Part shown: piece by piece, positions 1-64,000 of the stretch
Layout of the letters: each line of letters opens with the position of its first letter
Position numbering within the stretch: position 1 is the first letter of the stretch
NCBI GenBank assembly: GCA_947462335.1
Contig: OX381704.1
Coordinates: forward strand, 122,384,065-122,448,064
DNA from: Harmothoe impar
Taxonomy: Eukaryota > Annelida > Polychaeta > Phyllodocida > Polynoidae
Direction of reading: 5' to 3'
Length of the DNA stretch: 64,000 nucleotides
The notes under the pieces: generated by a model
Database searches by the model: none
Seen by the model: only the letters and a program-made list of their open reading frames with translations
Told to the model about the DNA's origin: nothing
Made by a program: the position numbers and the translations under genes

Positions 1-785
1 TGGATCGGTATGGTATAGAGGGGGAGGATTACCCAGGTGTTTCACCCCTTTGGGCTTTACACAAGGGTACAGGGAATCCAACCTCTGCACATGCATGATA
101 TCCAAATGGACAATATATTTCTTGTAAACTTCACCTAATGACGGCTTAATCTACACACTGCAGTATTGGTGTTTATGGGAGTAGTACTGCTCTGTATGCT
201 GCACTTGTGAGTTACTCACCAGGACTGCACTCATGCACAGCACCTTGCCGACCTCACATTTACCATTTAACCCTTACATTTAACAAATGTCATATTTTAG
301 CGACTGAGTCCTTAGAGGGTTAAGGACTGAATAGTGTATCAGTGTCCATTTCTTCTCATGATGAACCAATTAAACCATTGCACCAATTGTAATATAATCC
401 TGCCCTCAGGCTGTAGTGGGAGATTAGCAATCCACTCCTTATTCTTCATGGAGTGCAGCAGCTTCAGTGATTTAACCAAAGAATGCCACATTTCACAGCT
501 CCTGGGAAACAACCAATGCTCGTATTTCACGGCTTTGTGACGTCATCAAAAACGGTGGTTTGTTCACATTTGAACGAGGTAGAAAAAAACTATTCTAGGC
601 CCCCCCTATCATAATTTACAGCCTCGGCCTACAGTCTCGTGGAATGGGAGTTGGAAACTATCAATAACTCAATCACATTTTCACTATTATCGGAAAAAAA
701 ATCTTATAAAATTGAATCCAATGTAAAAAATAGATTTTACCTAATTTTGTCAAAAGCGATGTATCTGATATGAAAAGGAAACACA
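1..785. other. Unassigned AT-rich flank with a MITE remnant
   Basis: No convincing gene. Positions about 190-320 resemble the TTAA-type MITE family (TCACCAGGACTGCACTCATGCA, and a right end TTTTAGCGACTGAGTCC...GGGTTAA ending at about 322). The short ORFs at 334-540 on both strands lack protein-like features. Confidence 0.5.
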
Positions 786-788
786 CTT

Positions 789-1020
789 TTAACTCTTTAA
801 GGACGGCATGATGCATTAATGAATCATAGCTTTGATCGTCATGATGCATGAATGCAGCCCTGGCGAGTAACTCATCATGCCCCCCCTATGGGATTGTGAC
901 ACTCCTGAAGGGTTGTCATGACACACTAATGCAGCACCGACGGGTTACTCGCCGGTGCTGCATTGGTGCATCATGATGACAAATGTCATCTTTTAGCGAC
1001 ATGCGTCCATAAAGGGTTAA
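789..1020. mobile_element. TTAA-type MITE, family M1 (piggyBac-like ends)
   Basis: Starts TTAACTCTTTAAGGACG and ends CGTCCATAAAGGGTTAA, an inverted repeat with TTAA at both edges. The interior holds paired palindromes around GCAGCCCTGG...GAGTAACTC and GATGCATGAATGCA. TTAA edges followed by CCC/CTC fit piggyBac-type insertion. The right end runs up to the candidate exon's donor side. Confidence 0.75.
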
Positions 1021-1050
1021 GTAGATTAAAAAGCATGATTTGAGTGTCGC

Positions 1051-1174
1051 ACCTGAAACTGGCGCGGAGTCTCCTCATGGCCGTCATGCGTTCGTCGTCC
1101 TCCTCGTCCTCCTCGTCTCCCTGAGCCCTGTGGTACACCCGCGTGGGCAGCGACTTACTCCTCCGCACCGACAT
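1051..1174 (-). CDS. Candidate first coding exon, acidic Glu/Asp run; function unknown
   Basis: On the minus strand an ATG at 1174 opens about 41 codons beginning MSVRRSKSLPTRVYHRAQGD, then a Glu/Asp cluster (about residues 20-28), then ERMTAMRRLRASF. The coding-like part ends in TTTCAG followed by GTGCGA at about 1051/1050, a good splice donor; the reading frame past it becomes AT-rich and unconvincing and overlaps the end of a MITE. An in-frame stop (TAA) lies upstream of the ATG, so this fits a first coding exon and not an internal one. Composition (GC-rich, charged, basic SKSLPTR motif) differs sharply from the flanking repeats. I do not recognise the protein. It could also be a chance ORF; no second exon was found. 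Confidence 0.35.
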
Positions 1175-1194
1175 GCTGCCCTCCTCCAGGGTAC

Positions 1195-1800
1195 GACTCC
1201 CTGACCCTTACTACAGCACTGGGCATCTCACTGGTACTCTCTCAGACTCACTGATAACTCCTAAAGCCTGCAGAATACTGAGACCCTCACTGGTACTCTG
1301 TTAGACTGCCTGATAACTCCTAAAGCCTGCAGAGTCTCATTGGTACTCTCTCACTGAGACTCTTAATAGAACTCTTTCACTGGGATTCTCTTATGGAGAA
1401 TATCACTGGTTCTCTCTGGCTGGAACTCTCAAGAATGCTCTCTTACTGAGACTCTCACTGGTACTCTTAATTGTAGTCTCTCACCGGTACTCTCTCCGAC
1501 CGCCTGATAACTCCTGAAGCTTTCAGAATATCACTGGTACTGCCTGACTGAAACTCTCAATGGTACTCTTATTGGTAGTCTCTCATTGGTACTCTCTTAC
1601 TGAGACTCTCAATGGTACTCTTATTGGTAGTCTCTCATTGGTACTCTCTTACTGAGACTCTCAATGATACTCTCTCAGACTGCCTGTTAAATCCTGAAGA
1701 TTGCAGAATGTCACTGGTACTCTCTCACTGAAACTCTTACTGCCCTTTTAATGGTACTCTCTCACTGGTACGCTCTCACTGAGACTTTGTAATAATACTC
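1195..1800. repeat. Degenerate CTCTCACTGGTACT-type tandem repeat
   Basis: Many imperfect copies of CTCTCACTGGTACTCT and ACTGAGACTCTC. A block of about 52 bp around CTCAATGGTACTCTTATTGG is duplicated at 1556-1660. No coding potential. Confidence 0.75.
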
Positions 1801-2280
1801 CGGCAATAAAAGGAACTGAATCCCAATGCTGTGAGTCCAATTATACACTATACCGCTTTGCATCAATTCACCGTAATCCGAGTATACATTTACTACTAAT
1901 TAGCACATAGATTGTGGATACCGTCGTATTTGTTATGTGCGTCTTACGCCTTTTCATGTTTGGCTGTCAGATATGTATACTGTGTACATCCTCTAGGCAT
2001 GTCTCTCTTTCAGTAAAGTAGCGTGACTCCATCGTACATGTCAAGTTTTACCGTATTTCTCTCATTTCCCTGACTCTAATTTCCTTGGGTCATATTTGAT
2101 ATTTTGAAATTACTGACGCTTTTGTAACCGATATCCACTGTTCGAATTTTTTCATTTTCCAGTTACCCAGTGTATTCCTGTTACCTGCTGCTGATCTGTA
2201 CACAATGGTACCTGAGTCGATATCAGCGTACAGCCTCCAGGTGTGTAGGGTGTGAGTAGGCGGTACTCCCAGCCTTATAG
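1801..2280. other. No recognisable feature
   Basis: Mixed-composition DNA without long ORFs, palindromes or family repeats that I could see. Confidence 0.5.
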
Positions 2281-2282
2281 AG

Positions 2283-2420
2283 GGGGATATAGAGGTAGAG
2301 TCACTCTGCTACCCAGGCCTTACACCACACATACTCAATGTCACAGAGTGGCAGGTAGAGGTACAGTCACTCTGCTACCCAGGCCTTACACCACACATAC
2401 TCAATGTCACAGAGTGGGAT
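2283..2420. repeat. 66-bp tandem duplication
   Basis: Two copies of a 66-bp unit containing TCACTCTGCTACCCAGGCCT (starting at 2301 and 2367), with a third partial edge (GATATAGAGGTAC). It creates the internal peptide duplication of the 2252-2728 ORF, which I do not regard as a gene. Confidence 0.85.
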
Positions 2421-2679
2421 ATAGAGGTACCTACGCTGATCTGAGGATCAAGCTCATCACGTGCCTCATGACTAATGGTACCACACGCTTGTCATACAGT
2501 CAGGAACCACGCGCCTGTCCTTTAGCCAAGGTTTTCGGTGATAAATGTCTACACGCAAGCAGCCTTTGGTACAATATCTGGTCTTACCATTGTAAGACTA
2601 GACAATATCCAGGTGCTTATTACCAAGTTCTAGGCAGCCTGGCAGTGGGTTACTTATATTCAAAAAAGCCTCAAGGTAA

Positions 2680-2735
2680 TTCTTACCCAGGGTTTGAACC
2701 ACTGACCTACTGCACCTTATACCACTAGGTGCCTG
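2680..2735 (-). repeat. tRNA-derived SINE-like head
   Basis: On the minus strand there is an A-box-like CTAGTGGTATAAGGTG and a B box GTGGTTCAAACCCTGGG (2688-2703) at tRNA-like spacing. A full cloverleaf is not evident, so this is a SINE head or a tRNA relic. Confidence 0.5.
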
Positions 2736-2939
2736 CTGCAGTGTAACCTCAGGGGTGTAAATCCTGCCTATTCCTATATCTACCAGCAGCACACGGCTGC
2801 CTCCGCTGCTCCCCGTGACTCCCGGTATCCTAAGGAGGAGGTGATTAGTCTCTATAGTGGTTTGCTGCCCGTGTCACTGAGGGGGGTCTGATCGCCTCGC
2901 TCTGTGCCTCTGTACTGCCGGCTTCAGGTGGTCGTGAGA

Positions 2940-3090
2940 CCCGCGACTTACCCCCCCCCTCCCCGCCCCCCCATGCCGCGACACCCCCCCCCCCCTGCAT
3001 GCCTCTCCCCCATTGATCCTCCGGGCATCGATCTGAGCATCAACCCCTGACGACAGACGACAGAGGACGCGTGGTGACAAGGAGTGGTCC
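2940..3090. other. C-rich tract
   Basis: Several C runs of 7-11 bases (2951-2993) followed by GC-rich DNA; overlapping minus-strand Gly-rich ORFs here are composition artefacts. Confidence 0.6.
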
Positions 3091-3099
3091 CCACCCTCC

Positions 3100-4130
3100 T
3101 GCTACCACTACCTGGGGGGAGCACCTTAACCCACCCTGCCACCCTGCTACCCCCCAGCTATAGTAAGTCTCTGAACACCCACCCAGGCCCTCCCTACCTG
3201 CTACCAGGCTACCACCTTGAACGCCTTAACCCACCCTCCTACCTCCCACCTATAGTAAGTCTCTGAACACCCACCCAGGCCCTCCCTACCTGCTACCAAG
3301 CTACCACCTTGAACACCTGAACCCACCCTGCCCCCTCCCACCTATAGTAAGTCTCTGAACACCCACCCAGGCCCTCCCTACCTGCTACCAAGCTACCACC
3401 TTGAACACCTTAACCCACCCTGCCCCCTCCCACCTATAGTAAGTCTCTGAACACCCACCCAGGCCCTCCCTACCTGCTACCAAGCTACCACCTTGAACAC
3501 CTGAACCCACCCTGCCACCTCCCACCTATAGCAAGTCTCTGAACTGCTGCTGAACACCCACCCAGCCAGTCCCCACCCTCCCTGCTACCACCTACCTAGG
3601 GGAACCTACCTTAACACACCTTACAATGCTAACCACCCCACACTCCTCCCTGCCACCACCCACCTATAGTATGTCTCTGAGCACCCACCCTGCCAGTACC
3701 TACCTGGTACCAAGCTACCTGGGGGGACCTACCTTATCCTATCTTACCAACCTACCTTCCTACCAGCCACCACCTGCCTCCACTCACCCATAGTAAGTCT
3801 CTGAACACCCTCCCAGCCAGTCCCTACCCTCCTGCTACCACCCACCTTACCACCTCCCTACCACCCACCTATAGTAAGTCTCTGAACACCCTCCCAGCCA
3901 GTCTCTACCCTCCCTGCTAACAAGGGGGGACATAAAGGCACCTCAGCACCCTCCTCCCAGTCACCACCCACCACCCACCACCCACCACCCACCACCCACC
4001 TATGGTAAGTCCCCACCGTCCCTGGTACCACCTATCTGGGGGAACCTACCTTAACCCACCTTACAATGCTAACCACCCCACCCTCCTCCCAGTCACCACC
4101 CACCTATGGTCTCTCAGTTGGTGATAACCT
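3100..4130. repeat. 92-bp C-rich tandem array, decaying rightwards
   Basis: Five regular copies spaced 92 bp (TAGTAAGT or TAGCAAGT at 3161, 3253, 3345, 3437, 3529), each containing TATAGTAAGTCTCTGAACAC, CCACCCAGGCCCTCCCTACC and CTGCTACCAAGCTACCACC. Degenerate copies carry on near 3665, 3790, 3871, 4000 and 4106. Each unit holds a perfect GTAAGT donor-like hexamer. Confidence 0.88.
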
Positions 4131-4480
4131 GAATCTACCTTCTACACATTTATAAACCCACCTTGTCAACCTAACTCCATCTATCACCCTATCTGTCACT
4201 CCCTCCCTCCCCTCCCTCCCTGTTACCAAACTACCTTAGGGGAACATTCCCCCACCTTAGCACCCTCCGTGCCACATTTATGGTACCTAGAACCCTACCC
4301 CCCCCCCCCTCCTGCACCTCCCACCTCACCACCTACCACCCACCAAGATACCTGGTTGTGAACGTTGACTGTACCCACCCTGCCACCCTACCATTCACTC
4401 AGCCCCCAGCAACATACATGGAGTGTTTTAGCTGTAGATGAGGTGAATAAAGACTGCTAGTACATCATGTGTGCAGTCAG
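4131..4480. other. C-rich low-complexity DNA
   Basis: Continues the CCACCC-rich composition with CCTCCC runs and a C run at 4300-4310; no gene. Confidence 0.5.
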
Positions 4481-4481
4481 T

Positions 4482-4706
4482 AGCGGAAAAAATCTCTGAT
4501 AAACCGCCTCCCTTATAAGCCCCCCCCCAAGTTTGACACAATGCTATAAGCCGAATTTGGACCCATTCAAACCTCGTTAGACTATAATTTACTTGATTAA
4601 AGAACTCCCTTATGAGCCCATCCCCCTCTTGAGACAATGCTATAGGCCGAATCAGGCCTAAAATACCTAGAAAAGGTCAGCTTATCAGAGATGTTTTACG
4701 GTATAC
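4482..4706. mobile_element. MITE family M2 (TTTTACGGTA ends), diverged
   Basis: Contains ATAAGCC blocks (CTTATAAGCC, GCTATAAGCCGAATT) and ends GATGTTTTACGGTATAC; the left end (CGGAAAAAATCTCTGATAAACCG) is the weaker partner, and ATCTCTGATAA/TTATCAGAGAT forms the inverted pair. Confidence 0.6.
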
Positions 4707-5059
4707 ACCCGCGATGACACTGCTGACAAGGTGTAGACCCTAGTGCTGCCACCAGGGGGGCAGCATATCACCCACACAGTGCCTCCTTACCCACCTGAGG
4801 GCACCTTGAGCCACCTTACCCAGCCTTGACACCAGTACAAGCAGTCTCCGAGCTGCTGGCTGGGTCAACTAAAGGCCAAATTTCACCCTCATGCTTATAT
4901 AACAGAGACATATTTATTCCTATTTTTTTGAAATTCAAGATTTCCTATGCTTTAGCACTGAAGGGCCGTATTCAATGCCCCCCATTGAATACAATGTGGC
5001 CATATTCAAAGGGCTGGGAAAAAAATTATTTTCGTCATTAATGGCTTCGAATAAAAAAT

Positions 5060-5190
5060 AAACACAAATGCCAACTACATATATACCGTCTCTGTTGCAT
5101 TTCACAAGTGGGGGCTGAGGCATGTGGCCCCAGCCCCCACTTGTGAAATGCAACAGAGACAGTATCAATGGGCGTTGGCATTTGTCTATA
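5060..5190. repeat. Long perfect hairpin
   Basis: Arms of 30 bp, GTCTCTGTTGCATTTCACAA... (5088-5117) and its exact complement (5131-5160), around a 13-base loop; outer arms AAATGCCAAC (5066-5075) and GTTGGCATTT (5174-5183) also pair. A related but looser sequence is at 43517-43590 (AAATGCCAATGTCC...GTCTCTGTCATATTTCACA). Probably a MITE. Confidence 0.8.
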
Positions 5191-5399
5191 TATTGCAGTG
5201 TTTGAGACCGATTTCAAGTCCCTGTACCCTTGGATACCATTTACTGTATCACAATTGCAGCTGCATATCATAAGAGCAGTGATGAGGCTGACGAGGACTG
5301 CCTACCAGTCGGCAGCGGTGACAAGAAGCGATCAGCCGGCCACCTTATTGCCCCCTGAGGGGTCTGCTGCTGCACCTCCTCCACCTGCCTGACTATCTG

Positions 5400-8205
5400 T
5401 GGTGAAAAACGATGCCTATAGTAGGTCTGTGAGCTGCCTGTAGTAGGTCTGTGAGCTGTTGGTGAGGCTGACACAGGCTGCCTACAGTAGGTCTGTGAGC
5501 TGTTGGTGAGGCTGCCTACAGTAGGTCTGTGAGCTGCTGGTGAGGCTGCCACAGGCTGCCTACAGTATGTCTGTGAGCTGTTGGTGAGCTGACACAGGCT
5601 GCCTACAGTAGGTCTGTGAGCTGTTGGTGAGGCTGACACAGGCTGCCTACAATAGGTCTGTCAGTTGTTGGTGAGGCTGACAGAGGCTGCCTACAGTAGG
5701 TCTGTGAGCTGTTGGTGAGGCTGACACAGGCTGCCTACAGTAGGTCTGTGAGCTGTTGGTGAGGCTGACAGAGACTGTCTGTAGTAGGTCTGTGAGCTGT
5801 TGGTGAGGCTGACAGAGGCTGCCTGTAGTAGGTCTGTGAGCTGTAGGTGAGGCTGACAGAGGCTGCCTACAGTAGGTCTGTGAACTGTTGGTGAGGCTGA
5901 CAGAGGCTGCCTACAGTAGGTCTGTGAGCTGTAGGTGAGGCTGACAGAGGCTGCCTACAGTAGGTCTGTCAGTTGTTGGTGAGGCTGACAGAGGCTGCCT
6001 ACAGTAGGTCTGTGAGCTGTTGGTGAGGCTGAAATAGGCTGCCTACAGTAGGTCTGTGAGCTGTTGGTGAGGCTGCCTACAGTAGGTCTGTGAGCTGCTG
6101 GTGAGGCTGCCACAGGCTGCCTACAGTATGTCTGTGAGCTGTTGGTGAGCTGACACAGGCTGCCTACAGTAGGTCTGTGAGCTGTTGGTGAGGCTGACAC
6201 AGGCTGCCTACAATAGGTCTGTCAGTTGTTGGTGAGGCTGACAGAGGCTGCCTACAGTAGGTCTGTGAGCTGTTGGTGAGGCTGACACAGGCTGCCTACA
6301 GTAGGTCTGTGAGCTGTTGGTGAGGCTGACAGAGACTGTCTGTAGTAGGTCTGTGAGCTGTTGGTGAGGCTGACAGAGGCTGCCTGTAGTAGGTCTGTGA
6401 GCTGTAGGTGAGGCTGACAGAGGCTGCCTGTAGTAGGTCTGTGAGCTGTAGGTGAGGCTGACAGAGGCTGCCTACAGTAGGTCTGTGAGCTGTAGGTGAG
6501 GCTGACAGAGGCTGCCTACAGTAGGTCTGTGAGCCGTTGGCGAGGCTGACAGAGGCTGCCTACAGTAGGTCTGTGAGCTGCTGATTAGGCTGACAGAGGC
6601 TGCCAACAGTAGGTCTGTGAGCTGTTGGTGAGGCTGACAGAGGCTCTGCAGTAGGTCTGGGAGCTGTTTGCGAGGCTGACAGAGACTGCCTACAGTAGGG
6701 CTGTGAGCTGTTGGTGAGGCTGACACAGGCTGCCTACAGTAGGTCTGTGAGCTGTTGGTGAGGCTGACAGAGGCTGCCTACAGTAGGTCTGTGAGCTGTA
6801 GGTGAGGCTGACACAGGCTGCCTGTAGTAGGTCTGTGAGCTGTTGGTAAGGCTGACACAGGCTGCCTACAGTAGGTCTGTGAGCTGTTAGTGAGGCTGAC
6901 AGAGGCTGCCTACAGTAGGTCTGTGAGCTGTTGGTAAGGCTGACACAGGCTGCCTACAGTAGGTCTGTGAGCTGTTGGTGAGGCTGACAGAGGCTGCCTA
7001 CAGTAGGTCTGTGAGCTGCCTGTGAGGCTGACAGAGGCTGCCTACAGTAGGTCTGTGAGCTGTTAATGAGGCTGACAGAGGCTGCCCATAGTAGGTATGT
7101 GAGCTGTTGGTGAGGCTGACACAGGCGACCTACAGTAGGTCTGTGAGCTGTTTTGAGGCTGACAGAGGCTGCCTGCAGTAGGTCTGTGAGCTGTTGGTGA
7201 GGCTGACAGGGGCTGCCTATAGTAGGTCTGTGAGCTGTTGGTGAAGCTGACAGGGGCTGCCTATAGTAGGTCTGTGAGCTGTTGGTGGGGCTGACACAGG
7301 CTGCCTACAGTAGGTCTGTAGAGATGTTGGTGAGGCTGACACAGGCTGCCTGCAGTAGGTCTGTGAGCTGCTGGTGAGGCTGACAGAGGCTGCCTACAGT
7401 AGGTCTGTGCGCTGTTGGTGAGGCTGACAGAGGCTGCCTACAGTAGGTCTGTGAGCTGTTGGTGAGGCTGACAGAGGCTGCCTGTAGTAGGTCTGTGAGC
7501 TGTTAATGAGGCTGACAGGGGCTGCCAACAGTAGGTCTGTGAGCTGTTGGTGAGGCTGACAGAGGCTGCCTACAGTAGGTCTGTGAGCTGTTGGTGAGGC
7601 TGACAGGGGCTGCCAACAGTAGGTCTGTGAGCTGTTGGTGAGGCTGACAGAGGCTGCCTACAGTAGGTCTGTGAGCTGTTGGTGAGGCTGACAGGGGCTG
7701 CCAACAGTAGGTCTGTGAGCTGTTGGTGAGGCTGACAGAGGCTGCCTGTAGTAGGTCTGTGAGCTGTTGGTGAGGCTGACAGAGGCTGCCTACAGTAGGT
7801 CTGTGAGCTGTTGGTGAGGCTGACAGAGGCTGCCTACAGTAGGTCTGTGCGCTGTTGGTGAGGCTGACAGAGGCTGCCTACAGTAGGTCTGTGAGCTGCT
7901 GGTGAGGCTGACACAGGCTGCCTGTAGTAGGTCTGTGAGCTGTTGGTGAGGCTGACAGGGGCTGCCTACAGTAGGTCTGTGAGCTGTTGGTGAGGCTGAC
8001 AGAGGCTGCCTACAGTAGGTCTGTGAGCTGTTGGTGAGGCTGACAGGGGCTGCCTACAGTAGGTCTGTGAGCTGTTGGTGAGGCTGACAGGGGCTGCCTA
8101 CAGTAGGTCTCTGAGCTGTTGGTGAGGCTGACAGAGGCTGCCCTTAGTAGGTCTGTGAGCTGTTGGTGAGGCTGACAGAGGCTGCTTGTAGTAGATCTGA
8201 ACTGT
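5400..8205. repeat. Very large 44-bp minisatellite
   Basis: About 60 copies of a 44-bp unit, for example GAGGCTGCCTACAGTAGGTC followed by TGTGAGCTGTTGGTGAGGCTGACA. A segment is duplicated at a 561-bp offset: the rare variant CAATAGGTCTGTCAGTTG occurs at about 5650 and 6211 within long matching flanks. Minus-strand ORFs repeating SASPTAHRPTVGSLCQ are a by-product. No regulatory or coding role is evident. Confidence 0.95.
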
Positions 8206-8650
8206 TCTGGTAGCTTTTAAAAGTAACAAAAAAGACTACAACACAAAGCTAACAGAGCTGCTGTATGTTGCTGGAATGAAGGCACCTAGCTGAGAGGCAA
8301 TCCTTCAGACCATTGTGGGGAGCTCAGCTCGCCGACAACCTTTCCACACTTGATTGGCCAATAAAAGTTCTCGTCAGTTGAAGGGAGGCCTTGTGTCCTG
8401 GCAATAGCTCCATGCTATTAGAGGCATTGTTATTGCTGGCGGTGGCGAAGGGGGATACGTTGGGCAGGACTTGCATGAAAATACTTCGCAGCCATTTTAC
8501 AAAATGAAGCAGGGTGATATAGCTCTTAATTGTACATTATATAAGTGCTTCCCTATTTTTGTTTCATTTGAAAATTGAAAATTAGTATTTCATGTTGTTA
8601 TTGACAGGTGTTAGTGACAGATATTGGTGAAAATTGTTCAAAGATTGGTT
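8206..8650. other. Low-copy-looking DNA, no feature
   Basis: Mixed composition from the array edge onward. Nothing protein-like or palindromic noted. Confidence 0.45.
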
Positions 8651-9358
8651 TTAAAGGTAGAAGCCAGGGTTCGGTCAATTTTGATCTACCAACAATTTCT
8701 CTTAATCACTTGGGACTATATTAGTTTGATACAAAATAATATGATAAAAGCAAAACAATCAATACTTCATAGTGCTAGATTTGATATATTGGCAATTGAA
8801 CATAGGACACCCTTAACAATAGCCGGATATGGGAAAATTGACCGATAATATCTCAACCCAACTCTCAGATGTTTAGAGGAGATCATTAGTAGCACAATCA
8901 ATCCAAAGAAAGTAGTTTTCATAGGTGAAACTGAAGAGCCATGACGGATTTAGGAGAAAAACATGAATCTAGAAAATTGTATTTTTTCTGCATTTTGCAA
9001 CACAGAAAAAAAAATTGGCAACAATTTTTAACCAAAACCATAGCCATCTGTACATACGATCATGTGATACATTTTACTATCAAAATAGAAGTGATTCATT
9101 GATGAATTAATACAGTTTGGCAATTATTCAAATATTTTCTAGTCGGTCCAAACGCCTATAATAGAGTAGCACACATCTTTTAGCAGCAATGAAAAGCAGT
9201 GACAAGATGTGTAGAGCACTATGATGTGACATATTAAGGGTTAGTAAAGGTGAGTTAGGACATATACAAGAGAGCAATATACTTTTATCATGATTATAGG
9301 TGGTTTCATTTTTTTGCCACTAGGTGCCGTATGCGTAGACCCTGGCTTCTACCTTTAA
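8651..9358. mobile_element. Candidate 708-bp element with perfect 20-bp inverted ends
   Basis: TTAAAGGTAGAAGCCAGGGT at 8651-8670 has its exact complement ACCCTGGCTTCTACCTTTAA at 9339-9358. The AT-rich interior has no transposase ORF. TTAA at both tips suits a TTAA-targeting non-autonomous element, but no second copy was seen. Confidence 0.55.
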
Positions 9359-10420
9359 TACCTCTAATTTGCTGGTTTACTGACTCAATTTTGAAAATGC
9401 CACCTATCCACAGGATATATTTTGTTCAAAATGAACAATAGTGTTCAATATGCCCATACTGCATGTCCTAACTGTTGTATTTAACATTATTTGCCATAAT
9501 TCAGATTAGAATTCAGTCAATTGTCAGTTTTAGGCTCAATTTAAGACTTTTGGAGTGCACGCCATAATTCCCCCATCCAGAAAAAAACTCTAAAAAATAC
9601 TGTACCTGGGCCACATTGGACCCTCTAAATGGGCTCAAATTAGCCGTACATGACATTATATTGTTCTCCAAATCCTCCAAATATGATATTGTACTAACGC
9701 TTGGAACACATTTAAGTATGATTTAAAATATGGAAAAAATCGGACCATGTCACTTTAAGCTGTGGTGATTAAAGCAGTGCTTCAAAGGGCACTGTGAGTA
9801 AAGGGGAGTTTTCATGATGTGGGAGATGCATACAACCTACCTCCATCATTACAGCCATAGAGCTTTAAAGACGGGTTAGGAGCTAATTTGTGGTCAATTT
9901 TACTTTCAGTTTTTCACTGTATTTCTGTTCATTATATCCATATGAATATGTGTGTAGCTTTTTAAATCATTCTGATCCTTGTAAATGCAGAGAGAGTATA
10001 GAAAGTATAGAGAGAACCCAGTGAGGACACCCCTTTCTCTAATAGAGTCTGGACCCTGACCTATTCTGGCTATGGATTGCTCTACCTTTTATGGATTATT
10101 TGTATCATAATGGTTTAAAAATCTACACACCTATTTATAGGGCCATTATAAACACAAATACATTGAAAAAAATGAAAAATAAAAGTTGAACCCAAATGTT
10201 CTCCTAACCCATCTTTAATTCATCATGTAAAGGAGAGATTCATCATTTTGAGGGAGATGCATACAACCTGCTTCCATCGTTAGAGCCATAGTGCTTTCAT
10301 ACATTATGTGCACATATTGATATGATGCATCAACACACTGGTTATTCCCAGTGCTGTGTCGTTGTTCCACGCTGACAAATGAACATGAACCTTGAGGGAT
10401 GATGCACACCTTTACTGTTA
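9359..10420. repeat. AT-rich region with one direct repeat
   Basis: A block of about 60 bp around GGGAGATGCATACAACCT and GAGCCATAG/CAGCCATAG occurs at 9819-9870 and 10252-10300 at roughly 85-90% identity. No gene visible. Confidence 0.6.
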
Positions 10421-10679
10421 CCCCACCTACACCCCACCACCCAGTACCCCCTCCCCCCCAAGCCCCCCCCCCCCACCAACCCGGTACATAGCAGCACTAC
10501 ACACACACTACTGTGTGACACCTACCTGCTGCCACACCCTACGTACACTCTCCATACAACACATTGTTACCTCCACATCTCTGCACGAACCCATAGTGGA
10601 GGAAGGAAGTGGTTCAGGGAGGAAGGAAGGACCTGCCTTCACGGTTTTGGCATCAATGGGACAGAGGTACAATGACATG

Positions 10680-11280
10680 GGGGACAGGAGAGTGGTGCCA
10701 CTGCATTTAGGTTGGCAAACAGGAGAGTGGCACCACAGCTGCCTGTAGGTTGGGGCAGAGATACAAGGAGTGGGGAGGTGTGTTACACTTACATGCGAGT
10801 GGTGCCAGCTGCCTGTAGGTTGGGGCAGATATACTAGGAGCGGGGCGGTATGTGACAGGAGAGTGGCAACAGCTGCCTGTAGGTTGGGGCAGAGATACCA
10901 AGAGCGGGGTGGTGGGTGACAGGAGAGTGGCACTAGCTTCTTGTAGGTTGGAGCAGAGACAAGGAGTGGGGCAGTGTGTGACAGGAGATTGGTGCCGGTT
11001 GCCTGTAGGTTGGGGCAGAGATACAAGGAGTCGGGCGGTGTATGACAGGAGAGTGGGACTAGCCTCTTGTAGGTTGGGGCAGAGATACAAGGAGCGGGGT
11101 GGTGGGTGACAGGAGAGATACAAGTAGTGGCTACCAGGAGAGTGGCAACAGCTGCCCATAGGTTGGAGCAGAGATACAAGGAGTGGCTACCAGGAGAGTG
11201 GCAACAGCTGCCTAGAGGTTGGGGCAAAGATACAAGTAGACGGGCCATGTGACAGGAGAGTGGGACCAGCTGTAGGTTCC
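10680..11280. repeat. 64-bp minisatellite
   Basis: About nine copies of a roughly 64-bp unit with GGAGAGTGGCACCAGCTGCC, TGTAGGTTGGGGCAGAGATA and CAAGGAGTGGGGCGGTG. Shortened units occur near 11125-11190. The long minus-strand ORF (10508-11377, LYLCPNLQ repeats) is a by-product. Preceded by C/A-rich sequence at 10425-10500. Confidence 0.92.
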
Positions 11281-11589
11281 CATCAGCTTCAATCAGCCGC
11301 AGCTCAGCCTGTTGTGGCACCCTGGTAGTGGAGGCATGTAGTGGGGCCTGAGGCACTGAGCCCAACCTATGGCACATCTCTAAGCTGTTAACTGTTAAAG
11401 ACTCAAAAAGGCTGAGCAGGTGTTTCTCGCTACTTTTTTTGTACTAAGACTAACTGTAGGCCTCAACGTAAAATGAAGTGCAAAGAAATTTGACTTACAT
11501 TATGAGTGTCTTTTTTCAGGACTATCTATCATAGAACCTCAGTTATATGCCAAATTGCTTTGAGCTTTTCCTTCTTGCTATAGCCAAAT

Positions 11590-11716
11590 ATGTACCCCCC
11601 CCCCCCAAAGTCCCAGTTGGCTAGTATGCAAAATTTATTTCAAACACTTTCACTATAAGCCAATGTATTTTCTCTCAAACTCACATTCGGCTTATAACGG
11701 AGGTTTTACGGTGTAC
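11590..11716. mobile_element. MITE family M2 fragment
   Basis: ACTATAAGCCAATG, TCGGCTTATAACGGAGG and a right end GGTTTTACGGTGTAC; a C run at 11597-11606 lies inside. Confidence 0.58.
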
Positions 11717-11971
11717 GGGGTGTGAGAGTCAATCTGCGGGTGCCGCTGTCAGTGTGAGCCTCCATCAGCCGCCTCCTCCTCACGGATATCACCAGCCCGG
11801 GGGGAGCGATGAGCCAGGTCACGGCTAAAGGGTCTTTGTAGCTCATATAGCCATAGCATCAAGATAGTATTGTAGCAAGCAGGTATCGCTCGTGGCGGCC
11901 CGAGCGTGCCTGAAAAGTGCACTACCTATTTCTGTGGCTCAAGTACCGTAGCGGAGCGTCGGAGAAGCACC
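11700..11971. other. CpG-richer segment
   Basis: GC-rich, CpG-containing stretch (11717-11820, 11885-11970) with no long ORF in keeping with an exon. It could be decayed regulatory or exon DNA; not assignable. Confidence 0.3.
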
Positions 11972-12040
11972 GGTCCCATGGTGTAATAGTTAGCATTCCC
12001 TACTCAGAGCAGCCGGGGTAATATTCCCTGTGGGGCTTGA
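11972..12040 (+). pseudogene. tRNA-Gln-like pseudogene or SINE head
   Basis: GGTCCCATGGTGTAATAGTTAGCATTC is almost the 5' half of animal tRNA-Gln (acceptor strand, D arm and A box). The 3' half is decayed: AGCCGGGGTAATATTCCC stands where GGTTCAAATCC would be expected, and the anticodon arm does not pair properly. I therefore do not call it a working tRNA. Confidence 0.6.
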
Positions 12041-12424
12041 CTTTTCCGTGATCTGTTACACTATCATCTAGGGAAGTGTTTCATATTGGACCCCCCATCT
12101 GCAACATACTCCAGAAAGACTGAACTGCTTCAAATCTCTCTTTTCATAACAACATAATGCTAGATCTACCGTAAAACATGCAAATGTTTTTGTTTTTTTT
12201 AAAGTATTTATTGGGTCTAATGACTATATAATATATATAGCCAAACCTAGACTTAGGCGCATTGCCTTTCTGCCGTCCGTACCCCTATCTAAATTACATC
12301 AAGTGTTGGACGGTCTTAATCTCTTTCATTATAAGCTATGGAGAACCTTGTAGCATGTTTACATCATGTAATGCATTAATATATATAAATAGATTATATC
12401 ATATACGTACAGTTTTGGTATGTT
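12041..12424. other. AT-rich DNA 3' of the LINE
   Basis: AT-rich with an ATATATA stretch near 12225-12240; a possible M2-like CTACCGTAAAACATG at 12167. No gene. Confidence 0.45.
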
Positions 12425-12483
12425 ATTATATTAGAATGATGAGATGAGATGAGAGATGAGACATTGTAAGTTAGATGGCAAGT

Positions 12484-14289
12484 TCACGCCATGAAGCAGT
12501 CCGGGTAATCGCGCTTAATGGCTAGCTTAAAGTCCCTCAGGGAGTCAATAAGCGTGTAGGATGGTTTCAGGTCATTCCACCTGTCAATGGCCCTATACAG
12601 GGCACTTTTTGTCACTATTGGTTTAAGGCTGCGTATGGCCTTAAGCCTATTTCCTAGGTGTCTACGTGTAGGTATATCGCGTACATCAAGCATGTCAGGC
12701 ATCTTTGACAATGAAAACGCATAATATAAAAGATGAATGTCACGTCTATGATTAAGGTAAAGGCATCCACTTTTAGTGTGTAACTCATCTGTATTATACA
12801 TAGGGTTTTCCTCGAGCTTCACCTTATAAACAGTACGTAAGCCTTTGTTTTGAAGCAACTGAAGCTCCCAATTTTCACCCTTTTTACCCCTATCCCAAAC
12901 AAAATCCCCATAATCAAAAGATGGTATCACCATGGCCTTATATATGCTTAGGGCACTAGCACTATCAACATGTGTTCTTATTTTACCCAGCTCATTAATT
13001 CTATGTCTTATGTTGGACATCGCTAGTTTCCTGTGACTAATAAAAGATAAATCAGGGTCCAAGGTGATACCCAAATAAGGGAAGGTGTAACATCGAGATA
13101 GAGTAACATTATTCATAGTAAAGATAGGATTATCATTATGAATATTATTATAAATCATCCATTGAGTTTTGTTTTCATTCACTGTAAGACTATGCTCCCT
13201 ACACCATACTGATAGCTTATCAAGACACACTTGCATTTGTATTGGATTAGTGAAAGATAAAACTGCATCATCAGCGTAAAGTACAATGTGAAAGTCATCA
13301 ATTAAAGGTAAAGAATTAATATATATGGAAAAAAGGATAGGGCCTAGCACAGAACCCTGTGGTACACCATATACTATAGGAGCATCATCTGAGAGTGTAT
13401 TATTAGCTACTGTGCGTTGTACTCTATCAGTTAAATAGCTTTTGAACCAAGCGCATGTTTCTTCGTTAAGTCCAAAACCATCTAATTTTTTAAGAAGAAT
13501 AGGGTGGGAAATCGTATCAAATGCCTTTTTGTAGTCCAAATAGAGGCTATATGTAAGCAGGTTATTAATAATGTTATTAATAATGAATTTAATGTGTGTG
13601 GTAGTGGCTGAAATGGTGGAGTGACCAGGCCTGTAGCCATGTTGCGCTGGGGTCAAAAGATTATAAGTACTCATGTGATGCTGAAGCCTCTTACATATAA
13701 CACGCTCAAATAATTTTCCTGGTAGAGGGAGGAGACTAATGGGTCTTAAATCACTAACACTCATGGAGTTTGCCTTTTTCGGTAGGGGAACAACAGTGGC
13801 GGCCTTCCAGGACCGGGGAAAATAATTCTTACGCAGGCATAAGTTAAACAGACACATTAACGCTTCAGGTATGATGAATAGAGTATCCTTTAAAACATAA
13901 GATTTTACATGTTTAATACTAGAAGACTTAGTAACATTAATTGTTTTAATAACTTTAATAACATCTAGATAGCTAAGTTCCCATAGTAGATCAACCTTGT
14001 TGACTGGCGCAGTAGCAGGCGGAGTGTAATATACATGTGGGTCAATAGGTGGCAGCACCTCAGCTAGCTTGGAACCGATGGTCGAAAAGTAATCATTAAT
14101 GAATTTAGAACAGGCTTCTGAAGATATGATTTCATTAGTCAGAGAATTTTTCAACTTAATAAAAGTAGAACCTGTTTTGGTCGGTAAAAGCTTCCTAACA
14201 CCTGCCCAGAACTGAGCAGGGTTACTTCTTCTTTGGACAAAGAGTTCGTCTAGCTTCTCTTTCCTGCTGTAATGTATCATAGCCTCCAC
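12484..14289 (-). pseudogene. LINE ORF2, 3' part: reverse transcriptase and C-terminal domain
   Basis: This is 601 codons ending with stop 12484-12486. It is the downstream half of ORF2 in another frame, not an independent gene, and overlaps the endonuclease part by 68 bases. RT motifs in order: LRPISLLPLPGKLFERV (181-197), HGYRPGHSTISATT (217-230), LDYKKAFDTI (motif A, 251-260, catalytic Asp252), GVPQGSVLGPILF (motif B, 308-320), LYADDAVLSF (motif C, 337-346, catalytic Asp pair 340-341), NENKTQWMIY (371-380) and YLGITLDPDLSF (405-416). The C-terminal part (QLLQNKGLRTVYK, then PTRRHLGN, ALYRAIDRWNDLKP, LRDFKLAIKRDY) is typical of the CR1/L2-like group. No stop interrupts the RT, so breakage is limited to the junction frameshift. 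Confidence 0.93.
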
Positions 14290-15364
14290 CCTGTTCTTTA
14301 GCTATATTCCAGTCGTCTGGATCCATCGACCTCTGGGCTTTGACATATAATGAGTCTCTAACCTGCATAGCGTTAATAATTGGTGGTGTAAGCCATTCCG
14401 GTGTATAGACCGGTAGTACCAGCCTACGTATGGGACATAATACATTCAAACATCTTTTAATCGTATAAATAATATTATCCCATAAAGTATCTGGATTATT
14501 ACAAGTGAAAATGTCATCCCATTTTTCAGCTAATAATAAATTTTTAAAATGCTGCATGTCATAATGCTTATACGATCTAGCATCGACAACTTTTTTTCTA
14601 ATTTTTGTGCGCTCACACTTAATCAATAAATAAATAGGCTTATGATCAGCAATATGAAAATCTATGGTACCAAATTCACATACATTGTGAATCCTCTCAT
14701 TGATATAAATATGATCTATGAGTGTACCAGAAATAGGGCGAGTTATCTCATCAATAAGCTGAAACATATCATTGTCAGTACAGAAACTCTCTACATTAGA
14801 GTCTTGAATATCTTTCCTAGTAAAAAGGTCCACATTAAAATCTCCAAACATTATTATTTTCCTATTTTTAGAAACAGGTGTTTTGAGTTCCGTTAATTTA
14901 TCAAAAATAGCCCTTTTGCTTACATCCGCATCAGGTGGCCTATAACACACGAAAATTTTATATTTAATCTTACCAATTTCAACATCGACACACAAAATTT
15001 CATATTCCCTATCAATTATACAGGCATTCTCATCTAGTGTGGCAGTGTATGTATCTCTTAAGTAAATCATTAAACTTCCAGCCTTTTTGTTCCGGTTGGG
15101 GTACCTATCAAGCCTAAAAAATTGATAACCGGGGAGGTGCATCATTGCATCAGATATAGTAGGGGTGAGCCACGATTCTACGACACCTGTAATATCCGTG
15201 TGCGTAATAAATTTCTTAATATTGACCCGTTTTGGGTAAGCTGACCTAGCATTAATACATGAGAAGAGAAGACCTTTACGGTCAGATACTGTGTCTAACC
15301 TAACCATTGCGTAGAGCCCAGGACTCGGTGGTACGGTAGATGATATGAGATGACATGATAACAC
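14222..15364 (-). pseudogene. LINE ORF2, 5' part: APE-type endonuclease domain
   Basis: This is 380 codons from ATG at 15364; a second possible start is Met20 (MVRLDTV). Endonuclease/exonuclease/phosphatase motifs are in order: SCINARSAYPKR (35-46), GVVESWLTP with the catalytic Glu63, KAGSLMIYLRD (94-104), FVCYRPPDADV (138-148), MFGDFNVDLF with Asp175 and Asn177, LIDHIYIN (215-222), and FHIADHKPIY with the Asp240-His241 pair. All main catalytic positions look intact. The domain nicks target DNA to prime reverse transcription. After residue about 357 (DDWNIAKEQ) the frame leaves the family pattern; the correct continuation lies in the next frame from about 14300. A single-base loss in the A run near 14297-14302 would explain it. 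The last about 20 residues of this ORF are out-of-frame sequence. Confidence 0.9.
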
Positions 15365-15841
15365 ATATGAAAAGCTGATCGCATCTGTAACATTCTAGCA
15401 TAGCTATGGTATCAGAGAGAAGCTTAGAGCTCCGGGGTAATACAGATATTTTGAGCATTCTACGAGCCTAAAGAAGAAGAAATGATTATGAAAAGTGTAT
15501 ATTACCGGTAGTAAGGGTCACACATATATATGCACAATGCTATAGGTAATTATGTGAGAAAGATTAATTTTCACAAATTATAAATAATTAAATAATTAAA
15601 TTGAGAAGGCACAATCCACAGAGCTTATTGGATTGGTATAATATACGGTAGAGACCTTAGGAGCCTGCAACACACACTGACTATGGCGGGTCAGTAGGTC
15701 AGCTAGACAGCTAGATCTTACATAACATTGCCGCTAAGGGTGGACTGGGCAATCAATCCAACAGGTCGTTAACACATATGTCAAACGGCACTTTGGTTAC
15801 ATAACTGGTACTCACAGACATATATATAGTTTAATATGTAT
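15365..15841 (-). other. LINE inter-ORF region
   Basis: About 480 bases between the end of ORF1 and the ORF2 start, with no ORF and no obvious inserted element. It is AT-rich near 15530-15620. Long inter-ORF gaps are unusual for LINEs, so part of this could be decayed coding sequence or a regulatory spacer used for ORF2 translation. Confidence 0.5.
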
Positions 15842-17815
15842 TTAACGGCCTTGTGTAGGTACATGTCCCTTCATTAGGGCATGTAGATCTTGACTGGCTT
15901 GTCCTTGTCCTTGTCCCTGTTGGGGCGTGGGAGTAAAGTTCAGCTTGCTAGGCCTTATGATACATCCAGGGCTTCCAAGAGGGGGGATGACAGGCTGATG
16001 ATACACCTCAAGGCTCCTTCTGGTATCATGGCTATTGTACATGTTGTTCGTAGCATCATGCCAAGCCCCACCTCTCGAGCCTCTATTAGATCTGCCCCTC
16101 CTCCTGTTGTCTGGTCGTCGCCCTGCACCCCAGGGGGCTGAGTCGTATCTGACATCCTGCGTCTGCCTATATGTGGTGGGAAGAGCTGTGCGTTGGAGTG
16201 TGTGTGTTGGTTTGGGCAGGTGGACGATCGCAGCAGCGGCGCCCGGAGTTTGCACTTCAGAAGCTTTTCCCCTTGGTGGTGTCGACATATCATTTACGTT
16301 CGTGATGACTGGGGGGGGGGGGCTGGTGGTGCTGTAGTAGTTGGCTCTGTGTTTGTTGAGGTTGATGTAGCTGCCGTAGCTGTTGCTGGAGGTGTAGCTG
16401 CCGCAGGTGGTGTGGTCGGTGCTGCGGTGGTTGGTGCCGCAGGTACCGCAGGTACCGCAGGTGTGGCATCAGGTTGTGCTGCGGCAGGAGTTACTGCTGG
16501 AGGGGGGGGGGGGTGGAAGGAGTGGGATGGCTGCTCCTCCAGTCTCTTGTGGTTTAGGCCTAGCATGTGGGTTAGGTATCCCACACAGGATTCGTCTGGC
16601 CTCCATCAGTATATATCCACCCCTGTTTTGGCCTTTCCACGTACCATTTTTAAGGGCTTTGCTTTTCATAGAGGCCCCTATGCCCCAAAATTTGGAACCT
16701 GTGACCTCCAAAAGCACTCGAGATTCGGTTGCCCTCAAAATTTGAAGGAGGCCTGCATCTTGTTCATATTTCATCACATTCAGTTGTTGGAGGTTACTCT
16801 CGTCATGATTCCTCCATGTAGGGCAGTCTATGTCCTTACCAAGGTTCATTGCCTTAAGAGGAGTAAAGGCGTCCATAATCTCTTGTGCCTTGACCATGTC
16901 TCCTGCATATAGGGCTTTTCTATGGCAAAGGCCCTGCTCAACTGACGAATATATATGTTGACCAGATTCAATTCGGCATGGGTAGAAGTTGGAGAGGGGA
17001 GCCAACTCAGAGTGATACCCTACGTATGTATCAGTGACTACCGTACGACAGTTTGCTAATTTGATCTCCTCGGGGAGTCGGCTCAGGTTCTGGTGGGTAT
17101 AATAACGGTTGTTATAAATAAGACCTCTACCTTTTGCCTTTACATCATAGTTCATCTCGAAAGCTAGCTGAGCCACAGATGAGACGTCAGCTTTCTGCTT
17201 TTTAATTACTGCGTTGGTATCCTCAGAGACATATATATGCTTGACTTCAGGATCATTGTTTAAACCACCTTTTAATGTCATAAGCTTGTCCCTGGTGGAA
17301 GCCTTGGTAAAGACAGCTACTATGGCTCTCTTGGTGGTGTTTGGGGCACCCTGCCTATAGGCGTAATCGAGTTCGTATCTATCAATGGTCGGGTCAATCT
17401 TTTTCAATAATTCAAAGGTGATATCATCAGTATTCTCTCTGGGGGTGAAGGGTAAGCCTTCTATGACTAAGTTCCTGCGTCTGGCCGCTTGGTCCTGTAT
17501 AGCTAGAGAGATCCCTAATTCTGCAATGTCACGGGTGTTAACCCTCACTTGCCTTTCCGCCCTGTCAAGCCTAGACTCAAGCTGTCTTACCCTGTCCTCC
17601 AGTACCGCCTTTTCATTTTCAACTGTCACAATCCTCCCGTGGGCATTTTCAATAGACTCTGACAGTAGTTCTTTAGTAGAGTTCAATCCAGTAAGAACAA
17701 AGTCTAATGCAGTCGACACCTTACCTCCTATGTTAGGACCAGAGCGGGTCTTGGCCGATTCAGTGGCGAGCTCCTTGATTATGCCTTCCACCTCGTCAAG
17801 GGTGGTTGACGCCAT
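15842..17815 (-). CDS. LINE ORF1 protein: coiled coil, RNA-binding domain, NADAR domain, P/A-rich and RG-rich tail
   Basis: The ORF runs from ATG at 17815 for 448 codons to 16469. It starts MASTTLDEVEG. Residues about 45-110 look like a coiled coil (ENEKAVLEDRVRQLESRLDR). Residues about 111-250 resemble the L1 ORF1 RRM-like and C-terminal region: RRRNLVIEGLPF, a predicted HRxG-like segment (YAYRQGAPNT), AIVAVFTKASTRDKL, and a closing NLSRLPEEI. Residues about 262-412 match a NADAR domain (listed separately). At a C run read from the + strand G tract near 16501-16512 the frame shifts; the next frame continues Pro/Ala/Thr-rich to 16294. A second G tract near 16309-16322 leads into a third frame, ending at 15842, that is rich in Arg/Gly (RRRGRSNRGSRGGAW) and Gln/Pro. 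The unbroken parent protein would be about 650 residues. The shifts could be real indels, slippage or base-calling errors in homopolymers. The role inferred from LINE families is binding element RNA in the RNP. Confidence 0.85.
16580..17032 (-). other. NADAR (YbiA/DUF1768) domain inside LINE ORF1
   Basis: This is residues about 262-412 of ORF1. Visible family hallmarks in order are: LSNFYPC (274-280, family pattern xSNFYP), YSSVEQGLCHRKAL (289-302, family pattern of a Ser-Glu followed by an aromatic/His and then KA), a Trp in CPTWRN (W334), NVMKYEQDAGLLQILRAT (346-363, family pattern xxMxxAxxAKFxQNxxLxxxLLxT), KFWGIG (375-380), and GQNRGGYILMEARRIL (395-410, family pattern GxNxLGxxLMxxR). The spacing, of about 150 residues in all, fits a complete domain. 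NADAR proteins hydrolyse N-glycosidic bonds in riboflavin-pathway intermediates or remove ADP-ribose from guanine in DNA. From memory, an Asp normally sits two residues before the FWG; here that position is Ser374, so catalysis may be altered. The assignment rests on motif recognition, not a profile search. Confidence 0.82.
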
Positions 17816-18168
17816 GTTTACGTATAGCAGTGGGCACCGGTGATTCTGGAGAAACCTATGTCGGCATGTAGAACTCTATTGAATTCAGCCAGGCTGTAAA
17901 TTTCCAGTCCAACGTGGTCACAGAACCTTACTCCAGTAGTGTGGTGTATGTTAAGGCTCTCACTGTTGTTTTAACCATTCCTGGGGGGAATATCCCTCAG
18001 AGCTCAGCGGCGGCGCGTCTAGCAGGTCTCGTTCTCCATATCATTATTGATTATTCTATATGTTTGGAGAATTATGATGTGTGACAGAATTGACCCTCAA
18101 ATATGTAACATCTACTTGGAGAATCTGAGATCTGCATCGATTTTGAGAGATACCTTGTGAAAAAGATA
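17816..18168. other. LINE 5' region and flank
   Basis: No ORF. The piece next to ORF1, up to about 18060, includes a GC-rich stretch (18005-18030, CAGCGGCGGCGCGTC) that may be the LINE 5' UTR or internal promoter. The transition to flanking DNA is not visible. Confidence 0.35.
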
Positions 18169-18704
18169 GTGTGTGGGATCTGCATGGAGAGTGGCTGCAT
18201 GTGACAGAGATGGATCCCTGTGTGTAGGATCTGCATGGAGAGTGGCTGCATGTGACAGAGATGGATCCCTGTGTGTAGGATCTGCATGGAGAGTGGCTAT
18301 ATGTGTCAGAGATGGATCGCTGTGTGTAGGATCTGCATGGAGAGTGGCTACATGTGACAGAGATGGATCCCTGTGTGTAGGATCTGCATGGAGAGTGGCT
18401 GCATGTGACAGAGATGGATCCCTGTGTGTAGGATCTGCATGGAGAGTGGCTGCATGTGACAGAGATGGATCCCTGTGTGTGAGATCTGCATGGAGAGTGG
18501 CTGCATGTGACAGAGATGGATCTCTGTATGTGAGATCTTCATGGAGAGTGGCTGCATGTGACAGAGATGGATCTCTGTATGTAGGATCTGCATGGAGAGT
18601 GGCTGCATGTGACAGAGATGGATCCCTGTGTGTAGGATCTGCATGGAGAGTGGCTGCATGTGACAGAGATGGATCCCTGTGTGTAGGATCTGCATGGAGA
18701 GTGG
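18169..18704. repeat. 51-bp minisatellite
   Basis: About ten copies of a 51-bp unit: GGATCTGCATGGAGAGTGGC, TGCATGTGACAGAGATGGAT, CCCTGTGTGTA. Because 51 is a multiple of three, both strands stay open (MQILHTGIHLCHMQPLS on the minus strand), which mimics a repetitive protein. Confidence 0.95.
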
Positions 18705-18824
18705 CCGGTGCCCCTGACCTCTGACCTTCTGTTAGAACCTGCTGTAGGCAGCGCGGTGACTGTCGACAGCTGACGGGGGTGCAAGAACTAAAGATGGAAT
18801 GCTGTTCTATACCGTATTTTATTC

Positions 18825-18930
18825 CTTAAAATGTACCATAAAATGTACCATAAAATGTACCTTAAAATGTACCTGAAATGTACCAAAATATACCTTAAAA
18901 TTTCTCAGAATGTACCTTAACATGGACCAG
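18825..18930. repeat. TAAAATGTACCA short tandem repeat
   Basis: Seven or so imperfect 12-14-bp units of TAAAATGTACC. Confidence 0.8.
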
Positions 18931-19353
18931 AATAGAGCAGAATTCTTTTTCTATTTTGGACATGTTTATTTGCACTAAACCGAACCAGAATATATCATAT
19001 TGTATGAGGTACACGGATTGTATAGGAACTACAGGTGTGCACACAATTATACAGTTAGATGTGTGGCTCAATATTCAAGGTTTTTGGTAGTAGACGCAGG
19101 TTTGTTAGTAGACGCAGGTAAATTAGGCATTTCAGACCCCAGGAGTGAGACATAGATTTTGTCCAAGCCCAGGTGTGGGTGGTACATATGGTGCAGGTTG
19201 CACAGTGGGTGGAGTCCTGGTAGCTAAGGCAGCGGCTTATAGACTGAGGACACATTATGTATTCACTTCCTGGAAGTGATGTCACACGTACACTGCCCCC
19301 CCCCCCCCCCCTGTGCAACACTCCCCTTCTAAGATGTACATTGGCATCACGCT
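18931..19353. other. No gene; C homopolymer
   Basis: AT-mixed DNA with AGTAGACGCAGGTTTGTTAGTAGACGCAGG duplicated locally (19086-19120) and a C run at 19296-19312. Confidence 0.45.
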
Positions 19354-19572
19354 TACCGTAAAACCTGGCGTATAGGCCACGGCTAGTATGTGAGTCAGGT
19401 CGCCAGTGCGACTTATAGGATCAACCCCCAGTGGGGGTGCGGCTTATACGCAGGTTTTTAGATGTACACTACAGTACTAAATTCAAAATAATCAGATGCT
19501 CTAATAGGCTTACTTAATTTGTCTAACTTAGGGGGTAGCTTATATTTGCGTTAGGCTTACGGTTTTACGGTA
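19354..19572. mobile_element. MITE family M2, full copy
   Basis: A 219-bp element with perfect 12-bp terminal inverted repeats TACCGTAAAACC / GGTTTTACGGTA. The interior has GGCGTATAGGCC, GGCTTATACGC and TAGCTTATATTTGCG, the same ATAAGCC-like theme as the other copies. Confidence 0.78.
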
Positions 19573-20037
19573 CACTGCCCTTTTGAGATAGAGTACAAGG
19601 CTATCCCACCCTAGATACCTGAAACGATCAGGCAATCTGTTCCTCCCATGGTTGTAGTTCATTGGGAGCCCTGGCTTATTGACACTCCTAAGTCTGCTCA
19701 TGTAACTAGTGGCGTACCCTGGTGGCAAGTATCTGTAAGGTATGGTCCTGGTCTTGTCATTGATTACCATGGAATGGGCACATAGTATACTCAACCTACA
19801 GTATAGCAAACTGGGTGTTGACTGTTAATATGTTGCTACAGTAAAAGAGTAAAATAATAAAGGACTCTATTATGTATTGATATGATTTGACATCCCCCTG
19901 TGCTTTCTACCACAAAAATCAAAATTTGTAAATCAATGGAATATAAATCAATCAAACAGTGCTACAATAGCTGAGACTATGACAGGGTCCCTGAATGTAC
20001 CATAATGTACCTCTGGTGTCATGCTGTGCTCAGCAGG

Positions 20038-20160
20038 TTAACTCTCACTTAGGGTCAGCATGATGCTTGAATGCAGCCCTGGCAAGGTATTCACCAAAGC
20101 TGCATACATGTATCAAGAGGCCAAAGGCATGATGCACTGATACACTATGCGGCATAGTGT
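20038..20160. mobile_element. TTAA-type MITE, family M1, partial
   Basis: Left end TTAACTCTCACTTAGGG followed by CATGATGCTTGAATGCAGCCC and a degraded hairpin; no clear right end. Confidence 0.6.
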
Positions 20161-20534
20161 TTTCAGTCACAACAACCTTTTGTAAAATGGTGGCTGAATG
20201 CTACCCTGGAGAAACGTCTTTTCATTCAGAATACACTGCGGTAAATAGCTCGCTGTAAGGCGGACCGATCGTGTACCACATCTTCACACGTCCTTACATC
20301 CCCCAGGTGTCAAAGAGAAGGATTCAACTGTTCACTAAGGACATCTACGTGTTAGTTATTTATAGTACAGCGCTGCTGGAAATAGCAACATGCGATCAAT
20401 CGGTGCTATATACGACATGAACAGATGTCAGATGTACACCGGCCATTGTGGTGGGTTGTGCTACGTTCACACTGCCATCACCTGAGTAACACATTGCATG
20501 AACCTTGTCATTCAAGCTTACTTTTATTATTGCT

Positions 20535-20880
20535 TAAAGTCACTCTTTAATTTTAAATCCTACACACATATATGTTCCAAATACTGTAAAAATGCATTAT
20601 TTATGGGTTGGGGCACTTTGAAGTGGTGTCCATGGCAGTAAGTGCTCAGAAGGTGTATCTAATGAGGTCCAAGTATGGACTTTTCTTGTGTATTTTTAAT
20701 TGGGAGAATAAAATCGTGCACGATTTTATTCCAAAATGACCACATATTGAGCAAGAACATCAAATTTGAGCAAAATCTGATGGAAGGAGGGTGAATGGAA
20801 TAGATAAAAAGTTAAGTATGTCATAGGTGAATATTTTGACTCATTATAAGAGAAATCTACTTTTTGTCCCACCCATGGGA
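20535..20880. repeat. Dispersed repeat D1, copy 1, with central palindrome
   Basis: Shares about 340 bp with 24190-24530 (AATTTTAAATCC... to GGGATATACTCACTTTAA). The centre is a perfect 24-bp palindrome at about 20708-20731, half-site AATAAAATCGTG. Confidence 0.75.
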
Positions 20881-21314
20881 TATACTCACTTTAAGAAAAT
20901 GCCATGTAAATGTAGTGGAAGGGTTATCAAAGCTTTTTTAAGTAGCACTCACAGGAATCAAATATGCATAACGTATCACTTTAATCTTTGCTTAAATACC
21001 AATACTCATGCAGTGACACAATCGACACAGTGAATCCTGGCAGACTGCTTCAAGGCAACATGTCTAGTTGTTGTAACTCACTGGTGCAGATGAAAGGGCT
21101 TGGCACATTGAAACACAGTGCCCTCAGGGTCTAGTGATTAGAGAGACAGCATGGCCCCCTCGCCCTGCTGGTGGGTGCCAGTAGAAAGCTGCTATATATA
21201 GCACATAGCAGGGCCACCTAGTCTTGCTGCTAGGTGCTAGTATATTATATTATTATAATACACTGTAATAGTACATAGCGGGAACTCCTATGCTTGCTGG
21301 TTAGTTTTAGTAGA

Positions 21315-21318
21315 TACA

Positions 21319-21395
<77 letters not shown>

Positions 21396-21400
21396 CAAAG
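21315..21400. repeat. (TA)n microsatellite
   Basis: Nearly pure TA repeat with one AAAT interruption. Confidence 0.95.
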
Positions 21401-21439
21401 TACAGAGCAGGGCCCCCTAGTCTTGCTGGTAGGTGTTAT

Positions 21440-21665
21440 AGACCACGTAACATTGTTTGTTATGGCTATATCAGCAAATATCTCATATTGGGGTATTCAC
21501 ACGACAATTATTATCTTTCAAATAGTATGTATCAAAATGCAGGATTTTGAGGTTAAGTTCATGGATTTGTTGGTCATGCTTCAGAAATGTTCAAAAACTT
21601 TATCAACAACTTTTCTAAAAAGTCACCTTTTCTTGGTGCATCGGTCTATAGTGCAGAACCAGTAT
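21440..21665. repeat. Dispersed repeat D2, copy 1
   Basis: About 200 bp shared at high identity with 54165-54367, including CAGAAATGTTCAAAAACTTT and AAAAGTCACC. The shared ORF (LLVMLQKCSKTLSTTFLK) reflects nucleotide identity and contains a 3-base indel. Confidence 0.7.
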
Positions 21666-22804
21666 AAGTAGTGTAGGTAGGGAGGACCCTGACACAGGGG
21701 CACAGTGGTGCCACCTTTAGGGAGAAAAGAGAACTGTTCCCTCTCTATATCAGATAATTATTCTGGAATCACATCCAAGCCCATGTACAGTCATTTGTTA
21801 CACAACCTGATGTTACTAGTACAATCCTGCATAACAGCAAATAATTAAAGATGAACCACACCCCTGGCTGATATGACAACATGTAAGTATGGTAGGGGTC
21901 GTAGATTTATAATACTCATAAAGCTAGACAACCAGAGCTTTGGTATGGGGTGTGCAGGAAACCATTATACAATAGTGTTTATATGTAGACTGCCAGGCAG
22001 TGATGTCAGACCAACACTGGCCCTCTATGCCTTTACCTAGATACCCAGAGACAACTACACCATTGGGTTGTCTCAGGGTTCTGGGCAATATGCCTCAGTT
22101 AATTGCCACTTTGTTAATTGTCTCAGTTAATTGCCAAAACATATTATGCAACAGTGGTTGCAGTAAATGTGTTATAACGCTGGTTGCTGTGATACATAAG
22201 CTAATATGTGTATAGCTGTGTTAGCATTCCCTGTAGAAGTCATCTTATACCTGCCGATGCAGGTTGGAGCCTCTAAATCTCTGTTTGGGGTGGTGCTGTG
22301 TCCCTCTAACCTGTACATGCACACCAGCCAGCCTGGATTCTACCGGTCCCTCAGAGCCTCTGAGAACATTGCCTGACATTGTGTTAGAAAACAACTTTTA
22401 TTGCATTAGCCCAACACTGAGCTGACACAATGACTCTATCCCAGTAGACAAATAACGTTATACACCATTTTATAAAGTTATGTAACGCTATATGTCAACG
22501 TTTTTCTAAGGCTCTTCAGTATGACATAACGTTATCTAAAGTTTAAAACATTATTTTGATGTAAAATAACCTGTTTTTTTTTGTTAGCTGGGAATACACC
22601 AGCTGCCCTACTATATGCACACAATACATAATACATGGTTTTAAGGAGTTTACGCACAAAATAATAAAGGCAGAACTACAATTTGCTGCATCATATGCCC
22701 ATTCTTGGACCAATGAGCTGTAGGTACACACAAACAGGGCGGAGCCTGCTGAATATACACAGAGCCAAGAAAGCCATCAAACTGTATCTACACAGAGAGA
22801 AGAA
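21666..22804. other. No gene recognised
   Basis: Mixed DNA. GTTAATTGCC motifs at 22096-22131 and TATAACG/ATGTAACGTTA motifs at 22455-22535 recur weakly. Short ORFs look random. Confidence 0.45.
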
Positions 22805-23036
22805 ACAGTGTCAAAAGGGAGTCCAGGTTGCCTCCAGATGACTCCCCTCTCTAGGGGAGCCCCCATCCTCATGTGTTTTCTTTGGATGAGGCAGGCAGCT
22901 ATGAGACTCCCCCTGGGTGACTCTCTTAGATCAGCCAGGGAGTCCCCTGAGCTGCCTTAGTTGGCCTGGGCTACCCTAAAGGGGGGAGTCATTCAGGAGG
23001 CAATCTGGACTCACTTTGGACCCTTTTCTCTGTGTG
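22805..23036. mobile_element. MITE family M3, copy 1
   Basis: Left end ACAGTGTCAAAAGGGAGTCC then AGGTTGCCTCCAGATGACTCC; right part GGAGTCATTCAGGAGGCAATCTGGACTC with a decayed tip. About 230 bp. Confidence 0.72.
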
Positions 23037-24189
23037 AGGGGGGGGGGATTTCACGACCCCCCTCAATATCCTCTTTTAGGGGTTAAACTTGACTGCTAGC
23101 CTCTGAATTACCCTGGCTGCACTTTGTGCAGCGAATTACCACAACAATCACAACATCTCCACATGGTCTCTTTCTTTTCAGAAGACCCAGTTCTGACAAC
23201 AATTGACACAATTGTTAAATTGACGTCTAAAAGGCGAACAGAGGCAATTTAGCTCGGCAGCGGCCATTTCTCCATGTGTAGCTAAAACACCCCTTGGTTA
23301 CAGGGTGTGGTCGGGCGGTGCAGTAAGCCTGATTACACAGCCTGTGACGCAGGTAACACCAGTCCTCACAGCCCCTGCACAGACTCACAATATTAAACTA
23401 ATAGTTAAATACTGAAAAAACTATACTAATCAAACAATATTATATTGGTGCCCTATAGAGCCATACTGTTGAGTTAGCTAAAATTATTGTACTCTGTGGG
23501 AATTATATCATTGGGTTAATAACTGTTCTAGCTGAAAATCATGGTAAATTATTATTTAATAATCCTGTCAATTTCTGAGAATTCATTTATTCAGTAATTA
23601 TTGTTTAAGCAGAGTAGTGCTGCCTGCTGGTAGTGTAGGTGTAACTAGTGGTGTGTGAGTGGGGGTACATGTACCCCAGCAGCTGACCACACAGCTGGTG
23701 GGGCTACACCTGTGCTACCATACACCAAAGGCTGGCACCTCCCTTACTCTCATGTTCTCAGGGCTTTTCCTCACTCCAAGCAGTCTTCATGATACAGTCC
23801 TGACCAAGCCTGCATTCTTGCATTATGATTCTGAACTCATACAAAACCTTTCCAGTGGGCACAAAATACAGTTCAACATTGAATCAACATTAACAACCAT
23901 TTATTGATGTTGATTGAATGCTATGTGATCACTGGGTTGAGGTATCATGCCATCCTTGTAGGATTTCAGTCAGGGGGGTGTCAAAAGTTTCCTTTGTTGT
24001 TGATTTATTTCCTATATTACACAACTTATTCCCCTGCAGTACAGCTTTAGGAGTACAGCATCATACAGGTATAGGGCCTATCTGTAAGCTGTGTGGATGT
24101 GGAGTCCGTTATACCCCTACAGTGTATGTCCTACTGCTGCCCTCTGGACAGCAGTCTACATGGGGATTAAAGTGGGTATACCTTTCTTC
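23037..24189. other. No gene; scattered small repeats
   Basis: Contains a palindromic GTACATGTACCCCAGCAGCTG block (23664-23700) that recurs at about 53990-54035, and an M4-type hairpin at 23850-23925 (listed). A G run sits at 23038-23047. No protein-like ORF. Confidence 0.5.
23850..23930. mobile_element. CCCAGTGGGCACAAA palindromic repeat (family M4)
   Basis: CCAGTGGGCACAAAATACAG, then TTCAACATTGAATCAACATT mirrored by TTGATGTTGATTGAATG. Other copies: 41054-41160, 45600-45715, 63290-63405. Confidence 0.7.
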
Positions 24190-24530
24190 AAATTCTAAAT
24201 CTTACTTCAATGTTTTCCAAACACTATAAAAGTATAATATTTAGAGAATAGAGGTTAATCAAATGTCATCAATGGGTGTTCATAAGTCACAAAGAGATCC
24301 TATGTCCCCCAAATACGGGCTTTTCTACTGTATTTTCAATGGAGGGAATAAAAGAGTGCACGCTTTTATTCCAAAATGACCATATATTGGGCAATAAAAT
24401 CGAATTAGGGCAAAATCAAAGGAAATTAGGGGGAATGGAGCAGATAGGAAGTCAAATATATTATTTCTGAACATTCTGACACTTTTTTGGGAAAATCTAT
24501 TTTTTGTTCCCAAACATCGGATATACTAAC
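24190..24530. repeat. Dispersed repeat D1, copy 2
   Basis: Second copy of the 20535 repeat. Its central palindrome is AATAAAAGAGTG / CACGCTTTTATT, with one mismatched pair. Shared blocks include CCAAAATGACCA and GATATACTAACTTTAA. Confidence 0.75.
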
Positions 24531-24531
24531 T

Positions 24532-24775
24532 TTAACTCTAAGGACCACATAGTGCTTTAAAGCAGGCTGCCAATTTACACCATGCTGTATTCGTGCAGCA
24601 CTGGTGAGTTACTGGCCTTGCTCCATTCATGCATCATGCCGATCCTTCAGGAGTGTATCAACTCTGCATCATGCATGCAGCTCTGGTGAGTTATTTGCAA
24701 AGCCAAGGCTGCATTCATACATAATGCAGACCAAAGGCATACTGCATTAGAGAGTTTGGCGGCCCTTAGGTGGAT
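24532..24775. mobile_element. TTAA-type MITE, family M1, diverged
   Basis: TTAACTCTAAGGACCAC at the left, then CATGCTGTATTCGTGCAGC and GCATCATGCATGCAGC blocks; the right end is degraded. Confidence 0.58.
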
Positions 24776-25753
24776 TACCCTAGATCTACTTATCTGTGCA
24801 ACAGCAAGGTTAGGACAAGGTGTCTCTTTTATTCTGTATGTTAGAACATGCACAACATTCTGACAATAATCAATGTGAGGCAGATATTGGAATAGAGTTA
24901 TTATACTAAAGATAAAAGATAAGAGATAATAAAATAAAAGGCAGCATTAAAAAAAAGCATTAGAAAATAAAAAGTTTCTTTTATATAGTGTAGGCTATAA
25001 GTGTCATATTGCTTAGTCTTATGTATCTTATTTCCAAAATATAACAAATGAAGAGTGATGAACAACTAACTCTCGTCATTACACTATAAGATAACTCAAT
25101 CTGAAAATGACGGATCATACAATAACAGTATTTTGCCCTCATCTTATTTCCTTTGTAGATCCGTATCATTTTGTGTGATTGGAGACCAATATTCCCTTAA
25201 AAAGTGAATGAGGTCCAATTGTCCCGCTTTAATGTATTTAACACCAGCAATCAGTGAAACAAACCTCTGGCAGTGGAGACCCGGCACAGGCAATGAGCAT
25301 GGTGTTTTACACGTTGCTGTGATCGAGAAAATATATACCCGGTGAAATAAAGTACTTTCACAGTAACTACTGGTGAGGAAAACCTCTGATGCTGTTTTCA
25401 CATTGTTTACTTACAGCTCTAATTGTACAGACACGTAGTTTGTACTGTATTTATCTATTTCAAGTCTTAGTTTACAATGCCAATAGCATAATTATACCCT
25501 TGGTGTTTTTCAAAGCTTGGTTAATAGTATATTTGACAATGTCAATAGCATTCATGGTATGATTGTCAATTTCAATATCATTCAACCCGGAGCATGGGCA
25601 ATGCAGTAGCAACATCCAGTTTGGGTGTGTCATGTTAACATACGAACCTAGAGGCATCATTTTGCCCTCAACATAGTGCCCCTCCACCAACAGTCAGTAT
25701 GGAGCGAGGACGCGTACCCTGGTCTTTATGTTGGGGAAGGGGGGTTGGTTTAT

Positions 25754-27002
25754 GGCTCGGTCTCATGACTTTGCAACAATTGGATAGTCTTTGACCAGGT
25801 GACGTCTTTGACTGGGTGACATCTTTGACCGGGTGACATCTTTGACTGGGTGACGTCTTTGACTGGCAGATTAAAACAACTGAAATGGGGGGCTATGTAC
25901 AGAGAAATGCCGGGAAATTTGGAATATATAGTGTTATGATATATGACTCACTCTCACCAAATCAGTGCAACTAAAAAAGTGACGTACATGATCAGTGGAC
26001 GTACATGATCGGTGGACGTACATGATCGGTGACGTACATGATCGGTGACGTACATGATCGGTGACGTACATGATCGGTGATTATTGACTGCCCCAGTCGT
26101 TCTGATCATCATATAACATAAGTAAACCTTACCAAGGTGTTCATATAATGTCTGTATTGGTATTTCAAATGGTTTAAATGTGTAGATGATTCTAGTAAGA
26201 GTATTTTACATGACATTTCAATGCCGATCATGTACGTCATGTGACGTACATGATCGGTGACGTACATGATCGGTGATTATTGACTGCCCTACTCTTTCTG
26301 ACCATAATAAAACATTTATAAATCTTACCAAGGTGTACATATAATGTCTGTCTTGGTATTTCAAATGGTTTAAATGTGTAGATGAGTCTAGTAAGAGTAT
26401 TTTACATGACATTTCAATACCGATCATGTACGTCATGTGACGTACATGATCGGCCATTATTTATTGACTGCTTTAATTACCTTTTCTGACCATATTTAAA
26501 ACATAAATCAATCATAGTGAGGTGTACATATGATGTAGGTCTAAATATGTGTAATCATAGACAGGTCAAGCAGTGGGTAAATAGGAAATTTTACATGACA
26601 TTCCAAGCCGATCATGTACGTCATGTGACGTACATGATCGGTTACACATTGAGCCCCCCCCCCTCCGGCCCCTATACATATTTTGGGAGGTTTTTTTTTC
26701 TAATAAACTCCCCAAAGATACATTACAGCCTGTAGGTATGGTTGGGAGAGTTAAAAATCGTAGTGCAGGGGGTAAAAGACGGATTTTGGACTCTGCCGAT
26801 CATGTACGTCCGCCGATCATGTACGTCCGCCGATCATGTACGTCACTTTTTTAGTTGCACTGATTTGGTGAGAGTGAGCCATATATTACCTTCCCCCCCC
26901 CATTTCTTTCTAAATAGGCCCCTTTTCAACTGTTTTAATCTTGCCAGTCAAAGAGGTCACTCGGTCAAAGACTATGCGACTGCTATGTCATGAGACACAG
27001 CC
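25754..27002. mobile_element. 1.25-kb TIR element packed with TGACGTACATGATCGG palindromes
   Basis: Long, imperfect inverted ends: GGCTCGGTCTCATGAC at the left and GTCATGAGACACAGCC at the right, then CTTTGACCGGGTGAC-type repeats, then CTCACTCTCACCAAATCAGTGCAACTAAAAAAGTGACGTACATG mirrored near 26822-26878. The middle has three copies of a roughly 190-bp unit, each ending in two head-to-head copies of TGACGTACATGATCGG. Sister copy C has the uninterrupted sequence GGTTGGTTTATACTGAAGG, so this is an insertion. No transposase ORF. Confidence 0.85.
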
Positions 27003-27654
27003 CTATACTGAAGTCAGTGTGTGAGTACGGCCAGGTACACACCCCACGCAGCTTTGTGTGAAGTCTGAACCTCACCATGTCAGCACCGAGCACCGGGAAC
27101 ATTATTACAGATTTTTGTCAAGTAAAGTAACTGACTAGTAGTGTAATGCATCCATCCATAGTGCAGACTTGCAGGGATTTTCCATTCTGGATTGGCCAGC
27201 ATTGTTTATCAATGCAACACCTGTGAGTTAATCACTTGAGCCTTGAGACCCTGACTCCTTGAAGCACCATGTCTTGCTTAAAGGGTAAGTCCATTCCTGT
27301 TCTTGGGTACTTTTTAGACCATAGGCAAAAAAAAGAAGAAGATTTTCAGTCCATGTAACCTGAAACACACCTTTTATTTATTTTGGCCTTAGAATGAATG
27401 CAACACCTGTGAGTTACTCACTAGAGCCTTGAGACCTTGACTCCTTGAAGCACCTTGTCTTACTTAAAGAGTAAGTCCATTCCTGTTCTTATAGTCAAAC
27501 TGCTTGGTAAACACTTGTTAGTCCTGCTGGGATAATTAGAGAATGAAGGGTCAGACATCCCGTGGGTCCAATCAGTGAAGAATGGTTGGTTTTTGAATGG
27601 TTAATAAATCTCTGTGTTTGGACAATGGTTCATGTTTCAGTACATCATGGATGA

Positions 27655-28275
27655 AGAGCAAGAAGGATACACTAATGCATGGGCAGTGAGTTGTTACTGA
27701 CAATGTGAGGAGACCCAGAAGGATACACTAATGCATGGGCAGCAAGTTGTTACTGACAATGTAAGGAGGTCCAGAAGGATACACTAATGTATGGGCAGCC
27801 AGTTGTTACTGACAATATAAGGAGGTCCAGAAGGATACACTAATGCATGGGCAGCCAGTTGTTACTGACAATGTAAGGAGGTCCAGAAGGATACACTAAT
27901 GCATGGGCAGCCAGTTGTTACTGACAATGTAAGGAGGTCCAGAAGGATACAATAATACATGGGCAGCCAGTTGTTACTGACAATGTAAGGAGGTCCAGAA
28001 GGATACACTAATGCATGGGCAGCCAGTTGTTACTGACAATGTAAGGAGACCAGAAGGATACACTAATGCATGGGCAGCCAGTTGTTACTGACAATGTAAG
28101 GAGGTCCAGAAGGATACACTAATGCATGGGCAGCAAGTTGTTACTGACAATGTAAGGAGACCCAGAAGGATACACTAATGCATGGGCAGCAAGTTGTTAC
28201 TGACAATGTAAGGAGGTCCAGAAGGATACATTAATACATGGGCAGCGAGTCCTTCACTGACAATGTAAGGAGAGA
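27655..28275. repeat. 56-bp minisatellite in unit A
   Basis: About 11 copies: GGTCCAGAAGGATACACTAA, TGCATGGGCAGCCAGTTGTT, ACTGACAATGTAAGGA. Units B and C hold only a single copy at the matching place (about 32545-32605 and 38092-38150). Confidence 0.93.
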
Positions 28276-29450
28276 CTGAAGCCAAGGTTGTACTTCAGCA
28301 TGGGAAAGATCTCTAACTAGGTTTAAGAGAAGCGTTAAATTATTTTGTGAATTGGTCCTGCTGGGATAATTGACAAGCGAGGCAGGATTGAGCATCCCAC
28401 ATGACCAATCAGTGAGAAAGGGCGTGTTTTGGAATGTTGAGAAAATGTTATTTCATGTATTTTCAGAGAAGTCATTGGCAGTACACAGACCAGGAGGATG
28501 TGTATGTGGTCCACACAGCCCACAGCCCACATCAGAGACTTTAATTCTATAGTGACCATAAAGGAGAAGGGAGCTGTAAAGCACTCTGAGACCCATCAGC
28601 ATCAGTAAGTCTCAGTAGAGACGGTGTAAAGGTCACAGACTGACTGTGTGTGGGGGGAGTAAGGCCTTGGGCTGTACAAGTTAGAATTGTATATTTTAAA
28701 ATCCTGTTTTCAGAAACAGGGAAGCACTGACTTCATATACAGCACTTATAGTAATGCAGTTAGAGCAAGGCTTTAAAATGTCAAGGTCATTAATAAGTGC
28801 CCCTGATTCTGTTGTGCTACGTTGCAGGGCTTTAAGCAACTAAAGGATTTACACAATAATTTTAACAATTTGGTCTTATTTTTCAATGCTTGGTATTGCG
28901 CAGGAATTTATCATTTCCATGTAATCCCTATTGTCAACTTGATCATACTGCTAAAACAACTACAAATAACACAGTTATAAAGTTGTTGGAACATAGATTT
29001 CCAAGTTATATCCATTTCAAAAGTATGCTTCCCCATTTTATCATCCATTGTACACACTTTAGTAGATGGCTGTTTATCTCCTCAATCTTTTAATAGTCTT
29101 ATACATGAAGGATTTCTCCACTAAACGTTGCCTGCTGAGATTGATGGACCATTTAAAGCCAATATTCATTGCTTTTCTTCCGCAAACATCTGTTCATTTC
29201 ATGTGATTAAAGTCCCGTGTCCTCTGAGATAAGCCATCTACATAAATCCAAGTGTTCATCATGACAGTGGCATTAGCTTCTGACATGTGGCCTGATGTTT
29301 CATCTGTTACACAAAGATTACATTTGAATGTAATTCATTCAACTGTAATGAATTTAACTTAGTAATATCAATGTTGGTTAGAATTAGACGTGGCTATAAT
29401 CTTAGGCCGTTTGGGATATACCCCTATGGTGGACGTGCAGACAACTGCCA

Positions 29451-29702
29451 AGGCCAAAAAAAAAAAAGGGTTTGTTTCAGGTAACATGGCATGAAAATGT
29501 AGGGTCGGTAGGTCGGATTTGTTTTTTTTACTAGATTTTTTAAACATAAAAGGACTACCCAGCCTCTCAGAAGACCCGACAATTGACCCAAAAAGGCTAA
29601 AAATAAGGAAATTTCTCTAAAATTGCATTGAAAAACGTAGGGTGGGCCCTCTTTTGATAGGGTCGGTCGGGTTACCTGAAACAAACCTTTTTTTTTTGGC
29701 CC
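29451..29702. mobile_element. MITE family M5 (GGCCAAAAAA...GGTTTGTTTCAGGT ends), copy 1
   Basis: AGGCCAAAAAAAAAAAAGGG then GTTTGTTTCAGGTAACATGG; right end GGTTACCTGAAACAAACC then a T run and GGCC. The interior carries GGTCGGTAGGTCGGA and mirrored GGGTCGGTCGGG. About 252 bp. Confidence 0.85.
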
Positions 29703-29879
29703 AATGCTGCACCTTCAGGACTGGTAGGTTTGGCACATGGCCTGGATGTGGCACATAGCCAGTATTGTATGATAGGTTCACGTCTGGGGCATGCGTGAAC
29801 CTAGCATACAATACAAGCTTTATTACATGACCAGAAGACAATTTTCCAGCCCTCCTACCTTTTAATTGTTGTTTACACT

Positions 29880-30075
29880 GCAAATTTAGTTGTTTATATC
29901 GTTAATTTGTAACGTTCACATCGTCGTTTGCTTTGTTTACATCGCCGCCATAGCCAGATCACGTGACCAACATGCTGGCTTCTGATTGGTCTAGAGCCCT
30001 AAAAAGCGTACCACACGTAGGGGTGGTACGGGAAAACGTACCACACACCCGGGTGGTACGATTTTCCTTCTTTGT
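29880..30075. other. Palindromic GGTGGTACG cluster near CACGTG and CCAAT-like sites
   Basis: Two hairpins in tandem, CGTACCACACGTAGGGGTGGTACG and CGTACCACACACCCGGGTGGTACG (30007-30060), preceded by TCACGTGACC and GATTGGTC. GTTTACATCG/GTTTATATCG recurs three times at 29890-29945. Function unknown. Confidence 0.5.
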
Positions 30076-30260
30076 TCTTATACAGGATTGTACTTATAAC
30101 GTTAGGTCGTGTAATAATGTGAGTTACTTGTTGAGGCTGCACTCATGCATTCTGCATCGTGCTGGCCAAGGCTGTATTGCATTGAAGGACTATGCAGCCT
30201 TTAAAGGGGCTGACAAAAAACGTGTGAGCCAGGTAAAGGATATTGGTTGTTATTTGATAA

Positions 30261-30515
30261 CGCCAAAAAAAAAAGTTTGTTTCAGGCAACATGGGCAGAA
30301 AATGTAAAGTAGGGTGGTCGGATTTTCTCTTTTTAAATTTTCTTTTTTTAACATTAAAGTACTAGCCGGCCAGTCCGAAGACCCTAAAATTGACCAGAAA
30401 ATGGTAAAAATACTGAAATTTCTTCAAAATTGCATAAAAAAAGATGTAGGGTCGGTCCTGTTTTGATAGGGTCGGTCGGGTGACCTGAAAGAAACCTCTT
30501 TATTTATTTTGGCCT
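30261..30515. mobile_element. MITE family M5, copy 2
   Basis: CGCCAAAAAAAAAAGTTTGTTTCAGGC at the left; GGGTGACCTGAAAGAAACC and TATTTTGGCC at the right. Confidence 0.82.
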
Positions 30516-32827
30516 ATTTGAATGTAAACATGTCCATGTCCTCTGTGTAAAACCAGGGGCAGCACAGGGCCTGCTGACTGCAATATGTATTATGAAGGAA
30601 AACAAGGGAGAGCTTTCATTTATAAGCGTATTCCTAGGTATATTTTATCCAAATCCAAGGGAATTACTGTTTGAATTGAGCACAGCTATGCATAATAATG
30701 ACTATCCACATTACATGATAGAAATAACTTCACTCATTTTACCCTCTTCTTTTTATTTTGACAATCAATGTCATTTTGTGAAAATGGAGACCAATATTCG
30801 CCTAAAAAGTGAATGAGGTCCAATTGTTGAGCAGTAATGTATTTAAATCCAGCAATCAGAGAAACGAACCTCCAGCTGTGGAGACCCGGCACAGGCAGTG
30901 AGCATGGTGTGTCACACATTAACTACTGGAGAAGGGAACCGGGGATACTTTGTTCACATTGATCACTCAAAGCTCCACTGAGTCCCTAGTTTGCAGTGTA
31001 ACAATTCTAATAGCATTTCACTCTGAGGGCTTATTCACAACTTAATATATAGTGTATTAGTAAATATCCAATATAATTAAAACCCAGTGTATATTCCAGC
31101 ATGACCAATATCATACTACCCCACCACCAACAGTCAGTATGGAGCGAGGAATGGTACATGAAGTGGAAGACTATTATGCATCGTTTTAGGCCTAAAAGCT
31201 ATTGAACTATGGGGGGAAGAAGATGAACTTTGATGAGGTTTGCCTGTTTTTTTTTACATTGGACATACAATGAATTGACATCATCAAGGTGGCTGAGCTA
31301 CATGACCTAGCTACATCGGGAAGCAACATCACAGTCTGTGCATATAAGCGACATTGCCATGTCACCAAGCAATGATGTATGCCATCAAAAGCGCTGATAG
31401 ATTGCTGTCAGATTTGTCGATAGTTTGCAGTAAGAATCACAGATAATTTTCTGTCAGAATCATTTTTCGGGGTTATATCCAATTTTATAATATTGGGGAG
31501 GGGGGTTAGTTTATACTGAAGGCAGTGTCTGAGCACAGCACATGGACATGAACAGAACCCGTGCAGCCTTGTGTGAACTGTAAAACCTTATTACATCAGC
31601 ACTGAGCACATTTTAACAGATTTGTGGCAAGTTAAAAACTTCATTCTGTCTGCACCAAGCAATAATGACATTATTACAACTTTTGATGATCAGATGGTCA
31701 GGCATCTGAAACCAATGGATGTCGTTTTTGAAATTTCATCTTAAAATTCATGTTGTATTTGTTTCCCAGTGGGCCACAGTTGTGCTGAGGGGGGAGGTAC
31801 GAATGTCCCTTTTAACATTGTAATGAGACACTCCAGGCCTTCATATTGTCCCAATGTCCAAAACATTTTTAGTCTTTCAACTATGGGCTGCAAGCTTCAA
31901 TGTGACCACTGATTGTAGGCATCTTTTGTATAAAATGACAAAATTAAAAGATAATCATTTCATGGTTTCAAATAGTAATGCATGTAGAATATTCAGCCAT
32001 ACATTGAGATGTGATACAAATACTGATTATGAGAAGGTAACAAATAGAAATTCTGTAGCTAACGTTTACCTCCCCTTTTACCAAATTAAAATTTGAGAGA
32101 GAACAGAAGGCAACTAAAGCTCAACATGTGTTAATGTTCAGAAATATCAGAGGAAATAGCATTTTTCCATATTTGATATCAGAGGCATGAATGCTGAGTA
32201 ACTCACTAGTCAAGTGCATTCATCAATTCTGCAGACTTGTAAGGGGTTTTCCAGTCTGGATTGGTCAGAATTGTTTATCAATGCAGCACCTGCAAGTAAT
32301 TTGCTTGAGCCTTGAGACCTTGACTTCTTGACTCCTTGAACACCATGTCTTAATTGAATTGTAGGGCTATCCCTGTTCTTATAGTCAAACTACATAGTGC
32401 ACACTTGTTAGTCTGTCTTGGATGATTAGACAAAGCATCCAGGGGGTGCAATAAGTGAGGAATGGTTGGTTTTTGAATAGTGAATAAATCTCGGCGTTTG
32501 GTTCATGTATCAGTACATCACGGAGGTTACACTGCTGAAGAATCAGAAGGATACACTAATGTATGGGCAGCGAGTGGTTCACTGACAATGTAGGGAGAGA
32601 CTGAAGCCAAGGTTTTACTTCAGCATGGGAAAGATCTCTAACAAGGTTTTAGAGAAGCTTTAAATTTTTTTGTGAATTAGTCCTGCTGGGATAATTGACA
32701 AGCGAGGCAGGATTGAGCATCCCACATGACCAATCAGTGAGAAACGGCATGTTTTGGAATATTGAACAAACTTTATTCCTGTGTTTTCAGAAAATATGCA
32801 TGGTGAACAGGTGCTGATAGACATGAC

Positions 32828-33370
32828 GGTTGTGGCCTACACACCTCAGAGACATGACGTCTGGGGCCTACACACCTCAGAGACATGACGTCTGTGGTCT
32901 ACACACCTCAGAGACATGACGTCTGGGGCCTACACACCTCAGAGACATGTCGTCTGTGGTCTACACACCTCAGAGACATGTCGTCTGTGGTCTACACACC
33001 TCAGAGACATGTCGTCTGTGGTCTACACACCTCAGAGACATGACGTCTGGGGCCTACACACCTCAGAGACATGACGTCTGTGGTCTACACACCTCAGAGA
33101 CATGACGTCTGGGGCCTACACACCTCAGAGACATGTCGTCTGGGGCCTACACACCTCAGAGACATGTCGTCTGGGGCCTACACACCTCAGAGACATGACG
33201 TCTGTGGTCTACACACCTCAGAGACATGACGTCTGGGGCCTACACACCTCAGAGACATGTCGTCTGGGGCCTACACACCTCAGAGACATGTCGTCTGTGG
33301 TCTACACACCTCAGAGACATGACGTCTGTGGTCTACACACCTCAGAGACATGACGGCTGTGGCCAACACA
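32828..33370. repeat. 31-bp minisatellite in unit B
   Basis: About 17-18 copies of GACGTCTGTGGTCTACACAC plus CTCAGAGACAT, with GGGG/TGTGG and GACGTC/GTCGTC variants alternating. Copy C has about five decayed units at 38375-38540. The 84-residue ORF here repeats every 31 residues because three units make 93 bases. Confidence 0.93.
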
Positions 33371-34633
33371 CCTCAGGACCCACATTACAGTAGCACATAG
33401 GTGTCTATAGTGAGAATGAAAGAGACGGGAACTGTAAAGCACACTGAGACCCATCAGCATCAGTAAGTCTCAGTAGAGACGGTGTTAAGGGCCCAGACTG
33501 ACTGTGTGTGGAGAGTAAGGCCCTTGGGCTTAAGGGTGACAGGATGCAAAGTAAATTGTGTGTTCAAATTTTAAAATCCTGTTTTCAGAAACAGGGCCTG
33601 AAGTGACTTCAGTGGAATAACATACTGCATGTACATTAATGCAGTTAGAGCAAGGCTAAAATGTAGAGGTCATGAGAAGGTCAAGTCAACTGATGGTGCT
33701 GTGGCATGTTGCAGGGCTTTTAGCAACAAAAATGTCAATATCATCAGAATAGGGCATGAGACTGGAACAGTCTCATTTTCTGGAACCATCCCTGACAAAC
33801 CTCATCATGTTAGCACCAAGCAGTGATAACAGTATCATAATTTCTGATGATCAGATGACAGAACCAAATTCCAAACTATTTTCTTTGCAAAGCCCTGGTT
33901 GACAATGTGGAAGACTGACATCCCTAACAATATAATGAGATAATGGGGCTGTTAAAACTATATTCTCAAAACCTTCAATTACACTGTAAAATGTCAAAAG
34001 TAAATATGGCAAGTATTCACAGATCTGATCACTGTGTATAACATAAATATCAGTGTCAGACTATGTCAAATGTATGTATAACATACAACTTTCCCTTTGT
34101 TGAAAGTAAAGTCCGCTCACATTCCCATCGCAGCTAATGGAACATTTAAAGCCAATATTCATTGCTTTTTCATCCTAAACATCCGTTCGTTCTCAGTGAT
34201 TTAAGTGCCTTGTCTGGAGATAAGCCATCTACATAAATCAAAGTGTTCATCATAATTAAAACTTGTGGCATTAGCTACTCTTGTTGAGCCTGTTGTTTCA
34301 TCTTATACCACGATTCTGGCGTTTCCCGTGCCGAGAGTGGATATTTGCCATGCGGTTATCTCAGGATATACGCACGCTCAGAATTCATTTAGGGGGTTAG
34401 TAGAGTCTAGTACGTCTCAAAAGAAGAAAACATTGATAATGGGGGGGGGGGGGGGGGGGTGTATGGGGGAAGGTAAGGAGGGTGGGGGGAACTTTACCTA
34501 TTTTTTATTCTGTGACTTTATATGTCTCGTATTATGAAGGAAAACAAGGGAGAGCTTTCATTTATAATCTCTATATATTTTAACAAGGTAATGAAAGATA
34601 GGCATTGCCATTTTGGCCACGAATTTAGTGAGA

Positions 34634-34705
34634 CTCAAACGGGATGAGAACCCCAGCCGCCGAAGCCAAACGCCAGCGCCTAACCTCATGCGCCATGGAG
34701 ACGGC
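34634..34705 (-). repeat. tRNA-derived SINE head
   Basis: Minus strand: ATGGCGCATGAGGTTAGGCG (A box, D-arm-like, about 34676-34695) and GGGGTTCTCATCCC (B box, 34641-34654) at normal tRNA spacing. Confidence 0.58.
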
Positions 34706-34746
34706 ACATATGACGCGGGTAGGAAGCCAATACGGCCTTACCTTGT

Positions 34747-35338
34747 CGCCATGATTTCGTTGATCTTCCGATGAATCCATTTTAAATAACATCCAAATGT
34801 GGCAAAATTAGACCTTGTCAAGCTTATTCCTTCAGTCCAATGCAAGTTTAGATCTCCTTGTTGATGAGCCCGTGCAGAAATAGCCTTTTAATTTCGTAAA
34901 ATCCTCATATTTCAACATTTCCCGATCGATACCAACACGCCAGGGATAGTTAAAAAGGAGGGGACATAGATCACGTGACCGACTGACGCAACCAACACCG
35001 CCAATTAGAGTGACCAATGGACTACAAATGATGATCAGCTGATCGAAGCCACGGGGAAAGTAGGTCAATCGGGCGCATCGGTTACTCGACTCGGCGTGTT
35101 GGTTTTACATCCCGTCCCGCTGTGTACAGGTCTAACCGGGCTGGCGGCCTTCACAAAATGTCGAAATATGAGGATTTTATGCAATTAAAAGGCTATAACT
35201 GCACGGGAACATCAAGAAGGATATCTATACATGTTCTGGATTGAAGGAATAAGCTTGACATTGTCTAATTTCCCCATATTTGGATGTTATTCAAGACGCA
35301 TTTACCAGATGATCAACAAAATCATGGCGCTCGGCGGT
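34747..35338. repeat. Foldback pair with about 180-bp arms
   Basis: The left arm includes ACATCCAAATGTGGCAAAATTAGAC, AAGCTTATTCCTTCA, GCCTTTTAATT and AAATCCTCATATTTC. The right arm has them inverted: GAAATATGAGGATTTTAT, AATTAAAAGGCT, GAAGGAATAAGCTTGAC and CCATATTTGGATGTTAT. The centre has TCACGTGACC and TGATCAGCTGATCG. Confidence 0.78.
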
Positions 35339-35440
35339 GAGTGTGCCAGTCGATCCACGAGACAAAATGGACAATTGAAAAAGGTAGGCCTTATATGATA
35401 TGATATTCATATATTTGAAGAAATAGTGGTATAAACGCAT

Positions 35441-35554
35441 TAATGGCTGATTCTGAAAGCACTTGTGAGGTATATCTTTCCAATAATGAACTCGGCTTCG
35501 CCTCGTTTATTATTGCAAGATATACCTCATGCGTGCTTTCAGAATCAACCATTA
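35441..35554. repeat. Hairpin with AACTCGGCTTCGCCTCGTT loop
   Basis: TAATGGCTGATTCTGAAAGCAC and GAGGTATATCTTTCCAATAA pair with TTATTGCAAGATATACCTC and GTGCTTTCAGAATCAACCATTA. A MITE-like structure of 114 bp. Confidence 0.75.
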
Positions 35555-36180
35555 TTGCATCAATAACACAAAAGTTACATTTGAGTGTAACTCATTTTAC
35601 TGTACTGAATCAAATTGAGTGATATTAAAGTGGCATTCTCACTGAGCATTTCCCACTCACAATTCTAGTACTGTTCTAGTCTGCTATGTGGTAAGTGTGA
35701 GTGGTGAGAATGCCCCTTTAATGTTCATTAGAATGAGACAGTGTTATCTAGACTTGGGATGAGCCCCTCCAGTGCACATCCTCCCACCGTACTGTGTACA
35801 GCCGTCTGCACGGCGATCAACTCCAAGGGCCACATGGGGCATTCCTGCATCATACCAACCCTTCAGGACCCGTAGGCTTGGTCCGATGCCTGAATGCAAC
35901 ACTGGTGAGTTATTTGTCAAAACTGCATTCATGCATCATGCTGACCAAGGGGATACTACATTAAAGCACTAAGCAGCTTTCATGGAGATTAACCCAGATT
36001 TACTTCTCTATTCAAGAACAAAGTCAAGGCAGAGTGTCCCTGAAGTAGTTATTCTCTTGGGAAATACACAAAGCTCCTGATTCTGACCTGTGTGGCAGTT
36101 ATAGAATATGAGCTGTTGTATATCATATCCAAATTCATGAAATTTAACAGTGTGTACAGCTATGTATATGATAATGACTA

Positions 36181-39100
36181 TCCACTCCTCATGATGAAAA
36201 ATTACTTTACTAATTTTGCCCTCATCTTATTTACTTCATAGATTAATGTAATTTTGTGAAACTGAAGACCCACATTGTCCCAAAAAGTGAATGAGGTCCA
36301 ATTGTCCCGCAGTAATGTATCTAAAACCAGCAATCAGTGACACAAACCTCTGACTGTGGAGACCCGGCACAGGCAATGGGCATGATGTGTCACACATTAA
36401 CTATGGTGAGGGAAGGCTCCAATACTCCGTTCACATTGCTCACACAAGTCCCTAGTTTGCAGTGAAACAATTTTAATAGCATTTCACACAGAGGGTTTAT
36501 TCAAAACTTTATATATAGTGGATTAATACATTTTCAATATCATTCAAACCCAGTGCTTATTCCAGCATTTATTAAAACACCCATTGCTTATACAAGGATA
36601 ACGGTTCACCTTCCACTATGCATGCACACTCTGAGTTATTCATTTCGGCTTCATTTATGCATCACACCAATTCAAATTATTGGCATAGGCAATGCAGTAC
36701 AAGCAAGTGAGTCTTAAAAACAGTGCTGTGTGGATGTATCATGTCCACATATCAACATAAACCTAGAGGCAGCATTTTGCCCTCAACATACTGCCCCTCC
36801 TCCAACAGTCAGTATGGAGTGAGGAATGACACCCTGGGCTTTATATTGGGGGAGGGGGGTTGGTTTATACTGAAGGCAGTGTCTGAGCACAGCACATGGC
36901 CATGGACAGAATCCGTGCAGCCTTGTGTGAACTGTGAAACCTTATTATGTCAGCACTGAGCACATTTCAACAGATTTGGGTCGAGTAAAAAACCTCATTG
37001 TGTCTACACCGAGCAATAATGACATCATTACAGCGTTTGATGATCAGATGGTCAGGCATTTTAAACCAATGGACGTCATTTTGGAAGCTTTAATTTCTCC
37101 ATATTTTAATTCACGTAGTATTTGTCTCCCAGTGGGCCACAGTTGTGCCATGGGGGGAGGTGAGAATGCCCCTTTCACATAGTAAGGAGACACTCCAGAC
37201 CTGTGTTTCAATGTCCAAAACATTTTTAGTCTTTCAACTATGGGCTGCAAGCTTCAATGTGACCACTGATTGTAGGCATCTTTCGAATGAAATGACAAAA
37301 TTGAAAGATAATTATTTCATGGTTTCAATTAGTAATGCATGTAAAATATTTAGCCATATGTTGAGACGTGATAAAAATACTAATCATGAGAAGGTGACAA
37401 ACAGGGATGCTGTAGCTATCTTGTTCCTCCCCTTTTACCAAATTGAAATTTGAGGGGGAACAGAAGATTGTAGGCATCCTTTGTATGAAATATTTTATGT
37501 GACAACATTTATGGATAATTATTCCATGTTTCAAATGGTACTATATGTAGAATATTTGACCCTTTGTTGAGATGTGATACAAATGCTGCTCATGAGACAA
37601 ATGGAGATTGTGTAGCTGACCTGAGCACCCCTTTAACCAGATTGAAATTTGAGGGGGAATAGAAGTCAACTAAAGCTCAATATGTATTGATGTTCAGAAA
37701 TATCAGAGGAAATAGCATTTTTCTATAGTTGATATCAGAGGCATGAATGTAGGTCCACTGAGTAACTCACTAGTGAAATGCATCCATTCATTCTGCAGAC
37801 TTGTAAGGGATTTTCAAGTCTGGATTGGTCAGAATTGTTTATCAATGCAGTGCCTGCAAGTTACTTGCTTGAGCCTTGAGACCTTGACTTCTTGACTCTT
37901 TGAACACCATGTCTTAATTGAATTGTAGGGCTATCCCTGTTCTTATAGTCAAACTACATGGTGCACACTTGTTAGTCTGTCTTGGATGATAAGACAAAGC
38001 ATCAGTGAGGAATGGTTTGTTTTTGAATAGAGAATAAATCCCTGTGTTTGGTTCATGTATCAGTCGGTCACGGATGTTACACTGTTAAAGAATCAGAAGG
38101 ATACACTAATGTATGGGCAGCGAGTCTATCACTGACAATGTAGGAACAGTCTGAAGCCAAGGTTGTACTTCAGCATGGGAAAGACCTCAAGAGATTTTTG
38201 AGAAGCGTTAGATTATTTAGTCAATTAGTCCTGCTGGGATAATTGACAAGCGAAAGCAAGATTGAGCATCCAATATGACCAATCAGTGAGAAAAGGTGTG
38301 TTTTGGAAAATTTAACAAACTTTATTCCTGTATTTTTAGAAATTATGCATGGTGAACAGGTGCTGAGAAACCTGACGTGATTGGCCTACACACCTCAGAG
38401 ACATGGCATCTGTGGTCTACACATCTCAGGGTGCTGAGAGACATGACGCCAGGGGCCTACACACCTCAGAGACATGACGTGTGGGGCCAACACACTCAGA
38501 GACATGACGTCAGGGGCCTACACACCTCAGGACCCACATCACAGAAAGACGTAGGTGTCTATAGTGAGAATGAAAAAGACAGCAGCTGTAAAGCACTCTG
38601 AGACTCATCGGCATCAGTAAGTCTCAGTAGAGGAGGTGTAAAGGTCACAGACAGACTGTGTGTGTAGGGAGTAAGGCCCAGGGCAAACGAACGACAGGAT
38701 GCAAGGTAAAATCCTGTTTTCAGAAACAGGGCCCGAAGTGACTTCAGTGGAATAACATACTGCATGTACATCAATGCAGTTAGAGCAAGGCTAAAATGTA
38801 GAGGTCATGAGAAGGTCAAGTCAACTGATGTTGCTGTGGCATGTTGCAGGGCTTTTAGCAACGGAAAAGTCAATATTATCAGCATAGGCCATGAGACTGG
38901 AGCAGTCTCATTTTCTGGAACCATCCCTGTCAAACCTCATCATGTTAGCACCAAGCAGTGGTAACAGTGTTATAGTTTCTGATCATCAGATGACAGAACC
39001 AAATTCCAAACGATTTTCTTTACAGAGCCCTGGTTGACAATGTGGAAGATTGGCATCGCTAACAATATAATGAGATAATGCAGCTATATTCTCAAAACCT

Positions 39101-40080
39101 TCAATTACACTGTAAAATGTCAAAAGTAAATATGGCGAGTATTCACAGATCTGATCACTGTGTATAAAATAAATATCAGTGTCAGACTTTGTCAAATGTA
39201 TGTATAACATACAACTTTCCCATTGTTAATAGGAAAGTCCGCTCACATTCCCAACACAGCTAATGGAACATTTAAAGCCAATATTCATGGCTTTTTCTTC
39301 CCAAGCATCCGTTTATTCTCAGTGATTAAAGTGCCTTGTCTGAAGATAAGCCATCTCTTGTTGAGCCTGTTGTTTCATCATAACACAAAGGTTACATTTA
39401 AGTGTAATTCATTTTACTGAAACGAATCAAATTGAGTGATATTAAAGACGCATTCTCACCGAGCATTTCCCACTCACAATTCTAGTACTGTTCTAGTCTG
39501 CTATGTGGTAAGTGCGAGTGGTGAGAATGCCCCTTTAATGTTCATTAGAATGAGACAGTGTTATCTAGACTTGGGATGAGCCCGTCCAGTGCATGTCCTC
39601 CCACCATGCTGTGTACAGCAGTCTGCACGGGGCTCAACTCCAAGGGCCACATGGGGCATTCCTGCATCATACCAATCCGCCAGGACCTGTAGACTGGGTC
39701 CGATGATGCAACACTAGTTGTTTGTCGACACTGCATTCATGCATTATGCTGACCAAGGCCATGCTACATTAGAGGACCATGCAGCTTTGATGGAGATTAA
39801 CCCAGATTTGCTTCTCTATTCAAGAACAAAGTCAAGGCAGAGTGTCCCTGAAGTAGTTGTTCTGTTGGGAAATACACAAAGCCCTTGATTCTGACCTGTG
39901 CGGCTAGTGTCGAATATGAGTTGTTATTCAATAACTAAATGTAAACATCCTAATCGTAAAGATGCAACTAGACACCATTGTCATTTATAAATAAGCGTAC
40001 TTTTATGTATATCATATTCAAATTCAAGAACATTAACAGTGTACAGCTATGTATATGATAATGACTATCGACTCTTCATG
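36181..40080. repeat. Long repeat unit, copy C
   Basis: Block order as in B without the two insertions: GGAGACCCGGCACAGGCA (36358), GGGTTGGTTTATACTGAAGG (36857), GATGATCAGATGGTCAGGCA (37040), GAGCCTTGAGACC (37870), decayed 31-bp repeats (38375-38540), GTAAGTCTCAGTAGAG (38618), CACCAAGCAGTGGTAACAG (38950), TTTAAAGCCAATATTCATGG (39271), GAGCATTTCCCACTCACAATTC (39460) and GGGCCACATGGGGCATTCC (39645). It is the most intact copy and useful as the empty-site reference. Confidence 0.83.
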
Positions 40081-40534
40081 ATAAAAAATCACTTCACTCA
40101 TTTTACCCTCATCTTATTTACTTTGTCAATCAATGTCATTTTGTGAAACTGAAGACCCACATTGTCCCAAAAAGTGAATGAGGTCCAATTGTCCCGCAGT
40201 AATGTATTTAAAACCAGCAATCAGTGACACAAACCTCCGACTGTGGAGACCCGGCACAGGCATTGAGCATGGTGTGTCATTGGGGAGGGAAACCTGGGAT
40301 ACTCTCTGGGAAAGGCTCAAATACTGCCTTATATTGCTCATACACAGCACCACTCAATTTATCAATTATAATAGAATTTTACTCTTGCTGTTTTTTTCAA
40401 GAATTTATTCCACGACCTGCCGTTTCACCTCCCACTAGGTTAATGCTGAAGTCTGTGTGTGAGTACAGCAGGCAGCCAACGACACCCTGTGCAGCTTGGT
40501 GTGCAGTGTAAAACCTCACCATGTCAGCGCAGTG

Positions 40535-40910
40535 ATATTCCTAGGCTCCCTATACGACCAATCTCTCAGTCACTAGTACCTTACCTAGTTAGTCAATTTT
40601 TGGCTCCCTATACGACCAACCTAGGTGAGTAATTATTGTCAGGTTGGTCAGTACTGACCAACCCACCTTAGTCTTTTAATTTCTAAGGGGAGCTACTGAG
40701 TGGTCATCGTAGTATCTTACAGGTGGCACCAACTAGTGGTATACAAAGACAACAATTAAGGTAAACACCAATGATGAACCTAGGTTAGCCACTACTGACT
40801 GACCCCTCAGTCATTTTTGAATATAACTTTGGCATTGTGACTAACACACATTATGATGAATCTAGGATAGTCTGTACTGACTAACCCTTTCAACCTATGG
40901 AATTCCAGTG
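40535..40910. repeat. Local repeats in unit D
   Basis: GGCTCCCTATACGACCAA occurs twice (40544 and 40602), and TCAGTACTGACCAACCC / CTACTGACTGACCCC / TGTACTGACTAACCC recur. This stretch is not in units A-C. Confidence 0.65.
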
Positions 40911-41053
40911 TGCTGGTAAAATTATTATAGCTTTGCATCAGCACTGAACAATAATGACATCATTACAGCTTTTGATGATCAGATGGTCAGGCATTTCCAA
41001 CCAATGGATGTCCTTCTTGAAATTTCAATTATTTTATTGTTTTATGTCTCTCA

Positions 41054-41160
41054 CCCAGTGGGCACAAAATTATGTCCAACATTGAATCCACGTTGATCCA
41101 ACATTGAATCAACATTGACAACCATTTATCAATGTTGATTCAATGTTCTGTGCCTACACA
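41054..41160. mobile_element. CCCAGTGGGCACAAA palindromic repeat (family M4)
   Basis: CCCAGTGGGCACAAAATTAT followed by AACATTGAATCAACATTGAC and its mirror TCAATGTTGATTCAATG. Confidence 0.75.
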
Positions 41161-41269
41161 TGTAAAATATTGAGCCCTATATTCTGATGTCATGTATGTA
41201 TATAGTACTCATGAGATGATGGCAAATATAAACTCTTCTTATCCAATTTACCAAATTGAAATGTAAAAG

Positions 41270-41406
41270 AAAAGAGTGGCCATTTTTTTACAATAGGAGG
41301 GGGAGGTCAGTGGATTTTCGCGCCCTTCAAGGGGTCCAAATCTTTTTGATCCCCCCAATCTCCCACCCCCCCCCCGCCTGTTGATAAAAAATGACCACTC
41401 CCTAAT
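41270..41406. mobile_element. GGGAGTGGTCATTTTT element (family M6)
   Basis: Left GAGTGGCCATTTTTTTACAA and right TTGATAAAAAATGACCACTCCC are inverted ends; between are G- and C-rich tracts with TTTGGACCCCTTGAAGGGCG in inverted orientation. Relatives: 61314-61455 and 61668-61940. Confidence 0.7.
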
Positions 41407-41886
41407 GCTGAATATGTATTACTGCACAGAAATATTAGGAATATATAGTATTTTCCTATGTTTGACATCAGAGGCTTGAATGTAGGCCCAGTGAGAAACT
41501 GACTAGTGTAATGTATCCATCCTTTATTGGTTTTTACACTATGGAATGGTCATTATGGTTCGTCAATGAAACACCGGTGAGTTACCCTCTGAGATACTCA
41601 CTGAGTTACTCTCTAAGTTACTCACTGTAAGCTTGAAACCAAGACTCCTTGATACATCATGGCATCCTGAAAGCCTGAGGCTAACCCTGTTCTAATAGAG
41701 GTGACTACTTGGTGAACACGTGTTAGTCCTGTGGGCATAATTAGACAAAGCATGATCAAACACCCCACAGGTGCAATCAGTGAGGAACCGTTTGATTTTA
41801 GGAGTTAAGAATGGTGTGCTTTGGAAGAATGAATAAATCTCTCTATTTGTTTAAGGTTTCAGTAGATTTTGGGGGATGTTGTGTCC

Positions 41887-42030
41887 TTAACTCTTTGATG
41901 GCAGCCTAGTGCTTTAATTGTCTCGTGATGCAATAATATTGCCAGTGCTTCATTCATGCATCATGCTAACCGTACAGGGTTGATACACTCCTGAAGCACC
42001 AGGAGCATACACCAACGGAGTTGGGGCGAA
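41887..42030. mobile_element. TTAA-type MITE, family M1, partial
   Basis: TTAACTCTTTGATGGCAGC, then ATTCATGCATCATGCTAACC and GTTGATACACTCCTGAAG, matching the left two thirds of the family. Confidence 0.55.
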
Positions 42031-42380
42031 TTACTCACTGGCATTAAGAAAAGGCTGAAGCCATGAAAAACATCTTTCAAGAGGTTCATGAGAAGTTCTC
42101 AATTCAAACTGTAAATTAACTGTTGGTAAAGTAGTCCTTCTGGGAGAATTCAAACTGTTTGGTAAATTAGTCCTTAACAAGAATTAACAGGCAACAGCAG
42201 GATTAAACATCCCACAGGATCAATCAGCCAGGAAGAGTGTGTTTTGTGGAATATTGAGAGAACTTTATTTTATGTAATTTCATAGAAATCATGGGCGGTG
42301 AACAGAGCTCCTGAGAGACATGGCGTATAGATGTGGTCCACATACCTCAGGGCCCACATCAGAGGCACATCCCACAGCAT

Positions 42381-42629
42381 TTAACCCCTTATGGACGGTT
42401 GTCGCTAAAAGATTACATTTGTCATGATGCACCAATGCAGCCTCAGTGAGTAGCTCACCGGTGCTACATTGGTGGATCATGCCGACCCTTTGGGAGTGTC
42501 TCAGCCCTGTAGGGTCGTCATGATGCTTGAATGCAGCCCTGGCTAGTAACTCGCCAGGGCTGCATTCATGCATTCATGAGGACCAAGGACATTATGCATT
42601 AAGGCATGATGCCATCCTTAAAGGGTTGA
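42381..42629. mobile_element. TTAA-type MITE, family M1, full-length copy
   Basis: The best-preserved copy: TTAACCCCTTATGGACGG at the left, CCTTAAAGGGTTGA at the right, 249 bp. The interior is two imperfect hairpins, each made of ATGCACCAATGCAGC or GATGCTTGAATGCAGCC with GAGTAACTCRCC at the turn. Confidence 0.8.
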
Positions 42630-42689
42630 CTATATAGTGACAGAGATGTATGCTGTAAAGTACCCCTCAGCCCCAGTCAGTCTGAGTGC

Positions 42690-43165
42690 AGGACGTGTAA
42701 AGGTCACAGACACACTGTAAAGGTCACATACACACTGTAAAGGTCACAGACACGCTGTAAAGGTCACAGACACGCTGTAAAGGTCACAGACACGCTGTAA
42801 AGGTCACAGACACGCTGTAAAGGTCAAAGACACACTGTAAAGGTCACAGACACACACTGTTAAGGTCACAGACACACTGTAAAGGTCACAGACACACTGT
42901 GAAGGTCACAGACACACTGTAAAGGTCACAGACACACTGTAAAGGTCACAGACACACTGTAAAGGTCACAGACATACTGTTAAGGTCACAGACACACTGT
43001 AAAGGTCACATACACACTGTAAAGGTCACAGACACACTGTAAAGGTCATAGACACACTGTTAAGGTCACATACACACTGTAAAGGTCACAGACACACTGT
43101 AAAGGTCACAGACACACTGTAAAGGTCACAGACACACTGTAAAGGTCACAGACACACTGTGTGTG
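42690..43165. repeat. 20-bp minisatellite in unit D
   Basis: About 23-24 copies of TGTAAAGGTCACAGACACAC. Units A and C hold one copy (AAAGGTCACAGACTGACTGT near 28629 and 38640). Confidence 0.95.
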
Positions 43166-44009
43166 GAGAGTAAGGCCTGAGCCGCACGCCGAGATGCTGC
43201 AAAGGGAATTGTTTATTTGCATTTCAAAATAAGGTTTTCACAAACAGGGTCTGAACACATTTTTCTGGAATCACATACAGCACTTACATTGATGCAGTTA
43301 GAGCAAGACTTAAACATGTAGAGGTGATGAGAAGGTCAAGTCAAGGTCATTGTCAGGGCTGGGACCCTGATGTTGCTGTGGCATGTTGCAGGGCTTAGAG
43401 CAACAAAATGTCAATATCATCAGAATAAGGCACAAGACTGGAACAGGACATGTACAAGATGCTGTGTGAAATATATCATTGGCTGGAACCTCCACTGCAG
43501 TGGTAATAACATGCGATATATAGACAAATGCCAATGTCCATTGATGCCGTCTCTGTCATATTTCACACAAAGTTGGCCTTTGTGTTTGTATTTGTTTTTC
43601 TTCCTGCTGCACCGATAACCCAGATAGGGGTAGTGTGCACACTGCACTACACCAGTAGTGGTGTCTGGGCAGCATTAAACCTCATTATGTTAGCACCAAG
43701 CAGTTATTACACCATAATAGTTTCTGATTATCAGATGACAGAACCTAATTCTAAACTATTTTCCTCACAAAGCCCTAGTTGACAATGTAGCTGCATCCAG
43801 ACTGTCATGGCTAACAGTATAATGAACACTACTAATTACATCCGCAATATGCCAGCCATAACTTGGACAGACTGGTGGAGGTGTTCAGAACCATTAGAAA
43901 CTCACTAGCCCCACCTGGTGGACGTTCTCAGAATCTTCAGAAATTCACATACTCCTCTTGGTGTGTTTGTTCAGGGCAAATTTTTGAAAACATTTTAGTA
44001 AGTTTCCCC

Positions 44010-44082
44010 AGGAGAGGCTAGAACCCTCAACCCTCAGATTTAGAGAGGGGAAACTAACTGACTGAGCTTCCCAGATAAGGGT
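44010..44082 (-). repeat. tRNA-derived SINE head
   Basis: Minus strand: GGGAAGCTCAGTCAGTTAGT (A box, D arm) then GAGGGTTCTAGCCTCTCC (B box) at tRNA spacing. The acceptor stem is only partly paired. Confidence 0.6.
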
Positions 44083-44400
44083 CAGCGCGGGGTATTGATG
44101 AGATAGTCAATGGTCCATGACTATAGTTTGGAATGTTCCATTTGGGTAATATGTTGGCTATTCATTTCAGGTTATCATAGAAATTATAATGATAACCCAC
44201 TCTTAATATGTTACAGTATGGATATGTCCTCGACCTATGACTAAGTCTGGTGAGGAGTCCATACACCACTCTAAATACATGAATGTCATTAGGACAGAAC
44301 TCTGTCATTTTCAATGTAGAGATACCCATTCCATTGATGGCTGCAGTATCAATATGGCTTAGTCAATCACTTCCATATTTGGGTTGAGCATTGATTATAC

Positions 44401-45185
44401 GTTGTAAATGACATATAAGAAGTCTCAAGGGGCTAATATGTAATATTTGAGATAGTCCTTAAAGGGCAGCATCCAGCTGTAATACGGTTGCGCTACGATT
44501 CTAACCATCAGGTGGTATACGTCACTCTGTGACAAGATCCGAGGTCGCGCCGGTAATGGCCATAGTCTCTGTTTGTGTACCACTTTAGTACTATTTGAAA
44601 TCTTCAAGCACAGTGCTGGTTAGTTTAAAAAGTTTATTGGACAAATCGGGGGCAGAGCCCCCAAACCCCCAAATGTTGTGTATCTTATATTTACTCATAT
44701 TTGCCTCTGAGCAAAACGGAGACTACTTTTGTAAATCTATCTCTGTCTCAGATTGGTCCCCCCGAAAACCGCCTGGTGGTTAGAATTCTACCATTATGCT
44801 GTAACACACCATCTTGTACTGTGTGGTAGTTATGGTGCATGCGTGCAGCTCTGGGAGCAATTATTGAATTAATGACTGTTAATTCATGCAATACCGCAAT
44901 ACCAGACACTTGTCAGTGCTTTAGAGGGAGTCTAATTAGCCAGATGTTAGGTAAAGGTGTACAGTTACACAGGTGAGGGGTAGAAGTAGGGTAGAATGAC
45001 ACAATGTGTGAAAGTGACCACCAGAGGTGAGGGGCCAGGTCTGTGGACCAGTATTGTGTAATAACGTAAAACGCCGCGCGATTGGCATATGACACATTGT
45101 ACGCCCCGCCATGGGCCCCTCGGACCCACAAGTGGCTCAAAATCGCATATTAGCCCCTTGAGACTTCTTATATGTCATTTACAAC
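44401..45185. mobile_element. 785-bp element with perfect 40-bp inverted ends
   Basis: 44401-44440 (GTTGTAAATGACATATAAGA and on to GGGGCTAATATG) is exactly complementary to 45146-45185. The interior is not palindromic, includes a GGGGGCAGAGCCCCC hairpin (44649-44663), and has no ORF over 75 codons. No clear target duplication was seen. It lies in unit D where sister units are continuous. Confidence 0.75.
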
Positions 45186-46453
45186 ATCATTGTTTCCTTT
45201 TTATTTTTTAAAACTGTAATAGAACTATAACCGAATCTATTTACCACTACAGGATGGGGTGGTTAGAACTAAGGGAAAGGAAATTCAGACTTGCAGCCTT
45301 ACAGTGGCACCATCTAGAGAAGAGTGGGGAATCATTAAGATTACAGGGAAAATGGGTTTTTAAGATCACAGGAAAAATGGGTGGCTTCTAGTGACTTGGC
45401 AAGTTCGTCCCTTGTTGCAAACCATGCACACATGGTCACCCCATGACAACAAAGAATGTAGCACAATAAAGCACCTTGCTGTCCTTTAAGGAATTGATAC
45501 TACAGATATTCTGCATCATGTTCTCAGTGACCAACTTTATATCTAGCAGCTATGATGGTCATTTGTCAGTTTTATCAATTCATTTTGAGGAGCTTCTAGG
45601 TCAACCCAGTAGGTACAGAACATTGAATCAACATTGGGAAATGGTTGTCAAGGTTGATTCAATGTTGATACAACGTTGATTCAACGTTGAACTGAATATT
45701 TTGCCCACTGGGAACTGTCTTAATTGCTTAAGGAGAATGACTTCACTGTCAGTCACAACTCGATATAAAAGCTGTATCCTGTGCTCTTTTAAGGAAACAG
45801 GTTCTAAATAGCTTCATAATGCATCTGTAAGTTGGTGTACCATATGCAGCAAGTTCCCCCATTGTAACAGACCCTTAGTGCAGCCATGCTTTACCATAGG
45901 CAGCCTCTTTTGTCAATTAGTGTTGATGGTAAATCCCAAGTTGGCACAGACCGCGGGAAATTAATTTCCAGGACTGACCTTTACCCGTTAAAGCCCATAA
46001 CAGTGAGATGAGGAAAAGGCTGCCAATCTAAAGACTTTGTTGTAATTAAAAATTGATGAAACTAGATCTCAAATAAGGTAGGTATGAAGTAGTTTGATGC
46101 ATTACTTTCAGGAATGCCGATCTATTCCCAAACTATGTCTGTGCAAACATTCTGGTACAGACTTTAGTAGAAGGCGTCTGTTTATCGCCTCCACCCTCTC
46201 TTAGTCCTGTGAAGGATTTCTTAATGTTGCCTGCAGAGATTTATGGACCTGTTAAAGCCAATATTCATGACTTTTCTTCCCCAAACATCCGTTCATTTCA
46301 AGTGATTAAAGTCGCTTGTTGTCTGAAGATAAGCCAGCTGCATAAATCGAAGTGCTTATCATGACTTGAACATGTGGAATTAACTCTCCCCAATATTCAG
46401 CCTGTTACTGGGACTTATCGAACTTATCTCAGATTTGTGTGTTATTAAAGTGT
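45186..46453. other. Mostly unassigned DNA between elements
   Basis: Contains the M4 hairpin (45600-45715) and the long-unit end block (46100-46400: ACTTTAGTAGAAGGCGTCTG, AAGCCAATATTCATGAC, TTAAAGTCGCTTGTTGTC). Nothing coding seen. Confidence 0.5.
45600..45715. mobile_element. CCCAGTGGGCACAAA palindromic repeat (family M4), reversed
   Basis: AACCCAGTAGGTACAGAACA at the left and TTTTGCCCACTGGG at the right, with mirrored TTGATTCAATGTTGA blocks between. Confidence 0.75.
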
Positions 46454-46638
46454 TACCGTATTCGACGTAATAAGCGCACAGTGCGCTTAAAAAAACATTA
46501 TGGACACCTTTTAGTAGTTAAGAGTTTAATTGGAGTAAAAAATTGAGATATTTTTGGTTATTTCTAGTATAAGAATCGGCCAAAAACGGGGGGTGTGCGC
46601 TTATTAGGGGGTGTGCGCTTATTACGTTGAATACGGTA
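46454..46638. mobile_element. MITE with TACCGTATTCGACGTAATAAGCGCAC ends
   Basis: A 185-bp element: TACCGTATTCGACGTAATAA at the left, TTATTACGTTGAATACGGTA at the right, with GCGCTTATT direct repeats inside the right arm (46589-46626). Confidence 0.85.
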
Positions 46639-47025
46639 TTGATTTAAATGAGTATCAATAATTTCAATTTTGACTAACCTGTAGCTCAATATTTTCATGT
46701 AGGTGACACAGACACGTTGGTTTAAAACCTAAAGAATAGTTTTCTCGTGAGTAGCCCTGGACTAACCTAACCTGCTGAAGTGTTATAAAATGAAGTCTGC
46801 ATTCAGACATGGTAAAGGTAGTCCCCTTAGCATCAAGCTGCCTGGTTAAGTTCCAGCTGAGCAGCCCATGGTCTGAATAAGCTGGTGTTGTCTAGAAACC
46901 AGCTACACCAAGACATGCAGATGAGAGGCAGCCTGACGCTAGCTTTGTCGCCAAACGACTCACATTTCAAGCGAAAGTCAACCACTTTAGTGAGGGTCGC
47001 GCAATGCTGGACGCTCATTTAGAGC
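46639..47025. other. No gene recognised
   Basis: Mixed DNA. The minus ORF 46833-47018 has no family signature. Confidence 0.45.
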
Positions 47026-47394
47026 CTCGTATCAAGAAGCATATAGGGTGGGAGGTCTCACTTAGCACCTCGCCTATGGGCATAATGTGACAAGCCTCCC
47101 CCCTCTAGCCCCATCTACCCCCCCATGAAAGTGGGCGACCTTGTGTGCTCACTATTGAAAACTATGGAGAAGAGTGGGTTTTATGTGGTTCTTTTGAGTC
47201 TTTATTAGAGTGATACCAAATAAAAAGAAGGGGTTATCTAGACAAAAAAATCCTGCTGAATCCAAATTTTGTGGTCTTGATTCCCAAAAACTGACCAAAT
47301 CCACTCAAAAATGAAGTTTGATAATGCTAAGTATTAAGAAAATGTACAAAATAATGTTGAAAATGTTTGGGACATTACCTATATATAAACCTGT

Positions 47395-48890
47395 CAATCA
47401 AAATCAGTACCTCAATCTACCTATTCAAAATTTGCCTATCCCTCAATCTGACAGGCATTCTTCCTATGTATCACTCTACCTATCCTGCACACTGACTATC
47501 CCTCAGCCTACCTATCCCTCAAGTTACCTATCCTTTGAATTAGAACCTTCTCTTGGATTAGCTCATCCCTCCAAAAGCTTAAAGGCTAAAGCCTATCCCT
47601 CTCCTTGCTACTCCTGCCCACTTTCTGTGCCTACCTATCACTGAGTCTACCTATCCCAAATATGCCTATCACCCAACCTACCTATCCCTCTTGTGACTAT
47701 CCCTCTGCCTATTTGTCATGTTTTATCAGCCTTATCCATATTATATTTTTAACTATGCCCATCTGCTAAACATAACATTCCTCACCATGTCCACTATGAT
47801 TTGTACCTATCCTCAATTTTCCTATCACCCAGCCTACCTATCCCTCATCGTGACGATCTCTCACTCTGCCTATCCCTCATGTTTAACTTGTATTATTTTT
47901 CTGTTTATTTGATCCTATCTACTAAAGATAACAGGCCTACAATTTTTATGGATAAGTTAATTTTCCTATCACCCAGTATACCTCTCCTTCATTAAGCCTA
48001 TGCTGGCATATCCCTTATGTCTAAACTACACATCCCTCAGACTCCCTAGCCCCATGGCTTTTACATATCCCCACCTTGAAAGATGCTCTCCATACCTATC
48101 TCTCAAACTACTTATTAGACACATACTACCTATTCTTTTCACACTTGATCTTCCTGAATACCTATCCCTCATGCCCTCTATGACTGTCCCTCATTTTGCC
48201 TCTCCCTCATGCTCCCTATAACTTTTTACTGTTACCAATGGTGACCATTCCTTAGTCAACATACCCCTAAGGTATCTATCCTACAGTTTACTTGCACATA
48301 TACCTCCATCTAGCTATCATTCAAGTTTCATATCATTCAGCCTACCTATCCCTCATGATGCCTATCCTTCATGCTGTTGCGGTATATCCCTCAGTGTGTC
48401 TAACCTGTTGTATACATATCCCTCACCTTGTGTTCTGTTCTCTCTTTTTATTCCTCAGTCTGCCTCTTATAAATTATGCCTGTCCCCCTCTGTGCCTATC
48501 CTTCAGCCTGCATATCTCTCATGTCTCTGTGCACAGCCCTTAGCCTCTTAAATGTTCGTGCTTGTCCACATCTATGCCTGACATTGCCTGCCCTGAAGAT
48601 GCCTAGCTGTCTCTTTATCTATCCTACTTGCTCACTCTAGCTCTCTCTATCTTCCTATCCCCCATGCTGCATATCACACATTCTGTATATTCTTCATTTA
48701 ACCCATTTCTCTATTTACCCATCAGAAGATATTGGCCATGGGTGATAGGAGGACAGGGGAAATGTCGGGGGCAGGGATATGCAACATGTAGTATAGATGG
48801 ATACATTAAGGGCTTCACATAAAAACATGAAGGGGATGAAGGATAGGCACTCTGAGGATATAGGTAGACTCAATTATATGAAGCATGAGT
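47395..48890. repeat. CCTATCCCTC-rich irregular repeat in left arm and spacer
   Basis: Dozens of copies of CTACCTATCCCTCA spaced irregularly at about 15-30 bases. The mirrored GGGATAGGTAG copies are in the right arm (50190-50960). The strong strand asymmetry (pyrimidine-rich on + in the left arm, purine-rich in the right) makes spurious Pro/Ser/Leu/Tyr-rich ORFs. Confidence 0.85.
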
Positions 48891-48895
48891 GATAG

Positions 48896-50059
48896 CCCTA
48901 GTAGCGAGCCCGCACGGGGCCAATTTGGTTTTAGCTCGGATTGGCTGTTTGAAGTCGGGCAAAACTGAGCTGGATTTCAAGTTAGGCAGATGGCTGGGCT
49001 GAAGTGTGGCCCCGATCGGGCTGCCTATTTTGAGCTCAGATCAGTTTCAAAGCGGGCTACCCGCTTTGGGTTCATATTGGCCAGATGACAGGAAACCCGT
49101 CCAAAACCCGTTCTGAGCCCAATTCGGGCAGCCCACTTGAGGCCACACCAAAACCCAGTGCCCTAAACCAACGGGCGCCCGTCGGTTAGCCCACTCCGGG
49201 CCGATGAGGGCTGAGGATGGGTTTGGATAGGGCAACTGGTCTAATAGTTCTGATGATTGACACCAGATGTCACTACTATACAATATCTAGAGTTTTCCAA
49301 CAAAGCCAGATGAAATTGACATTATATAATAATACAATAAAATTTTAAAGTGATGTAGAATAGGAAACAATAAATAGATGTTCTCCCAGTTTGGAAATAA
49401 GATAGAATATATATTTGAACGATGAAAAGGAGGTTCTCTAGGCAGCTATCCAGTGTAAACACTATTTCTGTGGCATTACAATCTTAATACAAGACTCATG
49501 TGCCCCATGTAGGTATGAACTATGGCTTTGAAGGCCAATGTGCAGCATAGACACTTGTCTATGCTGCATGTGGCTCAAACCTGATGAAAATAGGCCTGCT
49601 TGATACTTCCATTATTGGGTGGGAATAGTATGATTATGCCTTGGGTTTATTAGCAGGACCTAGGATATCCAGATGGTTCAACAAATACAAGAAATCATTG
49701 GAGAATGATTGAATAGATTCTAAAAACCCATAATTATCCGATCTAAGCCCGCTTTCAACCCGTCCAAAAACCGATCTAAGCCCGCTTTCAACCCATCCAA
49801 AAACCAATCTGAACACACTTTCAGCCCGTCCAAAAACCAATCGGAGCCCAAAGTGGGAAGCCCGTCCAAAAACTGATCTGAGCCCAAAGTGGGCTTCCCG
49901 TCAAAAACCCGATCTGCGCCCAACATGGGAAGCCCGCACGGGGCCAGACCAAAGCCCAGTGCCCTAAACCGACGGGAGCCCGTCGGTTAGCCCACTCCGG
50001 GCCAGACTTGCAAACACAGTCTGGCCCCGTCCGGGGCCACAGTGTGTTTGCTACTAGGG
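48896..50059. mobile_element. Inner inverted-repeat block or nested element
   Basis: CCCTAGTAGCGAGCCCGCACGGGGCC at the left; GGCCCCGTCCGGGGCC and GCTACTAGGG at the right. It is GC-richer than the arms. Segments around GCCCTAAACCAACGGGCG (49158) and GCCCTAAACCGACGGGAG (49968) are direct duplicates. It sits exactly at the inner edge of the right arm, so it is either a nested insertion or the natural core of the foldback. Confidence 0.65.
49735..49940. repeat. 33-bp tandem repeat inside the inner block
   Basis: About six units of CGATCTAAGCCCGCTTTCAA plus CCCGTCCAAAAAC, open in frame on the minus strand (FGRAESVFRLVFGWVESG...) only because 33 is divisible by three. Confidence 0.85.
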
Positions 50060-51392
50060 AGGTAGATGAAGGTACATGTGTATGTACACTGTTGGATAGG
50101 TCCCTTAGGTGTATGTTTACTAAGGAATAGTGTAGGTACATTGGGAAAAAGGAAGGCTGGGAGACCTTAGATAGGTAAAAGGTTATAGGGAGTATGAGGG
50201 ATAGGCAGAATAAGGGCTAGTTATAACATGAGGGATAGGTATTCAGCAAAATGAAGTCTGAGAGGGATAGGTCGTGTGGGTAATAAGCAGTGTGAGAGAT
50301 AGATATGGAGGGTATCTTGCAAGGTGGGGATGTGTAAATGCCATGGGGGCTAGGGAGTCTGAGGGATGTGTAGGTTAAGCATGAGGGATATGCCAGGATA
50401 GGCTCAATGAAGGATAGGTTGACTAGATGATAGGAAAATTAACTTATACATAGAAATAGTTGACATGTTATGTTGAGCTCCATGTGGGATTAGATAAGTT
50501 GAATGTAGATGAGACATAAGGGATAGGCAGAGTGAGGGATAGTCACATTGAGGGATAGGTAGGCTGGGTGATAGGAAAATCGAGGATAGGTACAAATCAT
50601 AGTGGACATGGTGAGGAATGTTATGTTTAGCAGATGGGCATAGTTAAAATATGAATAAAGCTGATAAAACATGACAAATAGGCAGAGTGAGGGATAGTCA
50701 AAATGAGGGATAGGTAGGCTAGGTGATAGGCATATTTGGGATAGGTAGACTCAGTGATAGGTAGGCACAGAAAGTGGGCAGGAGTAGCAAGGAGAGGGAT
50801 AGGCTTTAGCCTTTAAGCTTTTGGAGGGATGAGCTAATCCAAGAGAAGGTTCTAATTCAAGGGATAGGTAACTTGAGGGATAGGTAGGCTGAGGGATAGG
50901 CAGTGTGCAGGATAGGTAGAGTGATACATAGGAAGAATGCCTGTCAGATTGAGGGATAGGCCAATTTTGAATAGGTAGATTGAGGTACTGATTTTGATTG
51001 ACAGGTTTATATATAGGTAATGTCCCAAACATTTTCAACATTATTTTGTACATTTTCTTAATACTTAGCATCATCCAACTTCATTTTTGAGGGGATTTGG
51101 TCAGTTTCTGGGAATCAAGACCACAAAATTTGGATTCAGCAGGATTTTTTTGGTCTAGTAAAAACCCTTCTTTTCATTTGATATCACTCTAATAAAGACT
51201 CAAAAGAACCACATAAACTCCCTATTCTCCATAGTTTTCAATAGTGAGCACACAAAGTCGCCCACTTTCATGGGGGGGTAGAGGGGGGGGGCTATAACAT
51301 GGGAATCTACCGAGTCGGACATCCTACCCTATATAATCCTTGCTCGTATCACAAACAATTGCTTGTGGTATGGCCATGCTGGACGCTTCACG

Positions 51393-51459
51393 GAGTCTAG
51401 CAATGCTGGGATTTAAGGACCCTCTCTTTCATCCTCTGAAATCCAGCATTGCTAGACTC
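51393..51459. repeat. Hairpin next to the foldback
   Basis: GAGTCTAGCAATGCTGG (51393-51409) and CCAGCATTGCTAGACTC (51443-51459) are exact complements; AGCAATGCTGG-like pieces recur nearby (51468-51485). Confidence 0.7.
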
Positions 51460-51514
51460 TGGGAGGAGGGTCCAGCATTGCCAGACCCTCAAGCCATTTT
51501 GGGTGAGTCCAAGC

Positions 51515-51753
51515 TTTGACCCTTTGAGGACGGCATGATACCCTAATGCATCAAGGCCTTGGTCAGCAGGATGCATGAATGCAGCCCTGGTGAGGGCTGC
51601 ATTCATGCATCATGCCAACCCGCCAAGGTTGAGACACTCCCAAAGGGCCTGCATGATGCACCAATGTTGCGCCGGTGAGTTACATGTCAGGGCTGCGTCT
51701 GTGCATCATGACGACAAATATCATCTTTTAGTGACATGTCTTTAAAGGGTTAA
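51515..51753. mobile_element. TTAA-type MITE, family M1
   Basis: Runs from TTGACCCTTTGAGGACGG to CTTTAAAGGGTTAA, with the family hairpin GATGCATGAATGCAGCCC / GGGCTGCATTCATGCATC (51569-51620). Confidence 0.78.
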
Positions 51754-51803
51754 TGAAGGATCTTTGGTTGCCTGTCTGCTGGTGGCACAATGACACCATA
51801 GTG

Positions 51804-52063
51804 AGGCCAAAAAGAAAAGATTTGTTTCAGGTAACATGGCATGAAAATGCAGGGTCGGTAGGTCGGATTTTTTTTGATTTTTTTACTTTTTTTTTTAAAC
51901 ATGAAAGTACTACCCGGCCTCTCCGAAAGACCCGAAAATTGACCCAAAAAGGCTAAAAATAAGGAAATTTCTTCAAAATTGCATAAAAAAACGTAGGGTC
52001 GGCCCTCTTTTGATAGGGTCGGTTGGGTGACCTGAAACAAACCTCTTTTTTTTTTTTTGGCCT
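51804..52063. mobile_element. MITE family M5, copy 3
   Basis: AGGCCAAAAAGAAAAGATTTG and TTTCAGGTAACATGGC at the left; GGGTGACCTGAAACAAACC, a T run and GGCC at the right. A shrunken relic with both ends only lies at 27325-27396. Confidence 0.85.
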
Positions 52064-52172
52064 GACCTGTGTGTGAGTCAGCAGGCACTAGGGCCTCTGT
52101 AAAACCCCCGCCGTGAACCTGACCCCACAACAAGACTCTCCTACTTTAAGACAAAAACAGGGAAGGTGGACT

Positions 52173-52410
52173 TTGACCATTTAAGGACTTTAAGGGATGA
52201 CATTTGTCCTCATAATGCACCTATGTAGCCCCAACGAGTAACTCACCAGTCCTGCATTAGTGCATCATGCCGACCCTTCGAGATTGTCACATAGGGTCGG
52301 AATGATGCTTGAATGCAGCTCTGGTGAGTTACTCACCAGGGCTGCATTCCTGCATCATGATGACCAAGGCTAAGCTGCATTAAGGCATAATGCCATCCTT
52401 AAAGCGTTAA
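52173..52410. mobile_element. TTAA-type MITE, family M1
   Basis: Left end TTGACCATTTAAGGACTTT, right end GCCATCCTTAAAGCGTTAA, opposite internal order to the 51515 copy. It lies only about 420 bp from that copy, with a different MITE (51804-52063) between them. Confidence 0.75.
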
Positions 52411-53236
52411 TGACATGAGCACCAGTTCTTATTCCTTCATTTTGCACTTCAAAATCAACCCCAGCCCTCTCACTGTTGATGCAAAATTGTGTTGATATAA
52501 ATGGTAATGAATCAACCAGGGTGTGACTTATGCTGCAAAGTCCAACAACAAACAGGAAAATGACTCAGAGGTCTTTTCTTTTCAGAGGACACAGTTTGGG
52601 CAACAATTGACACAATTATTAAATCAGAGTCGAAAGGGAAACAGCAGCAATTTATCTCGGCTGCAACCATTCAGCTCTCTATATGTGATATTATGAAGAC
52701 TTCACTGCCATTAATTACCATATACATATCGAGCATAACACACATTGTCGTCGTTTATAATTGCCAACTATAATCGACCATTAAATGTGTACAGACTTGT
52801 TAGCTATTACCACCATCTGTCTCTGCATGGCTTTGTACTACCACTTGTGCATATATAGAACCCACACTGCAGGTACAGATCACTCTGGTTCGTATTGCAG
52901 AAGCATCTACACTGCATGTATATATGCGAATAAACCCAAAGTACACACCTAACTCCCAACTGTATTTGCCCCTTACCAGTACTTACTGTCATGCAGTGCG
53001 GTGGTTGTACAGCATGTGATGTCAGTGACATCATTCCCAGGCATGGCATGCACAGACGTATCTACTAAGATCTTCAATTAGTATAATCTTACACTGGTTG
53101 TGTTAAATTACATCCTTGATGACTGCTTTAGCTTAACATCATATTATTTTCTAAGTCATAATTTAGTCACTAGTTGTTTCAGCAGCAGATGGAGCTGCTT
53201 CATGGTGCATTGATGCACTAAAAGCCTCAAGTATCT
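52411..53236. other. No gene recognised
   Basis: Includes a block shared with 23165-23275 (TTTCTTTTCAGAGGACACAGTTTGGGCAACAATTGACACAATTATTAAAT against TTTCTTTTCAGAAGACCCAGTTCTGACAACAATTGACACAATTGTTAAAT), a dispersed repeat of about 110 bp. Otherwise unremarkable. Confidence 0.5.
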
Positions 53237-53513
53237 GGCTGTGTCTCACCAGATCGGGCCAATGTGAATGTCTTTGACCTTGTGCCATCTTTGACCGGGT
53301 GCCATCTTTGACAGGCCACTATGAAAAAATAAGGAAAAATAATTCTTCTATGATATGTTAGGGATAAAATAAAGAAAAAGGCGGTGGTTATTTCTCCATC
53401 TATATCTTCAGCTGCCCTAAATAAACCTTTTCTTTTGTCAGGAGGTCAAAGATGGCATCCGGTCAAAGACGTTCACATTGGCTCGAAATGATAAGACACA
53501 GCCATCTGTTTGT
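53237..53513. mobile_element. Short relative of the 25754 TIR element
   Basis: GGCTGTGTCTCACCAGATCG at the left and GATAAGACACAGCC at the right, with CCAATGTGAATGTCTTTGACC mirrored by GGTCAAAGACGTTCACATTGG and CCATCTTTGACCGGG mirrored by CGGTCAAAG-type blocks. Flanked by ATCT on both sides. It lacks the ACGTACATGATC arrays. Confidence 0.82.
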
Positions 53514-53517
53514 ATAG

Positions 53518-54099
53518 GGCTGTCTGCATACACATAGCGGTATAGTGAGTAACCCCCTGGTCATGCCAGGGGGTTGTTACAGAAAGCTAATTTTGTCAAT
53601 AACAATAGATATTGTTACAGAACATCTTTTGTATACTATTGATTTTCCCCCTAAAAATGACGTTATGGTATTAGCGTAAAAAGAGTTAAATAACAAATTC
53701 AGCATCAATGCTCTCTTGCTAGTGAAAAATATTGGCGAAAATTTAGTTTAAAAAACGTCCACCTGGGCAAGGTCAGCGCAAGTTTCCATGCATTAACACA
53801 AGTTTTATGCTTCAGCACATGTTTTCAAACATTAGCATTACACTGCCGGTTGACAGTTTCGCTAATGATGACGACAATCGGTAATGAAAAACCCCAGTAC
53901 AGGGAGTTATTTTTTACGATATACGCGCTGAATTACCGTTAATTTGCATATTTCTACGTTCTAAGTTGTGTAACGCCCCCTGGTGTGTGAGTAGGTTTAC
54001 CTGTACCCCAGCAGCTGAACACACATCTGGTGGCTGTACCACCCCCCCCCCCCAGGCTGTACCCCACCACCCAGCCTCACTACTGTCACTACTATACAC
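53518..54099. other. No gene; small hairpin and repeat piece
   Basis: AACCCCCTGG-TCATG-CCAGGGGGTT (53551-53575) is a perfect small hairpin. GTACCCCAGCAGCTGAACACACA (about 54000-54025) matches 23670-23700. A C run at 54042-54052. Confidence 0.5.
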
Positions 54100-54362
54100 C
54101 AATATGCCAAGAAAAGGTGACTTTTTCAAATAAAGTTGTGTTTACATTAGTTTCAGCAAAATGCATGCAACATTGTCTATAATGGCTATATTCGCAAACA
54201 TCTCTTATCAGGAGATACGCAGGACAATTATCTTTCAAATAGTATACATTGAAATGCAGGATTTTGAGGTAATATTCCTGGATTTGTTGTTCATGCTTCA
54301 GAAATGTTCAAAAACTTTATCAACAACTTTTCTGAAAAGTCACCCTTTCTTGCTGCATTGGT
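54100..54362. mobile_element. Dispersed repeat D2, copy 2, with inverted ends
   Basis: The left edge GCCAAGAAAAGGTGACTTTTTC (about 54106-54127) is inverted relative to the right edge GAAAAGTCACCCTTTCTTGC (54333-54352), suggesting a MITE whose right two thirds match 21440-21665. Confidence 0.6.
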
Positions 54363-54369
54363 CTATAAC

Positions 54370-54562
54370 CAATTACCCCAGCAAGGACGGCATGATGCCC
54401 CCGGTCATCATGACGCATGAATGCAGCCCTGGTGAGTAACTGGCCAGTGCTGCATTGAAACATCATACCGACCCTACGATGTAGAGACACTCCCGAAGGG
54501 TCGGCATGATGCACCAATGCAGCACCGCCAAGTTACTCACCGGGGCTGCATCAAAGGGTTAA
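54370..54562. mobile_element. TTAA-type MITE, family M1, with extra partial copy to 54655
   Basis: AAGGACGGCATGATGC at the left and TCAAAGGGTTAA at the right; internal hairpin at 54410-54460. A second diverged fragment with the same GATGCATTCATGCAGC motif follows to about 54655. Confidence 0.68.
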
Positions 54563-54659
54563 AGGCTGCATGATGCACCCCTTGTCCTTATGATGCATTC
54601 ATGCAGCTGTGCTCAGACTACTGACAGCATTCATGCATCATGCCAACCCTGAAACTCTA

Positions 54660-55690
54660 TGATGCTTAAAAGCAGCTGTAGAGGTTTGTATGTTTCTAGA
54701 TTAAAGAATAAGGCAAACGGCAGGTTCCAAGTGAAAGAGTAACTTATCTGCTCATTCAAAAGATAAACTGGTATCTCTTCCTGAATCAGGAATCGTCTGC
54801 ACCAAGGTGCTTCCACATATAAGATATGCAAATGCTTAGTCTGCACAACTGGACAGGTGAAGTAGAGTCTGCCGGGCCTGCACTGACTGGGGAGCCCAGG
54901 TAACACGGGAGTTTATATATGTCACGCGCAATATAGGAATTTGCGCAATATCGGAACTCCTACATCAATATAAAATCTATTATAAAATAAATCAGTGTAC
55001 CCCTCAAACAGAAAAGTAGGGAAAGAAATGTACCTGCAAGGCAATTATTTTGTATCATTTGGGGCCCAGGCAGCCAAAGTCCCAATGTTTTATCACAGCA
55101 GAGGCATTTTTGCCACACCACATTCACAGCTACATACAGGTGTGAGATGCATGTGTGTTCTCCCTGACTGTTTTCACACCTCCGAGATGCAGTACAGCAT
55201 CCTCAAACATCACTAAAATATATATTTCTATTCTATATCTGTAGCTACAATAAAAACAGGTAGAAATTCTGGAACTGTGCAATCTAACTATGGTGCAATT
55301 CCGGAATTGCCCTGCGCAGTTCCGGAATTGTACCTGGGCAATTCCGGAATTGTGCTGGTTCCTATTCTGCGCCTGACATATATACCCTCACCTGGCACGC
55401 ACCAATAGGTCACATGGTATAGGTAGCGATCAGCTTTCCTGCCTAACAGTGGCACCCGGTAGCCCAGAGAGAACGCGGGTTCTCTCCTGGATACCAGGCG
55501 CACTAACTCCAGGCGGAGAAAGCCGAGTAACAGGACATTCACGCGGGGACTCCACATCTAGAACCAGTGTCATAATATGACACCCTTACACAGCTTTGGC
55601 TATGCATTTCTGCGAGGTGATGAAGTAAAACTAAGATATCATTGTCTGATGATCTTGATACCTGACTGTATTTTGGCAAGTGCTTCATCT
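54660..55690. other. No gene; palindrome cluster
   Basis: Mostly unassigned; the CAATTCCGGAATTG cluster is listed separately. 55370-55560 is GC-richer, but its minus ORF (55288-55557) starts within the palindrome cluster and has no family signature. Confidence 0.45.
55264..55353. repeat. Tandem CAATTCCGGAATTG palindromes
   Basis: Perfect 14-bp palindromes at 55296-55309 and 55339-55352, a one-base variant at 55317-55330, and a decayed copy near 55267. Centre spacing is about 21-22 bp. Confidence 0.78.
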
Positions 55691-55830
55691 ACATCATTAC
55701 GTGGAACTGGAGACCAATATTGCCCAAAAAGTACACGAGGCCCAATTATCCCGCAGTAATGTATTTAAAACCAGCAATTAGTGAAACAAACGTCCAGCTG
55801 TGGAGACAGGCAATGAATGCTTTTTGTATT
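55691..55830. repeat. Fragment of the long repeat unit (start block)
   Basis: TGGAGACCAATATTGCCCAAAAAGTACACGAGGCCCAATTATCCCGCAGTAATGTATTTAAA matches the opening blocks of units A-D (for example 30783 and 40148). Confidence 0.75.
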
Positions 55831-56614
55831 CATCAACTTCAAGGCTTAGATTACAGTGTATTCTACAATGACAGTAGCATTATACCCTTAGTGCTTTTTA
55901 TGCCTTATTAGGGTACAGGAACCACCAATTCTGGAAACATGAACCAAAGACAGATTTATTCTAAAAGTTTAACAATATTCCTGGTGAAAAATAGTACTAA
56001 TAAACAGTAAACAGATCAAAAAGTTACAACCATGCAGACACTATGCTCCAAGAAATGTGATTGTTGTCTGTGGAACAAAAAAGGACGTGAGGCATTTTAT
56101 TGGCAGCAACAACTGGTTCAAGACTAAGTTTGCGGTATGTCTGATTATAGAGATGTAGCTCCAGCACTTACTCCATCCTGGCATTTGTTCAAATACTGGT
56201 TACTTATACTCGCAGAATGATTCACCTCCCACTGCGCATGCAGACTTACATGCTGAGAGGTGTGTTTTAAGGGTCCCATGGCTGAGGTATTCATAAGGGC
56301 TTCATACATGCATTACACCGACCATATGAGCCTAATACACTACCAAGTACTATAAATAAAGATATTTTCGGGTGCATAAATTTTCACAACTTTGCTAAAA
56401 AGTGCTTTTTCACGTGTATTTAAATTGGTGAATCGTGGAACTTTATAGTAGTATGACTATAGTGTATAAATTTTTGCTCTGTACATTTTTTCGCAGATTT
56501 TTTTAAATCAAGAAAATCGCGAAAATATGTACAGCACAAAAATATTCATGTCTACAGTAATCAGCATGTGCAATACAATGCTACACAATGAGTCAATAGC
56601 ACTGAGTGCTGTAT
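55831..56614. other. No gene recognised
   Basis: AT-rich DNA. 56365-56560 has inverted TTTTCGCGATTTT-like and GTACAG...CTGTAC patches (GTACATTTTTTCGC / GCGAAAATATGTAC, 56478-56533), possibly a small MITE. Confidence 0.45.
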
Positions 56615-57135
56615 CATGTTCACAAATCATGCTCACAAATCATGTTCACAAATCATGCTCACAAATTATGTTCACAAATCATGTTCACTAATCATGCTCA
56701 CAAATCATGCTCACAAATCATGTTCACAAATCATGCTCACAAATTATGTTCACAAATCATGTTCACAAATCATGCTCACAAATCATGCTCACAAATCATG
56801 TTCACAAATCATGTTCACAAATCATGTTCACAAATCATGTTCACAAATCATGCTCACAAATCATGCTCACAAATCATGCTCACAAATCATGCTCACAAAT
56901 CATGCTCACAAATCATGTTCACAAATCATGTTAGCAAATCATGTTCGCAAATCATGTTCGCACATCATGTTCACAAATCATGTTCACAAATCATGTTCAC
57001 AAATCATGTTCACAAATCATGCTCACAAATCATGCTCACAAATCATGCTCACAAATCATGCTCACAAATCATGTTCACAAATCATGTTCAAAAATCATGT
57101 TCAAAAATCATGTTCACAAATCATGTTCACAAATG
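56615..57135. repeat. 13-bp minisatellite
   Basis: About 40 copies of AATCATGTTCACA or AATCATGCTCACA. The T/C variants run in blocks, showing stepwise expansion. The 201- and 221-residue ORFs (SCSQIMFTNHAHK repeats) are artefacts of 13 units x 3 = 39 bases with no stop. Confidence 0.96.
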
Positions 57136-57830
57136 TACATGGACTTTTAGGCAGCATTTTACCAACAACATACTGCCCCTCCATCAACAGTCAGTATGGA
57201 GTGAGGAATGACACCCTGGGCTTTATATTGCGAGGGGGGGTTGATATTGATGTTAAGTGTGTGCACAGAGAAAATATTTAGAATCACGGTGACTCCCAAA
57301 TGGGAGTCTGCACTCAATTACTGAGCTAACTCTCCCCACAATTCTAAAGTGACTCCAATCATTAGAGAGTCTTAGAATAGGAGTCATTATAGAGTTATTA
57401 TAGAGTCCTGCTAATGTAAGGGAGTGACTTTAGAGTTACCTCAGTCATCAAGTCGGGAGTCACAGTGATTCTACTCGTTTTCCTGTGTGAGGATAGCACC
57501 TAACTGAGAACCTAAGTGATGGCGCTTTGTGTGACGTGTAAAACCTCATCACGTCAGCCCGAGCTCTGATTACATTATTACAGTTTCTGATCATCAAACG
57601 ACGGGCCATTACAAACCATTGCATGTCTTTTAGAAATTTCATGTTTTAATTCATGTTTATTTTTGTCTGCCTGCAGGGCACAGCTTGGCCGTGAGGGAAG
57701 GTTTAACATTGTAATGAGACGCTCCGGGCCAGCTTACTGCTCCAAAACCCAAACCATTATCTGCGTTGGGCTACAGGTGATGGAAATACTGTTTATGAGA
57801 TGACAACAAATATAGATTCTGTAGTGAAGT
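57136..57830. repeat. Long repeat unit fragments, with one MITE
   Basis: CAACAGTCAGTATGGAGTGAGG (57185) and CTGGGCTTTATATTG match unit C 36806-36850. After the 57281-57471 MITE the text resumes with GTGTGACGTGTAAAACCTCATCACGTCAGC and GATCATCAAACGACGGGCCATTACAAACCA, matching 36925-37075. Confidence 0.75.
57281..57471. mobile_element. MITE with GAATCACGGTGACTCCC ends
   Basis: GAATCACGGTGACTCCC at the left; GGGAGTCACAGTGATTC at the right, 16/17 matched. The interior repeats AGAGTCTTAGAATAGGAGTCATTATAGAG-like motifs. Confidence 0.8.
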
Positions 57831-58380
57831 TGTGCTGTTCAGCACCAAATGCTGCATGTAGATAAGAATGGACCTATTCAACACCAATGTGCATGGCTTG
57901 TTCTGACAGGGACCTCTGCTCTATGCCTGTAGTTGTACAGCAGCTGGATGATGACCTAGACAAAGGGCCCAGTTCCTGAGGGAGTCGGTTGTTGCCGTAG
58001 TGCACGCTATACCCTGTCAGTGGGGAAAGGGGCGCCAGGGGGGCCTGAGTATGTTTGCCTCCCCCCTCCCAAATGAGATATTGTCAAGACCCCGCACTAT
58101 AATACACATCTCCCAGATAGGGAAAAATGGGTCACTAGGGTCTGGGCCCCTAATTAGAATTAAAGGGGCTCAAACACTACTTTTCTATGCAGTTACAACA
58201 TACATGTGCATGTGAAACAAATACAGGCACACTTTCAAACTAAATAAAAGAAATTCAATCAATCAACATGTGTATATGTGCCATCATGCATAAAAGCTGA
58301 TGCAGAAAACTGATATGACTTAAGCTGCTCATGACCTTAATGTGAACAGTGTTTGTCTGACATCGTCTCGAGAAGCGTCA
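57831..58380. other. No gene recognised
   Basis: Mixed DNA without clear features. Confidence 0.45.
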
Positions 58381-58866
58381 TCAGATGCACGACTCTGGTG
58401 TTGATACACTCCTTCAGTACAGCAGGGGTAGACACTCACGCTGGCCCGGGAGCCAATGGCCCGTAGTTTTGGCTCCGTGCCCGTAGTTTTCTCAGAAATT
58501 ACCTTCCTATGGGCCTGGGTGGCCCACAGGAGTGGTGGCAGAAATTTCTAGGAGAATATATCTATATCAATATAGTCATGTTATATGTGGTTGGAAAGAG
58601 AAAATCACTAGGAAACAGCCATTCAGGTTAGGTATTGATATTGATTAACCCTGGACACCTATGATTTTCTACTTTATAAAAGTAAAATAAATATCCCAGG
58701 CCCACAGATCTAAGTCCGGGCCCATTGATTTCTGAAGCACCGGGCCCGGGTGGCCCATGGCTGAAAAGGTAAGTGTCTACCCCTGGTGCAGCGAGTAATT
58801 CACTAGTGCTTCATTGGTGCATCATGACTTCATCAAATGTGTATCATATTGCCATTTAAGCGTTAA
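58381..58866. mobile_element. M1 MITE fragment interrupted by an hAT-like MITE
   Basis: Family M1 text (TTGATACACTCCTTCAG... then GTGCAGCGAGTAATTCACTAGTGC, CATTGGTGCATCATGAC and TTTAAGCGTTAA) is split at 58432/58786. The inserted 353 bp (58433-58785) begins CAGGGGTAGACACTCAC and ends GTAAGTGTCTACCCCTG, with inner GGCCCGGG / CCCGGGTGGCC inverted pairs. CAGGGGT tips are typical of hAT ends; an 8-bp duplication is not clean. Confidence 0.78.
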
Positions 58867-59262
58867 CCTCTCAGATCCTACACACTGGTCAGTAAGATGT
58901 TAGGTGAAGGTGTAAGACAGAACTAATGCACACCTCGTCATCAGAATTGATGAAACAACTACACAGAGAAAATAATTAAATCATTTTCTGTACCATTTAT
59001 TTTTCACATTTTCTCATCTCATCCTATTATTTTGTCAAATGTAAGTGGTTATAAGACATAAGAAACCTCAGAATATTTATAGATAAGATATGATGTACAT
59101 TGAAGTTAGCCATACTTGATATACATGTACTTGAGCTTTGAGAATGGATCATGAGAGGTCCTAGCAGGAGTAGGGCAATGCGCCCATGCTGGGTTTAGGT
59201 ATTGATACATTTATCTCGATGTATCTGTATTTATTCAACCTAATAAAACTTTTTTCTTTAAA
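58867..59262. other. No gene recognised
   Basis: AT-rich DNA between elements. Confidence 0.45.
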
Positions 59263-59518
59263 ACAGCGTCAAAAGGGAGTCCAGGTTGCCTCCAGAATGA
59301 CTCCACTTTGTAGGGGAGCCCAAGCGCCATTAGCGATGCCAGGCGACTCCCTGGCTGACCTATGGGAGTCACCCATGGGAGTCAAATAGATCTGTGGCTC
59401 AGTCACCCATGGGAGTCAAATAGATCTGTGGCTCACCTAAGGGTGTCATATTAGGACCACGGGTCTCCTACAGAGGAGAGTCATTCTGGAGGTAACCTGG
59501 ACTCCCTTTCGACGCTGT
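59263..59518. mobile_element. MITE family M3, copy 2
   Basis: Ends ACAGCGTCAAAAGGGAGTCC and GGACTCCCTTTCGACGCTGT form long inverted repeats continuing into CAGGTTGCCTCCAGAATGAC. An internal block with CCCATGGGAGTCAAATAGATCTGTGGCTC is tandemly duplicated (about 59364-59435). Confidence 0.85.
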
Positions 59519-59520
59519 AT

Positions 59521-60240
59521 ACTGTAAAACCTCCCATATAAGCCGAACCTGCTTATAATACCCCAGGTTTAGACAATTGTATCAACCTAACAGGGATCCT
59601 CACTATGGCAGCTTTGTTACTGTAGAATACATCTAAAAACTCACATATAAGCCGCACCCTGACTCTGTCTGCATCCTATAAGCCGCACCCTGACTCTGTC
59701 TGCATCCTATAAGCCGCACCCTGACTCTGTCTGCATCCTATAAGCCGCACCCTGACTCTGTCTGCATCCTATAAGCCGCACCCTGACTCTGTCTGCATCC
59801 TATAAGCCGCACCCTGACTCTGTCTGCATCCTATAAGCCGCACCCTGACGCTGTCTGCATCCTACAAGCCGCACCCTGACTCTGTCTGCATCCTATAAGC
59901 CGCACCCTGACTCTGTCTGCATCCTATAAGCCACACCCTGACTCTGTCTGGATCCTATAAGCCGCACCCTGACTCTGACTGGATCCTACAAGCCACACCC
60001 TGACTCTGACTGGATCCTACAAGCCGCACCCTGACTCTGACTGGATCCTACAAGCCGCACCCTGACTCTGTCTGCATCCTATAAGCCGCACCCTGACTCT
60101 GTCTGCATCCTATAAGCCACACCCTGACTCTGTCTGGATCCTATAAGCCGCACCCTGACTCTGACTGGATCCTACAAGCCGCACCCTGACTCTGACTGGA
60201 TCCTACAAGCCGCACCCTGACTCTGACTGGATCCTATAGA
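59521..60240. repeat. MITE M2 left end followed by a 31-bp ATAAGCC minisatellite
   Basis: Begins ACTGTAAAACCTCCCATATAAGCCGAACC (M2 left end), followed after about 100 bp by about 19 copies of a 31-bp unit, CCTATAAGCCGCACCCTGAC plus TCTGTCTGCAT, from about 59655 to 60236. Variants (CTCTGACTGGATCC, ACAAGCC) cluster in the second half and repeat as blocks, showing higher-order amplification. No M2 right end was seen after it. Confidence 0.85.
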
Positions 60241-60649
60241 CCTAGCTGCAGCTAGGGTTACAGATTACACATTGCTGTTGTTTGACACATTGCTTGCCGA
60301 ACTGTACATTACCAAGCTATGTCTGCTTTATAATGCTGCTAGACGGTTGTAATGTCCATGGTACAACTATTCAACCCTCCATCCTCTCACAGTCCTACAA
60401 GGAATGTCTGCTGTTCAGCACCTAATGTCGCCTGCTGAGATTTATGGACCTGTTAAAGCCAATATTCATAGCTTTTTCTTACTCAAACATCCGTTCATTT
60501 CAAATGATTAAAGTCGCTTGTTGTGAGAAGATAAGTCGGCTGCATAAATCAAGTTGCTTATCCTGACTAAAAACATTTCGGATTAACTTTGCAACCCTTG
60601 CTGAGCCTGCTGATTCAGTCATTACACTAAGGTCATATTTGTGGCTGTG
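60241..60649. repeat. Long repeat unit end block
   Basis: GCCTGCTGAGATTTATGGACCTGTTAAAGCCAATATTCATAGC, then AACATCCGTTCATTTCAAATGATTAAAGTCGCTTGTTGTGAGAAGATAAG, matches 29140, 34130, 39255, 46240 and 61975. Confidence 0.8.
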
Positions 60650-60715
60650 TCTCACGAGATCTTGCCAATGTGAACATCTTTGACTGGGTGCCCTCTTTGA
60701 CCGACGGTTTATTTA
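60650..60715. mobile_element. One end of a GGCTGTGTCTCA element
   Basis: GTGGCTGTGTCTCACGAGATCTTGCCAATGTGAACATC then CTTTGACTGGGTGCCCTC and CTTTGACCGACGG. The opposite end was not found, so the element is truncated. Confidence 0.6.
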
Positions 60716-61313
60716 GGGCAGATGCGGACATAAATGGCCTGAAAATGTTCATGGATTTCATAAAAAATTAAATCAGCAATTAGTAGCCCATCTATAGCTA
60801 CATGAAATCATCGATATTTGTGTTATCCCCAATATGTATATGTAAATTAATAGTGGTTAAGTCTTCATAATATCACAAGATTAGACTTCGAACTACAGTC
60901 ATCAGCTTTATGAGACATCCTGGTCAGTCCAACTTCAATCCGGTGTAAAAGCAAGCTTTTTCAGAACATGGTGTCAATACACATCACTGCAGTTTGACCA
61001 TGTGTACTTACATTAAATACACCCAGTGAAGCTCTACAACATGGAGGTCATATCAAGATCAAGTCTAGGTCACTGTAGAGGTCAGTGCCTCTGTTGATGC
61101 TGTGGTGTGCTTACAGGATTTTAGCGACTAATGCAAATATACATCAGATTTGTACTTAGTTGCTTCTAGACGCCGCGTAGCATAGATGCAAGGCGAAGAT
61201 CTACTAAACAGAAGGTACTTGAGTATTTGCAATGAAACTGATTTGAATCTTAAATTTCTTTCCCTTTTATTTCTCTCTCTTTCTTTTTCATCATTCTCTG
61301 CTACATTGTTACA
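60716..61313. other. Partial long-unit similarity, otherwise unassigned
   Basis: GGTCATATCAAGATCAAGTC and GATGCTGTGGTGTGCTTACAGGATTTTAGCGACTAATG (61046-61133) match the GAAGGTCAAGTC...GCTTTTAGCAAC block of units B-D. Confidence 0.6.
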
Positions 61314-61455
61314 TTAGGGAGTGGTCATTTTTATGGGGGTTGGTGGATTTGGGGGGGGGGGGGATATTTGAACCCCTTGAAGGGGGGGGGACCAAAAGGT
61401 TTGGACCCTGCCTAAGGGGTGAACCAAAAAAATTGCACCCCTTTTAACAAAAAAG
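61314..61455. mobile_element. GGGAGTGGTCATTTTT element (family M6), copy 2
   Basis: TTAGGGAGTGGTCATTTTTATG, a G run (61351-61364), AACCCCTTGAAGGGG, a second G run; the right end is degraded. Confidence 0.62.
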
Positions 61456-61667
61456 TCTGTGCATAACTAATGAACACTTTGTTATCAGAATAATTAAAAT
61501 TGGTCAGATAATTTCAAATTAGGCAGTTATAAGGTTGTTTGACACGTTACTTTCAGAGCTGCAGATTACACAGTCATTCTGCTGGCCACTTTTCATCTCT
61601 GCCAGCCCATGGTATTGACTTTAGTAGATAGCATCAGTTAAACCCTTCAGTTCTCAGGCAGTCCTAT

Positions 61668-61945
61668 TAGGGAGTGCCCATTTTTTAACAAAAGGGAGTG
61701 GTGGTGAGTTTTTCGGACCCAGCGGTCAAAATTTGAGACACTGACAAACCCTTTGAAGCCTAATTAAGGAATGACTTTACACTGAAATGGGTAATACTTT
61801 GGTGCCCCCCCCCCCCGCCTCTCCCGTGGGGTTGAAATTCTCTTAAGTAGACCCCTGGTCATGGGGTCGGCTTCTTTCCCCCCCCCCCCCCATCGCAACA
61901 CCCCCCCCCCTCCCCCCATGTTGTACAAATGAGCCCTCACTAACG
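61668..61945. mobile_element. GGGAGTGCCCATTTTTT element (family M6), copy 3
   Basis: TTAGGGAGTGCCCATTTTTTAAC at the left, several C runs (61806-61816, 61879-61891, 61902-61911), and ACAAATGAGCCCTCACTAA at the right. It interrupts a long-unit fragment between GGCAGTCCTA and CTTCCTGCTGAG. Confidence 0.6.
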
Positions 61946-62200
61946 GCTTCCTGCTGAGCTGCACCAAGTGTTGCCTGCTGAGATTAATGGACCTTTTAAA
62001 GCCAATATTCACGGCTTTTCCTCCCTCAAACATCCGTTCATTTCAAGTGATTAAAGTCGCTTGTTGTCTGAAGATAAGCCGAGCGTATAAATCAAGGTGC
62101 TTATCCTGACTTGTGGGATTAAGTCATCCCCGTATTGAACCTGTCGTTGCTACCCGTTACACCCATGTTGTACTTGTGGGTAGTGGAAGTGTTATTAATC
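61946..62200. repeat. Long repeat unit end block, copy F
   Basis: TTGCCTGCTGAGATTAATGGACC, TTTAAAGCCAATATTCACGGC, AACATCCGTTCATTTCAAGTGATTAAAGTCGCTTGTTGTCTGAAGATAAGCCG; the best-preserved form alongside 46240. Confidence 0.82.
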
Positions 62201-62737
62201 TAATTGACAAATATGTAGTAGATATTGGACGTGTACCAATCTGTATGCGAAATACAGTGAAGGAGCCTTACAGATTGGTACTAGGCCTATAACTATTTTA
62301 TACCACTAGCAGTTGTATGCAGTATACAAGAGTTGTGAATGCTGTGGTATAAGTATCCTCATTCTGTACATGAATTTAGTAGTTATATCTACACCATGAC
62401 ATAATGAGATCATCAGCTTCTGTCAGTTCTAAAGCCTAGTTCGCTCTAGCTATGCCCTTGACTAGTCATCTTGCTGCTGTCTTTGTATAGAAAGTCAGAG
62501 TTTTTCATAAAACTAATACGGACATTTGCCATAATCGGTGATACATCATCGGGCCTCATGGAAAATGGCATATTTACAGGAAGGTTCTTTTCGCAGTTTC
62601 TCCCTCCTTCTGGATATTGAGAGGTAGGCCGAAGAAAAAATCCTGGAGGGTGCTATCATAAACTTGATGGAGTGTATAGTGTTGGGGAGATAAACCCTTC
62701 ATTTAATGTTTGTGCTGATTAACTTAAGTGTGTCTCT
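62201..62737. other. No gene recognised
   Basis: An inverted pair CCAATCTGTAAGGCTCCTT-like: GTACCAATCTGTATGCG (62233) against TTACAGATTGGTAC (62268-62281) with a short spacer, a small hairpin. Otherwise nothing. Confidence 0.45.
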
Positions 62738-62966
62738 TTAACCCTAAGGACGCATGTCACTAAAAGATGACATTTTTCATCATGATGAGTAACTCGGCTG
62801 GGCTGAATTGGTGCACCATGCCGACCGTGGGGGGTGTCTCAGCCTCATAAGTTTGGCATCTTGATTCTTGAATGCAGCACTGGCGAGTTACTTGCCAGGG
62901 CTGCATTCATGCATCATGACGACCAAGGGCATGATGCATTAAGGCATCATGCTGCCCTTAAAGGGC
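62738..62966. mobile_element. TTAA-type MITE, family M1
   Basis: TTAACCCTAAGGACGCATG at the left, GCTGCCCTTAAAGGGCACG at the right, with family palindromes in between (62871-62920). Confidence 0.75.
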
Positions 62967-64000
62967 ACGTAATCCTATATAATCGCAGCGTGGTGATTTA
63001 ATGCAAATGTCATTTGCTTGTTATGATGCATGGGCAAGGTGAATGAAGTGACTACAGAAACAAGGTCTAAATATACTTGATTGGATCTCAAAGAGCAAAG
63101 TATTTTGTGCTACAACCATGCCATTATGGTAGCCGTAGTTGTCCGGAACACAGATTTAGTAGTTGCATGCTTTAAGCTATAGAGGTCATATGAAGGTAAA
63201 TACAAGGTCAGTGTAAGGGGGGTGCCCCTGATGGTGTAGTAGCGTGTGTGTGTGTTGTTGGTGACCCCTGCTCCTTCACTCTACATAACCCTCCCATTAG
63301 GCACAACATTCAGGTCAACATTGACTCAATGTTGAACCAGCATGGAGTCAACATTGTCCACCAGATATCAATGTTGATTCAATGTTTTGTGCCAACTGGC
63401 CTAAGCCTACACAGTAACATGGCCAGTGCCATTCTAAGTACACTGTACTTTACAAAACGGTATCTATTGTGTATACATACTAGGTGGTGAACCAACATCC
63501 AACCCTGTGCTATGCATTTACAAATGATATTTAGCCTACCCAAATGCATGGTCTCTACACCTATACTCTATATACTAAAACATTCACTTTACACGTGCTG
63601 CCAGCTCAAATCCAGACGACCCATGACATACTCCCCTTCAGTTTACCAAAGAATATGGTGAAGCAGCTTCTGTTTGGGAATACCTGGTTTAAGGACATTT
63701 AGCAGCCAGGTGTGTGGAGTCAGCAATACTCAGCAGGACGTCACTCAGTACTAACCAGTACAGGATGCCTCCCACTCAGCACACTCATGGTCTGCCTCAC
63801 CAACATCCTGTCTATTCAGCTAAGTCTGTAGGGACTTAATTGGTCTACCTGTTGAAACTTGTACTGCAGGAATGTTTGCATTTCAGGATTAAGTTCAGTA
63901 ATGCCATGTAAATGTCACTGAAAGGTCTTCTTTTGGCATTTACTCGAATTAGAGATGTATTCCTTTATTCACATTTAAAATACTTAAATGCAAACATTTA
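62967..64000. other. No gene; one M4 hairpin
   Basis: Low-complexity-poor DNA. 63175-63245 has AGAGGTCATATGAAGGTAAATACAAGGTCAGTG resembling the long-unit GAAGGTCAAGTC block. M4 copy at 63288-63405. The remainder to the window end shows nothing assignable. Confidence 0.45.
63288..63405. mobile_element. CCCAGTGGGCACAAA palindromic repeat (family M4), diverged
   Basis: CCCATTAGGCACAACATTCA, GTCAACATTGACTCAATG, then AATGTTGATTCAATGTTTTGTGCC. Confidence 0.7.

Follow-up and report, generated by a model that had tools for sequence, protein, structure and literature searches.

NADAR domains have been described in retrotransposons. The part of PMC12477816 concerned with them mentions, in one sentence, NADAR in ORF1 of Crassostrea gigas Tx1 LINEs, places the domain also in the Pol protein of Gypsy elements from Ectocarpus and suggests RNA processing as its role. 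The first-pass annotation named no standard LINE ORF1 of this architecture, allowing that domain databases might have noted one; the oyster elements are such a precedent. In the portion of PMC4120745 dealing with ORF1 types, type II proteins (coiled coil, RRM and CTD; Transposase 22) are assigned to the CR1 and L2 lineages, and NADAR does not figure among the ORF1 domains listed for 448 Jockey-superfamily elements. Another hydrolase domain is described for ORF1 of ZfL2-1, a vertebrate CR1/L2 element, where it is an SGNH esterase and not NADAR (PMC3905857). The NADAR of P. nicotianae (PDB 8bau) and YbiA of E. coli (2b3w) are free-standing enzymes.

The locus described here was found in a 64-kb window of the Harmothoe impar genome. 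It shares NADAR in ORF1 with the oyster elements and NADAR in a retrotransposon protein with the Ectocarpus elements, in which the domain sits in Pol. As in type II CR1/L2 proteins (described in part of PMC4120745), an L1-ORF1p-like coiled coil, RRM and CTD precede an ORF2 of probable Jockey-superfamily type; to this plan the window LINE adds a C-terminal NADAR followed by a Pro-rich stretch and an Arg/Gly-rich tail. Like ZfL2-1, it has a hydrolase domain in ORF1, and other loci in the same genome pair an SGNH-fold ORF with a NADAR ORF1. The sentence on C. gigas in PMC12477816 comes with no analysis of selection, structure or copies. Judged by its motifs, the window RT is CR1/L2/Jockey-type and not L1/Tx1, whereas one other locus (L037) does look L1/Tx1-like. 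In the open-access literature, no report was found of NADAR in CR1/L2-type LINEs, nor of NADAR in any LINE beyond PMC12477816. Since the oyster Tx1 NADAR is already known, the novelty lies in what appears to be another LINE superfamily, in a large radiation within one genome and in the evidence from selection and structure. The domain lengthens the list of enzyme domains in LINE ORF1 proteins.

The LINE copy in the window

The element occupies positions 12185-18040 on the minus strand, as do all its parts given below, and is a full-length copy of ca. 5.86 kb with ends set by comparison with other copies. Position 18040 is the common 5' end at which the alignments of nine fetched loci stop (eight distinct copies, L002 and L009 being one and the same). 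The element has the features of a non-LTR retrotransposon, namely an APE-type endonuclease (EN) and RT in ORF2, no LTR and a poly(A)-like 3' end. Inspection by eye revealed no target-site duplication at this copy. The 5' untranslated region (17816-18040) separates the common 5' end from the ATG that opens ORF1 (16469-17815), and the 3' untranslated region with the poly(A)-like end lies at 12185-12483. L009 is 99.1% identical to the window copy end to end, over 5866 alignment columns, and the family has therefore moved recently.

Both ORFs are damaged. ORF1 goes out of frame within a run of C past NADAR, and three-frame translation against L003, whose ORF1 is an open 677-codon frame, located the out-of-frame remainder at 15842-16468, with the Pro-rich stretch first and the Arg/Gly-rich tail after it. 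In full-length ORF1 the Pro-rich stretch likewise follows NADAR, the Arg/Gly-rich tail being present in the window's closest kin. The uninterrupted frame of 448 codons noted earlier is thus real as a frame but represents a shortened form, 20 other copies being open for 614-682 codons. ORF2 is broken across two frames, with the EN part at 14222-15364 (PF14529, 2.5e-7; PF03372, 5.4e-6) and the RT part at 12484-14289 (PF00078, 6.5e-38; motifs GVPQGSVLGPILF and YADD), and because of this split the window copy is probably not autonomous.

The AlphaFold2 model of ORF1 predicts a coiled-coil helix at residues 29-88 (17552-17731), followed by an L1-ORF1p-like RRM and CTD at residues ca. 113-252 (17060-17479) and by NADAR at residues 270-410 (16586-17008). 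Human LINE-1 ORF1p is a structural match to model residues 104-253, and no match to the Pfam Transposase_22 family was obtained in the N-terminal part. The order of coiled coil, RRM and CTD in the model is that of a type II, L1-ORF1p-like protein, and gives structural backing to the L1-ORF1-like coiled coil and RNA-binding region initially proposed from the letters alone.

Other repeats occur in the window. A 51-base tandem repeat array (18067-18780) lies directly 5' of the LINE and starts ca. 30 bases from its 5' end. Minisatellite arrays at ca. 5389-8000, 56483-57300, 59522-60362, 32690-33495 and 42636-43242 have units of 44, 13, 31, 31 and 20 bases, respectively. An inverted repeat at 47243-51152, with 448-base arms that are 98% complementary and ca. 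3 kb apart and with more pairs inside, is perhaps a foldback element or a DNA transposon. Between ca. 25000 and 40300, blocks repeated 3.8-5.6 kb apart and up to 95% alike correspond to a local segmental duplication.

The NADAR domain of ORF1

PF08719 (NADAR) matches ORF1 residues 270-410 with an E-value of 3.3e-22, scoring 79.9 bits where the cut-off is 35.1, a score that rules out a chance similarity. PDB sequence matches of ORF1 include 8bau (5.7e-7) and YbiA 2b3w (4.5e-5), and the domain in the predicted structure adopts the YbiA/NADAR fold. The NADAR assignment made by eye in the first-pass annotation was therefore upheld by the Pfam profile, by PDB sequences and by the comparison of the model with YbiA that it had proposed. 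The TIGR02464 equivalog, a riboflavin-intermediate N-glycosidase, is not supported as an identity for the domain, its match (E 6.2e-20) reaching 72.0 bits, slightly below the cut-off of 73.7.

Residues E293, K300, W334 and E370 of the window ORF1 (16706-16939) correspond to E43, K50, W89 and E125 of the P. nicotianae NADAR, the numbering of which was carried over via 8bau, for which an offset of 2 was inferred. They are invariant across an alignment of 23 ORF1 rows. In 19 LINE NADARs (the window, eight members of its family and L031-L040), E43, W89 and E125 are identical throughout; 18 rows have Lys at K50, the exception being L037 with Arg. The Trp of W133 is retained in 16 rows and replaced by Tyr in two and by Phe in one. 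As stated in the passages of PMC11543638 on these positions, residues equivalent to E43, K50 and E125 matter for hydrolysis of guanine-linked ADP-ribose, the Lys-to-Arg form is still active in vitro, and Glu at 125 is a mark of the YbiA subfamily. The window copy has this Glu (E370) together with E43 (E293) and K50 (K300) and fits that subfamily. In the 19-row comparison, the adenine and phosphate contacts of NADAR are not retained: the Y84/D86 loop is shortened, with the Y84 column gapped in 14 of the 19 rows and Tyr in none, and K75 is replaced by Met in seven. In the window domain, Y84 is missing and R79, R93 and D130 are replaced by Lys, Asp and Ser, respectively. Unlike 8bau, the LINE domain thus has neither the Y84 adenine-stacking loop nor several of the phosphate contacts, and several of these ADP-ribose contacts are also absent from E. 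coli YbiA. With catalytic residues kept and ADP-ribose contacts altered, the LINE NADAR is likely a working hydrolase, ADP-ribose being less sure as its substrate.

A genome search with ORF1, in which 94 of 3580 first-look candidates were scored, listed 95 matches of 46-100% identity; 88 of these span NADAR, the other seven being partial or split rows. Of the 28 loci L001-L028, 20 have an ORF1 that is open for 614-682 codons, counted between stops, and of the full-length loci L009-L028, 20 in number, 12 have both ORFs open (ORF1 of at least 614 and ORF2 of at least 948 codons). With the RT as query, 76 rows were obtained among the matches listed, some copies giving two; for 42 of these rows, an ORF1 match was listed upstream. 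Among the 42, L045 is a deletion copy in which ORF1 is cut inside NADAR and fused to the RT in a 791-codon frame. Among the 34 remaining rows, 13 whose ORF2 frame spans 944-975 codons were inspected at the expected place of NADAR. The domain was found in three (L054, L055 and L058) and the EN of another copy in L056; the other nine have DNA without ORF1 similarity, long frames or mutual similarity, which we read as ordinary 5' truncation. Two rows with longer frames were also inspected. L059 has an internal ORF2 duplication that results in a 1554-codon frame, and its NADAR position lies beyond the stretch fetched; tblastn found no NADAR or ORF1 match in the 1.4 kb of L060. No intact ORF1 lacking NADAR was met among the copies checked, which include, of the 34 RT rows with no listed ORF1 match, the 13 above together with L059 and L060.

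These data support NADAR as a stable feature of the LINE family: other copies of the same LINE do carry it, and NADAR-less copies, which the first-pass annotation had named as the sign of a one-off chimera, did not turn up with an intact ORF1 among those checked. The damage to both ORFs of the window copy would suit a one-off chimera, an assembly join or a chance similarity, but the many independent copies, 88 of the 95 listed with NADAR and 12 of the 20 full-length ones with both ORFs open, and the bit score given above leave such explanations with virtually no probability. In one place, G000:C1:41972689-41975517(-), two ORF1 matches lie ca. 280 bases apart and are both listed with an open 1035-codon frame, perhaps a tandem ORF1 duplication within one frame.

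In the 23-row ORF1 alignment, the window copy is joined by 22 fetched ones, some of the rows being nearly identical; six of the 28 loci are left out, including L001 (the window itself) and L002 (the same copy as L009). NADAR is the most conserved part of ORF1, with 54 of its 141 positions invariant; for the RRM/CTD the count is 32 of 141, and for the coiled coil 10 of 74. In 10 of 24 NADAR pairs, dS could be computed (Nei-Gojobori) and dN/dS was 0.008-0.041, values that are rough because dS is so high (1.7-3.2); silent sites were saturated in the other 14. The NADAR protein has been kept while its silent sites turned over, which indicates strong purifying selection. As selection has kept the domain intact, the LINEs probably use it when copying themselves.

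Further NADAR loci in the genome

A NADAR profile search of the genome scored 150 of 3484 first-look candidates, all 150 above the cut-off. Fourteen further NADAR loci (L031-L044) were chosen so as to cover a range of frame lengths and genomic positions. A LINE EN or RT match, self-matches not counted, lies alongside NADAR in 13 of them, on the basis of Pfam RVT_1 for L031, L037 and L038 and with EN only in part in L035 and L043; no EN or RT match was found within 3.5 kb in L044. ORF1 forms vary widely, with NADAR at the very end in L031, deep within frames of at least 788 codons in L032-L034, and ahead of an SGNH-like domain in L038.

Of the 14 loci, eight carry an SGNH/GDSL-hydrolase-like ORF or domain in the interval from NADAR to ORF2, recognised by eye in L038 and by alignment in the other seven. 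SGNH-fold ORFs lie at L033:3505-4299(-), L035:1811-2623(+) and 2677-3375(+), L036:3023-4231(-), L039:3622-4329(-), L040:1204-2082(+), L043:2190-2858(-) and L044:993-1808(+), and the fused domain at L038:1-1353(+). These ORFs have no Pfam match. The model of the L044 ORF (pLDDT 79, pTM 0.78) matches GDSL esterases, best 8gr2 with an E-value of 7.9e-8, some designed scaffolds being among the top rows. Catalytic residues are poorly retained, and activity is doubtful in several loci because the eight aligned rows have only two invariant residues.

The motifs GVPQGS and YADD, which we take to be typical of CR1/L2/Jockey-type LINEs, occur in 15 of 18 RTs compared, and the window LINE, with GVPQGSVLGP, is provisionally assigned to that type from these motifs. 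A Tx1 LINE with a NADAR ORF1 would have an RQGxPLSP-like RT motif and a longer ORF2, and the window RT does not fit that type. In L037, NADAR (3-731(+)) lies upstream of a 1260-codon ORF2 (1079-4858(+)) whose RT has GTRQGCCLSP and FADD; it looks like a second, L1/Tx1-like RT type.

RT and NADAR trees share the close groups window+L010+L013, L026+L028, L021+L022, L033+L039 and L034+L040 and disagree weakly at L016/L017, rows being few and deep branches unsure. The NADAR tree contains 19 LINE, 2 host-like and 27 cellular rows, the latter hand-picked from results of a search whose profile itself included the host-like rows. No LINE NADAR falls among the cellular rows except two long branches: L037, at their base, and L038, which joins the protein P0121 and was flagged as a possible artefact. 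P0121, a metagenome protein of another build, is the one protein found by a search with the ORF1 alignment, and matches by its NADAR. ORF1 alone found none at E <= 0.001 among 8000 scored candidates, in a search that needs shared words and carries little weight, and none of the viral contigs encodes a relative of ORF1 or RT.

Possible roles of the LINE NADAR

LINE ORF1p binds the RNA of its own element, as established for L1. In animals, DNA guanine is ADP-ribosylated by pierisin, as described for a butterfly, and CARP-1 of clams is another such enzyme. NADARs of different subfamilies take ADP-ribose off guanine, according to the enzymatic parts of PMC11543638 and PMC11125620, and invertebrate RNA viruses carry NADARs that are thought, in the section of PMC9503650 on viruses, to oppose host ADP-ribosylation. 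From these points taken together, we hold removal of adducts to be the likeliest role. The locus belongs to a LINE that is abundant and was active recently, and its L1-ORF1p-like multimer carries a NADAR of the YbiA subfamily. We propose that this domain acts as a hydrolase and clears ADP-ribose-like adducts from the element's nucleic acid, a proposal to which we give about even chances. Because ORF1p coats the element's RNA, NADAR would be carried in the RNP, where it could cut the N-glycosidic bond by which ADP-ribose or a related ribosyl group is attached to guanine-like bases, be it in the RNA or cDNA of the element or in the target DNA. Lesions that would stop reverse transcription would thereby be cleared. 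Host ADP-ribosyltransferases would likely place the adducts, acting either defensively or to signal DNA damage where the target is nicked. Against this proposal stand the altered ADP-ribose contacts (Y84/D86, R93, D130, R79 and K75), the caution expressed in part of PMC11125620 that an enzyme active in vitro does not necessarily protect cells, and the purifying selection, which would fit a binding or structural role too.

The domain might instead hydrolyse small molecules, either free ADP-ribose derivatives acting as immune signals or riboflavin-type intermediates. The adenine-contact loop, shortened as in YbiA, would agree with this, as would the prediction, in the part of PMC9503650 on phages, that low-molecular-weight derivatives are the substrates of many of their NADARs. 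However, fusion to the RNA-binding domains of a LINE RNP protein points to a substrate bound to nucleic acid, and RNA-virus NADARs are argued in the same source, where it treats them, to target mainly macromolecular ADP-ribose; we consider a small-molecule substrate unlikely. A non-catalytic reader or scaffold, which would bind modified RNA or DNA or aid RNP assembly as LINE esterase domains may do, would account for the loss of several ADP-ribose contacts and has a parallel in the neighbouring SGNH ORFs with their two invariant residues over eight rows. A pure binder need not retain all the catalytic residues, yet those reported are kept (E43, W89 and E125 in 19 of 19, K50 in 18 of 19), and such a role seems improbable to us. 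A hydrolase brought to the site of target-primed reverse transcription would also fit a domain that protects the host or target site, repairing adducts or ADP-ribose marks at target-site nicks and aiding integration with no counter-defence involved; we regard this as very unlikely.

Within adduct removal, a more specific possibility is that the host defends its genome by ADP-ribosylating bases in the RNA or cDNA of transposons and that a broad LINE radiation, with two RT types, carries the eraser in its RNP protein. This is speculative and somewhat unlikely in our estimate. If true, the bacterial DarT/NADAR pair would have a eukaryotic counterpart in which a retrotransposon supplies the NADAR. 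The relevant section of PMC11125620 presents ADP-ribosylation of bases and its reversal as established in bacteria and the function of animal NADARs as open. A LINE family with NADAR under strong selection in its RNP protein offers a direct genetic test case, in which catalytic glutamates can be set against transposition; if NADAR is needed, nucleic-acid ADP-ribosylation would be a pressure on mobile elements in animals.

Under the same defence scenario, the host's own NADAR genes would protect host nucleic acid. Four of the 150 scored matches, at 150-178 bits, stand far above the rest (L029:812-1363(-), L030:623-1378(-), G000:C21:30062847 and G000:C21:30084121) and are probable host NADAR genes; three of them lie close together on C21. 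In the tree, the short frames of L029 and L030, in which NADAR is free-standing, cluster with animal NADARs.
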